From an uncultured Intestinimonas sp. (GTDB taxonomy: Bacteria; Bacillota; Clostridia; Oscillospirales; Oscillospiraceae), in contig NZ_CALXGA010000014.1 of the NCBI RefSeq assembly GCF_944387725.1, forward strand, positions 1 to 37,098: DNA of 37,098 bases, read 5' to 3'. The position numbers and the translations under genes were made by a program. This document shows positions 1 through 37,098 of the stretch, piece by piece; position 1 is the first letter of the stretch; each line of letters begins with the position of its first letter. The notes below the pieces were generated by a model. It was not told the DNA's origin, ran no database searches, and saw nothing but the letters and a program-made list of their open reading frames with translations.

Positions 1-96
1 GCAGGAATCCTGGCGGATTTCAAGGAAAAATTGCGCCGTCCAGGGGACAAAAGACCCACCGGTTGGGCATGTTGACATGTTTCAAACAAGCCCTAG
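1..96 (-). repeat. MITE copy A (partial, inverted orientation)
   Basis: This is one end of the 168-bp terminal-inverted-repeat element found five more times in the window. It reads in the opposite orientation to the other copies and is cut by the window start. It ends in the terminal repeat TTCAAACAAGCCC followed by the flanking TA at 94-95. No credible gene lies in it. Confidence 0.85.
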
Positions 97-154
97 GTAC
101 CCCGTCATTTTATGACAGATTCCGGGGGGTGTCAAGGAAAAACCCCGCCCGGCC

Positions 155-592
155 CTACTGGGCGGCGGAGAGGGCGGCGGCCTTGCGGTGCTGGCGCTCC
201 ACCAGGTCGGCCAGGGTGATGTGGTCCACCACCCCGGAGACGGCCTGCTGAATCTCCCGCCAAACCTCCTGGGTGACGCAGATGCCGGCCCGACGGCAGC
301 AGGCGCTGCCGTCCACGCAGCTCACCGGGGCCAGGCTCCCCTCCAGGGGCCGGAGAATCTCCCCCACGGTGTAGTCCGCCGGGTCCCGGGTCAGGAGATA
401 GCCGCCCCCCGCCCCCCGGACGCTGCGGACCAGCCCGGCCCGGGACAGGGGGGTGACGATCTGCTCCAGATATTTATCGGAAATCTCCTGCCGCCGGGCC
501 ACGTCCCGCAGAGGGACCGGCTCACCGGCCTCGGACAGGGCCAAATCCAGCATCAACCGCAGGGCATAGCGGCCCTTGGTGGAAATTTTCAT
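155..592 (-). CDS. Rrf2-family transcriptional regulator (possible Fe-S sensor)
   Basis: This 145-aa protein is the normal length for an Rrf2/IscR/CymR-type repressor. The N-terminal MKISTKGRYALR and the winged helix with ISDKYLEQIV and the RGAGGGYLL wing are diagnostic of the family. The ATG at 592 has a GAGGAGG ribosome site 6 bases upstream; a longer frame upstream is non-coding. Four cysteines lie at residues 92, 98, 99 and 105. E. coli IscR ligates its [2Fe-2S] cluster with Cys92, Cys98 and Cys104, so a cluster-sensing role is plausible but inferred. The gene lies downstream of crt-hbd on the same strand but behind its own terminator, so it is probably a separate unit. Its targets cannot be read from the sequence. 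Confidence 0.9.
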   Translation of the reverse strand: MKISTKGRYALRLMLDLALSEAGEPVPLRDVARRQEISDKYLEQIVTPLSRAGLVRSVRGAGGGYLLTRDPADYTVGEILRPLEGSLAPVSCVDGSACCRRAGICVTQEVWREIQQAVSGVVDHITLADLVERQHRKAAALSAAQ

Positions 593-619
593 GGGTTGCC
601 TCCTCGCTGCTGCAATCAG

Positions 620-656
620 ATTCTCTTGTGTTCCTATAATACCACAGGAATAGTAT
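620..656 (-). promoter_or_regulatory. probable promoter/operator of the Rrf2 gene
   Basis: On the minus strand a TATTAT -10-like box lies about 35 bases upstream of the Rrf2 ribosome site. It is overlapped by an imperfect dyad, ATACT-N8-GGTAT, of the kind bound by Rrf2/CymR repressors. Autoregulation is an inference from position and symmetry only. Confidence 0.35.
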
Positions 657-715
657 GTTTTCAAGCCCGGTTCCGGGTTTTTCTTTTCCGCCGGGGCCCC
701 GTTTGACCCGGGGGC

Positions 716-748
716 ATAAAAACAGCCGCAGGCATATGCCTGCGGCTG
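716..748 (-). terminator. intrinsic terminator of the crt-hbd operon
   Basis: A perfect 26-base palindrome (723-748, arms CAGCCGCAGGCAT) is followed on the minus strand by TTTTTATG. It lies about 70 bases past the hbd stop codon. Confidence 0.85.
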
Positions 749-816
749 GCCCGGCCACACCGAAGCGGCCGGAGCAAAAGGGGAGGGAAGCGATGGGCCC
801 GAAAGGGAGACGGGCC

Positions 817-1665
817 TTACTTGCTGTAATCGAAGAAGCCCTTGCCGGTCTTGCGGCCCAGCTGGCCGGCGCGGACCATCTTCCGCATCAGGAGGGAGGC
901 CCGGTATTTGGGGTCGTGGGTCTCGTTGTAGAGGGTGTCCATGATGGCCAGGCACACGTCCAGGCTGATGAGGTCGCCCAGAGCCAGGGGGCCCATGGGG
1001 TGGTTGGCGCCCAGCTTCATGGCGGTGTCGATGCCCTCGGCGGAAGCCACGCCGGTGTAAAGCAGGTCGCAGGCCTCATTGATCATGGGGATGAGCACCT
1101 TGTTGACCACGAAGCCGGGGGCCTCGTTGACCTCCACGGGCTCCTTGCCGATCTCCACGGACAGGTCCCGGATGGTGTTGAAGGTCTCGTCGGAGGTCTT
1201 GGCCCCCCGGATGACCTCCACCAGCTTCATCACTGTGGGAGGATTGAAGAAGTGCATCCCGATGAACTTGTCCTCCCGCTTGGTGGCCGCGGCGATGGCG
1301 GTGATGGAGATGGAGGAGGTGTTGGTGGCCAGAATGGTCTCGGGCTTGCAGATCTTGTCCAGCTCGGCGAAGATGCTCTTCTTGATGTCCAGGTTCTCGA
1401 TGGCGGCCTCCACCACCAGATCGGCGTCGGCGGCCAGGTTCAGGTCGGTGGTGAAGGTCAGCTTGTCGGTGATGGCCTTCTTGCCGGCCTCGTCCATCTT
1501 GCCCTTGCTCACCAGCTTGTCCAGGCTCTTGTTCAGCCGGGCCTCGCTGGCCTGGATGATCTCGTCCTTGATGTCCCGGACCACCACGTCGAAGCCCTTC
1601 TTGGCAAAGACCTGGGCGATGTCCAGACCCATGGTGCCGCCGCCGATGACGACTATCTTTTTCAT
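817..1665 (-). CDS. hbd: 3-hydroxybutyryl-CoA dehydrogenase
   Basis: This 282-aa protein has the expected length for the NAD(P)H-dependent reductase of acetoacetyl-CoA to 3-hydroxybutyryl-CoA in the butyrate pathway. The Rossmann motif GGGTMG is at residues 8-13. The catalytic region [10 protein letters not shown] carries the active His, LVEVIRG the Glu partner and GFVVNKVL the conserved Asn. The C-terminal helical domain with [16 protein letters not shown]-type motifs is complete and ends in GKGFFDYSK. The ATG at 1665 gives the canonical [13 protein letters not shown] start; the frame runs further upstream without similarity. It follows crt by 95 bases and shares its promoter. The other butyrate genes (thl, bcd, etfAB) are not in the window. 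Confidence 0.96.
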
Positions 1666-1760
1666 ACTCGAATACCCCTTTTCTTTTTGTTGTTCGCTGG
1701 GAAAGCCCCACAGAATCATCCGCCAGACCTGGTCGTCCGGCCGGGCGATGACAGGGGCCA

Positions 1761-2537
<777 letters not shown>

Positions 2538-2605
2538 GTTTCGATACCTCCTTATGTACTTAGGTCCCGCGATCCGGCCTGTGGGGCCGTGCCGCCTTAC
2601 TTATC

Positions 2606-2634
2606 AGTATATCTGCTTTCTCCTCCATGTGCAA
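2606..2634 (-). promoter_or_regulatory. sigma-A promoter of crt-hbd
   Basis: On the minus strand TTGCAC (2629-2634) and TATACT (2606-2611) are separated by exactly 17 bases. The pair is 69 bases upstream of the crt start. Confidence 0.75.
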
Positions 2635-2687
2635 GCGGAAAAACGGAATTTTCCATAATTTTTAAGCATAGACCCTGGCCGCCATTT

Positions 2688-3512
2688 TTATCCAAAGAGG
2701 CCCCTCACTCCCGCCGCCAGGGGCAGGTAGAACAGGGGGAGGAAGATGGCGGGGAGCATGTTCCCCACCCAAAGCTTTTCCCGGCCCAGGCCCAGCATAT
2801 TGAGGCCGACGCCCACGATGAGGGTCCCCCACGGCGCTCATCTCCGTCATGGCGGCGGTGCTCAGCAGGGGGGCGGCGGAGAAGGCCACCCCCAGGCCCA
2901 GGGCGGAGGCGAAGGAGATGGCCATGACCCCGTCGATGACGCTCTTGGAGACCAGGATGCCGTACCGGCCCCGAATGCCCGCCTCCATGGCCCCCATAAT
3001 GGCCTTGGGCCCACGCAGAAGAGGACCGAGGCGGTGACGAAGCCCTAGGGCTTGTTTGAAACATGTCAACATGCCCAATCAGCGGGGCTTTTGCCCCCTG
3101 GACGGCGCAATTTTTCCTTGAAATCCGCCAGGATTCCTGCGAAAAAATTGCTTGCCAGCGGCCCAAAATCCCTCCCTGCCGGACACATCGCCAATTTTCA
3201 AACAAGCTCTAGGTGAAGCGGCCTCCCCCGCCGCCCCGGACCAGCCTTTGGCGCAGCAGCTCTCCGGCGGCGTCCAGGCGGGCCTCGATGCCCAGGAGCT
3301 CCCCCAAGACGGTCCCCGCCGTCATGCAGACGATGACGCAGAGGGTGTCCTCGGTGGCGATGGCGGAGGGGAAGCCGATGGCCAGGACGCACAGGCCCAT
3401 AGCGTGGGAGAGGATGGTGTGGAACCGCCCGCCGATATGGTTTTGAAAGAGGACGCCCACCAGACTCCCCAGGAGAATCAGGCCGGCGTTGAATAGGGCA
3501 GCGGGTATGGGA
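2688..3512 (-). pseudogene. DUF554 (YdfK/YqgA-like) membrane protein, interrupted by a MITE and frameshifted
   Basis: Fragments of a DUF554 integral membrane protein can be pieced together on the minus strand. The N-terminal part (from about 3512) encodes LFNAGLILLGSLVG through GELLGIEARLDAAGE to GRFT. There the 168-bp repeat (3045-3212) interrupts it. The gene resumes with GFVTASVLFCVG, then a +/-1 frameshift near 3010 leads to IMGAMEAGIRGRYGILVSKS. A second frameshift near 2835 leads to TLIVGVGLNMLGLGREK and LPAIFLPLFYLPLAAGVRGLFG, ending at TAA 2688-2690. Joining the repeat flanks gives ACC TAG GGC where the family has Thr-Glu-Gly. A nonsense change or loss of the Glu codon therefore accompanied the insertion. 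The start is uncertain (ATA or a frame-shifted ATG). Confidence 0.85.
3045..3212 (+). repeat. MITE copy B, inside the DUF554 gene
   Basis: This is a full 168-base copy counted with the CTAG at both ends. It has terminal inverted repeats GGGCTTGTTTGAAA and TTTCAAACAAGCTC (one mismatch), flanked by TA. It lies inside a recognisable coding sequence, which proves it is an insertion. Confidence 0.9.
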
Positions 3513-3545
3513 CAGGGCCTCCGTTTCCATAGAGGGGGTGCGGGA

Positions 3546-4139
3546 TCAGGGCCGCAGGCCCTGTTTTTCCGCCAGGAGAAGAATCAGGTCCGCCACGGCG
3601 TCCAGGCCGATGGTGCTGTTGACGGCCAGGTGGAAGTGCTCGGCCTGGCCCCAGACCCGGTTGGTGAAGTGCTCGTAGTAGGCCGCCCGGCCCTTATCCT
3701 GTTTGAGGACGTAGGAGCGCAGGTCGGAGGCGTCCACCTGGTAGGTCTCCCGGGTGCGGAAGATGCGCTCGTCCAGGGGGGCGTGGAGGAAGATGTTCAA
3801 AACCCCCTCCTGCCGCTGGAGGACATAGTCGGCGCAGCGGCCCACGATGACGCAGGGGCCCTCGCCGGCCACCCGGCGGATGACCTCGCTCTCGGCGATA
3901 AACACCTGGTCGGTGACGGGCAGGTTGTGGGCGCTCATGTAGAGGTTGTAGAGAAAGCTGCTGGTCTTCTTCTGCTCGGCCTGGCGGATGAAGGCCTCCG
4001 AGAGGCCGGTCTCCTTGGCGGCCAGGTCGATGACGGCCTTGTCGTAGAAGGGGATATGCAGGGTCTCCGCCACCCGCTGGGCCACAATGCGCCCGCCGGA
4101 GCCGAACTGACGGCCGATGGTAATCACGGTATGTGCCAT
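3546..4139 (-). CDS. cytidylate kinase-like family protein
   Basis: This 197-aa P-loop protein resembles the cytidylate-kinase-like family (PF13189) common in Clostridia. It begins MAHTVITIGRQFGSGGR: the nucleotide-binding loop is GRQFGSGGR, with GGR instead of the GKS/T of true CMP kinases. The motif PFYDK follows, then GPCVIVGRCADYVL (about 95-108) and HAPLDERIFR. The ATG at 4139 has AGGAGGG upstream. A TATACT box at about 4164-4169 (minus strand) may be its -10. The substrate of this family is not established, and CMP kinase activity should not be assumed. It stands alone between two repeat copies. Confidence 0.85.
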   Translation of the reverse strand: MAHTVITIGRQFGSGGRIVAQRVAETLHIPFYDKAVIDLAAKETGLSEAFIRQAEQKKTSSFLYNLYMSAHNLPVTDQVFIAESEVIRRVAGEGPCVIVGRCADYVLQRQEGVLNIFLHAPLDERIFRTRETYQVDASDLRSYVLKQDKGRAAYYEHFTNRVWGQAEHFHLAVNSTIGLDAVADLILLLAEKQGLRP

Positions 4140-4207
4140 AAAAATCCCTCCTGTTCTGGCCTGAGTATACCACAGGGAGGAAGAAAAAGCCATGGGCAGA
4201 TTTGGGG

Positions 4208-4295
4208 TTAGGGCTTGTTTGAAACACAGCAATGTGCCCAGCGGCCCAAAATCCCTCGCTGCCGGACACATCGCCAATTTTCAAACAAGCCCTAG
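4208..4295 (+). repeat. MITE copy C, internally deleted (88 bp)
   Basis: Both terminal repeats (GGGCTTGTTTGAAA at the left, TTTTCAAACAAGCCC at the right) and flanking TA are intact. About 80 internal bases present in the other copies are missing. It is a shorter derivative of the same element. Confidence 0.85.
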
Positions 4296-4510
4296 GGGAG
4301 CTTTCGGAGCAGGTCCTCCAGCAGCAGAGAGCCCAGGAGGGCGATCCCCAGCAGGGCGGCGGCGGAGGACTGGAGGGTCTGGGCGTACCGCAGGGCCAGC
4401 CAGGCGGGCTCTCCGGCGGTGAGCAGGAGGATGGCGGAGAGGAGCAGGGCGCAGGTCAGAGCCAGGCCCCGGGTCAGCAGGAAGTGGGGAAGGGGGTGGA
4501 GCTGGGTCAT
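4292..4510 (-). CDS. small hypothetical membrane protein, C-terminus set by a MITE
   Basis: This 72-aa ORF starts at ATG 4510 with GGAGG about 7 bases upstream. It has two predicted membrane helices (about residues 12-32 and 47-64, rich in Leu/Ala). I do not recognise a family. Its TAG stop (4292-4294) is formed by the end of MITE copy C. If the repeat is removed at its TA, the frame runs on through the adjacent intergenic sequence. The native C-terminus is therefore unknown and the gene may be a truncated remnant. It has no obvious operon partner. Confidence 0.5.
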   Translation of the reverse strand: MTQLHPLPHFLLTRGLALTCALLLSAILLLTAGEPAWLALRYAQTLQSSAAALLGIALLGSLLLEDLLRKLP

Positions 4511-4697
4511 GGGGATACCTCCGGGGATTTGGGATGGCTCCATCATACCAGCCGCCGGCGGCGCTGCCAAGGGGCAAAGATTTGCCAGGGCCCCGCCCTG
4601 GGGGGAGGCCCCCCGGCAGGATGCCGGAACCCCTTCCGGCTGGAAGCCGAACCCTGCGGCGGGAGCCGCAAGCCTGTTCCGGCGGGGCGCCGGACCT

Positions 4698-5243
4698 TTA
4701 GGAGGCACCGCCGCCAGAGACTGCCACTTGGGCAAGGGGATTTCCCACCTCTGTGTTGTCGGCCAGCTCGGCGGGGTCCACCGGCTCCTCCTCGGGGGCC
4801 TCCTCCCCCCAGAGGGAACGGTGCTCCTCGGCCTCTTCCCTCTGCGCCATCAGGGCCGCGTTCTTGGCGGCCATGTACAGCTCCGGGCTGTACTCCAGCA
4901 GCCGCTGCTCGTCTGTGCTTGGCACGCGGTCCCCCCTGGAAATGCGGCGGACGACCTCTAAAATCTTGATGAGCTCCTCGGCTGCCTCGGCGGCCGCCTC
5001 GCTCTGCTGGCGCGTCGCCTCAGCGTTTCTGATGTTGAAGCTCAGGGCGGAGAGATCTTCAGCCACCTTCCTGGTCTGCTCATACTCCTCCTCCACAGCT
5101 TGCAGCTCTTTAGTGAGCTCCAGCCGGTCAAAGCTGCCGCCGGCGGACGCCTTCTCCTCCAGCAGTTCTGTCAGCTGTCTCTTTTGGATGCGGAGCTCCT
5201 GGAGCCGGTTGGACGTGATCTTCTGCACTTCACTCAGTTTCAT
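4698..5243 (-). CDS. hypothetical coiled-coil protein
   Basis: This 181-aa, strongly charged helical protein starts at ATG 5243 with GAAGGAGG 7 bases upstream. Residues 1-95 form heptad-rich coiled coil (MKLSEVQKITSNRLQEL, KELQAVEEEYEQTRKVAEDL). A central helix (ELIKILEVVRRISRGDRVPS) follows, then EYSPELYMAAKNAALMAQ and an acidic low-complexity tail. It has no signal peptide or membrane segment, so it is probably cytoplasmic. I do not recognise the family. It stands alone between non-coding GC-rich stretches. About 180 bases downstream (4511-4697) I see no gene. Confidence 0.75.
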   Translation of the reverse strand: MKLSEVQKITSNRLQELRIQKRQLTELLEEKASAGGSFDRLELTKELQAVEEEYEQTRKVAEDLSALSFNIRNAEATRQQSEAAAEAAEELIKILEVVRRISRGDRVPSTDEQRLLEYSPELYMAAKNAALMAQREEAEEHRSLWGEEAPEEEPVDPAELADNTEVGNPLAQVAVSGGGAS

Positions 5244-5447
5244 GTTGCAGCCTCCTTCTGAATGGATAGAAAAGACGGTTCTATATTGTATTTCGCCCAA
5301 GACAGAAGCCAGGTAAGTAGGAGGGGAATATTTTGTTAAAATTGACGGACAGCCATGCTCCCCGCCGGGCAGGCGGCCCTCCAGCGGGGCGCCGGACCCC
5401 CCAAGGGGGCCCCAGGACTGAGGGGGCCTCACCCCCAGACAGGGCAC

Positions 5448-5487
5448 AAAGGAAGAGCGGGAGCGCCTTTTGCCGCGCTCCCGCTCT
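5448..5487 (-). terminator. terminator of the larA-lactate dehydrogenase operon
   Basis: A 12-bp stem (AGAGCGGGAGCG paired with CGCTCCCGCTCT, 5454-5487) is followed on the minus strand by TTCCTTTG. It lies just past the dehydrogenase stop codon at 5517. Confidence 0.75.
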
Positions 5488-5516
5488 GTATGGATGCTAT
5501 GGGGCGGACAAGGGGC

Positions 5517-6938
5517 TTACAGCTTGTAGCACACCTTGCCGGGGTTGAGGATGAGGTTGGGGTCGAAGACCTTCTTGATGCCCTCCATGAGCTTCATGTT
5601 GGTCTCGCCCACGGACCGGGCCAGATAGTCGATTTTGCCCATGCCGATGCCGTGCTCGCCGGATACCAGGCCGCCCATCTCGATGGCCTTGTCGTAGATG
5701 TGGGTCATGAAGTCGGCCACCTGCTTCTTGAACTCATTGAGGTCCATGTCGTTGGCGCAGGTGTAGATATGGAGGTTGCCGTCGCCGGCGTGGCCGAAGC
5801 TCTTGACCTTGAAGTCGTAGTTGGGCTCGATGCTCTTGAAGTAGAGGACGAAGTTGGCCACGTCGCTCACCGGCACCACCACGTCGCACTCATCCAGCAG
5901 CTTGGTCTGCTCCTCGATGCCCTCCAGGAAGGAGGAGCGGGCGGCCCAGGCGTCCTTCATCTTGGCGGGGGTGTCGGCCACCAGCACGTCCAGAGCGCCG
6001 GCCTCCAGCACCATCTCCGCAGCCTGCTCCACGATGGCGTCGATCTCGTCCTGGGTGTTGCCGTCGAAGGTCACCAGCAGATAGGCGCCCACGTCGGTGC
6101 CCCCCACGTTCCGGGGAAAGACCGCCTTGCCCAGGTACTCCTCGGAGGAGATGAGGATCTCCTTCTCAAAGAACTCCAGGGCCTGGGGGTTCATGTGGTT
6201 CTGCTTGAACTTGGGCACGGTGGAGATGGCATCGGACAGGTTCTCAAAGGGGACGATGAGGCTCACGGTGACCTTGGGGGCGGGGATGAGCTTCAGGGTC
6301 AGCTCGGTGATGACGCCCAGGGTGCCCTCGGAGCCGATCATCAGGTTGAGCAGGGAGTAGCCGGAGGAGGTCTTGGACACGTTAGAGCCGAACTTGACCA
6401 CCTCGCCGGTAGGGAGAACCACCGTCATGGCAGAGACATAGTCCCGGGTGGCGCCGTACTTCACGGCCCGCATACCGCCGGCGTTGGTGGCCACGTTGCC
6501 GCCCAGGGTGGCGAATTTCTCGCCGGGATCGGGGGGATAGAGGAGGCCCTGCTTCAAGGCGTCCTCGGCCAGGTCGTTGAGGAGGACGCCGGGCTGGACC
6601 CGGACCACGAAGTTCTCGGTGTCATAGCCCAGGATTTTCTTCATCTTGGTGGTGCAGATGACCACGCCCCCGGCAATGGGGGTGCAGGCGCCTACCAGGC
6701 CGGTGCCGGCGCCCCGGCAGGTCACCGGGATGCGGTTCTCGTTGCAGATCTTCAGGATGGCGGAGACCTCCTCGGTGGAGGTCACGTCGATGGCCACCTC
6801 GGGCATCCGGGTGCCGTAGATGGGCATCTCGTCCCGGGCGTAGTCGGCGTTGACGTCGGCGCCGGTGTAGACCTGGCCGGAGACCACGGCCTGGAGCTGC
6901 TGGATGATCTCAGGGGTGACGGAATTGTACTGAGCCAT
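5517..6938 (-). CDS. FAD-binding lactate/2-hydroxyacid dehydrogenase (GlcD type)
   Basis: This 473-aa protein has the full length of the GlcD/D-lactate dehydrogenase family. The PCMH-type FAD domain carries CRGAGTGLVGACTPIAGG (about 74-91) and ATLGGNVATNAGG. The C-terminal FAD-oxidase domain carries KSFGHAGDGNLH and SGEHGIGMGK. It would oxidise D-lactate to pyruvate in the cytoplasm. In anaerobes such as Acetobacterium a related enzyme works with EtfAB by electron confurcation, but no etf genes are here. It starts at ATG 6938 with TAGGAGG upstream. It lies 59 bases behind larA on the same strand and ends before a terminator. The lactate substrate is inferred from larA and lctP; glycolate is the alternative. 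Confidence 0.88.
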   Translation of the reverse strand: MAQYNSVTPEIIQQLQAVVSGQVYTGADVNADYARDEMPIYGTRMPEVAIDVTSTEEVSAILKICNENRIPVTCRGAGTGLVGACTPIAGGVVICTTKMKKILGYDTENFVVRVQPGVLLNDLAEDALKQGLLYPPDPGEKFATLGGNVATNAGGMRAVKYGATRDYVSAMTVVLPTGEVVKFGSNVSKTSSGYSLLNLMIGSEGTLGVITELTLKLIPAPKVTVSLIVPFENLSDAISTVPKFKQNHMNPQALEFFEKEILISSEEYLGKAVFPRNVGGTDVGAYLLVTFDGNTQDEIDAIVEQAAEMVLEAGALDVLVADTPAKMKDAWAARSSFLEGIEEQTKLLDECDVVVPVSDVANFVLYFKSIEPNYDFKVKSFGHAGDGNLHIYTCANDMDLNEFKKQVADFMTHIYDKAIEMGGLVSGEHGIGMGKIDYLARSVGETNMKLMEGIKKVFDPNLILNPGKVCYKL

Positions 6939-6997
6939 AGTGATTTACCTCCTAAAAATGGTGCGGAATCTTCACCAACTGGGTAGTCGTAAGGGGG

Positions 6998-8266
6998 TCA
7001 GGACTCCACGATGACGGAGATGCCGTTGGGGATGACGACCAGATGGGCGTCGGGCCCCTTGGCGGCATAGGCCCGGTCCAGGGCGGCATCCAGGTCGGGG
7101 GCGTACTCCAGCTTCATCTCTTCCAGGGGCTTCTGCATGGCGGGCTCGGAGACGAAGATGATCCGGTGCTTGAGCATCATGCGGCAGAGGATCTGGTACT
7201 CCCACTGGTCCGGGTCGGTCTGGTCCATGGGGGTGGCCAGGATGCGGTCCATGAGCTCCTGGATGGTGACGCACTCATGGAGGGCCCGGTAGAAGCTCTC
7301 TCCGCCCACGCCGTCGTTGCAGCGGGTGGAGATGATGAGGATGGCCCCGGGGGCGGCGGCGGCCTCAGCGGCGGTGAGGCCCTTCACTGACTGGTAGACG
7401 TTCTGGTCCAGGGGTGCCCCGCCGTTGGAGGTGATAACAATGTCGCCCTTTTTCTGGGGCTTCACCCGGCAGTAGCCCTTTAAAAACTCGCAGCCGGCCT
7501 CGTGGGCCTGGAGGGGGTCCCCGGCAAAGGCGGCGGCCACCTTCTTGTCCTCGTCGATGACCACGTTGACGATATACTGGAGCTTGGCCAGCTTGGCGGC
7601 GGCCACCATGTCAATGTGGAGGGGGTTGCCCTCGAGAATGCCCGTGCGGGCGTAGGGGGAGTCGATGAACTTAGAGCAGTGGTTGCCCAGCACCGTCACC
7701 TGGTCGCAGATGCCGGGGAGGACGCTCTTCCGGCCGCCGGAGAAGCCGGCGAAGAAGTGGGGCTCGATGAAGCCCTCGGCCAGCAGCAGGTCGGTCTCGG
7801 CGGCCAGGCGGTCGATGACCAGCCTGGCCCCGGAGGGGAGCACGCCGATCTCCACGTTGGAGGCGGCGTCCCGGCTGTTGTGGCAGACGAACTTCTCCCG
7901 GCTGGCCATCTCCTCGCCCACCTTGGCCGCCAGCTCCTGCCGGGTGATGTCCCGGTGGTAGCCGGTGGCCACCAGGAAGGTGATGTCGATGTCGGGATTG
8001 CCCTCCCGCAGCTCGGCGAGCATGAAGGGGAGGATGTGCTTGCTGGGGACGGGGCGGGTGTGGTCGCTGACGATGATGGTGGCGGTCTTTTTGCCCCGGG
8101 CCAGCTCAGAGAGCCGGGGGGAGCCGATGGGGGCGGCCATGGCCTTTTGGACCAGCGCGTCCTCACTGCCCTCCGCCTTCAGAGTCCCGATCTGAGACTC
8201 CAGAATCTCTGCGCCGGAGACATCCCGGCGAAGCTCGGCGCCGGTGACGCCGTACGGAATACGCAA
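6998..8266 (-). CDS. larA: nickel-dependent lactate racemase
   Basis: This 422-aa LarA homologue interconverts L- and D-lactate using the nickel-pincer cofactor. Every key residue of the Lactiplantibacillus enzyme is present, offset by four: His104 (GYHRD), His170 (EPHFFAGFSGG), Lys180 (GGRKSVLPG, covalent cofactor attachment) and His196 (GNHC). The SDHTRP motif is at residues 67-72. The start is TTG at 8266, placed 8 bases after GGAGGG. The frame is open for kilobases upstream only because it is the antisense of lctP. It is first in an operon with the FAD dehydrogenase. The cofactor-making larB, larC and larE are not in the window. Confidence 0.94.
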   Translation of the reverse strand: MRIPYGVTGAELRRDVSGAEILESQIGTLKAEGSEDALVQKAMAAPIGSPRLSELARGKKTATIIVSDHTRPVPSKHILPFMLAELREGNPDIDITFLVATGYHRDITRQELAAKVGEEMASREKFVCHNSRDAASNVEIGVLPSGARLVIDRLAAETDLLLAEGFIEPHFFAGFSGGRKSVLPGICDQVTVLGNHCSKFIDSPYARTGILEGNPLHIDMVAAAKLAKLQYIVNVVIDEDKKVAAAFAGDPLQAHEAGCEFLKGYCRVKPQKKGDIVITSNGGAPLDQNVYQSVKGLTAAEAAAAPGAILIISTRCNDGVGGESFYRALHECVTIQELMDRILATPMDQTDPDQWEYQILCRMMLKHRIIFVSEPAMQKPLEEMKLEYAPDLDAALDRAYAAKGPDAHLVVIPNGISVIVES

Positions 8267-8662
8267 GGTGATCCCTCCAAATAACAGAATTTTGATTTTA
8301 TGGTGATCCCTTTCGACCGGCTTGAAATTTCTTGATATAGCTGTGGGTCCAAAGAAAAAAGAATCATTCCGAATACAACAGAGTAAAGTCTGCGTATTTC
8401 CAGGGCGATAACACCATAGATAAATTAGCTCCAACGCCTTCTGCTGCAAGGAGCTGCAATTCGCTGATGCAAAGGGATAACCATATTTGATTTTTGTGCT
8501 TTTTTGCTGGGGGCGTGGCGTGCGGGGCCGTCCCGGGGATTGGCCCCACCCTTCTGTTCGGTCTGACGGTTGTTTCGCACGTTTATTATGAGAATAGTTT
8601 AGCACGTTTTTCGGAACACGCAAGTTTTTTTGACCAAAATCATGGAATTCTATATTTCGCAC

Positions 8663-8679
8663 AATTTGTAGGACCAATT
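8663..8679. promoter_or_regulatory. FadR/PdhR/LldR-type operator 1 (imperfect)
   Basis: The 17-base dyad AATTTGT-AGG-ACCAATT matches in 6 of 7 arm positions. It resembles the ATTGGT-N3-ACCAAT sites bound by FadR-subfamily GntR regulators such as PdhR and LldR. It sits just upstream of a possible lctP -35 box. Confidence 0.55.
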
Positions 8680-8845
8680 TTCGGCGAATTGTAGGAAAAT
8701 CAAATTTTGGCGTATTTTCTATGGACATCCCGGGGAAATGGCGGTAAAATAACCCGGAAATTCGTGTGCCGGCGCCGGGACGGACAGGAGGGACTGGGCC
8801 GGGGGCAGGCCGGTGCACAGAGAAAAAGCGGCCTGGTCTCCACAA

Positions 8846-8860
8846 ATTGGTAGTACCAAT
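8846..8860. promoter_or_regulatory. FadR/PdhR/LldR-type operator 2 (perfect)
   Basis: ATTGGT-AGT-ACCAAT is a perfect 15-base palindrome matching the PdhR/LldR consensus. It lies 66 bases before the lctP ATG, a typical repressor or roadblock position. No GntR-family gene is in the window. Confidence 0.7.
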
Positions 8861-8926
8861 ATAGGGCCGATGGGGGGGCCAATGGGAGGAGGCCCGGCCG
8901 GCACGAGATTTGACAGAGGTGAAATT

Positions 8927-10495
8927 ATGTTGGAGACTGTAGGAATGGGTATTTTGGCGATGCTGCCGATCATCTGGCTGATCGTGGCGCTGACAGGCCT
9001 GAAGATGGCGGGACACAAGGCGTGCCTCATCGCCCTGGTCATCACAATCGTGGAGGCGCTGTTCCTGTGGCAGATGCCGGCCATTGACTGCGCCACCTCG
9101 GCGGTGGAGGGCTTTGCCTCGGCGCTGTGGCCCATCATTCTGGTCATCATCGCCGCCATCTTTACTTACAACCTGACCTTGAAGACCGGGGCCATGGACG
9201 TCATCAAGCAGATGCTCACCGGCGTCTCCGCCGACCAGCGGGTGCAGGTGCTCCTCATCGGCTGGTGCTTCGGCGGCTTCATGGAGGGCATGGCCGGCTT
9301 CGGCACCGCCATTGCCATTCCCGCCAGCATGCTGGCGGCCATGGGCATCAACCCCCTCACCGCCTGCCTGGTGTGTATGCTGGCCAACGCCTTCCCCACG
9401 GCCTTCGGCTCGGTGGGCATTCCCACGGTGACCCTCTCCAATGTCACCGGACTGGACCCCCTGCTGCTGGCCTTCACCACGGTGCTTCAGATGGTGCCCT
9501 TTATGATCCTGGTTCCCTTCCTGATGGTCATTGTGGGCGGCGGCGGCCTCAAGGCCCTCAAGGGCATGGTGGGAATCACCCTGGTCTCCGGCGTTACCTT
9601 TGTGGCGCCCCAGCTGGCGGTGGCCCGGTTCATCGGCCCGGAGCTGGCCGTCATCGTGGGCTGTGTGGTGAGCCTGGGCTGCACCATCCTCATGGCCCGG
9701 GCCCGGAAGAACGCCCCCGTGCCTGAGGAGTACAACATGAAGAGCGGCCAGGGGCAGGCCAAGGCCATCGACGGCCGGACCGCCCTGGTCTCCTGGATGC
9801 CCTTCATCCTGATCTTTGCGCTGCTGTTGGTGACCTCCAAGCTGGCCGCCCCCGTCAACAACGCTCTGGCGGTTTTCTCCAGCTCTATTCAGATCAGCAC
9901 CTCGGCCAACGCCGGTGCCACCTCCTTCAGCTGGGTCAACACCCCGGGCATCTGGATCTTCCTGGCAGCCATCATCGGCGGCCTGATCCAGAAGGCCAGC
10001 GGCAAGGTCATGTGGGAGACCCTGGTGGCCACGGTGAAGCAGATGTCCAAGACCATTGTAACCATCATGTCGGTGCTGGCGGTGGCCAAGATCATGACCT
10101 ACTGCGGCATGATCGACAATATGGCCGCCCTCTTCGTGGGCCTCACCGGCAGCTTCTTCCCCTTTGTCTCCCCCATCATCGGGGCCCTGGGCGCCTTCAT
10201 CACCGGCAGCGGCACCAGCACCGAGGTGCTGCTGGGCGCCCTCCAGACCTCGGCGGCGGAGCAGATCGGCGTCTCCTCCTTCTGGCTGGCCGCCGCCAAC
10301 TCCACCGGCGCCGGCATCGGCAAGGTGATCTCCCCCCAGTGCATCGCCACCGCCGCCGCCGCTGTGGGCCTGGTGGGACAGGACTCCAAGCTCCTTGGCG
10401 GCATGATCAAGTGGGTTGTGCTGGAGCTGGTGCTGGCCAGCCTGATCATCGGCCTGCTGGGCGGCATCCTCCCGCCCATCCTGGGCCTGGCCTAG
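8927..10495 (+). CDS. lctP: L-lactate permease family transporter
   Basis: This 522-aa, highly hydrophobic protein has about 12-14 membrane helices and belongs to the LctP/LldP lactate:proton symporter family. Family motifs include GWCFGGFMEGMAGFGTAIAIPA (residues about 108-129), FGSVGIPT, and ITGSGTSTEVLLGALQ with AANSTGAGIGKVISPQ near the C-terminus. The start is ATG 8927 behind AGAGGTG; an in-frame upstream ATG at 8813 would add a non-membrane tail overlapping the operator and is unlikely. It is divergent from larA-dehydrogenase and completes a lactate uptake and oxidation module. The stop codon TAG at 10493-10495 is contributed by MITE copy D. Reconstruction gives a native TAA at the same codon, so the protein is unchanged. 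Confidence 0.93.
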   Translation: MLETVGMGILAMLPIIWLIVALTGLKMAGHKACLIALVITIVEALFLWQMPAIDCATSAVEGFASALWPIILVIIAAIFTYNLTLKTGAMDVIKQMLTGVSADQRVQVLLIGWCFGGFMEGMAGFGTAIAIPASMLAAMGINPLTACLVCMLANAFPTAFGSVGIPTVTLSNVTGLDPLLLAFTTVLQMVPFMILVPFLMVIVGGGGLKALKGMVGITLVSGVTFVAPQLAVARFIGPELAVIVGCVVSLGCTILMARARKNAPVPEEYNMKSGQGQAKAIDGRTALVSWMPFILIFALLLVTSKLAAPVNNALAVFSSSIQISTSANAGATSFSWVNTPGIWIFLAAIIGGLIQKASGKVMWETLVATVKQMSKTIVTIMSVLAVAKIMTYCGMIDNMAALFVGLTGSFFPFVSPIIGALGAFITGSGTSTEVLLGALQTSAAEQIGVSSFWLAAANSTGAGIGKVISPQCIATAAAAVGLVGQDSKLLGGMIKWVVLELVLASLIIGLLGGILPPILGLA

Positions 10496-10659
10496 GGCTT
10501 GTTTGAAAAATGTCAACATGCCCAACCGGCGGGTCTTTTGCCCCCTGGACGGCGCAATTTTTCCTTGAAATCCGCCAGGATTCCTGCGAAAAAATTGCTT
10601 GCCAGAGGCCCAAAATCCCTCGCTGCCGGACACATCGCCAATTTTCAAACAAGCCCTAA
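10492..10659 (+). repeat. MITE copy D, in the lctP stop codon
   Basis: This full-length copy is flanked by CTAG on the left and CTAA on the right, so only the TA is shared and fits a 2-bp target duplication. Excision at TA restores GCC TAA, the presumed lctP stop. The copy lies between lctP and its terminator. Confidence 0.9.
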
Positions 10660-10687
10660 GGCCGGAACATTTCCCAGAGCAAAACAA

Positions 10688-10733
10688 GAGAAAACCGCGC
10701 CGCAGACCATACAGGGTCTGCGGCGCGGTTTTC
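10688..10733. terminator. bidirectional intrinsic terminator after lctP
   Basis: An 18-bp stem (arms AAAACCGCGCCGCAGACC and its complement, loop ATACAG) has A and T runs on both sides. It can end transcripts of lctP (plus) and of the 70-aa gene (minus). Confidence 0.9.
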
Positions 10734-10825
10734 AGGTTGCCCCAAAGGCGCAGATTGTCCGGATAGACGTCGGGGGAGCCGTGTGAAGGGGGAGCGGCGC
10801 CGTCCCCGGCGCGGCGCCGACGGCC

Positions 10826-11038
10826 TCACAGCCGCTGGAGGTCCCGGAGGGTATCCTGGATGACGGACTTTGGCAGGTACACCTGGGCGAAGCCGATGAG
10901 CTGCTGGAGGGTCAGGCTCCGGGCGGCGGGGACCATGGGGTGGCGGAGGAACTTTCCGAACCGCTTCTGAAAGACGGCGTAGGCGGCGGGATTGTCCAGC
11001 AGCTCTCCCACCAGGATTTGATTGCGGCGCAGGTCCAA
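10826..11038 (-). CDS. small hypothetical helical protein
   Basis: This 70-aa protein probably starts at TTG 11038, behind GGAGGTG. It contains the pattern LLDNPAAYAVFQKRF, then RHPMVPAARSLTLQQLIGFA and LPKSVIQDTLRDLQRL. That pattern resembles a short helical domain I associate with C-terminal extensions of clostridial enzymes; the link is tentative. The frame is open much further upstream, but that part is the antisense of the next gene. It is divergent from the membrane-protein gene at 11150. Confidence 0.6.
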   Translation of the reverse strand: MDLRRNQILVGELLDNPAAYAVFQKRFGKFLRHPMVPAARSLTLQQLIGFAQVYLPKSVIQDTLRDLQRL

Positions 11039-11080
11039 AACGATCACCTCCCTCCACTCTATGCGGGGAGGCCGTCCCAG

Positions 11081-11109
11081 TTGCGCCGGGGGAAAAACTG
11101 TGATAGAAT
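11081..11109 (+). promoter_or_regulatory. promoter of the 282-aa membrane protein gene
   Basis: TTGCGC (11081-11086) and TAGAAT (11104-11109) are 17 bases apart and 40 bases upstream of the ATG. Confidence 0.65.
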
Positions 11110-11149
11110 ACCTCCACAGCTTATCGCAAGGTAAAGAAAGGAGCTCCTT

Positions 11150-11998
11150 ATGCCCCGAAAGAAACAGCGCCCCCCGGGGGAGGTCCGCCGGGCGGCGGAG
11201 GTGGTCCAGCCCCGGAAGGGGGCGGTGGCCGCCCTCTATGTGGCCCTGCGCCTGGCGGTGCTGGCCGTCCTGGTGGCCCAGTTCCTCAACGGAAACTTTG
11301 AAAACGTCTTTTTGTGCCTGCTGACCCTGGTGCTCTTCCTGGTGCCCTCCTTCATCGAGCGGAAAATCCATGTGGACCTGCCGGACACCCTGGAGGTCAT
11401 CATCCTCCTCTTCATCTTCGCCGCGGAGATTCTGGGGGAGATTCAGGCATACTATATCATGTTCCCCTACTGGGACACCATGCTCCACACCCTCAACGGC
11501 TTTTTGTGCGCCGCCATCGGCTTTGCCCTGGTGGACATTCTCAACCGCAGCGAGCGCTTTTCCATCACCCTCTCGCCCCTCTTTCTGGCCATCACCGCCT
11601 TCTGCTTCTCCATGACCATCGGGGTGCTGTGGGAGTTCTTCGAGTGCCTGATGGACCAGCTCTTCTGGCTGGACATGCAGAAGGATACGGTGGTCCATGC
11701 CATCTCCTCGGTGAAGCTGGACCCCACCGGGGGCAACACCCCCACGGGCCTGGGAGACATCACCGACGTCATCGTGGTCACCGCCGACGGGGAACAGGTT
11801 GCCCTGGGCCTGGGGGGCTACCTGGACATCGGCCTGCTGGACACCATGAAGGACCTCTTCGTCAACTTTGCCGGAGCGGTGGTCTTCTCGGTCATCGGCT
11901 ATTTTTACGTCAAATCCCGGGGCCGGGGCCGCTTTGCCAGCCGCTTCATCCCCAAGGTGGAGCCCCTGCCGGAGACCGAGAACGCCGGGGACGCATAA
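11150..11998 (+). CDS. integral membrane protein, DUF2238/YjdF-like
   Basis: This 282-aa protein has about six membrane helices (about 28-48, 52-67, 78-96, 115-131, 141-163 and 238-253). The segment YWDTMLHTLNGFLCAAIGFALVD and the following FSMTIGVLWEFFECLMDQ resemble the DUF2238/YjdF family. A soluble loop (residues 170-225) contains DPTGGNTPTGLGDITDV. The tail is basic, then acidic. The start ATG follows AAAGGAGC. Function is unknown. The neighbours (a small helical protein and DUF1540) do not define a pathway. Confidence 0.75.
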   Translation: MPRKKQRPPGEVRRAAEVVQPRKGAVAALYVALRLAVLAVLVAQFLNGNFENVFLCLLTLVLFLVPSFIERKIHVDLPDTLEVIILLFIFAAEILGEIQAYYIMFPYWDTMLHTLNGFLCAAIGFALVDILNRSERFSITLSPLFLAITAFCFSMTIGVLWEFFECLMDQLFWLDMQKDTVVHAISSVKLDPTGGNTPTGLGDITDVIVVTADGEQVALGLGGYLDIGLLDTMKDLFVNFAGAVVFSVIGYFYVKSRGRGRFASRFIPKVEPLPETENAGDA

Positions 11999-12104
11999 CC
12001 CGCCCGCCGCCGGGCATACTAGGGCCGTGGGGCGGAGCGGAGGACCCCGGCCTGGGGCCGGCGCCCCTCCGATGCGCCCTGCCAGACAAAGGAGGTCTTG
12101 TAGG

Positions 12105-12275
12105 ATGGAAAGCAAGAACGCCAACCCCAGCATCGCCTGCACCGTGGAGAGCTGCACCCACCACTGTAAGGGCCAGAATTACTGCTCCCTCAACGAGATC
12201 AAGGTGGGCTGCACCAACGCCAGAGCCACCGACTGCGCCTCTACCGAGTGCGCCTCCTTCCGGCTGGGCGGCTGA
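12105..12275 (+). CDS. DUF1540 cysteine-rich small protein
   Basis: This 56-aa protein has seven cysteines in the DUF1540 arrangement: ACTVESCTHHCKGQNYC, a KVGC segment, then DCASTECASF. Such proteins are widespread in spore-forming Clostridia and probably bind metal; their role is unknown. The ATG at 12105 follows GGAGG. It may be read through from the membrane-protein gene 106 bases upstream, and a terminator follows. Confidence 0.88.
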   Translation: MESKNANPSIACTVESCTHHCKGQNYCSLNEIKVGCTNARATDCASTECASFRLGG

Positions 12276-12307
12276 CCCTGCCGCCGGGCCCCGCCGCCCC
12301 GCGCCCC

Positions 12308-12334
12308 CTGAGGCCGGGGCGGCCTCTTTTTTTG
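12308..12334 (+). terminator. intrinsic terminator after the DUF1540 gene
   Basis: The stem GAGGCC-GGGGC-GGCCTC is followed by a run of seven T, with additional GC-rich pairing at its base. Confidence 0.85.
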
Positions 12335-12335
12335 C

Positions 12336-12364
12336 TTGCGCCTTGATTCCATACGCATTATAAT
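12336..12364 (+). promoter_or_regulatory. sigma-A promoter of xpt
   Basis: TTGCGC (12336-12341), 17 bases, then a consensus TATAAT (12359-12364). The transcript would have a leader of about 50 bases, too short for a purine riboswitch, and I see no riboswitch core. Confidence 0.8.
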
Positions 12365-12421
12365 AGGGGAAAGCGGGCCCGGTGCGGCGGCGCGGATTGA
12401 CACAGAACAGGGAGGACGCAG

Positions 12422-12994
12422 ATGGAGGAGCTGAAGAAACGCATTCTGAAGGAGGCCCAGGTGGGAGAGGGAGACATCATCCGGGTGGACATGTTCCTCA
12501 ACCACTGCATCGACCCGGCCCTTCTGGAGCGGGCGGGAAAAGCCCTGGCCAAGGGCTTCAGGGGGGAACGGGTGGACAAGGTGCTGACGGTGGAGTCCTC
12601 GGGCATCGCGGTGGCCTGCTTCACGGCCCTGGCCCTGGGGGTGCCGGCGTTGTACGCCAAAAAATTCCAGAGCGGGTACATTGACCCCCACGTCTACACG
12701 GCGGAGGTCCACTCCTTTTCCCTGGAGAAGTCCTACACCCTCCGGGTGGCCCGGCGGTACTTAACCTCCGGCGAGCGGGTGCTGCTGGTGGACGACATTC
12801 TCTCCAGCGGCCAGGCCATTCTGGGCCTGCTGGAGATCGTCTCCCGGGCGGGGGCCCAGGCCGTGGGGGTAGGAGTGGCCATTGAGAAGGCCACCCGGGA
12901 GGGCGGCGCGGTGCTCCGGCGCATGGGGCTCCGGGTGGAGGCCCTGGCCACCGTGGCCCGGGTGGAGGACGGACAGATTCTTTTGGAGGGCTGA
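12422..12994 (+). CDS. xpt: xanthine phosphoribosyltransferase
   Basis: This 190-aa protein is the normal Xpt length. It salvages xanthine to XMP with PRPP in the cytoplasm. The PRPP loop VLLVDDILSSGQA is at residues 120-132. VDMFLNHCIDP (22-32), TVESSGIAVA and YAKKFQSGYIDPHVYTAEVHSFS are family signatures. The start ATG has GGGAGG upstream. The thioesterase gene follows 3 bases after the stop, so the two are co-transcribed. Confidence 0.94.
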   Translation: MEELKKRILKEAQVGEGDIIRVDMFLNHCIDPALLERAGKALAKGFRGERVDKVLTVESSGIAVACFTALALGVPALYAKKFQSGYIDPHVYTAEVHSFSLEKSYTLRVARRYLTSGERVLLVDDILSSGQAILGLLEIVSRAGAQAVGVGVAIEKATREGGAVLRRMGLRVEALATVARVEDGQILLEG

Positions 12995-12997
12995 GTC

Positions 12998-13414
12998 ATG
13001 GACAATCCAGCGCTGATGGACTTTATCAACCAGAACAACGCCTTTATGCGCCGCTGCGGCATCACCCTCACCCAGGTGACGGACCAGCAGGTGACGGCCC
13101 GGGTGGAGGCGGGGCCGGAGCTGTGGAACCCTGCCCACAACCTCCACGGCGGGGTGTACTTCACCATGGCGGACGCGGCGGCCACCACCCTCTGCCGGAC
13201 CGACGGGCGGCAGTATGTGACCGCCGACAGCGACATCCGCTTCCTGCGGGGGACCACCGCCGGTACCGTCCTGGCCCAGGCGTCCTTCCTCCACCGGGGG
13301 CGGCGGAGCTGTGTGGTCCAGGTGGACCTCACCGACCCGGAGGGGCGGCTGCTGGCGGTCTTCACTGGCAGCTTCACCTGCGTGGGGGAGGACTACCGGC
13401 AGCCCCGGGGATGA
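12998..13414 (+). CDS. PaaI-family hotdog thioesterase
   Basis: This 138-aa single hotdog-fold protein carries the PaaI-type signature NPAHNLHGGVYFTMADAAA. His50-Gly-Gly binds the thioester and Asp59 is the expected catalytic acid. It would hydrolyse a small acyl- or aryl-CoA thioester; the substrate is unknown. GGAGGG, provided by the end of xpt, precedes ATG 12998. It is translationally close to xpt. Confidence 0.88.
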   Translation: MDNPALMDFINQNNAFMRRCGITLTQVTDQQVTARVEAGPELWNPAHNLHGGVYFTMADAAATTLCRTDGRQYVTADSDIRFLRGTTAGTVLAQASFLHRGRRSCVVQVDLTDPEGRLLAVFTGSFTCVGEDYRQPRG

Positions 13415-13434
13415 GCACATGCACTGGCAGAAAA

Positions 13435-13472
13435 ACGCCGGCGGGCCTTCTTGAAAAGGTCCGCCGGCGATG
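13435..13472. terminator. bidirectional terminator between convergent operons
   Basis: A 14-base arm (CGCCGGCGGGCCTT) pairs with its near-complement across a short loop at 13436-13469. It sits between the thioesterase stop and the stop of the radical-SAM gene on the other strand. Confidence 0.65.
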
Positions 13473-14603
13473 TTATGGCTCGCCGGTCCAGCGCTCGGTC
13501 AGCAGCCGGTAGAGCCTCTCCAGCCGGGGGTAGGCGTAGGGGAAGAAGGTGCGGTAGGACTCACAGTAGTAGTTCCGGCCAATGCCGTCGGGGCCGTAAT
13601 CCCGGTCCCGGCGGCAGCCCCCCCGGCACAGGGGGAACCAGGTGCACGCCCGGCAGGCGGGGTCGGGCTGGGCGCTGGCCTCCACAAAGCCCAGCTCCGT
13701 CCGCCGGGCGTCCAGGTCTTGGAAGGAGTCGGTGTTCAGGTTCCCCAACCGGTAGGCGTCCAGCATGTAGAAGTCGCAGGGGTAGACGCTGCCGTCGGCC
13801 TCCACCACATACTGCATCCCGCACACCCCCAGCATCCCGCAGGCCTCCGGGGGCTGTCCGTCCAGCATCCGCAGCAGATTCTCAAAATAGCGGTGGTAGG
13901 TCCGCCGCCCGGCCAGGGCCGCCTCGTACCACACATCAAAGGCGGTGCACAGGTACTGCCCGAACCGGCGGGGGTTCAGGGACCAGGGCTGTTCCCCCCG
14001 GGGTTCCCCCAGGGGGTCCAGGCAGGGGATGTACTGCTGGTAGGTGAGGCCATTCTTGACATAGAATCGGTAAATCTTCCGAAAGCTCCGGCACAGGCCC
14101 CCGGTGAGGACGGTGAGGACGTTGACCTCCGCCCCGTGGCGCTGGAGACGCTGGATGGACCGGAACACCCGGTTGAAGGTCCCCCTGCCCTGGGGGTCCA
14201 CCCGGTTGGCGTCGTGGAGGTCCTTGGCGCCGTCCAGGGAGACTCCCACCAGAAAGTGCTGCTCCGCCAGGAAACGGCACCAGTCGTCGTCCAGGAGCAG
14301 GCCGTTGGTCTGGAGGGAGAAGGAGAGGGCGCAGCCGTGGACGTTCCAGCGCGCCCCCAGCTCCACCGCCCGCCGGAAGAAGTCCAGCCCCGCCAGGGTG
14401 GGCTCCCCGCCCTGGAAGCAGATGGTGCAGCGCTCCTCCGCAGCCTCCAGGGCCTTCCGCAGGACCTGTTCCAGGGTCTCTGGAGACATGAGGCCGTAGC
14501 TGGGCACCGAGCGCTTTTGGGTCTCGTCGGCGTAAAAGCAGTACCGGCACCGGAGATTGCACATGCCGCTGGCGGGCTTGAGCATGAGGGTGAGATGGCG
14601 CAT
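13473..14603 (-). CDS. anaerobic sulfatase-maturing enzyme (radical SAM/SPASM)
   Basis: This 376-aa protein is the usual AnSME length. The radical-SAM cluster motif is Cys15-x3-Cys19-x2-Cys22 (MCNLRCRYC). FQGGEPTLAG and the SPASM cysteines (GVCGMQYVVEADGSVYPCDFY, then CRACTWFPLCRGGC and YYCESY) are all present. It would convert the active-site Cys of a sulfatase into formylglycine. ATG 14603 follows AAAGGAGG. It lies 13 bases after the response-regulator gene and is the last cistron of that operon. Its likely client is the CSPSR-type sulfatase at 18181. Other SPASM peptide maturases are possible, but the sulfatase context makes AnSME the best call. Confidence 0.92.
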   Translation of the reverse strand: MRHLTLMLKPASGMCNLRCRYCFYADETQKRSVPSYGLMSPETLEQVLRKALEAAEERCTICFQGGEPTLAGLDFFRRAVELGARWNVHGCALSFSLQTNGLLLDDDWCRFLAEQHFLVGVSLDGAKDLHDANRVDPQGRGTFNRVFRSIQRLQRHGAEVNVLTVLTGGLCRSFRKIYRFYVKNGLTYQQYIPCLDPLGEPRGEQPWSLNPRRFGQYLCTAFDVWYEAALAGRRTYHRYFENLLRMLDGQPPEACGMLGVCGMQYVVEADGSVYPCDFYMLDAYRLGNLNTDSFQDLDARRTELGFVEASAQPDPACRACTWFPLCRGGCRRDRDYGPDGIGRNYYCESYRTFFPYAYPRLERLYRLLTERWTGEP

Positions 14604-14616
14604 GACAGATCCTCCT

Positions 14617-16119
14617 TTAGGAGGCCGGGGAGGGCCTCCGGGCGCGGAGCTGATACTCGTTGGGGTTCTGACCAAAGGTCTTTTTGAAGGCGGTGGAGAA
14701 GTAGCTGACGCTGGAGTAGCCCACCTCCTCGGCGATCTCGTAGATCTTCTTGTCGGTGCGCTCCAGCAGCTCCACCGCCCGTCCCATCCGCAGGTTGTTG
14801 AGGTAGGTGACGAAGTTGAGCCCCGTCTCCTTGGTGAACCGGCGGCTGAAGTACTCGGGGTTGAAGGAGACCTGGCCGGCCACCGCCCCCAGGGTGAGCT
14901 TTTCGGCGTAGTGGGCCTTCATGTAGGCGATGGCCGAGCGGATGGGCTCGGAGCATCTGGCGGGCCGGGGCAGGCCGGAGGCAAAGGGGGCGAAGACCTG
15001 GTCGAGAATGGCGGTGAGCTGCCCCATGTCCGGGGCGGCGGCGATGCGCCCCTCCACCTCCTCCAGCCGGGCCTCCCAGCCGCCGGTCTGCTCCAGGGTT
15101 AGGTGCAGCAGGGTGGAGGCGAAGAAGGCGCACAGCCCCTTCACCGCCTCCAGGTCGGTGGGGCAGTCGTCCAGAATCTCCCGGACGGCCCGGTCCTTGA
15201 TGGCGGCGGCCTCCTGGAAGCGCTGGGCGAAGAGCTCCTTGCTGAAGGATACCTGCCAGGTCTCCACCCGGCGGGGGACAGTCACCCCCACGGACTCCCG
15301 CCAGAAGACCCGGCGCTCCGGGTGGTAGAAGTGGAGGCGGCACCGGGCCTGGGCGGTCCGCAGGGCCTCCGGCAGGGCCTGGAGGCTCCGGGTCAGGCCG
15401 CTGAGCCCTGCCACACAGGGCAGGCTCAGGGACTGGAAGCACTCCACCGCCAGCTGGTAGGCCCCCTCCCGCCGGAGGTTTGCCGCCACCAGCAGGTGGT
15501 CATAGCCCAGAGGGACCATGCAGAGGTTGTCCAGCCCCGGCAGCTCGGCCACCACCTGGCGCAGCCGGGGGAGGGCGGCGCCGTCCCGGCTCCAGAGGTC
15601 GGCGGCCATCAGCAGGCCGTCCTCCAGGGCCACCCCCTGGCGGCGGAGGACCTGGGCGGTCAGGGGCTCCCGGGAGCCCTCCCGGGCCAGCTGCTGGAGC
15701 AGGCGCTGGGCGGCCCGTTCCATGTCGCCGCCCCCGGAAAAGCCCTGGGCCCGAATGGCCTTGGCCGCCTTCTCCAGCACCTGCCGAAGGGAGTTCATGG
15801 TGATCTCGGTCTTGAGCAGGTACTCCGCCGTTCCCTGGGTCAGGGCCCGGCGGGCATAGGAGAAATCCTCGTGGCTGGTGAGGATGATGGCGTAGGCGGG
15901 GTGGAGCTGCTGCATCTGGCGGAGCATCTCCAGGCCGTCCATGCCCGGCATTTCAATGTCGGAGACCACAATGTCGGGCAGCTCCCGGCGGTAGAGGGCC
16001 AGGCCCTGGGCCCCCGAGGCGGCGGCGCCGGCCACCGTGAAGCCGTCAAACCGGTCCACGCAGTACTCCAGCCACTGCCGGATGGGGGCCTCGTCGTCTA
16101 CCACTAAAACCTTCAGCAT
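14617..16119 (-). CDS. AraC-type response regulator (YesN-like)
   Basis: This 500-aa protein has an N-terminal receiver domain with Asp8/Asp9, phospho-acceptor Asp54 (VVSDIEMPGMDG) and a Lys in LLKTEI. A long variable middle region follows. The C-terminal AraC double helix-turn-helix (about residues 400-490) includes VSFNPEYFSRRFTKETGLNFVTYLNNLRM and IAEEVGYSSVSYFSTAFKKTFGQNPNEY. It partners the histidine kinase whose stop codon overlaps its start by 7 bases. YesMN-type pairs commonly control neighbouring carbohydrate or solute transporters. Here the ABC-sulfatase operon 3 kb upstream is the natural target (inference). Confidence 0.93.
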   Translation of the reverse strand: MLKVLVVDDEAPIRQWLEYCVDRFDGFTVAGAAASGAQGLALYRRELPDIVVSDIEMPGMDGLEMLRQMQQLHPAYAIILTSHEDFSYARRALTQGTAEYLLKTEITMNSLRQVLEKAAKAIRAQGFSGGGDMERAAQRLLQQLAREGSREPLTAQVLRRQGVALEDGLLMAADLWSRDGAALPRLRQVVAELPGLDNLCMVPLGYDHLLVAANLRREGAYQLAVECFQSLSLPCVAGLSGLTRSLQALPEALRTAQARCRLHFYHPERRVFWRESVGVTVPRRVETWQVSFSKELFAQRFQEAAAIKDRAVREILDDCPTDLEAVKGLCAFFASTLLHLTLEQTGGWEARLEEVEGRIAAAPDMGQLTAILDQVFAPFASGLPRPARCSEPIRSAIAYMKAHYAEKLTLGAVAGQVSFNPEYFSRRFTKETGLNFVTYLNNLRMGRAVELLERTDKKIYEIAEEVGYSSVSYFSTAFKKTFGQNPNEYQLRARRPSPAS

Positions 16120-17891
16120 GGACTTCCTCCTTTTTCTTCCTCCAGAGCGGGCAGCCGCAGGGTGATCCGGGTGCCCTGGCCCGAGGTGCTCTCGATGTCC
16201 AGGCCCCAGGGGGGCCCAAAGTGGAGGCGGATGCGCTCGTGGATGTTGCGGATGCCCAGGTGGGGCCGGCCGGCGTCCCCCTGGGCGGTCATCACCTCCC
16301 GGATGCGCGCCGGGGTCATGCCCACGCCGTTGTCCTCCACCTGGATGGAGAGGGCCTCCCCCTGCCGCCGGGCGATGACGGTGATGATGCCGCCGCCGGC
16401 CATGTCGATGCCATGGAGGATAGAATTTTCTACCAGAGGCTGTATGAGCAGCTTGGGGACGCGGCAGGCGGCCGCCTGCTCGTCGTACTCGATGAGGGCG
16501 TCGAAGGCGCCGTCGTAGCGGAAGCGCTGGAGCTCCACATACTGCTGGAGGGACTCCATCTGGGTCCGCAGGGGGACCATCTCGTCGGGGGTGGAGAGGA
16601 CTCCCCGGAGCATCTGGATGAAGGTGGTGAGCATGTGCCCCGCCTCCTCATTGCGGCCCATGTCCACCGAGCACTTGATGGAGAAGAGGGTGTTATACAT
16701 AAAGTGGGGGTTGATCTGGGCCTGGAGCCAGTTGAGCTCCATGCGGCGCTTCTCCTCCTCCTTGCTACGCACGCGCTCGATGAGGGCCCGGATGCGCTGG
16801 AGCATCCGGGCCATGCCGGTGCTCAGGTCGGTGAGCTCGGAGAAGCTGTCCATGTCGAAGGTCTGGTTCAGGTCCCCCTCCTCCACCTGCCGGACGTCGG
16901 CGCAGAGCTTCCGCAGGGGGGCGGCGATGCGCCCGGAGAAGACCCAGGCCAGGCCGGTGCCCCCGGCCAGGGCCAGCAGGGCCAGGGCCAGCACCACCAG
17001 CCGGATGCGCACCAGGGGCTCCAGCACCACCGACAGGGGGATCTCCTCAAAGATGGTAAAGCCGCTCTCCGGGTCGCTGTAGCGGGTGAACAGGGCCTCC
17101 CGGCCGGAAATCCGGGTGATGATGTGGTTCTGGTCCCCGAAGAGGGCGTCCAGGTTCCCCATGTGGAAGTAGGAGAAGCCGATGATGGCCTCCCGGCTGC
17201 TGGAGACGATCTGCCCCTCGCCGTTGACCACATAGATGCTGCTGTCGGCGCTGATGACGTCGGCGTACATCTGGTAGAGCTGGCGCTCGTCGGCGTTGAT
17301 CATCAGGTAGCCCAGGATCTCCCCCTGGCTGCTGCGCACCATCCGGGCGGCGGAGTAGGCGTTGCGGCCCAGGGCCCGGTCCCGGTAGCTGGCCACGTCC
17401 ACAATCTCCCCGCCGGCCTGGTAGAGGTCCCGGTACCAGATTTTGATCTTGGGGTTCATGTAGTCGTAGCTGGCCGGGACGGGGCCGGAGCAGTAGCCCA
17501 GGCCGCTCTCGGAGCAGAAGACCACATAGAAGTCCAGGTTGACCTGGTGGAAGGAGACCTGGAGCTGACTGGTAAGCTCGTTCATGTAGCGGGAGAAGGC
17601 CGCCCCCTGGTCCTGGTCCAGGGCCTCCACCGCCAGGCGGAAGCGGCTGTCGGTATAGTAGAGGTTGGAGAGGGTGTAGATGTTGGTCTTGAACTGCCGG
17701 GCCCGCTCGGCGATCTGCCGCAGCACGTCGGACCTGGCCCCGGCGATCTCGTCCACGAAGCTCTTCTGGTAGAAGCCATAGGTCCCCAGGGACAGCAGGA
17801 GGATGATGACCACATTGACGCACAGCAGCATGGCCATGGTCCCCACCCGGATGCTCCTCCACTCCCGTTTTGGCAGCAGGCGGCGCAGCAC
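16113..17891 (-). CDS. membrane sensor histidine kinase (YesM-like)
   Basis: This 592-aa protein starts at GTG 17891, behind a GGGGGGAG ribosome site. Membrane helices at about 18-40 and 294-318 enclose a roughly 250-residue extracellular double-Cache-like sensor. A HAMP segment (about 318-372) and coiled coil lead to the His_kinase motif LQAQINPHFMYNTL with phospho-acceptor His396. The HATPase domain has LVENSILHGI (N box) and DNGVGMTPARI (G1). It forms the start of an operon with the response regulator and the sulfatase-maturing enzyme. The ligand is unknown but may be a sulfated compound, given the context. Confidence 0.93.
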   Translation of the reverse strand: MLRRLLPKREWRSIRVGTMAMLLCVNVVIILLLSLGTYGFYQKSFVDEIAGARSDVLRQIAERARQFKTNIYTLSNLYYTDSRFRLAVEALDQDQGAAFSRYMNELTSQLQVSFHQVNLDFYVVFCSESGLGYCSGPVPASYDYMNPKIKIWYRDLYQAGGEIVDVASYRDRALGRNAYSAARMVRSSQGEILGYLMINADERQLYQMYADVISADSSIYVVNGEGQIVSSSREAIIGFSYFHMGNLDALFGDQNHIITRISGREALFTRYSDPESGFTIFEEIPLSVVLEPLVRIRLVVLALALLALAGGTGLAWVFSGRIAAPLRKLCADVRQVEEGDLNQTFDMDSFSELTDLSTGMARMLQRIRALIERVRSKEEEKRRMELNWLQAQINPHFMYNTLFSIKCSVDMGRNEEAGHMLTTFIQMLRGVLSTPDEMVPLRTQMESLQQYVELQRFRYDGAFDALIEYDEQAAACRVPKLLIQPLVENSILHGIDMAGGGIITVIARRQGEALSIQVEDNGVGMTPARIREVMTAQGDAGRPHLGIRNIHERIRLHFGPPWGLDIESTSGQGTRITLRLPALEEEKGGSPC

Positions 17892-17939
17892 GGCGCTCCC
17901 CCCTTTGGCGGCGCAAGTCCGCTTTCTGTTCTCCCCTCC

Positions 17940-17968
17940 ATTATAATGTCTTCGGCGCCGGGGTGCAA
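17940..17968 (-). promoter_or_regulatory. sigma-A promoter of the two-component/AnSME operon
   Basis: On the minus strand TTGCAC (17963-17968), 17 bases, TATAAT (17940-17945). The pair is about 49 bases before the GTG start. Confidence 0.8.
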
Positions 17969-17990
17969 GCACAAGCGCCGCCGGAGGGGC

Positions 17991-18110
17991 CCTCTCAGTC
18001 AGCTCCCCCAGAGGGGGAGCCAAGGGGCGGGTGCATCCCTCACACTTGCCTCTCCCTCTGGGAGAGACAGCGCCGCCGCAGGCGGTGACGGAGAGGGCGC
18101 CCTCGGTCCC
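17991..18110. repeat. REP-like palindromic intergenic repeat, copy 1
   Basis: Successive hairpins lie at 18002-18020 (GCTCCCCC-AGA-GGGGGAGC) and 18050-18066 (CTCTCCC-TCT-GGGAGAG), with a GC-rich dyad at about 18070-18090. A related unit lies at 24222-24296. The rest of the 17892-18180 gap holds the promoter above and no gene. Confidence 0.55.
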
Positions 18111-18180
18111 TTTTTCCGCAACGATTTAACATGATGCGCGGCCGGAGGGGACGGATTCCCCTTCCGGCCGCGCCGCGTGG

Positions 18181-19659
18181 TCAGTATTTGCCGATGCGCA
18201 GGGGCAGGGTGTCCTCGGTCTGGATGACCCGGTCCAGCAGGCGGCGCAGCAGCTCCTCCCGGACGGGCCGGTACTCCGGGTTGTCCCAGAGGTTGACGAA
18301 CTCGTGGGGGTCCCGGTTCCGGTCGTAGAGCTCCCCGAACTGCTCCCCGGCGTAGTAGGTGAGCTTGTAGTCCCGGGCGGTAAGCGTCTTCAGATTGAGT
18401 CCCCAGTCATAGCAGGTGAACTCAGTGAGGGCGTAGGCCCGGCCCGCCCCCTGGTCCCCCCAAAGGATGGGGGCCATGGACATGCCCTGGACCCCGTAGG
18501 GGGTGGCCACTCCGGCCAGATCCAGCAAAGTGGGCATGAGGTCCACGTGCTCGGTGATCTGGGCATAGCGGGAGCCCTTGGGCACCACGCCGGGCCACTG
18601 GAGGATCATGGGGGCCTTGATGAGGCAGTCGTAGTGGAAGGGGCCCTTGAAGAGGAGGCCGTGGTCCCCCATCAGCTCCCCGTGGTCGGAGGTGAAGAGA
18701 ATGAGGGTGTCATCCTCGATGCCCTTGTCCCGGAGGGCCTGGAGGACCCGGCCGATGCTGTCGTCCACCAGGCTGATCATGCCGTAGTAGGCGGCCTTGA
18801 CCTCCCCCCACTGGCGGTCGGTGAGGCGGCGGTAGTCGTACTTCTCGTTGCTGCACCCCCGTCCCGTCCGGTGGCGGCGGAAGTGGGGGGGCTTGTCCTC
18901 CAGCTCCCCCTCCTGCCGCACCGGCAGGGAGAGCTGGTCGGGGTCGTACATGGTGGAGTAGGGGGCGGGGGGGTCAAAGGGATGGTGGGGGTCCACAAAG
19001 CTGCACAGGGCGAAGAAGGGCCGGTCCGGGGTGGACTCGTTGATGAGGTCGATGGTCCGGCCGGCGATCCAGGCCGACTGGTGGAAGCGGGGGTCCACCT
19101 CACTGGGGTAGACCTGGGGCGGACCGCTGACGTCCTTCTCGGCAGCGCTGGCCCGGTCCTCCCGGGCCTTGCGCTCCCCCTGCATTTTCACGATTTCATA
19201 GTCCTTGGGGCTCTGCGCCTTCAGCCAGGCGAGGTACTCGCCGGTCTTGGTGTCGCAGGTGGTGTGGACCACCTCGAAGCCGTAGCGGTCCTCCGGCCAG
19301 TCGTCCTCCTCGTTCTCCTTGGGCACGAACTGGGTGGTGAAGTGCATCTTGCCGATGGCGGCGGTGCGGTAGCCGTTCTCCCGGAGGACCTGGGGGAAAC
19401 AGATCTCCTGGTCCCGGAGGGGGATGCCGTTGTCCCGGGTGCCGTGGTTTTTGGGGTAGCGGCCGGTGAGGATGCTGCACCGGGAGGGGGAGCACACCGG
19501 GTTCTGGATGAAGTGGTTGTCAAAGGTGGAGCCGTTGAGGGCCAGGCTGTCGATGTTGGGGGTATGAATCTCGTTGTTGCCGTAGCAGCCCAGGGCGTCG
19601 AAGCGGAGCTGGTCCGCCATAAAGAGGATGATATTGGGACGCTTTTTCGTTGTATTCAT
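18181..19659 (-). CDS. Cys-type sulfatase (cytoplasmic)
   Basis: This 492-aa type I sulfatase has the formylglycine motif CSPSR (Cys56 to Arg60) followed by CSILTGRYP. Metal-binding segments are present at the N-terminus (ILFMADQLRFDALGCYG) and in LFTSDHGELMGDHGLL. It hydrolyses a sulfate ester once Cys56 is oxidised by the maturing enzyme encoded at 13473. No signal peptide is visible, so it acts in the cytoplasm on an imported substrate. ATG 19659 lies 2 bases after the stop of the ABC ATPase gene, making it the last gene of the transporter operon. A GTG at 19671 is a less likely alternative start. The substrate (aryl, alkyl, choline or sugar sulfate) cannot be told from sequence. Confidence 0.93.
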   Translation of the reverse strand: MNTTKKRPNIILFMADQLRFDALGCYGNNEIHTPNIDSLALNGSTFDNHFIQNPVCSPSRCSILTGRYPKNHGTRDNGIPLRDQEICFPQVLRENGYRTAAIGKMHFTTQFVPKENEEDDWPEDRYGFEVVHTTCDTKTGEYLAWLKAQSPKDYEIVKMQGERKAREDRASAAEKDVSGPPQVYPSEVDPRFHQSAWIAGRTIDLINESTPDRPFFALCSFVDPHHPFDPPAPYSTMYDPDQLSLPVRQEGELEDKPPHFRRHRTGRGCSNEKYDYRRLTDRQWGEVKAAYYGMISLVDDSIGRVLQALRDKGIEDDTLILFTSDHGELMGDHGLLFKGPFHYDCLIKAPMILQWPGVVPKGSRYAQITEHVDLMPTLLDLAGVATPYGVQGMSMAPILWGDQGAGRAYALTEFTCYDWGLNLKTLTARDYKLTYYAGEQFGELYDRNRDPHEFVNLWDNPEYRPVREELLRRLLDRVIQTEDTLPLRIGKY

Positions 19660-19661
19660 GT

Positions 19662-20411
19662 TTACCACCACTTGATGAGGTCCGTGACCTCGTCACGGAG
19701 CTGGTTGAAGGCAGGGTCGGTGACGTCCCGGGGCCGGGGCAGGTTGTTGTCGATCTCCTTTTTGATGCTGGTGGGCTTGTTGGTCAGCACCAGGATGCGC
19801 TGGCTGAGGTAGACGGCCTCCTCGATGTTGTGGGTGATGAAGATGACTGTGGTACCGGTGCGCTGCCAGAGCTGGATGAGCTCGTCCTCCAGCTTGTAGC
19901 GCAGGGAGTTGTCCATCTGGCCATAGGGCTCGTCCATCAGCAGCAGCTCGGGCTGGACGGCGAAGGCCCGGGCGATGCTCACCCGCTGGAGCATACTGGC
20001 CGAGAGCTGGCCGGGGTAGTAGCTCCGGTACTCGGTGAGGCCCACCAGCTGGAGCATCTCCTCCACCCGCTCTTTGATCTCCTCCGGGGGGCGCTTTTTG
20101 ACCTTGAGGCCGTAGGCGATGTTCTCCTCCACCGTGGCCCAGGGGAAGGAGGAGTACTCCTGGAAGATGTAGGCGATGTTGTGCTTCTGGAGGTCCACGG
20201 GCTCGCCGTTGATGAGGATTTCGCCGCCGGTGAGCTCATAGGCCTTGAGCTTGGTCAGGCAGTTGAGGAAGGTGGTCTTGCCGCAGCCCGTGGGGCCCAC
20301 CACGCACAGAAATTCCCCGGTCTTGACGTCAAAGGAGATGTCGTTGAGCACCAGCAGGTCGCCGAACTTTTTGGTCATGTGGGAAACTTTTACCTTGATT
20401 TCGTCGCTCAT
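19662..20411 (-). CDS. ABC transporter ATPase 1, degenerate signature motif
   Basis: This 249-aa ATPase is of the nitrate/sulfonate/taurine (SsuB/TauB) class. Walker A is GPTGCGKT (39-46), the Q-loop YIFQEYSSFPWATV is at about 81-95, Walker B is LLLMDEP with Asp160 and Glu161, and the switch His194 is intact (ITHNIEEA). The signature motif is LSASM (136-140) instead of LSGGM/Q, and the D-loop reads MD rather than LD. ATG 20411 follows AAGGAGG. It lies 10 bases after ATPase 2, with which it probably forms a heterodimer in the inner membrane transporter. Confidence 0.93.
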   Translation of the reverse strand: MSDEIKVKVSHMTKKFGDLLVLNDISFDVKTGEFLCVVGPTGCGKTTFLNCLTKLKAYELTGGEILINGEPVDLQKHNIAYIFQEYSSFPWATVEENIAYGLKVKKRPPEEIKERVEEMLQLVGLTEYRSYYPGQLSASMLQRVSIARAFAVQPELLLMDEPYGQMDNSLRYKLEDELIQLWQRTGTTVIFITHNIEEAVYLSQRILVLTNKPTSIKKEIDNNLPRPRDVTDPAFNQLRDEVTDLIKWW

Positions 20412-20421
20412 GGGAACCTCC

Positions 20422-21192
20422 TTACAGGGTGTCGTCGCACAGCTCCTCGATCCGCCGGCGGATGGCCAGGAAGGCGGGGTCGCTGTACTGCCGGGGCCGG
20501 GGCAGGTCCACCCGGACCTCCTCTTTGACGTGGGTGGGGGTGTTGGTGAGGATGAGAATCCGGTCGGCCAGATAGACGGCCTCCTCGCTGTTGTTGGTGA
20601 CGAAGACCACGGTGCGCTTCTCCTTCTGCCAAAGCTTCTCCAGCTCGGCCTCCATCATGTAGCGGGTCTGGGCGTCCAGGTGGCCGAAGGGCTCGTCCAT
20701 GAGCATGACCTTGGGGTCGTTGGCGTAGGCCCGGGCGATGCCCACCCGCTGCCGCATCCCGCCGGAGAGGCGGTTGGGGTAGCTGTTTTCAAAGCCCTGG
20801 AGGCCCACCAGGTCGATGAAGTACTGGGCCCGCTCCCGGCGGGTCTTCTTGTCCACCCCCCGGCTCTTGGGGCCGAACTCCACGTTGCCCATGACGGTGC
20901 AGAAGGGGAAGAGGGCGGTGGTCTGGTAGACCACGCCCCGGTCGGGGCCGGGGGCCTCCACCTTTTTGCCGTCCACATAGACCTCCCCAGCGGTGGGGAG
21001 CTGGAGGCCGGCGATGAGGTTGAGCAGGGTGGTCTTGCCGCACTGGCCGGGGCCGAAGAGCACCACGAACTCGTTTTCCGCCACGTCCAGGCTCACGTCC
21101 CGGACCACCTCGTTGCTCCGGTGGACGCTCATATAGGTCTTCCCCACATGGCGCAGGGAGATGATGGGGGTCAGCTCTCCATGATGTTCCAC
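20422..21192 (-). CDS. ABC transporter ATPase 2, switch His replaced by Asn
   Basis: This 256-aa ATPase of the same class starts at GTG 21192 (8 bases after AGGAGG; GTG 21198 is an alternative). Walker A is GPGQCGKTT, the signature LSGGM is intact (142-146), and Walker B is VMLMDEPFGHLD. The H-loop reads VTNNSEEA, so the switch histidine is Asn200. The gene overlaps the end of the upstream permease by about 20 bases. It is the likely partner of ATPase 1. The substrate class is inferred from similarity to SsuB/TauB/NrtD proteins. Confidence 0.92.
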   Translation of the reverse strand: MEHHGELTPIISLRHVGKTYMSVHRSNEVVRDVSLDVAENEFVVLFGPGQCGKTTLLNLIAGLQLPTAGEVYVDGKKVEAPGPDRGVVYQTTALFPFCTVMGNVEFGPKSRGVDKKTRRERAQYFIDLVGLQGFENSYPNRLSGGMRQRVGIARAYANDPKVMLMDEPFGHLDAQTRYMMEAELEKLWQKEKRTVVFVTNNSEEAVYLADRILILTNTPTHVKEEVRVDLPRPRQYSDPAFLAIRRRIEELCDDTL

Positions 21193-21950
21193 GCGCACAG
21201 CCTCCTTTCAATGACCCGCATGACGGCGGCCAGGAGCATTCCTACGCAGCCGATGACAATCATGCCCACCATCACCAGGGTGATGTTTAGGGTGTCGCTG
21301 CCCCGCTGGATCATCCAGCCGCAGCCCTCCTGAGCCCCCACCATCTCGGCGGCCAGCACGGCCATCCAGCTGGTGGACAGGGCCACCTGCATCCCGGCGA
21401 AGATCTGGGGGGTGCAGGAGGGGAGGACCACCCGGAAGAAGATGTCCCGCTCGCTGGTGCCCAGCATCCGGGCGCAGCCCACCAGCTCCGGGTCTACGTT
21501 CTGGGCGCCGGTGTAGGCGTTGAGGGTCACGTTGGTGAAGGCCCCGATGCCGCAGAGGATGTACTTGGACACCTCCCCGATGCCGAAGAAGAGGATCACC
21601 AGGGAGATCCAGGCGATGGGGGGGATGGGGCGCAGGAGCTCGAAGATGGGCTTGAAGATGGCTTCGGCCCACTTGGAGGCGCCCATGGCCACCCCCAGGA
21701 CGATGCCCAGCACCGTGGCCACCGAGAAGCCCACCAGCACCCGGCGCAGGCTCACCAGCAGGTGCCCGGTGATGACATGGCTGCCGATGGGCTCAAAGAA
21801 GGAGGTAAAGAGGAGCTGAATCACCTCCACAGGGCCGGGGGTGGTCTCCTTGGCGGGGGTGAAGGTGGTGATAAACCACCAGAATATGAAGAAGCAGGCG
21901 ATGGCCAGCACGGCGTAGGTCATCTTCTCCACGTCGAGTTTCTTTTTCAT
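21171..21950 (-). CDS. ABC transporter permease 2 (SsuC/TauC family)
   Basis: This 259-aa BPD-type inner-membrane permease has about six helices. The EAA-like cytoplasmic loop is GCARMLGTSERDIFFRVVLPSCTPQIFAGMQVALSTSWM (about residues 150-190). FELLRPIPPIAWISLVILFFGIG is typical of the nitrate/sulfonate/taurine group. ATG 21950 overlaps the stop of permease 1 by 4 bases (ATGA). It probably pairs with permease 1. Confidence 0.93.
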   Translation of the reverse strand: MKKKLDVEKMTYAVLAIACFFIFWWFITTFTPAKETTPGPVEVIQLLFTSFFEPIGSHVITGHLLVSLRRVLVGFSVATVLGIVLGVAMGASKWAEAIFKPIFELLRPIPPIAWISLVILFFGIGEVSKYILCGIGAFTNVTLNAYTGAQNVDPELVGCARMLGTSERDIFFRVVLPSCTPQIFAGMQVALSTSWMAVLAAEMVGAQEGCGWMIQRGSDTLNITLVMVGMIVIGCVGMLLAAVMRVIERRLCAWNIMES

Positions 21951-22750
21951 CCGCGGCGGCCTCCCTTCACGAATTTACGCTCCAGGGCGTTGAGGCCCAC
22001 GGTGAAGATGGTGCCGATGAGGCCGATGGTGAGCATGGCCACCACGATGAGGTCGGCCCGGGCCAGGGAGCGGTTGACCTGGATCATGTAGCCCAGGCCC
22101 TTGTTGGAGGCCAGCATCTCGGCGGCGCAGAGGGTCATCCAGGCGGTGCCCAAGGAGATGCGCAGGCCGGTGAAGATCAGGGGCAGGGCGGTGGGGATGG
22201 CTACGGTGAAGAGCATCTCCTTCCGGGAGGCCCCGAAGGTCTGGGCCACCCAGAGGTGGACGGGCTTGGTCTGCTTGATGCCGGCGTAGGCGTTGATGAC
22301 GCAGGGGACGAAGGCGGAGACGAAGATGATGGCGGCCTTGGCCCCCAGGCCGATGCCGAACCAGAGGATCATCAGGGGAATCCAGGCGATGGTGGGCACG
22401 GGGCGGATGAGGTCAAAGAGGGGGGTGACAAACATATCCACCCGGCGGAACCAGGCCATGGCCACCCCCAGGGGGACGCCCACCAGGGCCCCCAGCAGGT
22501 AGCCGGTGAGGGCCACCTGGAGGCTGGCGGCAATGTGGCCGAAGATGGTGGCGCCGTCGGGGGCGGTACGGGTGAGCTTGTCGATGAAGGCCTCCACCAC
22601 CTGGACGGGGCTGGGGAGGATGTAGTCGGGCTTGAGGTGCAGCACGGCGGTGCAGACGTACCAGATGGTGAAGAAGAGGCACAGGGAGATCACCGACACG
22701 ATGCCGAACTTGATTTTTTCCTTGCGCTTTTGTTTGGCGTACTCGTTCAA
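21947..22750 (-). CDS. ABC transporter permease 1 (SsuC/TauC family)
   Basis: This 267-aa permease has about six helices and the loop VAQTFGASRKEMLFTVAIPTALPLIFTGLRISLGTAWM, paralogous to permease 2. The start is TTG 22750, placed 9 bases after AAGGAG. An in-frame TTG at 22786 would put part of an RNA hairpin into the protein and lacks a ribosome site. It follows the binding-protein gene across a 129-base gap with a long stem-loop. Confidence 0.92.
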   Translation of the reverse strand: MNEYAKQKRKEKIKFGIVSVISLCLFFTIWYVCTAVLHLKPDYILPSPVQVVEAFIDKLTRTAPDGATIFGHIAASLQVALTGYLLGALVGVPLGVAMAWFRRVDMFVTPLFDLIRPVPTIAWIPLMILWFGIGLGAKAAIIFVSAFVPCVINAYAGIKQTKPVHLWVAQTFGASRKEMLFTVAIPTALPLIFTGLRISLGTAWMTLCAAEMLASNKGLGYMIQVNRSLARADLIVVAMLTIGLIGTIFTVGLNALERKFVKGGRRG

Positions 22751-22773
22751 AAGAGACCACTCCTTTCCGCAAA

Positions 22774-22821
22774 GGAGGGCGCGCAAATACCAAGTACGCG
22801 CTCGGTATTTGGGCGCCCTCC
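22774..22821 (-). promoter_or_regulatory. intercistronic stem-loop between binding protein and permease genes
   Basis: Two 18-base arms (22774-22791 and 22804-22821) pair with a single mismatch around a 12-base loop. On the minus strand the stem is followed only by TTTGC, so it is a weak terminator or mRNA-stabilising structure. It would favour expression of the upstream binding protein over the membrane components. Confidence 0.65.
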
Positions 22822-22879
22822 GCTTTGGGTGTATCAGGCCCTGAGAAGCCTAAGGTTTAGGAGAGCCCTGGGAAGGGGT

Positions 22880-23953
22880 TCAGGACAGGCCCAGGGCCTC
22901 CTTGAGAATGCTGTCGTCGATGTGGGTGGCGATCTCGGGGAAGCGGTTCTCCTCCAGGAGCTCCTGCTCCACCCAGAACTCGCCGGTGACCTCCACGGAC
23001 TCGCCGATGGTGATGGTGGGGGCTTCCTGGCTGGTGACGAAGGGGCGGGTCTCGATCTCGGTGGCGCAGGCCTCCAGGGTGGTCTCGCTGCCGTTGGAGG
23101 TGTACCAGTCCAGCAGCATCTGGGCGGCCATGTCGGGGTCGGCCTGGAGGGCGTCGGTGGCCTGGAAGAAGGCCTTGACATAGTTCACCAGCACGTCCCG
23201 GCGCTCGGTGTAGGCCTTATTGGAGACGATGATGGAGTCAAACTGGGGCACGTCCAGGCTGGAGAGGCTGGAGGTGACCACATAACCCTCGCTCTCGGCG
23301 GTATAGGAGGTGGGGGGGTTCAGGGCGGCCACGCCGCAGTTGCCGGTGATGAGGGCCTGGTAGGCGGAGGGGTAGTCCATGCTGACCAGCTCCACGTCGT
23401 CGGGGGTGAGGCCCAGGACCTCCAGCCACTTGTTGACGTTCAGGTGGGAGATGGTGCCGGTCTGGGTGGCGATAACGGCCCCCCGGACGGAGTCGGCGTC
23501 GCCGTAGACGTCGGGGTAGGAGGGGTTGGAGCCCTGGACCTGGGCGATGGGGGAGTCGGGGCTGACCAGGGTGTAGAGCCCGCCCTCGGAGTGGCCGATG
23601 TCGGCGATGCAGTAGGCGCCGTAGATGGCCAGGGAGTTGACGGCGGCGGCGCTGAGGGTGCCCACCTCCCACTGGTCGGCGGCCAGAGCCTCGTTCATGG
23701 CGGTGCCGTTGGCGAAGTAGACGGTCTCAATCTGGAAGCCGTTGGCCACGTCCAGGCCGTTTTCGATCATGTACTGCACCGGCAGGCAGTTGAGGAAGGG
23801 CATGACGGCCACCTTCAGGACGGGGAGCTCGGCGTCGGCGCCGGAGCCACCGTCGGTGCTGGGGGTGGACTCCTGGGTGTCGCCGCTGCCGCAGGCGGCC
23901 AGGGTCAGGCCCATGGACAGGGCCAGCAAGAGGGAGAGCAGTTTCTTTTTCAT
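22880..23953 (-). CDS. ABC transporter substrate-binding lipoprotein (NMT1/SsuA-like)
   Basis: This 357-aa protein has a lipoprotein signal peptide with lipobox TLAAC, so Cys21 is the modified residue. A Ser/Gly/Asp linker follows. The mature part resembles the NMT1/THI5-like, SsuA/TauA binding proteins (LKVAVMPFLNCLPVQYMIENG, ANGTAMNEALAADQWEVGTLS, AYQALITGNCGVAALNPP). It would sit on the outer face of the membrane and deliver the substrate to the two-permease, two-ATPase complex. ATG 23953 follows AAGGAGG. It is first in the operon that ends with the sulfatase, which suggests a sulfated or sulfonated ligand (inference). Confidence 0.92.
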   Translation of the reverse strand: MKKKLLSLLLALSMGLTLAACGSGDTQESTPSTDGGSGADAELPVLKVAVMPFLNCLPVQYMIENGLDVANGFQIETVYFANGTAMNEALAADQWEVGTLSAAAVNSLAIYGAYCIADIGHSEGGLYTLVSPDSPIAQVQGSNPSYPDVYGDADSVRGAVIATQTGTISHLNVNKWLEVLGLTPDDVELVSMDYPSAYQALITGNCGVAALNPPTSYTAESEGYVVTSSLSSLDVPQFDSIIVSNKAYTERRDVLVNYVKAFFQATDALQADPDMAAQMLLDWYTSNGSETTLEACATEIETRPFVTSQEAPTITIGESVEVTGEFWVEQELLEENRFPEIATHIDDSILKEALGLS

Positions 23954-24116
23954 GATGGTACCTCCTTGTATACCGTTTGGCCTGGGGAGAGGGTCCACCC
24001 TTCCTGGCGGACCTCCTCCAGGGTCTGAGGAGAGCTTACCAGATTTGCCCGGTGGGGTAAATCCGCTTGGCACACCTCGTCTTTCATTTTTTTGACTTTT
24101 ATTGGACGGAATCGGT

Positions 24117-24145
24117 GAAAACTCCAAAAAAGAAGGGGAGTTTTT
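24117..24145. terminator. short bidirectional hairpin upstream of the binding-protein gene
   Basis: The stem AAAACTCC/GGAGTTTT with T and A runs on its two sides lies at 24118-24143, between the ABC operon start and the upstream intergenic region. Confidence 0.5.
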
Positions 24146-24221
24146 TATTGAATCTCGACAAAACGGGGCCCGCCTTGTGGGGGCCCGGCGCCCCTCCGGA
24201 ATGGGTTTGCGGCTCCCCGCC

Positions 24222-24296
24222 GCCTCCTTCTCGGCTTCCCCTCTGGGGGAGCTGGCTGCGGCAAAGCCGTAGACGGAGGGATTTCCCGCTGAGGGG
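24222..24296. repeat. REP-like palindromic intergenic repeat, copy 2
   Basis: The hairpin GCTTCCCC-TCT-GGGGGAGC (24234-24252) is followed by a GGCTGCGG/CCGTAG-type dyad and GACGGAGGG. It shares the core and trailing GACGGAG with the unit at 17991-18110. Confidence 0.5.
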
Positions 24297-24315
24297 TCTG
24301 CCTGTCCGGCGGCAT

Positions 24316-24347
24316 GAAAAAAGCACCAACGGACTACAGTTGGTGCT
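24316..24347 (-). terminator. orphan minus-strand terminator
   Basis: A 9-bp stem (AGCACCAAC/GTTGGTGCT) is followed on the minus strand by six T. No credible minus-strand gene lies directly upstream (24350-24610), so the unit it served is missing or is an unrecognised RNA. The surrounding gap 23954-24613 otherwise holds no gene I can support. Confidence 0.6.
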
Positions 24348-24613
24348 CTCGCCGGTTATTTGCTCATCGGTCCAGGGAGCGGTCCGCCCGCCGCCTGGGG
24401 ATGCTTCTCGCCTGTGCAGAGTACACGGCGCAGGTTTTGCGGGCTGGCCCGGTTTTGTGTTAGACTGTGGGTGCGGCGTTCTGGATGCACCGAACCTAAG
24501 GAAGCGCTGATTAAAGCCCATCATAAATGCGTATACAGTGGAAATGGAAAGCAATCGTCAAAGGAAGGGCTTAAATCAGAGGGAAGCAGCCCGTTTTTTC
24601 CGCCTATTCTGGC

Positions 24614-24781
24614 CTAGGGTTTGTTTGAAAAATGTCAACATGCCCAACCGGCGGGTCTTTTGCCCCATGGACGGCGCAATTTTTCCTTGAAATCCGCCAG
24701 GATTCCTGCGAAAAAATTGCTTGCCAGAGGCCCAAAATCCCTCGCTGCTGGACACATCGCCAATTTTCAAACAAGCCCTAA
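24614..24781 (+). repeat. MITE copy E
   Basis: This full-length copy has TA at both ends (left CCTAGG, right CCTAAT). The left terminal repeat reads GGGTTTGTTTGAAA, one base different from the other copies. Confidence 0.9.
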
Positions 24782-24872
24782 TTTAATGACATTGGCTTTC
24801 GGGCAGGACGTTTTTTGCTTGAGACCCTTGCATCCCAAAGCCTTGCATGACTGCAAGGGAAAACAAATATGT

Positions 24873-24910
24873 GAAAAAGTAGACACTCACACTTTTTGTG
24901 AGTGTCTACT
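24873..24910 (-). terminator. intrinsic terminator of spo0A
   Basis: A perfect 14-bp stem (24878-24891 with 24897-24910, arm AGTAGACACTCACA) is followed on the minus strand by TTTTTCAC. It lies 70 bases past the spo0A stop. Confidence 0.88.
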
Positions 24911-24981
24911 CCTCCTTTTACGGGTACAAAGCGGTTTCTGATGAGCTGTGGCCTGTGGCCTCCCCCATGCAGGCCCGCCCC

Positions 24982-25737
24982 CTACTTCTCCTTGCGCTGG
25001 AGCTGGAGGCGATCGGCGATCATGGCGATGAACTCAGAATTGGTGGGCTTCCCCTTCGCGTTGGAGACCGTGTATCCAAAATACTTTTGCAGGGTCTCCA
25101 GATCACCCCGGTCCCAGGCCACCTCAATGGCGTGACGGATGGCCCGCTCCACCCGGGAGGCGGTGGTGCCGAAGCGCTTGGCCACCTCCGGGTAGAGGAC
25201 CTTGGTGACAGCGTTGATGACCTCCATGTCCTCCACCGTCATGATAATGGCCTCCCGGAGGTACTGGTAGCCCTTGATGTGGGCGGGGACGCCGATCTCG
25301 TGGATGATGGCGGTGACGGCGCTCTCCAGATTCTCCGTCTGACGGGTGCTGCTGGCGTCGCCGGCGTCCATGGGCGCGGTGAGCTCCCGGATGCGCTCGG
25401 CCACGGCGGGGAGCTTGCAGGGCTTGAGCATACAGTAGCTGGCCCCCCGGTTCAAGGCCAGGTTCCCGGCAACGCCCCGGCAGGAGGCCGAGACCACCAG
25501 AATGGGGAGCTTTTCCCTGCCCAGAACCGAGATCACATCCATACCGTCCATCCGGTTGAGCAGCAGGTCCATCACCAGCACGTCCGGCCGAAGCGTCTGG
25601 CACAGCTCCACCGCCCGCTCCCCGTCGTCGGTATACCCCACGACCTCCAGGTCGCCTTCCTCCGCCAATGCGTCGATGAGTGCCTCCCGAAACGCGTCAT
25701 CCGCGTCGGCGATCAGGACGCGCTTTTGATTTTCCAT
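24982..25737 (-). CDS. spo0A: stage 0 sporulation response regulator Spo0A
   Basis: This 251-aa protein is the master regulator of sporulation entry. The receiver domain has Asp11/Asp13-14, phospho-acceptor Asp57 ([14 protein letters not shown]) and Lys105 (CMLKPC). The C-terminal effector domain carries the near-invariant recognition helix [21 protein letters not shown] and [22 protein letters not shown] 25737 is preceded by a GGGGAG site. The gene has its own promoter and terminator. It follows spoIVB, the order conserved in spore-formers, and identifies the organism as a likely endospore former. Confidence 0.97.
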
Positions 25738-25804
25738 GTGGACTCCCCTTTCCGCAGGACCCCTGCGAACTGATTTTCGGACAGCCGTCGGTCCGCCTGT
25801 CCTT

Positions 25805-25833
25805 AATTTACCACAAATTGACAGCAAACGCAA
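25805..25833 (-). promoter_or_regulatory. promoter of spo0A
   Basis: On the minus strand TTGCGT (25828-25833), 17 bases, TAAATT (25805-25810). The region between the spoIVB stop and spo0A is AT-rich. Confidence 0.65.
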
Positions 25834-25900
25834 GAGGGAAATTCCAAAAAAAGGAAATTTTTAAGAGGGCCCCTGCACCCGGACAGGAGAATGGCCGCAG

Positions 25901-26971
25901 TCAAGCGGTGCGGGCTTGCTGGGCGGTTTCCAGCATGGTCTCGGCCAGGATGCCATAGCCCTGGGTGGGATCGTTAATGAGCACATGGGTCACGGAGCCC
26001 ACCAACTTCCCATTTTGGAGGATGGGGCTGCCGCTCATGCCCTGGACAATGCCGCCGGTGGCCTCCAGGAGCCGCTGGTCCGTGACCTTCACCATGAGCT
26101 CCCGGGTGTCGTGGCTGCCGGCAGGGAAGACCCGGATGATCTCCACGGCGTACTCCTCCACGTCGTCCCCGGCGATGTTGGAGCGGATGACGGCGGGACC
26201 CACCTTCACCTCGCTCCGGGCGGCCACGGGGACAGGGGTGAGGCCCTGGGCCAGGCCGGTGTCGGTAAGGGTGCCGAAGACGCCGCCGGCAGTGTTGGCG
26301 AAGAGGCTCCCCAGGTCCCGCTCCACCTGGAAGGCGCCATGGAGCTCCCCGGGCTCTCCGGCCTGTCCCTTCCGCACGTCGGAGACCTCGGCGTACATGA
26401 TGGAGCCCGACTCCAGGGGCATCAGCAGGGAGGTGTCCACATCGTTGATGCCGTGGCCCAGGGCGCCGAAGAGGCCGGTGGAGGGGTCATAGAAGGTCAT
26501 AGTGCCGATGCCGGCCATGGAATCCCGAATCCAGGCCCCCAGCTTATAGGTTCCGTCGTCGCAGGGGACCGCCTGGGCGGTGAACTGGACCTGCTTGTCC
26601 CCCCGCATGGCCCGGATGCTCATCTGGTCCCCCTCCAGATCCTGGAGGACCTCCCGGACCTGCTCGATGGTGTCCACCTGGGTGTCGTTGATGTGGGTGA
26701 TGATGTCCCCCTGCTTCAGGCCGCAGGCCCTGGCGGGGGCGGCGGAGCCCGCCTGACCGGGGACATCGGCCAGGCCCACCACCAGCACCCCGTCGGAAAA
26801 GAGCTTGATGCCCACGGCCCGGCCCATAGGGATCACGGTTCGCGCCTCTACGGCGGCGGCACAGCGGCCCTGGCTGAGTAGCAGGGCCGCCAGCGCCAGG
26901 CCGAAGGCCGCCAGGCGCATGGCCTGGAGCAGGGTCAGGGCCCAGGGCCTGGTCTGTTCTTCTTCTCTCAT
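25901..26971 (-). CDS. spoIVB: SpoIVB serine peptidase
   Basis: This 356-aa protein is secreted from the forespore into the intermembrane space and triggers pro-sigma-K processing. An N-terminal membrane anchor spans about 16-38. A PDZ domain (about 65-132, with ACGLKQGDIITHIND) precedes the S55 peptidase domain. That domain has His173 (FGALGHGIND) and Ser313 (GGIVQGMSGSPILQNG) as the catalytic pair. ATG 26971 follows AAGGGGTGG. It lies directly upstream of spo0A, the conserved arrangement. Forespore-specific control is expected, but I could not identify a convincing sigma-G promoter. Confidence 0.95.
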   Translation of the reverse strand: MREEEQTRPWALTLLQAMRLAAFGLALAALLLSQGRCAAAVEARTVIPMGRAVGIKLFSDGVLVVGLADVPGQAGSAAPARACGLKQGDIITHINDTQVDTIEQVREVLQDLEGDQMSIRAMRGDKQVQFTAQAVPCDDGTYKLGAWIRDSMAGIGTMTFYDPSTGLFGALGHGINDVDTSLLMPLESGSIMYAEVSDVRKGQAGEPGELHGAFQVERDLGSLFANTAGGVFGTLTDTGLAQGLTPVPVAARSEVKVGPAVIRSNIAGDDVEEYAVEIIRVFPAGSHDTRELMVKVTDQRLLEATGGIVQGMSGSPILQNGKLVGSVTHVLINDPTQGYGILAETMLETAQQARTA

Positions 26972-27243
26972 AATACCACCCCTTTGTCAAAAATGGAAGA
27001 GGCGGACGCGCAAAAAACGCCCGCCGTATGTAATATGGCCCGCTTTTCGGGCGGACAAGCGGCCCGGGCGCTGGCAATGAAACACACCTTTGGCATGGGA
27101 AAAAGGGGAAAGCCCGGCGGCTACGGAGTTTGCGCCGGGGGAGCCGGAGGTTTTCCCCCGTCCTTCCAGAAAAAAGCAGGACATAATCCGGCGGGACGGG
27201 TGCATACCATAAGACAGAAAGCCACGAGAGGAGAGAGGACAAA

Positions 27244-27765
27244 ATGCCGAAGCTGTCCAAGGGACTTTTGATCGCCTTTGTTGTCACTGCGGCGGCGGGG
27301 GCCGGCCTGCATTTTTTGTATGATCTGCTGCCCAACCCTGTCACCGCCCTGTTCTCGCCGGTGAACGAGAGCCTGTGGGAGCACGTCAAAATCATCTTCT
27401 GGCCCTATCTGGCGGCCTTCCTGGTGCTCACCCGGGGCGGGGAGCCGGGGACCCGGACCCCCTGGATGCTCACCGCGCCCCTGCTGTGCGCCGTGATGCT
27501 GGCCCTGGGGTGGATCTACTACATCACCCTGGGCGGCGAGGCCATGTGGGTGGACATCGTGATCTATGTGGCTGTGATGGCGGCGGGCTTCCTGCTGCCG
27601 GGGGTCCTCCACCCCACGGGGGAGCGGGCCTTGTGGGGCGATCTGGGTCTGGTGCTGGTTCTGGTACTGGCGGGACTGGTGGTCCTCTTCACCTTCCTGC
27701 CCCCGGACCACCTGCTCTTCCAGGACCTCTCCGGGGCCCGGACCTGGGCCACCATTCCCTGCTGA
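27244..27765 (+). CDS. hypothetical membrane protein (DUF6512-like)
   Basis: This 173-aa protein has about five membrane helices. The motif FSPVNESLWEHVKIIFWPY after the first helix is the recognisable feature of a clostridial membrane family annotated as DUF6512. Function is unknown. ATG 27244 follows GAGAGGAGAG. It is divergent from spoIVB and followed by the tRNA-Arg promoter. The 270-base gap upstream (26972-27243) shows no further gene. Confidence 0.75.
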   Translation: MPKLSKGLLIAFVVTAAAGAGLHFLYDLLPNPVTALFSPVNESLWEHVKIIFWPYLAAFLVLTRGGEPGTRTPWMLTAPLLCAVMLALGWIYYITLGGEAMWVDIVIYVAVMAAGFLLPGVLHPTGERALWGDLGLVLVLVLAGLVVLFTFLPPDHLLFQDLSGARTWATIPC

Positions 27766-27809
27766 GCCAGATTTTTTCTTCCAAATTGCAGTTTTTGCAA
27801 AATTCCCTC

Positions 27810-27838
27810 TTTACAAACCCGGAAAAGGTTGTTATAAT
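27810..27838 (+). promoter_or_regulatory. promoter of tRNA-Arg
   Basis: TTTACA (27810-27815), 17 bases, consensus TATAAT (27833-27838), 34 bases before the tRNA. Confidence 0.85.
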
Positions 27839-27871
27839 AATCGAGCAACTGAGAGGGTTGTAAGTGGGTAC

Positions 27872-27948
27872 GCGCCTGTAGCGCAATTGGATAGAGCGTC
27901 AGATTCCGGTTCTGAAGGCTGGGGGTTCGAGTCCCTTCAGGCGTACCA
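27872..27948 (+). tRNA. tRNA-Arg (anticodon CCG)
   Basis: It folds as a complete cloverleaf: acceptor GCGCCTG/CAGGCGT, anticodon loop TTCCGGT with CCG, T-loop GGGTTCGAGTCC, and an encoded CCA end. Confidence 0.95.
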
Positions 27949-27953
27949 GCTCA

Positions 27954-28085
27954 GAAATTCCCTGTTTGGCAGAATCCCCGCCTGACGGCGAGGCTTCTTA
28001 GCCGGACAGGGAATTTCTTCGCTTCCAAACCGCAACCGCTTCGCTGGGTTGCGGTTTGGGTCCGCCGCTGCGCGGCGGTTTTATC
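27954..28085 (+). terminator. tandem hairpins and terminator after tRNA-Arg
   Basis: Three successive stems follow the tRNA. The first pairs GAAATTCCCTGT (27954-27965) with its complement at 28006-28017. The second pairs CCAAACCGCAAC with its complement (28024-28058). The third, CCGCCGC-TGCG-CGGCGG, is followed by TTTTAT and is the actual terminator. Confidence 0.8.
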
Positions 28086-28159
28086 TTATCACAAGAAATA
28101 TCGATTCTAACCGTCCCTTCCAGGATGCCGAAACAGTCTGGATATCGATGACGGAACGC

Positions 28160-28327
28160 CTAGGGCTTGTTTGAAAAATGTCAACATGCCCAACCGGCGG
28201 GGCTTTTGCCCCCTGGACGGCGCAATTTTTCCTTGAAATCCGCCAGGATTCCTGCGAAAAAATTGCTTGCCAGAGGCCCAAAATCCCTCGCTGCTGGACA
28301 CATCGCCAATTTTCAAACAAGCCCTAG
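28160..28327 (+). repeat. MITE copy F
   Basis: Full-length copy with CTAG at both ends and intact terminal inverted repeats. It lies in the gap between the two tRNA genes. Confidence 0.9.
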
Positions 28328-28612
28328 CGGATGCACTTTATCAAGGTAAAGAATTCTACATATCATTTCGTTCTTTGCACTATCCATTGTATCAATATTT
28401 TTAAATGCTGTTGCCCTGATCCCTTACACACACCTGTCTCATAAACCGACAAGAAGCACAGTTCATCGTGTCCATGCGGTCGGTTGACCGCATAAATATG
28501 CTCCAAATGGAAGAACAATCGCGCTCAGACCGTAATATCCGCAGTGTCCAAATCCTCAGTTTTGTGCAAAATTACATTTATGAGACGGGCATGATCCCTT
28601 ACAAATCTGTGC
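28328..28612. other. AT-richer intergenic stretch with no gene recognised
   Basis: I see no ORF, RNA or known repeat. GATCCCTTACA occurs twice (about 28418 and 28593), and TGTCTCATAAA near 28434 has an inverted counterpart (TTTATGAGAC) near 28577. The region could therefore fold. Confidence 0.4.
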
Positions 28613-28641
28613 TTGCAAAATGAAAAAGAATGTGCTATAAT
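28613..28641 (+). promoter_or_regulatory. promoter of tRNA-Gly
   Basis: TTGCAA (28613-28618), 17 bases, consensus TATAAT (28636-28641). Confidence 0.85.
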
Positions 28642-28657
28642 ATATTCAATGAAAATT

Positions 28658-28731
28658 GCAGGTGTAGTTCAATGGCAGAATGTCAGCTTCCCAAGCTGAA
28701 CACGAGGGTTCGATTCCCTTCACCTGCTCCA
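28658..28731 (+). tRNA. tRNA-Gly (anticodon CCC), host of the element's attachment site
   Basis: Complete cloverleaf with acceptor GCAGGTG/CACCTGC, anticodon loop TTCCCAA (CCC), T-arm GAGGGTTCGATTCCCTT and an encoded CCA end. Its 3' 47 bases are repeated at 36677-36723, so the integrated element restores the gene. Confidence 0.95.
28685..28731 (+). other. attL of the integrated element
   Basis: The 47 bases from the tRNA anticodon stem to the CCA end are identical to 36677-36723. The flanking bases differ at once on both sides, defining the repeat exactly. Confidence 0.93.
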
Positions 28732-28736
28732 AGAGC

Positions 28737-28772
28737 AACCCCTAGAGCCCCAAGGGCTCCGGGGGTTTTCTC
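28737..28772 (+). terminator. terminator just inside attL
   Basis: The stem AACCCCTAGAGCCC / GGGCTCCGGGGGTT is followed by TTCTC. It ends the tRNA-Gly transcript now that the element separates the gene from its native terminator. Confidence 0.8.
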
Positions 28773-28836
28773 TTTGGTTTTAGCTTCCAGAAATTAGGAT
28801 GAAAAGGGCCGAAAATAGGCCGAAATTTTCGGTGGG

Positions 28837-28860
28837 ACAGGTCAGAGACAGGTCAGGTCA
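28837..28860 (+). repeat. putative integrase arm-type repeats, left end
   Basis: ACAGGTCA occurs at 28837-28844 and 28848-28855 (11-base spacing), plus a partial GGTCA. The same pair with the same spacing is found at the other end (36619-36637). Confidence 0.65.
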
Positions 28861-28892
28861 GTCAGGCGGACAAGTCGCTCCCGCTCCACTAT

Positions 28893-29096
28893 TCAGATAT
28901 ACCCCTTGCTCTCCATCTCCAGCAGCAGCTTCACGGCCTCCAGGCGTGCCTCTGGTGTGGCTTTAGGATTGTCTCGAATTTGCCGCAGGGCCTCAACCTG
29001 GGCGGATTTCTCCCGCTCCCTTTTGAGTTGTCGCTCTCTCCTGGCCTGTTCGTTGCGCTTGCGGGTCTCCTGGGCCTTGGCGTGGGATTCATCCAT
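28893..29096 (-). CDS. small charged hypothetical protein of the element
   Basis: This 67-aa protein is almost entirely Lys/Arg/Glu-rich helix (ETRKRNEQARRERQLKREREKS) with a C-terminal ATPEARLEAVKLLLEMESKGYI. The family is not recognised. ATG 29096 follows GGAAGGAGG and overlaps the stop of the previous small gene by 8 bases (ATGGATGA). It is the last gene before attL. Confidence 0.65.
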   Translation of the reverse strand: MDESHAKAQETRKRNEQARRERQLKREREKSAQVEALRQIRDNPKATPEARLEAVKLLLEMESKGYI

Positions 29097-29223
29097 GCTG
29101 GGCGGCCTCCTTCCTCCTATAAAAGTATCTGATGATGTTCCACATCTCCACTTGCTTGTCCTCTGGCAGTGCTTGAATTGCGGCTAGGGCCTGCTTGCGC
29201 AGGGTTTTCAGTTCTTCATCCAT
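29089..29223 (-). CDS. small hypothetical protein of the element
   Basis: This 44-aa protein (MDEELKTLRKQALAAIQALP ... YFYRRKEAAQHG) starts at ATG 29223 with AAAGGAGG upstream. It overlaps the genes on both sides by 8 bases through the same ATGGATGA junction, which supports it as real. It is helical and amphipathic; function unknown. Confidence 0.6.
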   Translation of the reverse strand: MDEELKTLRKQALAAIQALPEDKQVEMWNIIRYFYRRKEAAQHG

Positions 29224-29536
29224 GTTGTGGGACCTCCTTTTCATGGGGAACAGGTAACCCCTGGAGGATGTCAACGGCCCTTAGTAAAAGCGCATTGGAC
29301 GCATAGCAAGCTGCATAAATAGCATCAAAGTTTTGCTCCATCCATTTGAGGGCAGCGGCTCCGCGATCTCCATTTGTCTCCTCGCTCCACGCATCCAACA
29401 AACCTCCACAGGTGCAACCCTTAAAAGTGGGGTCTATCACATCTTCCAAAATACCATTTACGGCGATTACAGCCCGTTCTGCTTCCTCCAGCTCATAGCG
29501 GATATGGTTAGGCGCTATGATATAATCTTTACTCAT
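29216..29536 (-). CDS. hypothetical phage-like protein of the element
   Basis: This 106-aa acidic protein starts at ATG 29536 behind CAAGGAGG; the longer frame upstream has no ribosome site. It contains a CTCGG pair of cysteines and a helical C-terminal half (WMEQNFDAIYAACYASNALLLRAVDILQGL). The family is not recognised. Head of a three-gene overlapping run. Confidence 0.65.
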   Translation of the reverse strand: MSKDYIIAPNHIRYELEEAERAVIAVNGILEDVIDPTFKGCTCGGLLDAWSEETNGDRGAAALKWMEQNFDAIYAACYASNALLLRAVDILQGLPVPHEKEVPQHG

Positions 29537-29598
29537 ACTTCCTCCTTGAATTATGTGGGAGGCCGTGATACAATGACCACGACCTCCTTTGTGTGGTC

Positions 29599-29742
29599 TT
29601 ACTGCCAGGCATCCACAAGCGCCTGGTGCAGGGTGGCATACCGTTTGCCTCGGTAGTACCATGTACCCATGTGGTATCTCACAAGCTGCCCTCCTTTCGG
29701 CTCCTCCCCGGTGTTGCCGCACTGGAGAGGGGCTTTTCTCAT
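29599..29742 (-). CDS. small phage-like protein (47 aa)
   Basis: This gene starts at ATG 29742, whose ATGA overlaps the stop of the upstream 89-aa gene. It encodes MRKAPLQCGNTGEEPKGG, then VRYHMGTWYYRGKRYATLHQ, ending DAWQ. An internal GTG at 29682 with AAAGGAGGG upstream could also initiate, giving 27 residues. The WYYRGKRYATLHQAL pattern looks like small accessory proteins of clostridial phages; function unknown. Confidence 0.55.
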   Translation of the reverse strand: MRKAPLQCGNTGEEPKGGQLVRYHMGTWYYRGKRYATLHQALVDAWQ

Positions 29743-30008
29743 GCTACCTGGAACCGACGGACGGTGGTTTCCCGGGTGAACGCCTGGGCCACATCCGGCA
29801 GGGCCTTTTTCAGGGCCGTGGTGTCGATTCTGGCGGTCTTTACCGACTTCCAGGTGATTTTATACTCCCCGGCCTGGACGGCCTCCTGGTCCCCCATGTG
29901 GGCCTTGATCGCGTCCTTGATGGCCTCCGCCTCTGCCTGGGCCTCCTCGATCAGGTTTTGGAGCTGGCGCAGCTCCCGGCACTTCATTTCTAATTCGTTG
30001 ATGCTCAT
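29739..30008 (-). CDS. phage accessory protein (Gp157-like C-terminal motif)
   Basis: This 89-aa protein starts at ATG 30008 behind AAAGGAGG. Residues 1-40 are coiled coil (ELEMKCRELRQLQNLIEEAQAE). The C-terminus, AGEYKITWKSVKTARIDT, LPDVAQAFTRET and RRFQVA, resembles small proteins near recombination genes in clostridial phages and the Siphovirus Gp157 group. No recombinase is next to it here. Function is not established. Confidence 0.7.
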   Translation of the reverse strand: MSINELEMKCRELRQLQNLIEEAQAEAEAIKDAIKAHMGDQEAVQAGEYKITWKSVKTARIDTTALKKALPDVAQAFTRETTVRRFQVA

Positions 30009-30114
30009 TGTGTTGACCTCCTTTTATATTGGGAGCAAGCGGCTGGTGGCTCTTAAGTCTTCCTTGCCTGCACTGTGTGACTTCTATCCTGTCCAGCTCT
30101 TACGTTGTCGTTCA

Positions 30115-30309
30115 TATCGGTTCCCAAAAGGCAAGAAAGACACCATCAAGGCCCACGCAGAATCCCACGGCCAAAGCGTGAATAGCTTCATCAACGAGGC
30201 CATCGACGAGAAGATGGAGAGGGACGGCACCCCAGGGGGATTAGAAAAATCTGCCAGCCCCCCCACCTCACCACTCCGAGTAGTCGCAAAAATTCCAAAG
30301 CGTTTCTAA
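30115..30309 (+). pseudogene. fragment of an Arc-type ribbon-helix-helix protein
   Basis: The plus-strand frame YRFPKGKKDTIKAHAESHG through SFINEAIDEKMERDG matches the RHH core of small Arc/HicB-like regulators. These normally begin with about 15-20 more residues. No start codon or ribosome site precedes it in frame, so it is a 5'-truncated remnant facing against the surrounding genes. Confidence 0.6.
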
Positions 30310-30312
30310 AAG

Positions 30313-30361
30313 GGTTTCAAAAAATAGCGGGAGTAGCCAGTTATTGGCCGCTCCCGCTTGC
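30313..30361 (-). terminator. terminator of the helicase-TerS operon of the element
   Basis: GCGGGAG and CTCCCGC pair across about 17 bases, followed on the minus strand by TATTTTTTG. It lies just past the 54-aa gene. Confidence 0.7.
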
Positions 30362-30382
30362 TTTGTGCGCTTGGGGGTATAG

Positions 30383-30547
30383 TTACCCTTCCTCTGCTGT
30401 TTCGGGGCTGTAATCGCTTGCTGTGCCGTTGTTTTTTGAGAAAGAGCCGCCATTGGTCAGCCCTGCCCGGTTCGGGTTCTTGCCAAAGCGGAAAGGGAAT
30501 AGGGGACAATCAGGGCATTTCAATCGGATAGCCTTTAAGGGTGTCAT
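30383..30547 (-). CDS. small phage-type CxxC protein (54 aa), shortened
   Basis: ATG 30547 overlaps the upstream stop codon (ATGA). The product reads MTPLKAIRLKCPDCPLFPFR, then FGKNPNRAG and a polar tail. It resembles a very common clostridial prophage protein that reads AIRAKCLDC...LCP..DCPLYPFRFGKNPNR. Here the middle with the second cysteine pair is missing, leaving one CPDC, as if by an in-frame deletion. The role of the family is unknown; metal binding is plausible. Confidence 0.65.
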   Translation of the reverse strand: MTPLKAIRLKCPDCPLFPFRFGKNPNRAGLTNGGSFSKNNGTASDYSPETAEEG

Positions 30548-31482
30548 ACGCTGCGCCCCCCGTTGATGTAGTATTGCAATCCCTCGTTTGCCTTTCGGTT
30601 CGCCTCGGCCATCTCCGCCCCCATCCTGCGGGCCTCGTCCTCTGCCGTTGCGGTGTCCTCTGCATCTATCATCTGTGCGGCGGTTAATTTATCCTGCGCC
30701 CTCTGTTCTGCGGCGGTCACTTCCTCGCCGGTGTCCTCGTCCTTATAGGGCTTGTATTCGGAAATCTCCGGCACGACCTGTGCCGCCCACTTCTCCCCGG
30801 CATTGTCCACCGCCTTCATAATGCTTTCCACACTCTGAATCTGCGTAATTAAGTATGTGCTGCTTGGCCTTCCGGCTGTGCCGTAGATACTCCCATCAGC
30901 CCGGCGCAAAGGCATATCCGGCATAACCTGTGCGGCCTCGTTGATGTAGTCCATACTACCGGCAAACAGCAAAGGCGGCTGCGCCATCTTCTCCAGCCGG
31001 TCAATAATTCCGCTGTACTCTTTGACGGTGGGGAATCGAACGGAAACGCCGCTTTTCTCCGCAACACTCGCCAGACAGCGGAGCGCAAGGGAATTTCCGC
31101 TTGCATCATAGGAAAGGGCTTTTACCTCTGCTGAATCCAGCTTAATTCCAAATTCGTTGTAATATGTCAAGGTCTGCATAAACGCCCTATCCGGGGCGGC
31201 GGTCATGTGGTCTACAAGCGCAGTACGGAGAGCCGGAATAATCGTACCGTGGATATAATCACAAAATTCTTTTTCAGATTCTTCGATTTTCTTCCGTGTG
31301 CTATATTTCAGATCCCCGCTGTGTTCGTCAATATAAGCCTTTTCGTCCTTATATTTGCTTGCCTCACTCCTTACTCGCTCCATGCCGGAGCGATAGGCGG
31401 ACAGATCATCAATAGCCCCTTGTTTCAGCTTGTCATACTCACGGCGGACAGATTCAAATTGACGCTTGATATTTTTATCCAT
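30544..31482 (-). CDS. hypothetical coiled-coil protein of the element
   Basis: This 312-aa protein starts at ATG 31482 (GGAAAG upstream), overlapping the upstream gene by 8 bases. The N-terminal 75 residues are charged coiled coil (FESVRREYDKLKQGAIDDL, RSEASKYKDEKAYIDEH). A central part has predicted globular segments (TLTYYNEFGIKLDSAEVKALSYD). The C-terminal 60 residues are again acidic coiled coil. I do not recognise a family. Its position after a TerS-like gene would suit a packaging or capsid-interference function, but nothing in the sequence proves it. Confidence 0.75.
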   Translation of the reverse strand: MDKNIKRQFESVRREYDKLKQGAIDDLSAYRSGMERVRSEASKYKDEKAYIDEHSGDLKYSTRKKIEESEKEFCDYIHGTIIPALRTALVDHMTAAPDRAFMQTLTYYNEFGIKLDSAEVKALSYDASGNSLALRCLASVAEKSGVSVRFPTVKEYSGIIDRLEKMAQPPLLFAGSMDYINEAAQVMPDMPLRRADGSIYGTAGRPSSTYLITQIQSVESIMKAVDNAGEKWAAQVVPEISEYKPYKDEDTGEEVTAAEQRAQDKLTAAQMIDAEDTATAEDEARRMGAEMAEANRKANEGLQYYINGGRSV

Positions 31483-31717
31483 TGTGTTTTCTTTCCTTTC
31501 TGATGCAAAAATGTTCGATGTAGTCTTTAATCCTGTGCGGCGGGTACATGGTAATAGTTTGGCAACGCCAGCAGAAACAAGCCCATGAATAGACCTCATC
31601 CGGCGCAAACTGCCAGCGCCCATTTACCATTGTTCCGTATAGGTTGCCCCGCTCGATATGGCCGTAAATTGTACTTGGGCAAATACCCGTTGCCGCAATC
31701 ACTTCTCCTGTGGTCAT
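31475..31717 (-). CDS. small helix-turn-helix protein of the element
   Basis: This 80-aa protein opens with a MerR/HTH_17-like helix-turn-helix (MTTGEVIAATGICPSTIYGH, then a WQFAPDEVYSW wing). A Cys/His-rich tail follows (CFCWRC, HFC) that could bind metal. ATG 31717 lies 9 bases after the TerS-like stop. It is probably DNA-binding; target unknown. Confidence 0.65.
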   Translation of the reverse strand: MTTGEVIAATGICPSTIYGHIERGNLYGTMVNGRWQFAPDEVYSWACFCWRCQTITMYPPHRIKDYIEHFCIRKERKHNG

Positions 31718-31726
31718 ATCCGCCCC

Positions 31727-32302
31727 CTATTCATCATCCACAATGACGCTGCCGGCAATTCTGGCCTCAAGCGCTGCTTGGTCGAGCGAATCGCCGAGCG
31801 GGGTTTCTGTCTTTGCCACAATCTCCACGCTTTCCCGCAAGCCGTAAAGGGCTTTTTGCAGGAAAATTGCCGTGATATTGTTGCAATCGTTCCTTAAACT
31901 CGCCTCTGCCAGAATATCGGAAAACGAATCCCGGCATAGTTCCAGCCAATCAGCCGTTTTTGCTGGGCTGTGCCTCCAAATGCAATCATAGACCGCTTGG
32001 CGGGATAAGCCCATAGACCGGGCAAGACCAGCGATAGAAGGGAAGGAGGAGGACGTTTCACACGCCCGCAGATAATAAACCGTCCGCCGCTTTACTTCCT
32101 CGGTGTCAGTCAGCGTCACCGGCTCCGCCGTGGCCGCTGCGGTTAGTTCATCCGTGGTTTTCGCAATCAGGGCGGCTAATCGTTCATCCACGAATTGCGA
32201 CGCCTCAACCTTGTATAGTTTGCTCTTGCTTTTCTGCTCCGCCCCATCCGCCACCATTTCAGGAAACGTCATGGCCGGGGAGTTATTGCCGTGGTTCTTC
32301 AA
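31727..32302 (-). CDS. terminase small subunit-like protein (putative TerS)
   Basis: This 191-aa protein starts at TTG 32302 behind GAAGGTGAT. A helix-turn-helix (FPSIAGLARSMGLSRQAVYD, residues 87-106) is followed by SFSDILAEASLRNDCNNITAIFLQKALYGLRE. This order (xxIxGLAxxxGxxRxxxY, then FSDIL, then a repeated-helix IFLxKxxYGxRE) is that of phage terminase small subunits that recognise pac sites. No large terminase subunit or structural gene accompanies it. Satellite islands of the PICI class use such a TerS to redirect helper-phage packaging. A plain DNA-binding regulator is the alternative. Confidence 0.55.
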   Translation of the reverse strand: MKNHGNNSPAMTFPEMVADGAEQKSKSKLYKVEASQFVDERLAALIAKTTDELTAAATAEPVTLTDTEEVKRRTVYYLRACETSSSFPSIAGLARSMGLSRQAVYDCIWRHSPAKTADWLELCRDSFSDILAEASLRNDCNNITAIFLQKALYGLRESVEIVAKTETPLGDSLDQAALEARIAGSVIVDDE

Positions 32303-32419
32303 TCTATATCACCTTCATTAACTCAAGAAATTATGTAAACCTTTACACGAAAAAGGGTCTCTTGGAGAAAAATGAACAAATGAACCGCAAAGCCTTATGC
32401 CGCAAGGGTTTTCGGGTCT

Positions 32420-32512
32420 GGTGGTGGAGGTTGCGCAACTTTGCTATAAATACTCCTATATAAACGTTTTTTCCGTTTTTATATAATTAATGCTAGGTTG
32501 CGCAACCCTCGC
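32420..32512. other. candidate replication origin of the element
   Basis: GTTGCGCAAC (32430-32439) and GGTTGCGCAACC (32496-32507), both perfect palindromes, flank a 56-base block that is roughly 80% A+T. The block lies directly downstream of the SF3 helicase gene. In staphylococcal pathogenicity islands, iterons flanking an AT-rich stretch 3' of the rep gene form the origin; the parallel is inferred. Confidence 0.6.
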
Positions 32513-32519
32513 CACCCAA

Positions 32520-34103
32520 TCAAGCTAAGAATTTTGCTTGACGGTCAATCTTTAGTCCGATCCAAAACTTACTTCCGTGTGGGTTTCGCTTGGAAAATCC
32601 GCGTCCTTCCATGGCTGCATTGAAATCAGTTGAACGCCGAACATAGTCGCCGGACTCCTCCGCCCATTGGCGATAAATCCTGTACAACTCTCCCGCCGGT
32701 GCTTTTGCCTCTGGTTCCATAACACACTGCTCTGAAAGAAAATTTTCAAGCCAATCTTCACGTTGCCGATATTCTTCGGCGGCTATTGCGATCACATCTG
32801 GAAGGGTAAGTTTATATTTGTTCCTCGCAAAATTCACAGCTCCTTGAACGACCCAGGCAAGAATGGCGGGGCCAGCTTCCCGAACAAGAAATTCACTGTA
32901 ATTTGAAATACCACTGCTTTCTGGTATCCGTGCCTTGAACTCCACTGGAATCAAACGTCTCCATGTACCGTCATCGGTGGAGCCGACACGGGGGAGGTAA
33001 TTGCTGTGAAGAATTGTTGTGTGCGATGGGATAAAGGTTTCTTTCTGCTTAAATTTTGCGGCTGCTGTTATTGGATCGGTGCTTGTTATCTTCTTCATTG
33101 TTGCAACAGATAGCCTGCGGCCTTCTTCAAGTTCTCCACAAACAACCAGACGCTTGCCACGCAACTCCACAATATCCGCGCCTCTGCTTCCTTGGTTGTT
33201 ATTTGCAATTAAAATGTCTGCGTCCATCCCGTCCGCATAATCCCCAAAAGTGGCGCACACTGAATTTGACAGTGTTGATTTTCCATTTCTGCCCCCACCA
33301 AAATATAGAAGTAAAACTTCCTCAAACACTTTTCCATATGCAGACATCCCAAATTGCATTTGTAATCCGCCAATCATGGAACCGTTGCCTTGTGATATAG
33401 TGTTGAGAAAATTCAGCCATAACTCCGCCCCCTTGGTTCCTGGTGAAACAGCGGTGATCTTGGTGCAGAATCGCTTGGGGTCATGTGGCATCAGCTTCCC
33501 CGTTGGTAGATGGACAAGCCCGGCGGGTGTGTTGAGTATGTCGGGGTCAGCGTCCAAAATAGAGGGGTCAATAGCTAGTTCGTGTTTTGCCAGTTCCAGC
33601 ATTGCCTTGATCCGGCGTTCGTTGCGGAGCTGCTGGGCGTGGTCTAGGTACGACTTTGCACTCTTGGTGATCTTCTTGGCCTTGTCCTTCGCCTCGTCGT
33701 CCTGCGTCCCTTCGCTGACGGCAACCTCCACTTCTGCCTGCTGCTGGACAGCGGCAAAATATTCCCTCTTGGCATCCTCCAGCATATCGGCGGATAGTTT
33801 ACCGGCCAACTTGAAAGCCTGGTGGTCGTTGGCCTCCCACCGCTTACCGTCGTAGGCCAACCATCCCCGGCTGTCGGTGTATATGAGCTGTTCGCGATAT
33901 GTCCGACAGAAAACATCTGCGTTCCCACTGTCAGAGAAATCGGGCGGGCGCAACTCGCACCCTAGCAGGCGGGCGGGGTGTCCGTCGCTCCCGCTCCACT
34001 CGTCCTTATAGATTTGCTCCGCTGTTAGTCCGGCGTTAAGTCTTGCCTGCGCCCATGACAGGGAAGCGCCCTCTGATAGCAGTCTGTTTAAGTAGTCTGG
34101 CAA
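32520..34103 (-). CDS. SF3 replicative helicase, phage P4/D5-primase C-terminal type
   Basis: This 527-aa protein starts at TTG 34103 behind AGAGGGGTG. A D5_N-like region (about 100-260) precedes the superfamily 3 helicase core: Walker A GGGRNGKST (269-277), Walker B-like RLVVCGELEEG (about 318-328), motif C TTILHSNYLPRV with Asn368, and the arginine-finger region WRRLIPVEF. A C-terminal winged-helix-like region follows. No toprim/AEP primase domain is visible, so it may be a helicase-initiator only. Such proteins replicate phage satellites and small integrated elements. It lies in the minus-strand operon after the excisionase-like genes. Confidence 0.9.
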   Translation of the reverse strand: MPDYLNRLLSEGASLSWAQARLNAGLTAEQIYKDEWSGSDGHPARLLGCELRPPDFSDSGNADVFCRTYREQLIYTDSRGWLAYDGKRWEANDHQAFKLAGKLSADMLEDAKREYFAAVQQQAEVEVAVSEGTQDDEAKDKAKKITKSAKSYLDHAQQLRNERRIKAMLELAKHELAIDPSILDADPDILNTPAGLVHLPTGKLMPHDPKRFCTKITAVSPGTKGAELWLNFLNTISQGNGSMIGGLQMQFGMSAYGKVFEEVLLLYFGGGRNGKSTLSNSVCATFGDYADGMDADILIANNNQGSRGADIVELRGKRLVVCGELEEGRRLSVATMKKITSTDPITAAAKFKQKETFIPSHTTILHSNYLPRVGSTDDGTWRRLIPVEFKARIPESSGISNYSEFLVREAGPAILAWVVQGAVNFARNKYKLTLPDVIAIAAEEYRQREDWLENFLSEQCVMEPEAKAPAGELYRIYRQWAEESGDYVRRSTDFNAAMEGRGFSKRNPHGSKFWIGLKIDRQAKFLA

Positions 34104-34120
34104 AATCTTTCACCCCTCTC

Positions 34121-34149
34121 TTGTGCTTTGGGAGTGGTTGTGATATAAT
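34121..34149 (+). promoter_or_regulatory. plus-strand promoter opposing the helicase operon
   Basis: TTGTGC (34121-34126), exactly 17 bases, consensus TATAAT (34144-34149). It points toward the excisionase-like gene, against the direction of the local genes. Confidence 0.7.
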
Positions 34150-34155
34150 GAACAA

Positions 34156-34238
34156 AAAAGCATAGGAAGGGATACCACACCACATCTCTCCTGCCTCCCG
34201 CTCCACCGTGCCACCGGTTGGGCGGGATTTCTTTTGTT
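34156..34238 (+). ncRNA. candidate small RNA of the element
   Basis: A transcript from the promoter above would start near 34156. It would end at a hairpin (CCCGC plus CCACCG paired with CGGTTGG plus GCGGG, one bulge, about 34198-34228) followed by ATTTCTTTT. No ORF longer than five codons (MNKKA) fits. The sequence is antisense to the leader of the helicase gene. Confidence 0.45.
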
Positions 34239-34242
34239 CTGG

Positions 34243-34479
34243 TCACTGTACCACCCCCTGGGAGAACAGGTCGTCCAGATAGGCCACTAGGTCATCCCGG
34301 CGGAAGAACCAGACTTGTCCCTGCTTGCGCCCATTAAGGGTCCCTTGCCGGGCCATCCGCGCCACCGTCTCCGGGGTGAGCCGAAGGAGAAGCCCGGCCT
34401 CTGCTGCGCCGCAAATTACAGGCAGTTCCTCCACGTCGTGGATAATGCGGCGGGGTTTATTGATCCTTCTGGTCGTCAC
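34243..34479 (-). CDS. excisionase-like helix-turn-helix protein
   Basis: This 78-aa protein starts at GTG 34479, overlapping the upstream stop (GTGA). The HTH_17/MerR-like domain reads CGAAEAGLLLRLTPETVARM, then RKQGQVWFFRRDDLVAYLDDL. That is the standard form of excisionases and recombination directionality factors encoded with tyrosine integrases. It probably controls excision, and possibly also the operon. Confidence 0.8.
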   Translation of the reverse strand: MTTRRINKPRRIIHDVEELPVICGAAEAGLLLRLTPETVARMARQGTLNGRKQGQVWFFRRDDLVAYLDDLFSQGVVQ

Positions 34480-34670
34480 GCTCCCACCTCCCGCTCCAGG
34501 GCAAGTTCCTGAATCGCCTGCATGATCCGCTCCTCTTTATCGGTTGGAAGCGGAAATCGGAGCCAGCGCGTCATGGTCGGCTGTGATACCCCAATCTTGG
34601 CGGCGATCTGCCAGAGTGGCACATCTGCAACGCGAGCTGCCCTTCTGACGACTTCATTTGTACGCGTCAT
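34476..34670 (-). CDS. small HTH regulator (Cro-like)
   Basis: This 64-aa protein starts at ATG 34670 behind GGAGGG. It carries the helix-turn-helix VPLWQIAAKIGVSQPTMTRW followed by EERIMQAIQEL. It is the first gene of the leftward operon and is divergent from the 215-aa repressor. This is the Cro/Str position in phages and islands. Confidence 0.75.
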   Translation of the reverse strand: MTRTNEVVRRAARVADVPLWQIAAKIGVSQPTMTRWLRFPLPTDKEERIMQAIQELALEREVGA

Positions 34671-34723
34671 TTTGTTGATCCCTCCTTGACAGTTGATTTT
34701 TTTACTGTATAATTGTTCTTAGG

Positions 34724-34808
34724 ATGATTAAATCATAACAAAAATCTCTGTGCTTTACCAGCAGAGAATAGTAAATTATTTTCTGATTATCGCGTATTTT
34801 GTTGATTA
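34724..34808. promoter_or_regulatory. divergent operator region of the element
   Basis: The AT-rich gap between the divergent regulators (34671-34829) contains a 13-base dyad ATGATT-A-AATCAT (34724-34736). Two further TGATTA half-sites lie at 34784-34789 and 34803-34808. These are plausible operators for the repressor or Cro-like protein. Confidence 0.5.
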
Positions 34809-34829
34809 TTTTCGACTTAGGAGGAATAC

Positions 34830-35477
34830 ATGAACAAAGAAAAACTTTCGCTAAAAATGGGGGAGCGCTTGCGGAAGCTCCGCAAAAGCAGAGGTCTTTC
34901 CTATGAAAGGTTGCAGGCCGCTATTTCTGAAAAATATGGAGTGGAGATTTCAAAGGACAGTCTTATAAATTATGAAGTGTCGGACGAAAATCACACAAAA
35001 CGCTTTAAGAACAACGGAATGAGGGTCGAGTATTTACGGTATTTCTCTGACTTCTACCATGTGTCGGCTGACTATCTTCTGGCTCTTTCTGACATAAAGG
35101 CCACTGATTCCACAACCCGCGACATCTGCGAGAAGACCGGTCTGTCAGAGCACACAGTCTCTCGTCTCACGCAGGACGACAAGCGGGACAAGTGGGCGGA
35201 GGTGATAGACCAGCTTGTCCTTCATCCCGGCATATTGGACGCGCTCCACGCCTATCTATTTTTTGATGTAGACTACTTTGCAACTGTGGAAGATGGGAAA
35301 GCATCTGACGACCATAAGAAAGTTATGGTCCTAGGAGATAGTGCGCAGAAGAAGGTTGTGCCGGTTTATCCCCGCATGATGGATGGGGCCTTGCAACTAG
35401 AGGTACAACGGGAATTGTCGGACATTAAGCAGCAGGTGAAAAAGGGGAGGCGTGAAAATGCCAAAGAAGAGGGCTGA
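34830..35477 (+). CDS. CI/Stl-like HTH repressor
   Basis: This 215-aa protein begins with an XRE-type helix-turn-helix (GERLRKLRKSRGLSYERLQ ... ISKDSLINYE, residues about 12-48). LRYFSDFYHVSADYLLALSD is typical of clostridial phage and ICE repressors. The C-terminal half is unique and lacks an S24 LexA-like protease Ser/Lys dyad that I can see. Derepression may therefore need a partner protein, as with SaPI Stl. ATG 34830 follows TAGGAGG. Its end overlaps the integrase start by 20 bases, so the two are translated together. Confidence 0.85.
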   Translation: MNKEKLSLKMGERLRKLRKSRGLSYERLQAAISEKYGVEISKDSLINYEVSDENHTKRFKNNGMRVEYLRYFSDFYHVSADYLLALSDIKATDSTTRDICEKTGLSEHTVSRLTQDDKRDKWAEVIDQLVLHPGILDALHAYLFFDVDYFATVEDGKASDDHKKVMVLGDSAQKKVVPVYPRMMDGALQLEVQRELSDIKQQVKKGRRENAKEEG

Positions 35478-36615
35478 CGGGCGGTATTGCAGTCAAATCT
35501 ATCTAGGGCGGGACGAAAATGGACGAAAGAAGTATAAAACTGTCTATGCTGCCAATCCTGCGGAGCTGAAGGAGAAGGAAACAGAAGTTCGTCAGCAGCT
35601 CGGACTAGGGATTGATCTTCTTTCCTCCCGTGATACCTTTGCCCGGTGGGCGGACGATTTTCTGAAATTGAAGAACGCCGCCGACATCACCGCCCGGCAA
35701 AAGGAGAACTACCGCCACGCTGTGGAGGAGTGGAAGCAGCACCTCTCTCATTACCAAATGGCCGATGTGCGGGCCGACGACATAGAGCGGTTCCTTGTTA
35801 AGCTCCAGGAAGACGGTAAGGCCGCCCGCACGGTCAATTTCTACCACTCCACAATAAAACAAATCATGCAGAGGGCTGTGGGCCGCATCATCCCCAGTAA
35901 TCCCGTCGACCTGGTACAACTGACACAACCGGGAAGGGCCGCAGAGAAGCGCCGCGCGCTGACTGCGGAGGAGCAAAAGTGGATATGGGACACACCTCAC
36001 CGGGGGCAACCTGTGGCGGTTATTATGATGCTCTCTGGGCTCCGGCGTGGTGAGCTGGCAGCGCTGACCTGGGCTGACGTTGACCTGAAAGGCAAGACCA
36101 TCACGGTCAACAAGGTCATCGAGTACCCGCCAAACGACACCCCCGTATTACGCCACCTGACCAAAAGCGCCGCAGGGATGCGCGTGGTGGACATCCCCCA
36201 GAAGCTGGTGGACTACCTCTCCCAAATACCTAGAGACAATGCCCTGGTGATCCACACCACCGACGGGCGGGTTATGACTCCCACGGCCTGGGAAGCCCTC
36301 TGGAAGTCCTATATGCGTCTGCTCAATATCAAGTATGGAACCCGCACACCCGCCGATCTGGAGAAAATGAAAAAGCCGGGTCAGCGCAAGTTTGACATGA
36401 CGATTCCGCCCATCACCCTGCACTGGCTCCGGCATACGTTCTGCACTCTGCTGTACCTCTCCGGCGTTGATGTCGTCCAAGCCTGTGCCCAGATGGGCCA
36501 CGCCGATATCCAGACCACCCTTCGGATTTACACGCACCTGGACAGTTTACATAAAAGAAAAAGTGTGGACAAATTGGACGCTTATTTAGGGGGCGCGAAC
36601 GCCGAAAATTTCTAA
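35458..36615 (+). CDS. int: tyrosine site-specific integrase
   Basis: This 385-aa protein has an N-terminal Tn916/AP2-like arm-binding domain (KRADGRYCSQIYLGRDENGR), a SAM-like core-binding domain (about 55-150) and a catalytic domain. The catalytic residues are Arg196 (SGLRRGE), His322 and Arg325 (LHWLRHTF), His348 (MGHADIQTT) and Tyr358 (IYTHLD). ATG 35458 is 7 bases after GGGGAGG; a GTG at 35452 is too close. It lies beside attR, the usual place for an integrase that targets a tRNA 3' end. Confidence 0.96.
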   Translation: MPKKRADGRYCSQIYLGRDENGRKKYKTVYAANPAELKEKETEVRQQLGLGIDLLSSRDTFARWADDFLKLKNAADITARQKENYRHAVEEWKQHLSHYQMADVRADDIERFLVKLQEDGKAARTVNFYHSTIKQIMQRAVGRIIPSNPVDLVQLTQPGRAAEKRRALTAEEQKWIWDTPHRGQPVAVIMMLSGLRRGELAALTWADVDLKGKTITVNKVIEYPPNDTPVLRHLTKSAAGMRVVDIPQKLVDYLSQIPRDNALVIHTTDGRVMTPTAWEALWKSYMRLLNIKYGTRTPADLEKMKKPGQRKFDMTIPPITLHWLRHTFCTLLYLSGVDVVQACAQMGHADIQTTLRIYTHLDSLHKRKSVDKLDAYLGGANAENF

Positions 36616-36618
36616 AGG

Positions 36619-36637
36619 ACAGGTCAAATACAGGTCA
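36619..36637 (+). repeat. putative integrase arm-type repeats, right end
   Basis: ACAGGTCA occurs at 36619-36626 and 36630-36637, the same 11-base spacing as at 28837-28855. It starts immediately after the integrase stop codon and ends 39 bases inside attR. Confidence 0.65.
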
Positions 36638-36676
36638 AAAAGTGGCTCAAACCATTGGGAATACTACATTTCTTTT

Positions 36677-36723
36677 AGCTTCCCAAGCTGAACACGAGGG
36701 TTCGATTCCCTTCACCTGCTCCA
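36677..36723 (+). other. attR of the integrated element
   Basis: This is a 47-base exact copy of the 3' part of tRNA-Gly(CCC), from the anticodon stem to CCA. It marks the right end of an element of about 7,992 bp (attL to attR). Confidence 0.93.
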
Positions 36724-36725
36724 GA

Positions 36726-36778
36726 GAAAAAAGCCCTGGAATCCTTGATTTGCAAGGATTTTCGGGGCTTTTCTCTTT
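36726..36778 (+). terminator. native tRNA-Gly terminator, now beyond attR
   Basis: A nested stem (AAAAGCCC and AATCCTTG pairing with CAAGGATT and GGGGCTTTT) is followed by CTCTTTT. It is probably the original downstream terminator of the tRNA gene. Confidence 0.8.
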
Positions 36779-36828
36779 TGCTATGGAGATCCTTGAAATC
36801 CCGAAAATACACAAAAAGAAACGTCTAG

Positions 36829-37056
36829 GTGGTGGAAATCGTGGTGGAAAAGTATTTTTGCTTTACAGTAGACAAGATCGAGATTCTCCATACGGCCAGC
36901 ACCTACGAGGTCAATAAACACCACCGGCTCCGCAAGGCCGCAGAGCATGACCGCCCCCCGGTTTACGAATCCACGGATTGGAATTACGTCCGTTTTGACT
37001 GCGCCGGTTTCATGTACGAGATGGTAAACGGCGAGCTGAAGTTCTACTGCTGCTGA
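36829..37056 (+). CDS. small hypothetical protein
   Basis: This 75-aa ORF has an uncertain start: GTG GTG at 36829 with no good ribosome site, and a GTG pair at 36841 is the alternative. The C-terminal part (TDWNYVRFDCAGFMYEMVNG) looks protein-like. No family is recognised. It lies on the chromosome side of attR. Confidence 0.4.
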   Translation: MVEIVVEKYFCFTVDKIEILHTASTYEVNKHHRLRKAAEHDRPPVYESTDWNYVRFDCAGFMYEMVNGELKFYCC

Positions 37057-37098
37057 AAACCGCAAAACAAAGAAAAGCCCCCTCACAGGACACGAATC

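Follow-up and report, generated by a model that had tools for sequence, protein, structure and literature searches.

A probable 8-kb phage satellite in a tRNA-Gly gene of an uncultured Intestinimonas, with related reduced elements at other sites

What is known of phage satellites comes largely from a small number of cultured bacteria. We examined a stretch of 37,098 nucleotides from an uncultured Intestinimonas sp. (contig NZ_CALXGA010000014.1, hereafter the window) and asked whether the short element that sits in its tRNA-Gly(CCC) gene is a satellite carried by the particles of a helper phage, the remnant of a full prophage, or an integrative element spread by other means. If satellites of one lineage do recur in this bacterial order, they would constitute a so far unrecorded path for gene transfer and for the control of phages.

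The element is bounded by an exact 47-bp direct repeat, with the two copies 7,992 bp apart and the first within the tRNA gene, and its GC content is lower than that of the rest of the window (52.2% vs 63.3%); the exact repeat and the lower GC were both noted in the original prediction, which was made from the sequence alone. The integrase and repressor genes share one strand, and the opposite strand encodes the Cro-like, excisionase-like, D5-type helicase, TerS-like and 312-aa proteins (Table 1). The reading frames of the integrase, repressor, helicase, TerS-like and 312-aa genes are all open, and from its sequence the element looks intact. Capsid, portal, tail, large terminase (TerL), lysis and conjugation genes had been described as not recognisable, and the scan of the window ORFs detected none of these families at E <=0.01; structural and lysis names appeared at chance level (E 0.029 and above). 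No relaxase was recognised among the ORFs scanned, and tblastn with nine structural or terminase reference proteins gave no match in the element.

Table 1. Features of the element and of its integration site, with positions in the window.
Feature	Position	Strand	Evidence
tRNA-Gly(CCC), integration target	28658..28731	+	ARAGORN
attL, 47-bp core within tRNA 3' half	28685..28731	.	exact repeat of 36677-36723
67-aa ORF	28893..29096	-	61% over 41 aa to ORF of L048 element; SpoIIIAH-like Pfam match below cut-off
61-aa ORF	29089..29274	-	ORF only
~106-aa ORF, ATG chosen inside longer listed ORF	29216..29536	-	ORF; no PADLOC match
89-aa protein similar to C-terminal part of RecE-type exonuclease	29739..30008	-	phrog_434 5.5e-15; 66-79% homologs in L007, L050, L073
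Arc/CopG-like coding stretch, start unclear, perhaps remnant	30130..30309	+	within 29593-30309 ORF; similar Arc-like ORFs in L007, L071, L073
54-aa small cysteine protein, downstream of 312-aa gene	30383..30547	-	33-40% to 71-78-aa proteins of L095, L096, L097
312-aa helix-rich protein	30544..31482	-	36% homolog in L048; profile family frequent in these elements
80-aa HTH_17/MerR-like protein	31475..31717	-	Pfam HTH_17 2.4e-5, below cut-off
191-aa terminase small subunit (TerS)-like protein	31727..32302	-	Pfam GP3_package (PF16677) 27.9 bits, cut-off 29.4
Origin-like site, two GTTGCGCAACCT palindromes around AT-rich stretch, directly 3' of helicase gene	32428..32508	.	
527-aa D5/SF3-type replication helicase	32520..34103	-	D5_N PF08706 1.3e-28; DUF5906 PF19263 2.4e-11; phrog_1883 9.1e-140
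HTH_17 protein, excisionase-like	34243..34479	-	PF12728 1.7e-9; phrog_1840 2.9e-5
Cro-like HTH protein	34476..34670	-	phrog_17740 8.7e-12; 40-46% homologs in L006, L073, L076
Divergent control region, cro/repressor gap	34671..34829	.	short direct repeats; putative role
215-aa HTH repressor	34830..35477	+	PF13560 5.2e-6, sole match above cut-off; phrog_8 2.4e-13
Tyrosine integrase	35452..36615	+	PF00589 (Phage_integrase) 3.5e-17; phrog_1 1.2e-66
attR, 47-bp core	36677..36723	.	exact repeat of 28685-28731

The predicted integrase at one end, the repressor divergent from Cro-like and excisionase-like genes and the SF3 replication helicase were all recovered by Pfam and PHROG matches. No S24 peptidase (cleavage) domain was matched in the repressor, and no separate primase domain was matched in the element besides the D5-type helicase. 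The palindrome pattern next to the helicase gene, which was picked post hoc, had 4 matches over both strands (2 sites), a number equalled in 0 of 100 shuffles; the pair was absent in the same form from 11 other loci examined. The overlapping small genes had been described as phage genes, which holds for the RecE-like protein, while the others had no clear phage match, and a PADLOC search with five window proteins (E 0.01) returned nothing. The shortened look of the Arc-like ORF and of the 54-aa protein could reflect early decay.

The TerS-like protein fell short of the Pfam cut-off for the P22-gp3 type and matched no TerS PHROG. The cut-off was passed by 3 of 8 relatives tested (L006, L033 and L094, with 34.9, 34.3 and 30.7 bits, respectively), and the window protein has a 64% homolog in L048 and a 47% one in L006. 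The family was also present in loci with TerL and portal (L035, L036 and L098) and in phage contigs L053 and L054; the homologs of phage loci L036, L053 and L054 matched GP3_package below the cut-off. The TerS-like assignment of the original prediction therefore stands by family homology and gains from the relatives, although the window copy by itself does not reach the threshold. Nine of the 14 bounded elements had no TerS profile match.

Beyond the window, direct repeats bound a further 13 elements (6.3-10.9 kb) of comparably reduced plan, one of them in the same genome, inserted in tRNA-Met, Thr, Arg, Val and Gln genes and at one non-tRNA site. The closest relative, L048, lies between exact 46-bp tRNA-Met repeats 10,848 bp apart and contains a tape measure gene (phrog_1535, 1.8e-34) with a 312-aa-family gene upstream of it, together with a tail-chaperone-like gene (phrog_183, 7e-5) that has an in-frame T TTT TTC heptamer. 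In L097, from the same genus, a 312-aa-family gene stands immediately before the major capsid gene (PF17236, 1.6e-49), followed by tape measure, TerS-like and integrase genes; searches of the stretch seen, which ends at a contig edge, were negative with 4 TerL and 2 portal reference proteins. L113 has the order TerS-like gene, 312-aa-family gene and tape measure (phrog_58, 1.3e-51), and L109 combines TerS-like and TerL genes (phrog_2, 9.9e-47) with two 312-aa-family genes after them. Three fecal contigs (MT837742, MT839419 and MT837944) were also considered as whole circular satellites, an idea that was dropped because terminal repeats were absent.

The 312-aa protein had no Pfam or PHROG match, but its profile family was represented in 17 element loci including the window, 2 of them weak. 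By class, members occurred in 10 of 14 bounded elements (the two weak cases, 7.9e-5 and 2.7e-4, among them), in 7 of the 8 element loci that were fragmentary or unbounded, and in none of the 9 phage-like loci; the bounded elements L075, L076, L073 and L007 had no member by profile. A 217-aa protein of L075 was tried as a member and not counted, given only a weak profile match (probability 9.5). Against 50,697 phage records, tblastn with three queries from the family was negative; viral contigs scanned with the protein, or with its alignment, yielded no relative, and 72,556 plasmid records had no match to the protein. The apparent restriction of the family to such elements is relative to the phage records and loci tested. 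Profile comparison detected no similarity to the gene upstream of the capsid gene in phage L099. Profile searches of solved structures with the 312-aa (A4) and TerS (A3) alignments gave nothing useful, and the AlphaFold models of both proteins were too poor for use (mean pLDDT 54.0 and 46.4, respectively). From its frequency in satellites and its gene context, we infer that the 312-aa protein may be a virion-assembly factor.

We then compared the element with known satellites. As far as the excerpts of PMC6092414 go, PICIs are recognised by an integrase and a master repressor in one direction with xis and a replication module in the other, a replication origin just past the 3' end of the replication gene, TerS or packaging genes, PICI-exclusive genes, an attachment site never occupied by prophages (stated per species), and helper-phage induction, interference and packaging. 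The window element shares with Gram-positive (SaPI-type) PICIs this divergent layout, with the integrase and repressor opposite Cro/Xis and the replication protein, as well as a candidate origin 3' of the replication gene, the packaging gene (by family homology to L006, which passes the Pfam cut-off, the window copy being just below) and the lack of recognised structural or lytic genes. It differs in the D5-type helicase without a separate primase domain matched, in its gp3-like TerS, and in that its tRNA-Gly gene is occupied by a prophage in a sister species, and it may differ in its size of 8.0 kb (12-15 kb for PICIs in the excerpts of PMC6092414; mean 9.5 kb in those of PMC10803314).

This prophage, of 39 kb, was found in G556, which belongs to the same genus but to another species, the attachment-site rule being stated per species; its TerL, portal and capsid genes are enclosed by the tRNA-Gly gene and, at a distance of 39,192 bp, a 26-bp repeat, and its sole match to the window ORFs was a distant integrase. 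The other six of seven sister loci checked for an empty site (L040-L045) had the last 26 nt of tRNA-Gly(CCC) in single copy in the stretch fetched, a weak indication from loci that are not syntenic with the window, L040 ending soon after the tRNA. Because of the occupied site, we did not file the element as a PICI; the satellite reading of the original prediction is supported by the 13 similarly reduced elements and the TerS family, while membership of the PICIs in the strict sense is not assigned. Of the two outcomes that the original prediction had named as refuting it, neither was seen: the 312-aa protein had no match in the plasmid records and relatives of the TerS-like protein lie in loci with TerL and portal, and the element does not look like a decayed prophage.

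Among other satellites, capsid-forming PICIs resemble L097 in its capsid, TerS-like, integrase and tape measure genes and in the missing TerL and portal matches of that cut stretch, whereas the window element has no major capsid gene of its own. The PLE satellites of Vibrio cholerae share tape-measure genes with L113 and with L048, which also has a tail-chaperone-like gene; the window element has neither gene and a different host. The remaining gene content of PLEs differs from that of the window element as well. In PLEs, tape-measure genes serve to build chimeric tails (reported in 2026; excerpts of PMC12987554). PICMIs, described in the excerpts of PMC10803314 as elements of Vibrionaceae that a fis-anchored model detected, are likewise small and combine an integrase, an HTH excision-type factor and a DUF5906-type replication protein; unlike them, the window element occupies a tRNA-Gly gene and encodes the TerS-like and 312-aa proteins.

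The element is quite probably a helper-dependent satellite of about 8 kb. In such a cycle, the repressor would silence the element in tRNA-Gly until relieved. Since no S24 domain was matched in it, a helper-phage protein is a more likely trigger of this relief than SOS cleavage. The integrase and the HTH_17 protein would then excise the element at the 47-bp core, the helicase would replicate it from the palindrome pair, and the TerS-like protein would steer the helper large terminase to satellite DNA. The target of the 312-aa protein would be the assembly of helper virions, most likely the size of their heads, allowing a small genome to be packaged. Finally, the particle would inject the satellite DNA into another cell for integration in tRNA-Gly.

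Decay of a full prophage, with structural genes lost and integration, regulation and replication genes kept, would agree with the G556 prophage in the same tRNA gene, the RecE-C-like fragment and the shortened Arc-like ORF and 54-aa protein. We consider it improbable: the att repeats are exact and the five main frames open, 13 further bounded elements are similarly reduced at varied sites, the 312-aa family is missing from the phage-like loci tested, and the G556 prophage shares just its distant integrase match with the window. Slightly less probable still is an IME-like element spread by conjugation or natural transformation rather than phage particles, with which the four bounded relatives that lack both the 312-aa family and the TerS profile would agree; against it, relaxase or conjugation families were not recognised among the window ORFs scanned, the 312-aa protein had no plasmid match, and relatives carry TerS, TerL, capsid and tape-measure genes, the TerS-like ones also in loci with TerL and portal.

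Within the satellite reading, action of the 312-aa protein on head size is plausible, although we stop short of calling it probable. A competing possibility, itself short of probable, which overlaps with the satellite reading, is that the protein instead serves in tail assembly, in the virion or in interference and that full-size heads may take up the DNA in concatemeric form. The family gene lies directly before the major capsid gene in L097 and two copies follow TerL in L109, which speaks for the head, whereas its position upstream of tape-measure genes in L048 and L113 and the lack of similarity found to a known scaffold suit the other roles. The family member of L094 ends in a C-terminal LysM domain above the Pfam cut-off (22.6 vs 20.9), a feature to be expected in a tail protein, or in another protein of the virion, no less than in a head scaffold. 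For the concatemer variant, the helicase has DUF5906, which the PICMI search names as one of its two primase domains, and PICMI DNA is reported to be packaged in this way in full-size heads (excerpts of PMC10803314).

More tentatively than the head-size role, these elements may form an undescribed modular lineage marked by an assembly protein of the 312-aa family, confined to satellites and encoded after terS, that re-sizes or re-routes helper virions; members would add a tape measure and tail chaperone, a major capsid or TerL, and the lineage would span PICIs, capsid-forming PICIs and PLE-like tail hijackers. The 312-aa family offers a sequence handle for finding such elements, and its location beside capsid, terminase or tape-measure genes opens a new group to tests of how small satellites reprogram virions. 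Those members that bring a tape measure of their own would extend the PLE chimeric-tail idea (excerpts of PMC12987554).

Finally, the window's own genome (84.7% complete) contained one TerL, on contig C54, where inspection of the adjoining ORFs by eye suggested TerS, portal, scaffold and capsid; this phage region is a candidate helper. With that single TerL, and the TerS profile matching nowhere in the genome but the window gene, we do not name it as the cognate one. A weak TerS match was also observed in G614.

The element is quite probably an intact PICI-like satellite, and the main features named in the original prediction were recovered: the last 47 bp of tRNA-Gly(CCC) recur exactly 7,992 bp away, and GC content is 52.2% between the repeats versus 63.3% in the remaining window. 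A tyrosine integrase and a repressor share one strand beside the distal repeat, and the opposite strand encodes Cro-like and HTH_17 proteins, a 527-aa D5_N/DUF5906 replication helicase, a 191-aa TerS-like protein, an 80-aa HTH protein, the 312-aa protein and small ORFs. No S24 peptidase domain was matched in the repressor. We make no claim of strict PICI membership. The window is contig C14 of its own genome (G000), which is 84.7% complete. It also encodes a 54-aa protein without the cysteine-bearing stretch found in its 71-78-aa relatives.

Directly 3' of the helicase gene, two copies of GTTGCGCAACCT flank AT-rich sequence in which GC falls to a minimum of 20% over 50 nt. At a tolerance of one mismatch, the window had four matches, namely both sites read on both strands; shuffled controls gave a mean of 0.24 matches and 0/100 shuffles reached four, for a pattern picked after being seen in the sequence. 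A pattern-free count found an identical 10-nt palindrome pair in 3/738 overlapping 218-nt window tiles, about what the origin-like site alone would give. PMC6092414 places the PICI replication origin in this same position, 3' of the replication gene. None of the 11 other loci compared presented an identical palindrome pair, and several of them had short direct repeats at the corresponding position.

Direct repeats flank 14 elements, the window element and 13 others, which are listed in the table together with the other located features.

Bounded elements and other located features.
Feature	Coordinates	Size (bp)	Remark
tRNA-Gly(CCC), window	28658-28731		
Distal 47-bp repeat, window	36677-36723		
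54-aa protein, window	30383-30547		
168-bp palindrome, window	28160-28327; 10490-10658; 24612-24780		
L048 element		10,848	repeats this far apart
L048, tail-chaperone-like and tape-measure stretch	6276-9241		
L006 element		8,445	24-nt repeat at 92%, outside tRNA
L006 nuclease gene	5819-6472		
L072 element		7,203	
L074 element		7,230	
L075 element		6,838	
L076 element		6,768	
L073 element		9,639	
L007 element (G000:C67)	282-11138	10,812	45-bp repeats in tRNA-Met
L093 element		8,554	
L094 element		9,118	
L094 312-aa-family member	10265-11308		
L109 element		9,543	
L109, stretch with own terminase genes	6847-10195		
L112 element		6,298	
L114 element		6,305	one mismatch in repeat
L097 element	1392-9317		contig edge cuts its helicase end
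L081 (G000:C54) morphogenesis block	1781-8729		
L071 1,689-aa ORF	11264-16333		

The window helicase had matches in 52/300 same-family genomes; at identity of at least 49% over at least 328 residues it was found in ten places in nine other genomes. All ten were fetched and five were repeat-flanked, while no flanking direct repeats were found for L071, L077, L078, L079 and L080. Among the 14 bounded elements, TerS was detected by its model in five. Matching to reference proteins (four for TerL, two each for portal and tape measure, one for capsid), by which distant versions could be missed, found a tape measure in one, TerL in one and capsid or portal in 0/14. In the L075 element, PHROG matches also point to a TerS-like protein (8.4e-5) and, weakly, to a scaffold-like one (0.0076). 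The relatives belong to a modular family, and no description was found for the protein shared within it. L007, the second small element of the own genome, encodes DUF3987-type primase, sigma-like and phrog_32441 proteins and has an 89-aa gene in common with the window element. Towards one of its ends, the G054 element (L006) carries an Mrr-type nuclease gene (PF04471, 5.8e-26; PADLOC ZorD-type match, 2.4e-16), possibly defence cargo. The helicase-bearing locus of G572 (L071) contains a 1,689-aa ORF with no PADLOC match.

The predicted TerS-like protein finds support at the level of its family. For Pfam GP3_package (P22 gp3), whose cut-off is 29.4 bits, the window copy scored 27.9. The cut-off was passed by 3/8 relatives tested (L006, 34.9; L033, 34.3; L094, 30.7); L097 (29.2) and L048 (27.6) fell below it, as did the phage contig L053 (24.8) and the phage loci L036 (25.0) and L054 (23.5). 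Counting the own genome, the family was found in 8/400 same-family genomes with a four-sequence profile, 5/394 same-order genomes with a two-sequence profile and 2/200 genomes with the single protein. A tblastn search of 50,697 phage records returned one weak match to the window protein. The family is common to phages and small elements, since TerL and portal matches accompany it in L035, L036 and L098.

As a single query, the 312-aa protein matched 2/400 same-family genomes, own included, and nothing in phage or plasmid records. By pairwise blastp it was strongly linked to L048 and weakly to L094 (3.9e-4); the remaining members were linked to one another, and a 15-member model recovered all together. 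One profile of the family (A7) matched 8/285 same-order genomes, own included. The models for the final counts were built from listed family members, which match by construction, and negative loci were left out of the 312-aa model. On this basis the family was present in 10/14 bounded elements (L072, 2.7e-4, and L074, 7.9e-5, weakly), in 7/8 fragmentary or unbounded element loci and in 0/9 phage-like loci, L037 and L038 among these coming from a single prophage. The TerS model matched 5/9 phage-like loci, L036 and L053 by construction.

In several relatives, family genes lie among packaging or virion genes. In L097, from the window's genus, the order is family gene, major capsid (PF17236, 1.6e-49), tape measure (phrog_1535, 3.8e-29), TerS-like (phrog_606, 1.4e-7), repressor and integrase. 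L048 has TerS, a small ORF, the family gene, small ORFs, a tail-chaperone-like gene (phrog_183, 7e-5) and a tape measure (phrog_1535, 1.8e-34); we read an in-frame T TTT TTC heptamer in the chaperone-like gene as leading into the next frame. Despite these tail genes, satellite-like L048 had no capsid, portal or TerL match. L113 has TerS-like (phrog_2538, 1.1e-5), small ORFs, family gene and tape measure (phrog_58, 1.3e-51); L109 has TerS-like (phrog_2538, 2.5e-6), TerL (phrog_2, 9.9e-47), a small ORF and two family genes; L095 and L096 have TerS, family gene and a small cysteine protein. The L109 element lies in tRNA-Met, and its integrase appears as two ORFs. Tape measures are also described for other satellites: PMC12987554 presents PLEs as the first known case of satellites assembling chimeric tails with a tape measure of their own, and shows cf-PICIs with putative ones.

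If the element is a satellite, its 312-aa protein may act on helper head size, a prospect that we place slightly short of even. The L094 member has a C-terminal LysM domain (22.6 versus a Pfam cut-off of 20.9), which counts against a pure scaffold role and could indicate that the family works in tails or elsewhere in the virion. The domain lowered our estimate for head size to that level and raised slightly, from unlikely to a tentative possibility, the alternative of a satellite whose 312-aa protein is a tail-assembly, virion or interference factor; the estimate for the satellite itself was unchanged.

The tRNA-Gly site is not reserved for satellites, since prophage genes lie between the same tRNA-Gly and its 26-bp repeat, 39,192 bp away on one contig, in G556 of the same genus. 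The interval encodes TerL (PDB terminase large subunit, 5.6e-42; 93.7% identical to human fecal phage record MT835625.1) and capsid (PDB major capsid protein, 3.9e-63), and ORFs match annotated phage terminase and portal proteins. PICI attachment sites are described as never holding a prophage within a species; across the genus, the unit used here, this tRNA-Gly departs from that rule. The one TerL match of the own genome is on contig C54, where by eye the nearby ORFs look like TerS, portal, scaffold and capsid genes. MT835537.1, a fecal phage record of 37.7 kb, encodes a capsid with 65% identity to the L097 capsid and a tape measure related to the L097 one; it also has TerL and portal matches. 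The C54 block and this record suggest a type of helper, not a helper. Genes adjoining the C54 block look by eye like exopolysaccharide genes, and a Gly-Pro-rich repeat ORF was read near the contig edge.

Fecal record MT839419.1 (4,298 bp, human feces, Mexico) encodes a helicase 50% identical to that of the window, an 89-aa homolog (66%) and an integrase. Packaging is only hinted at, since such virome records may stem from a particle study (PMC8361208), in whose available text a matching accession is absent. At nucleotide level, the phage collection gave two short matches to the whole element (4% and 2% coverage). Capsid-packaged DNA is reported in Oscillospiraceae (PMC12946183), and the word 'satellite' is absent from the main text of that paper as available. 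Among the matches listed, judged by titles and abstract openings and mostly outside the subscription literature, no paper addressed satellites of this host group.

Finally, a 168-bp imperfect palindrome, a MITE- or REP-like intergenic repeat, occurs three times in the window and dozens of times across the own genome, where most copies are 92-99% identical (88 matches over both strands); sister genomes, G558, G560 and G561 among them, have fewer.
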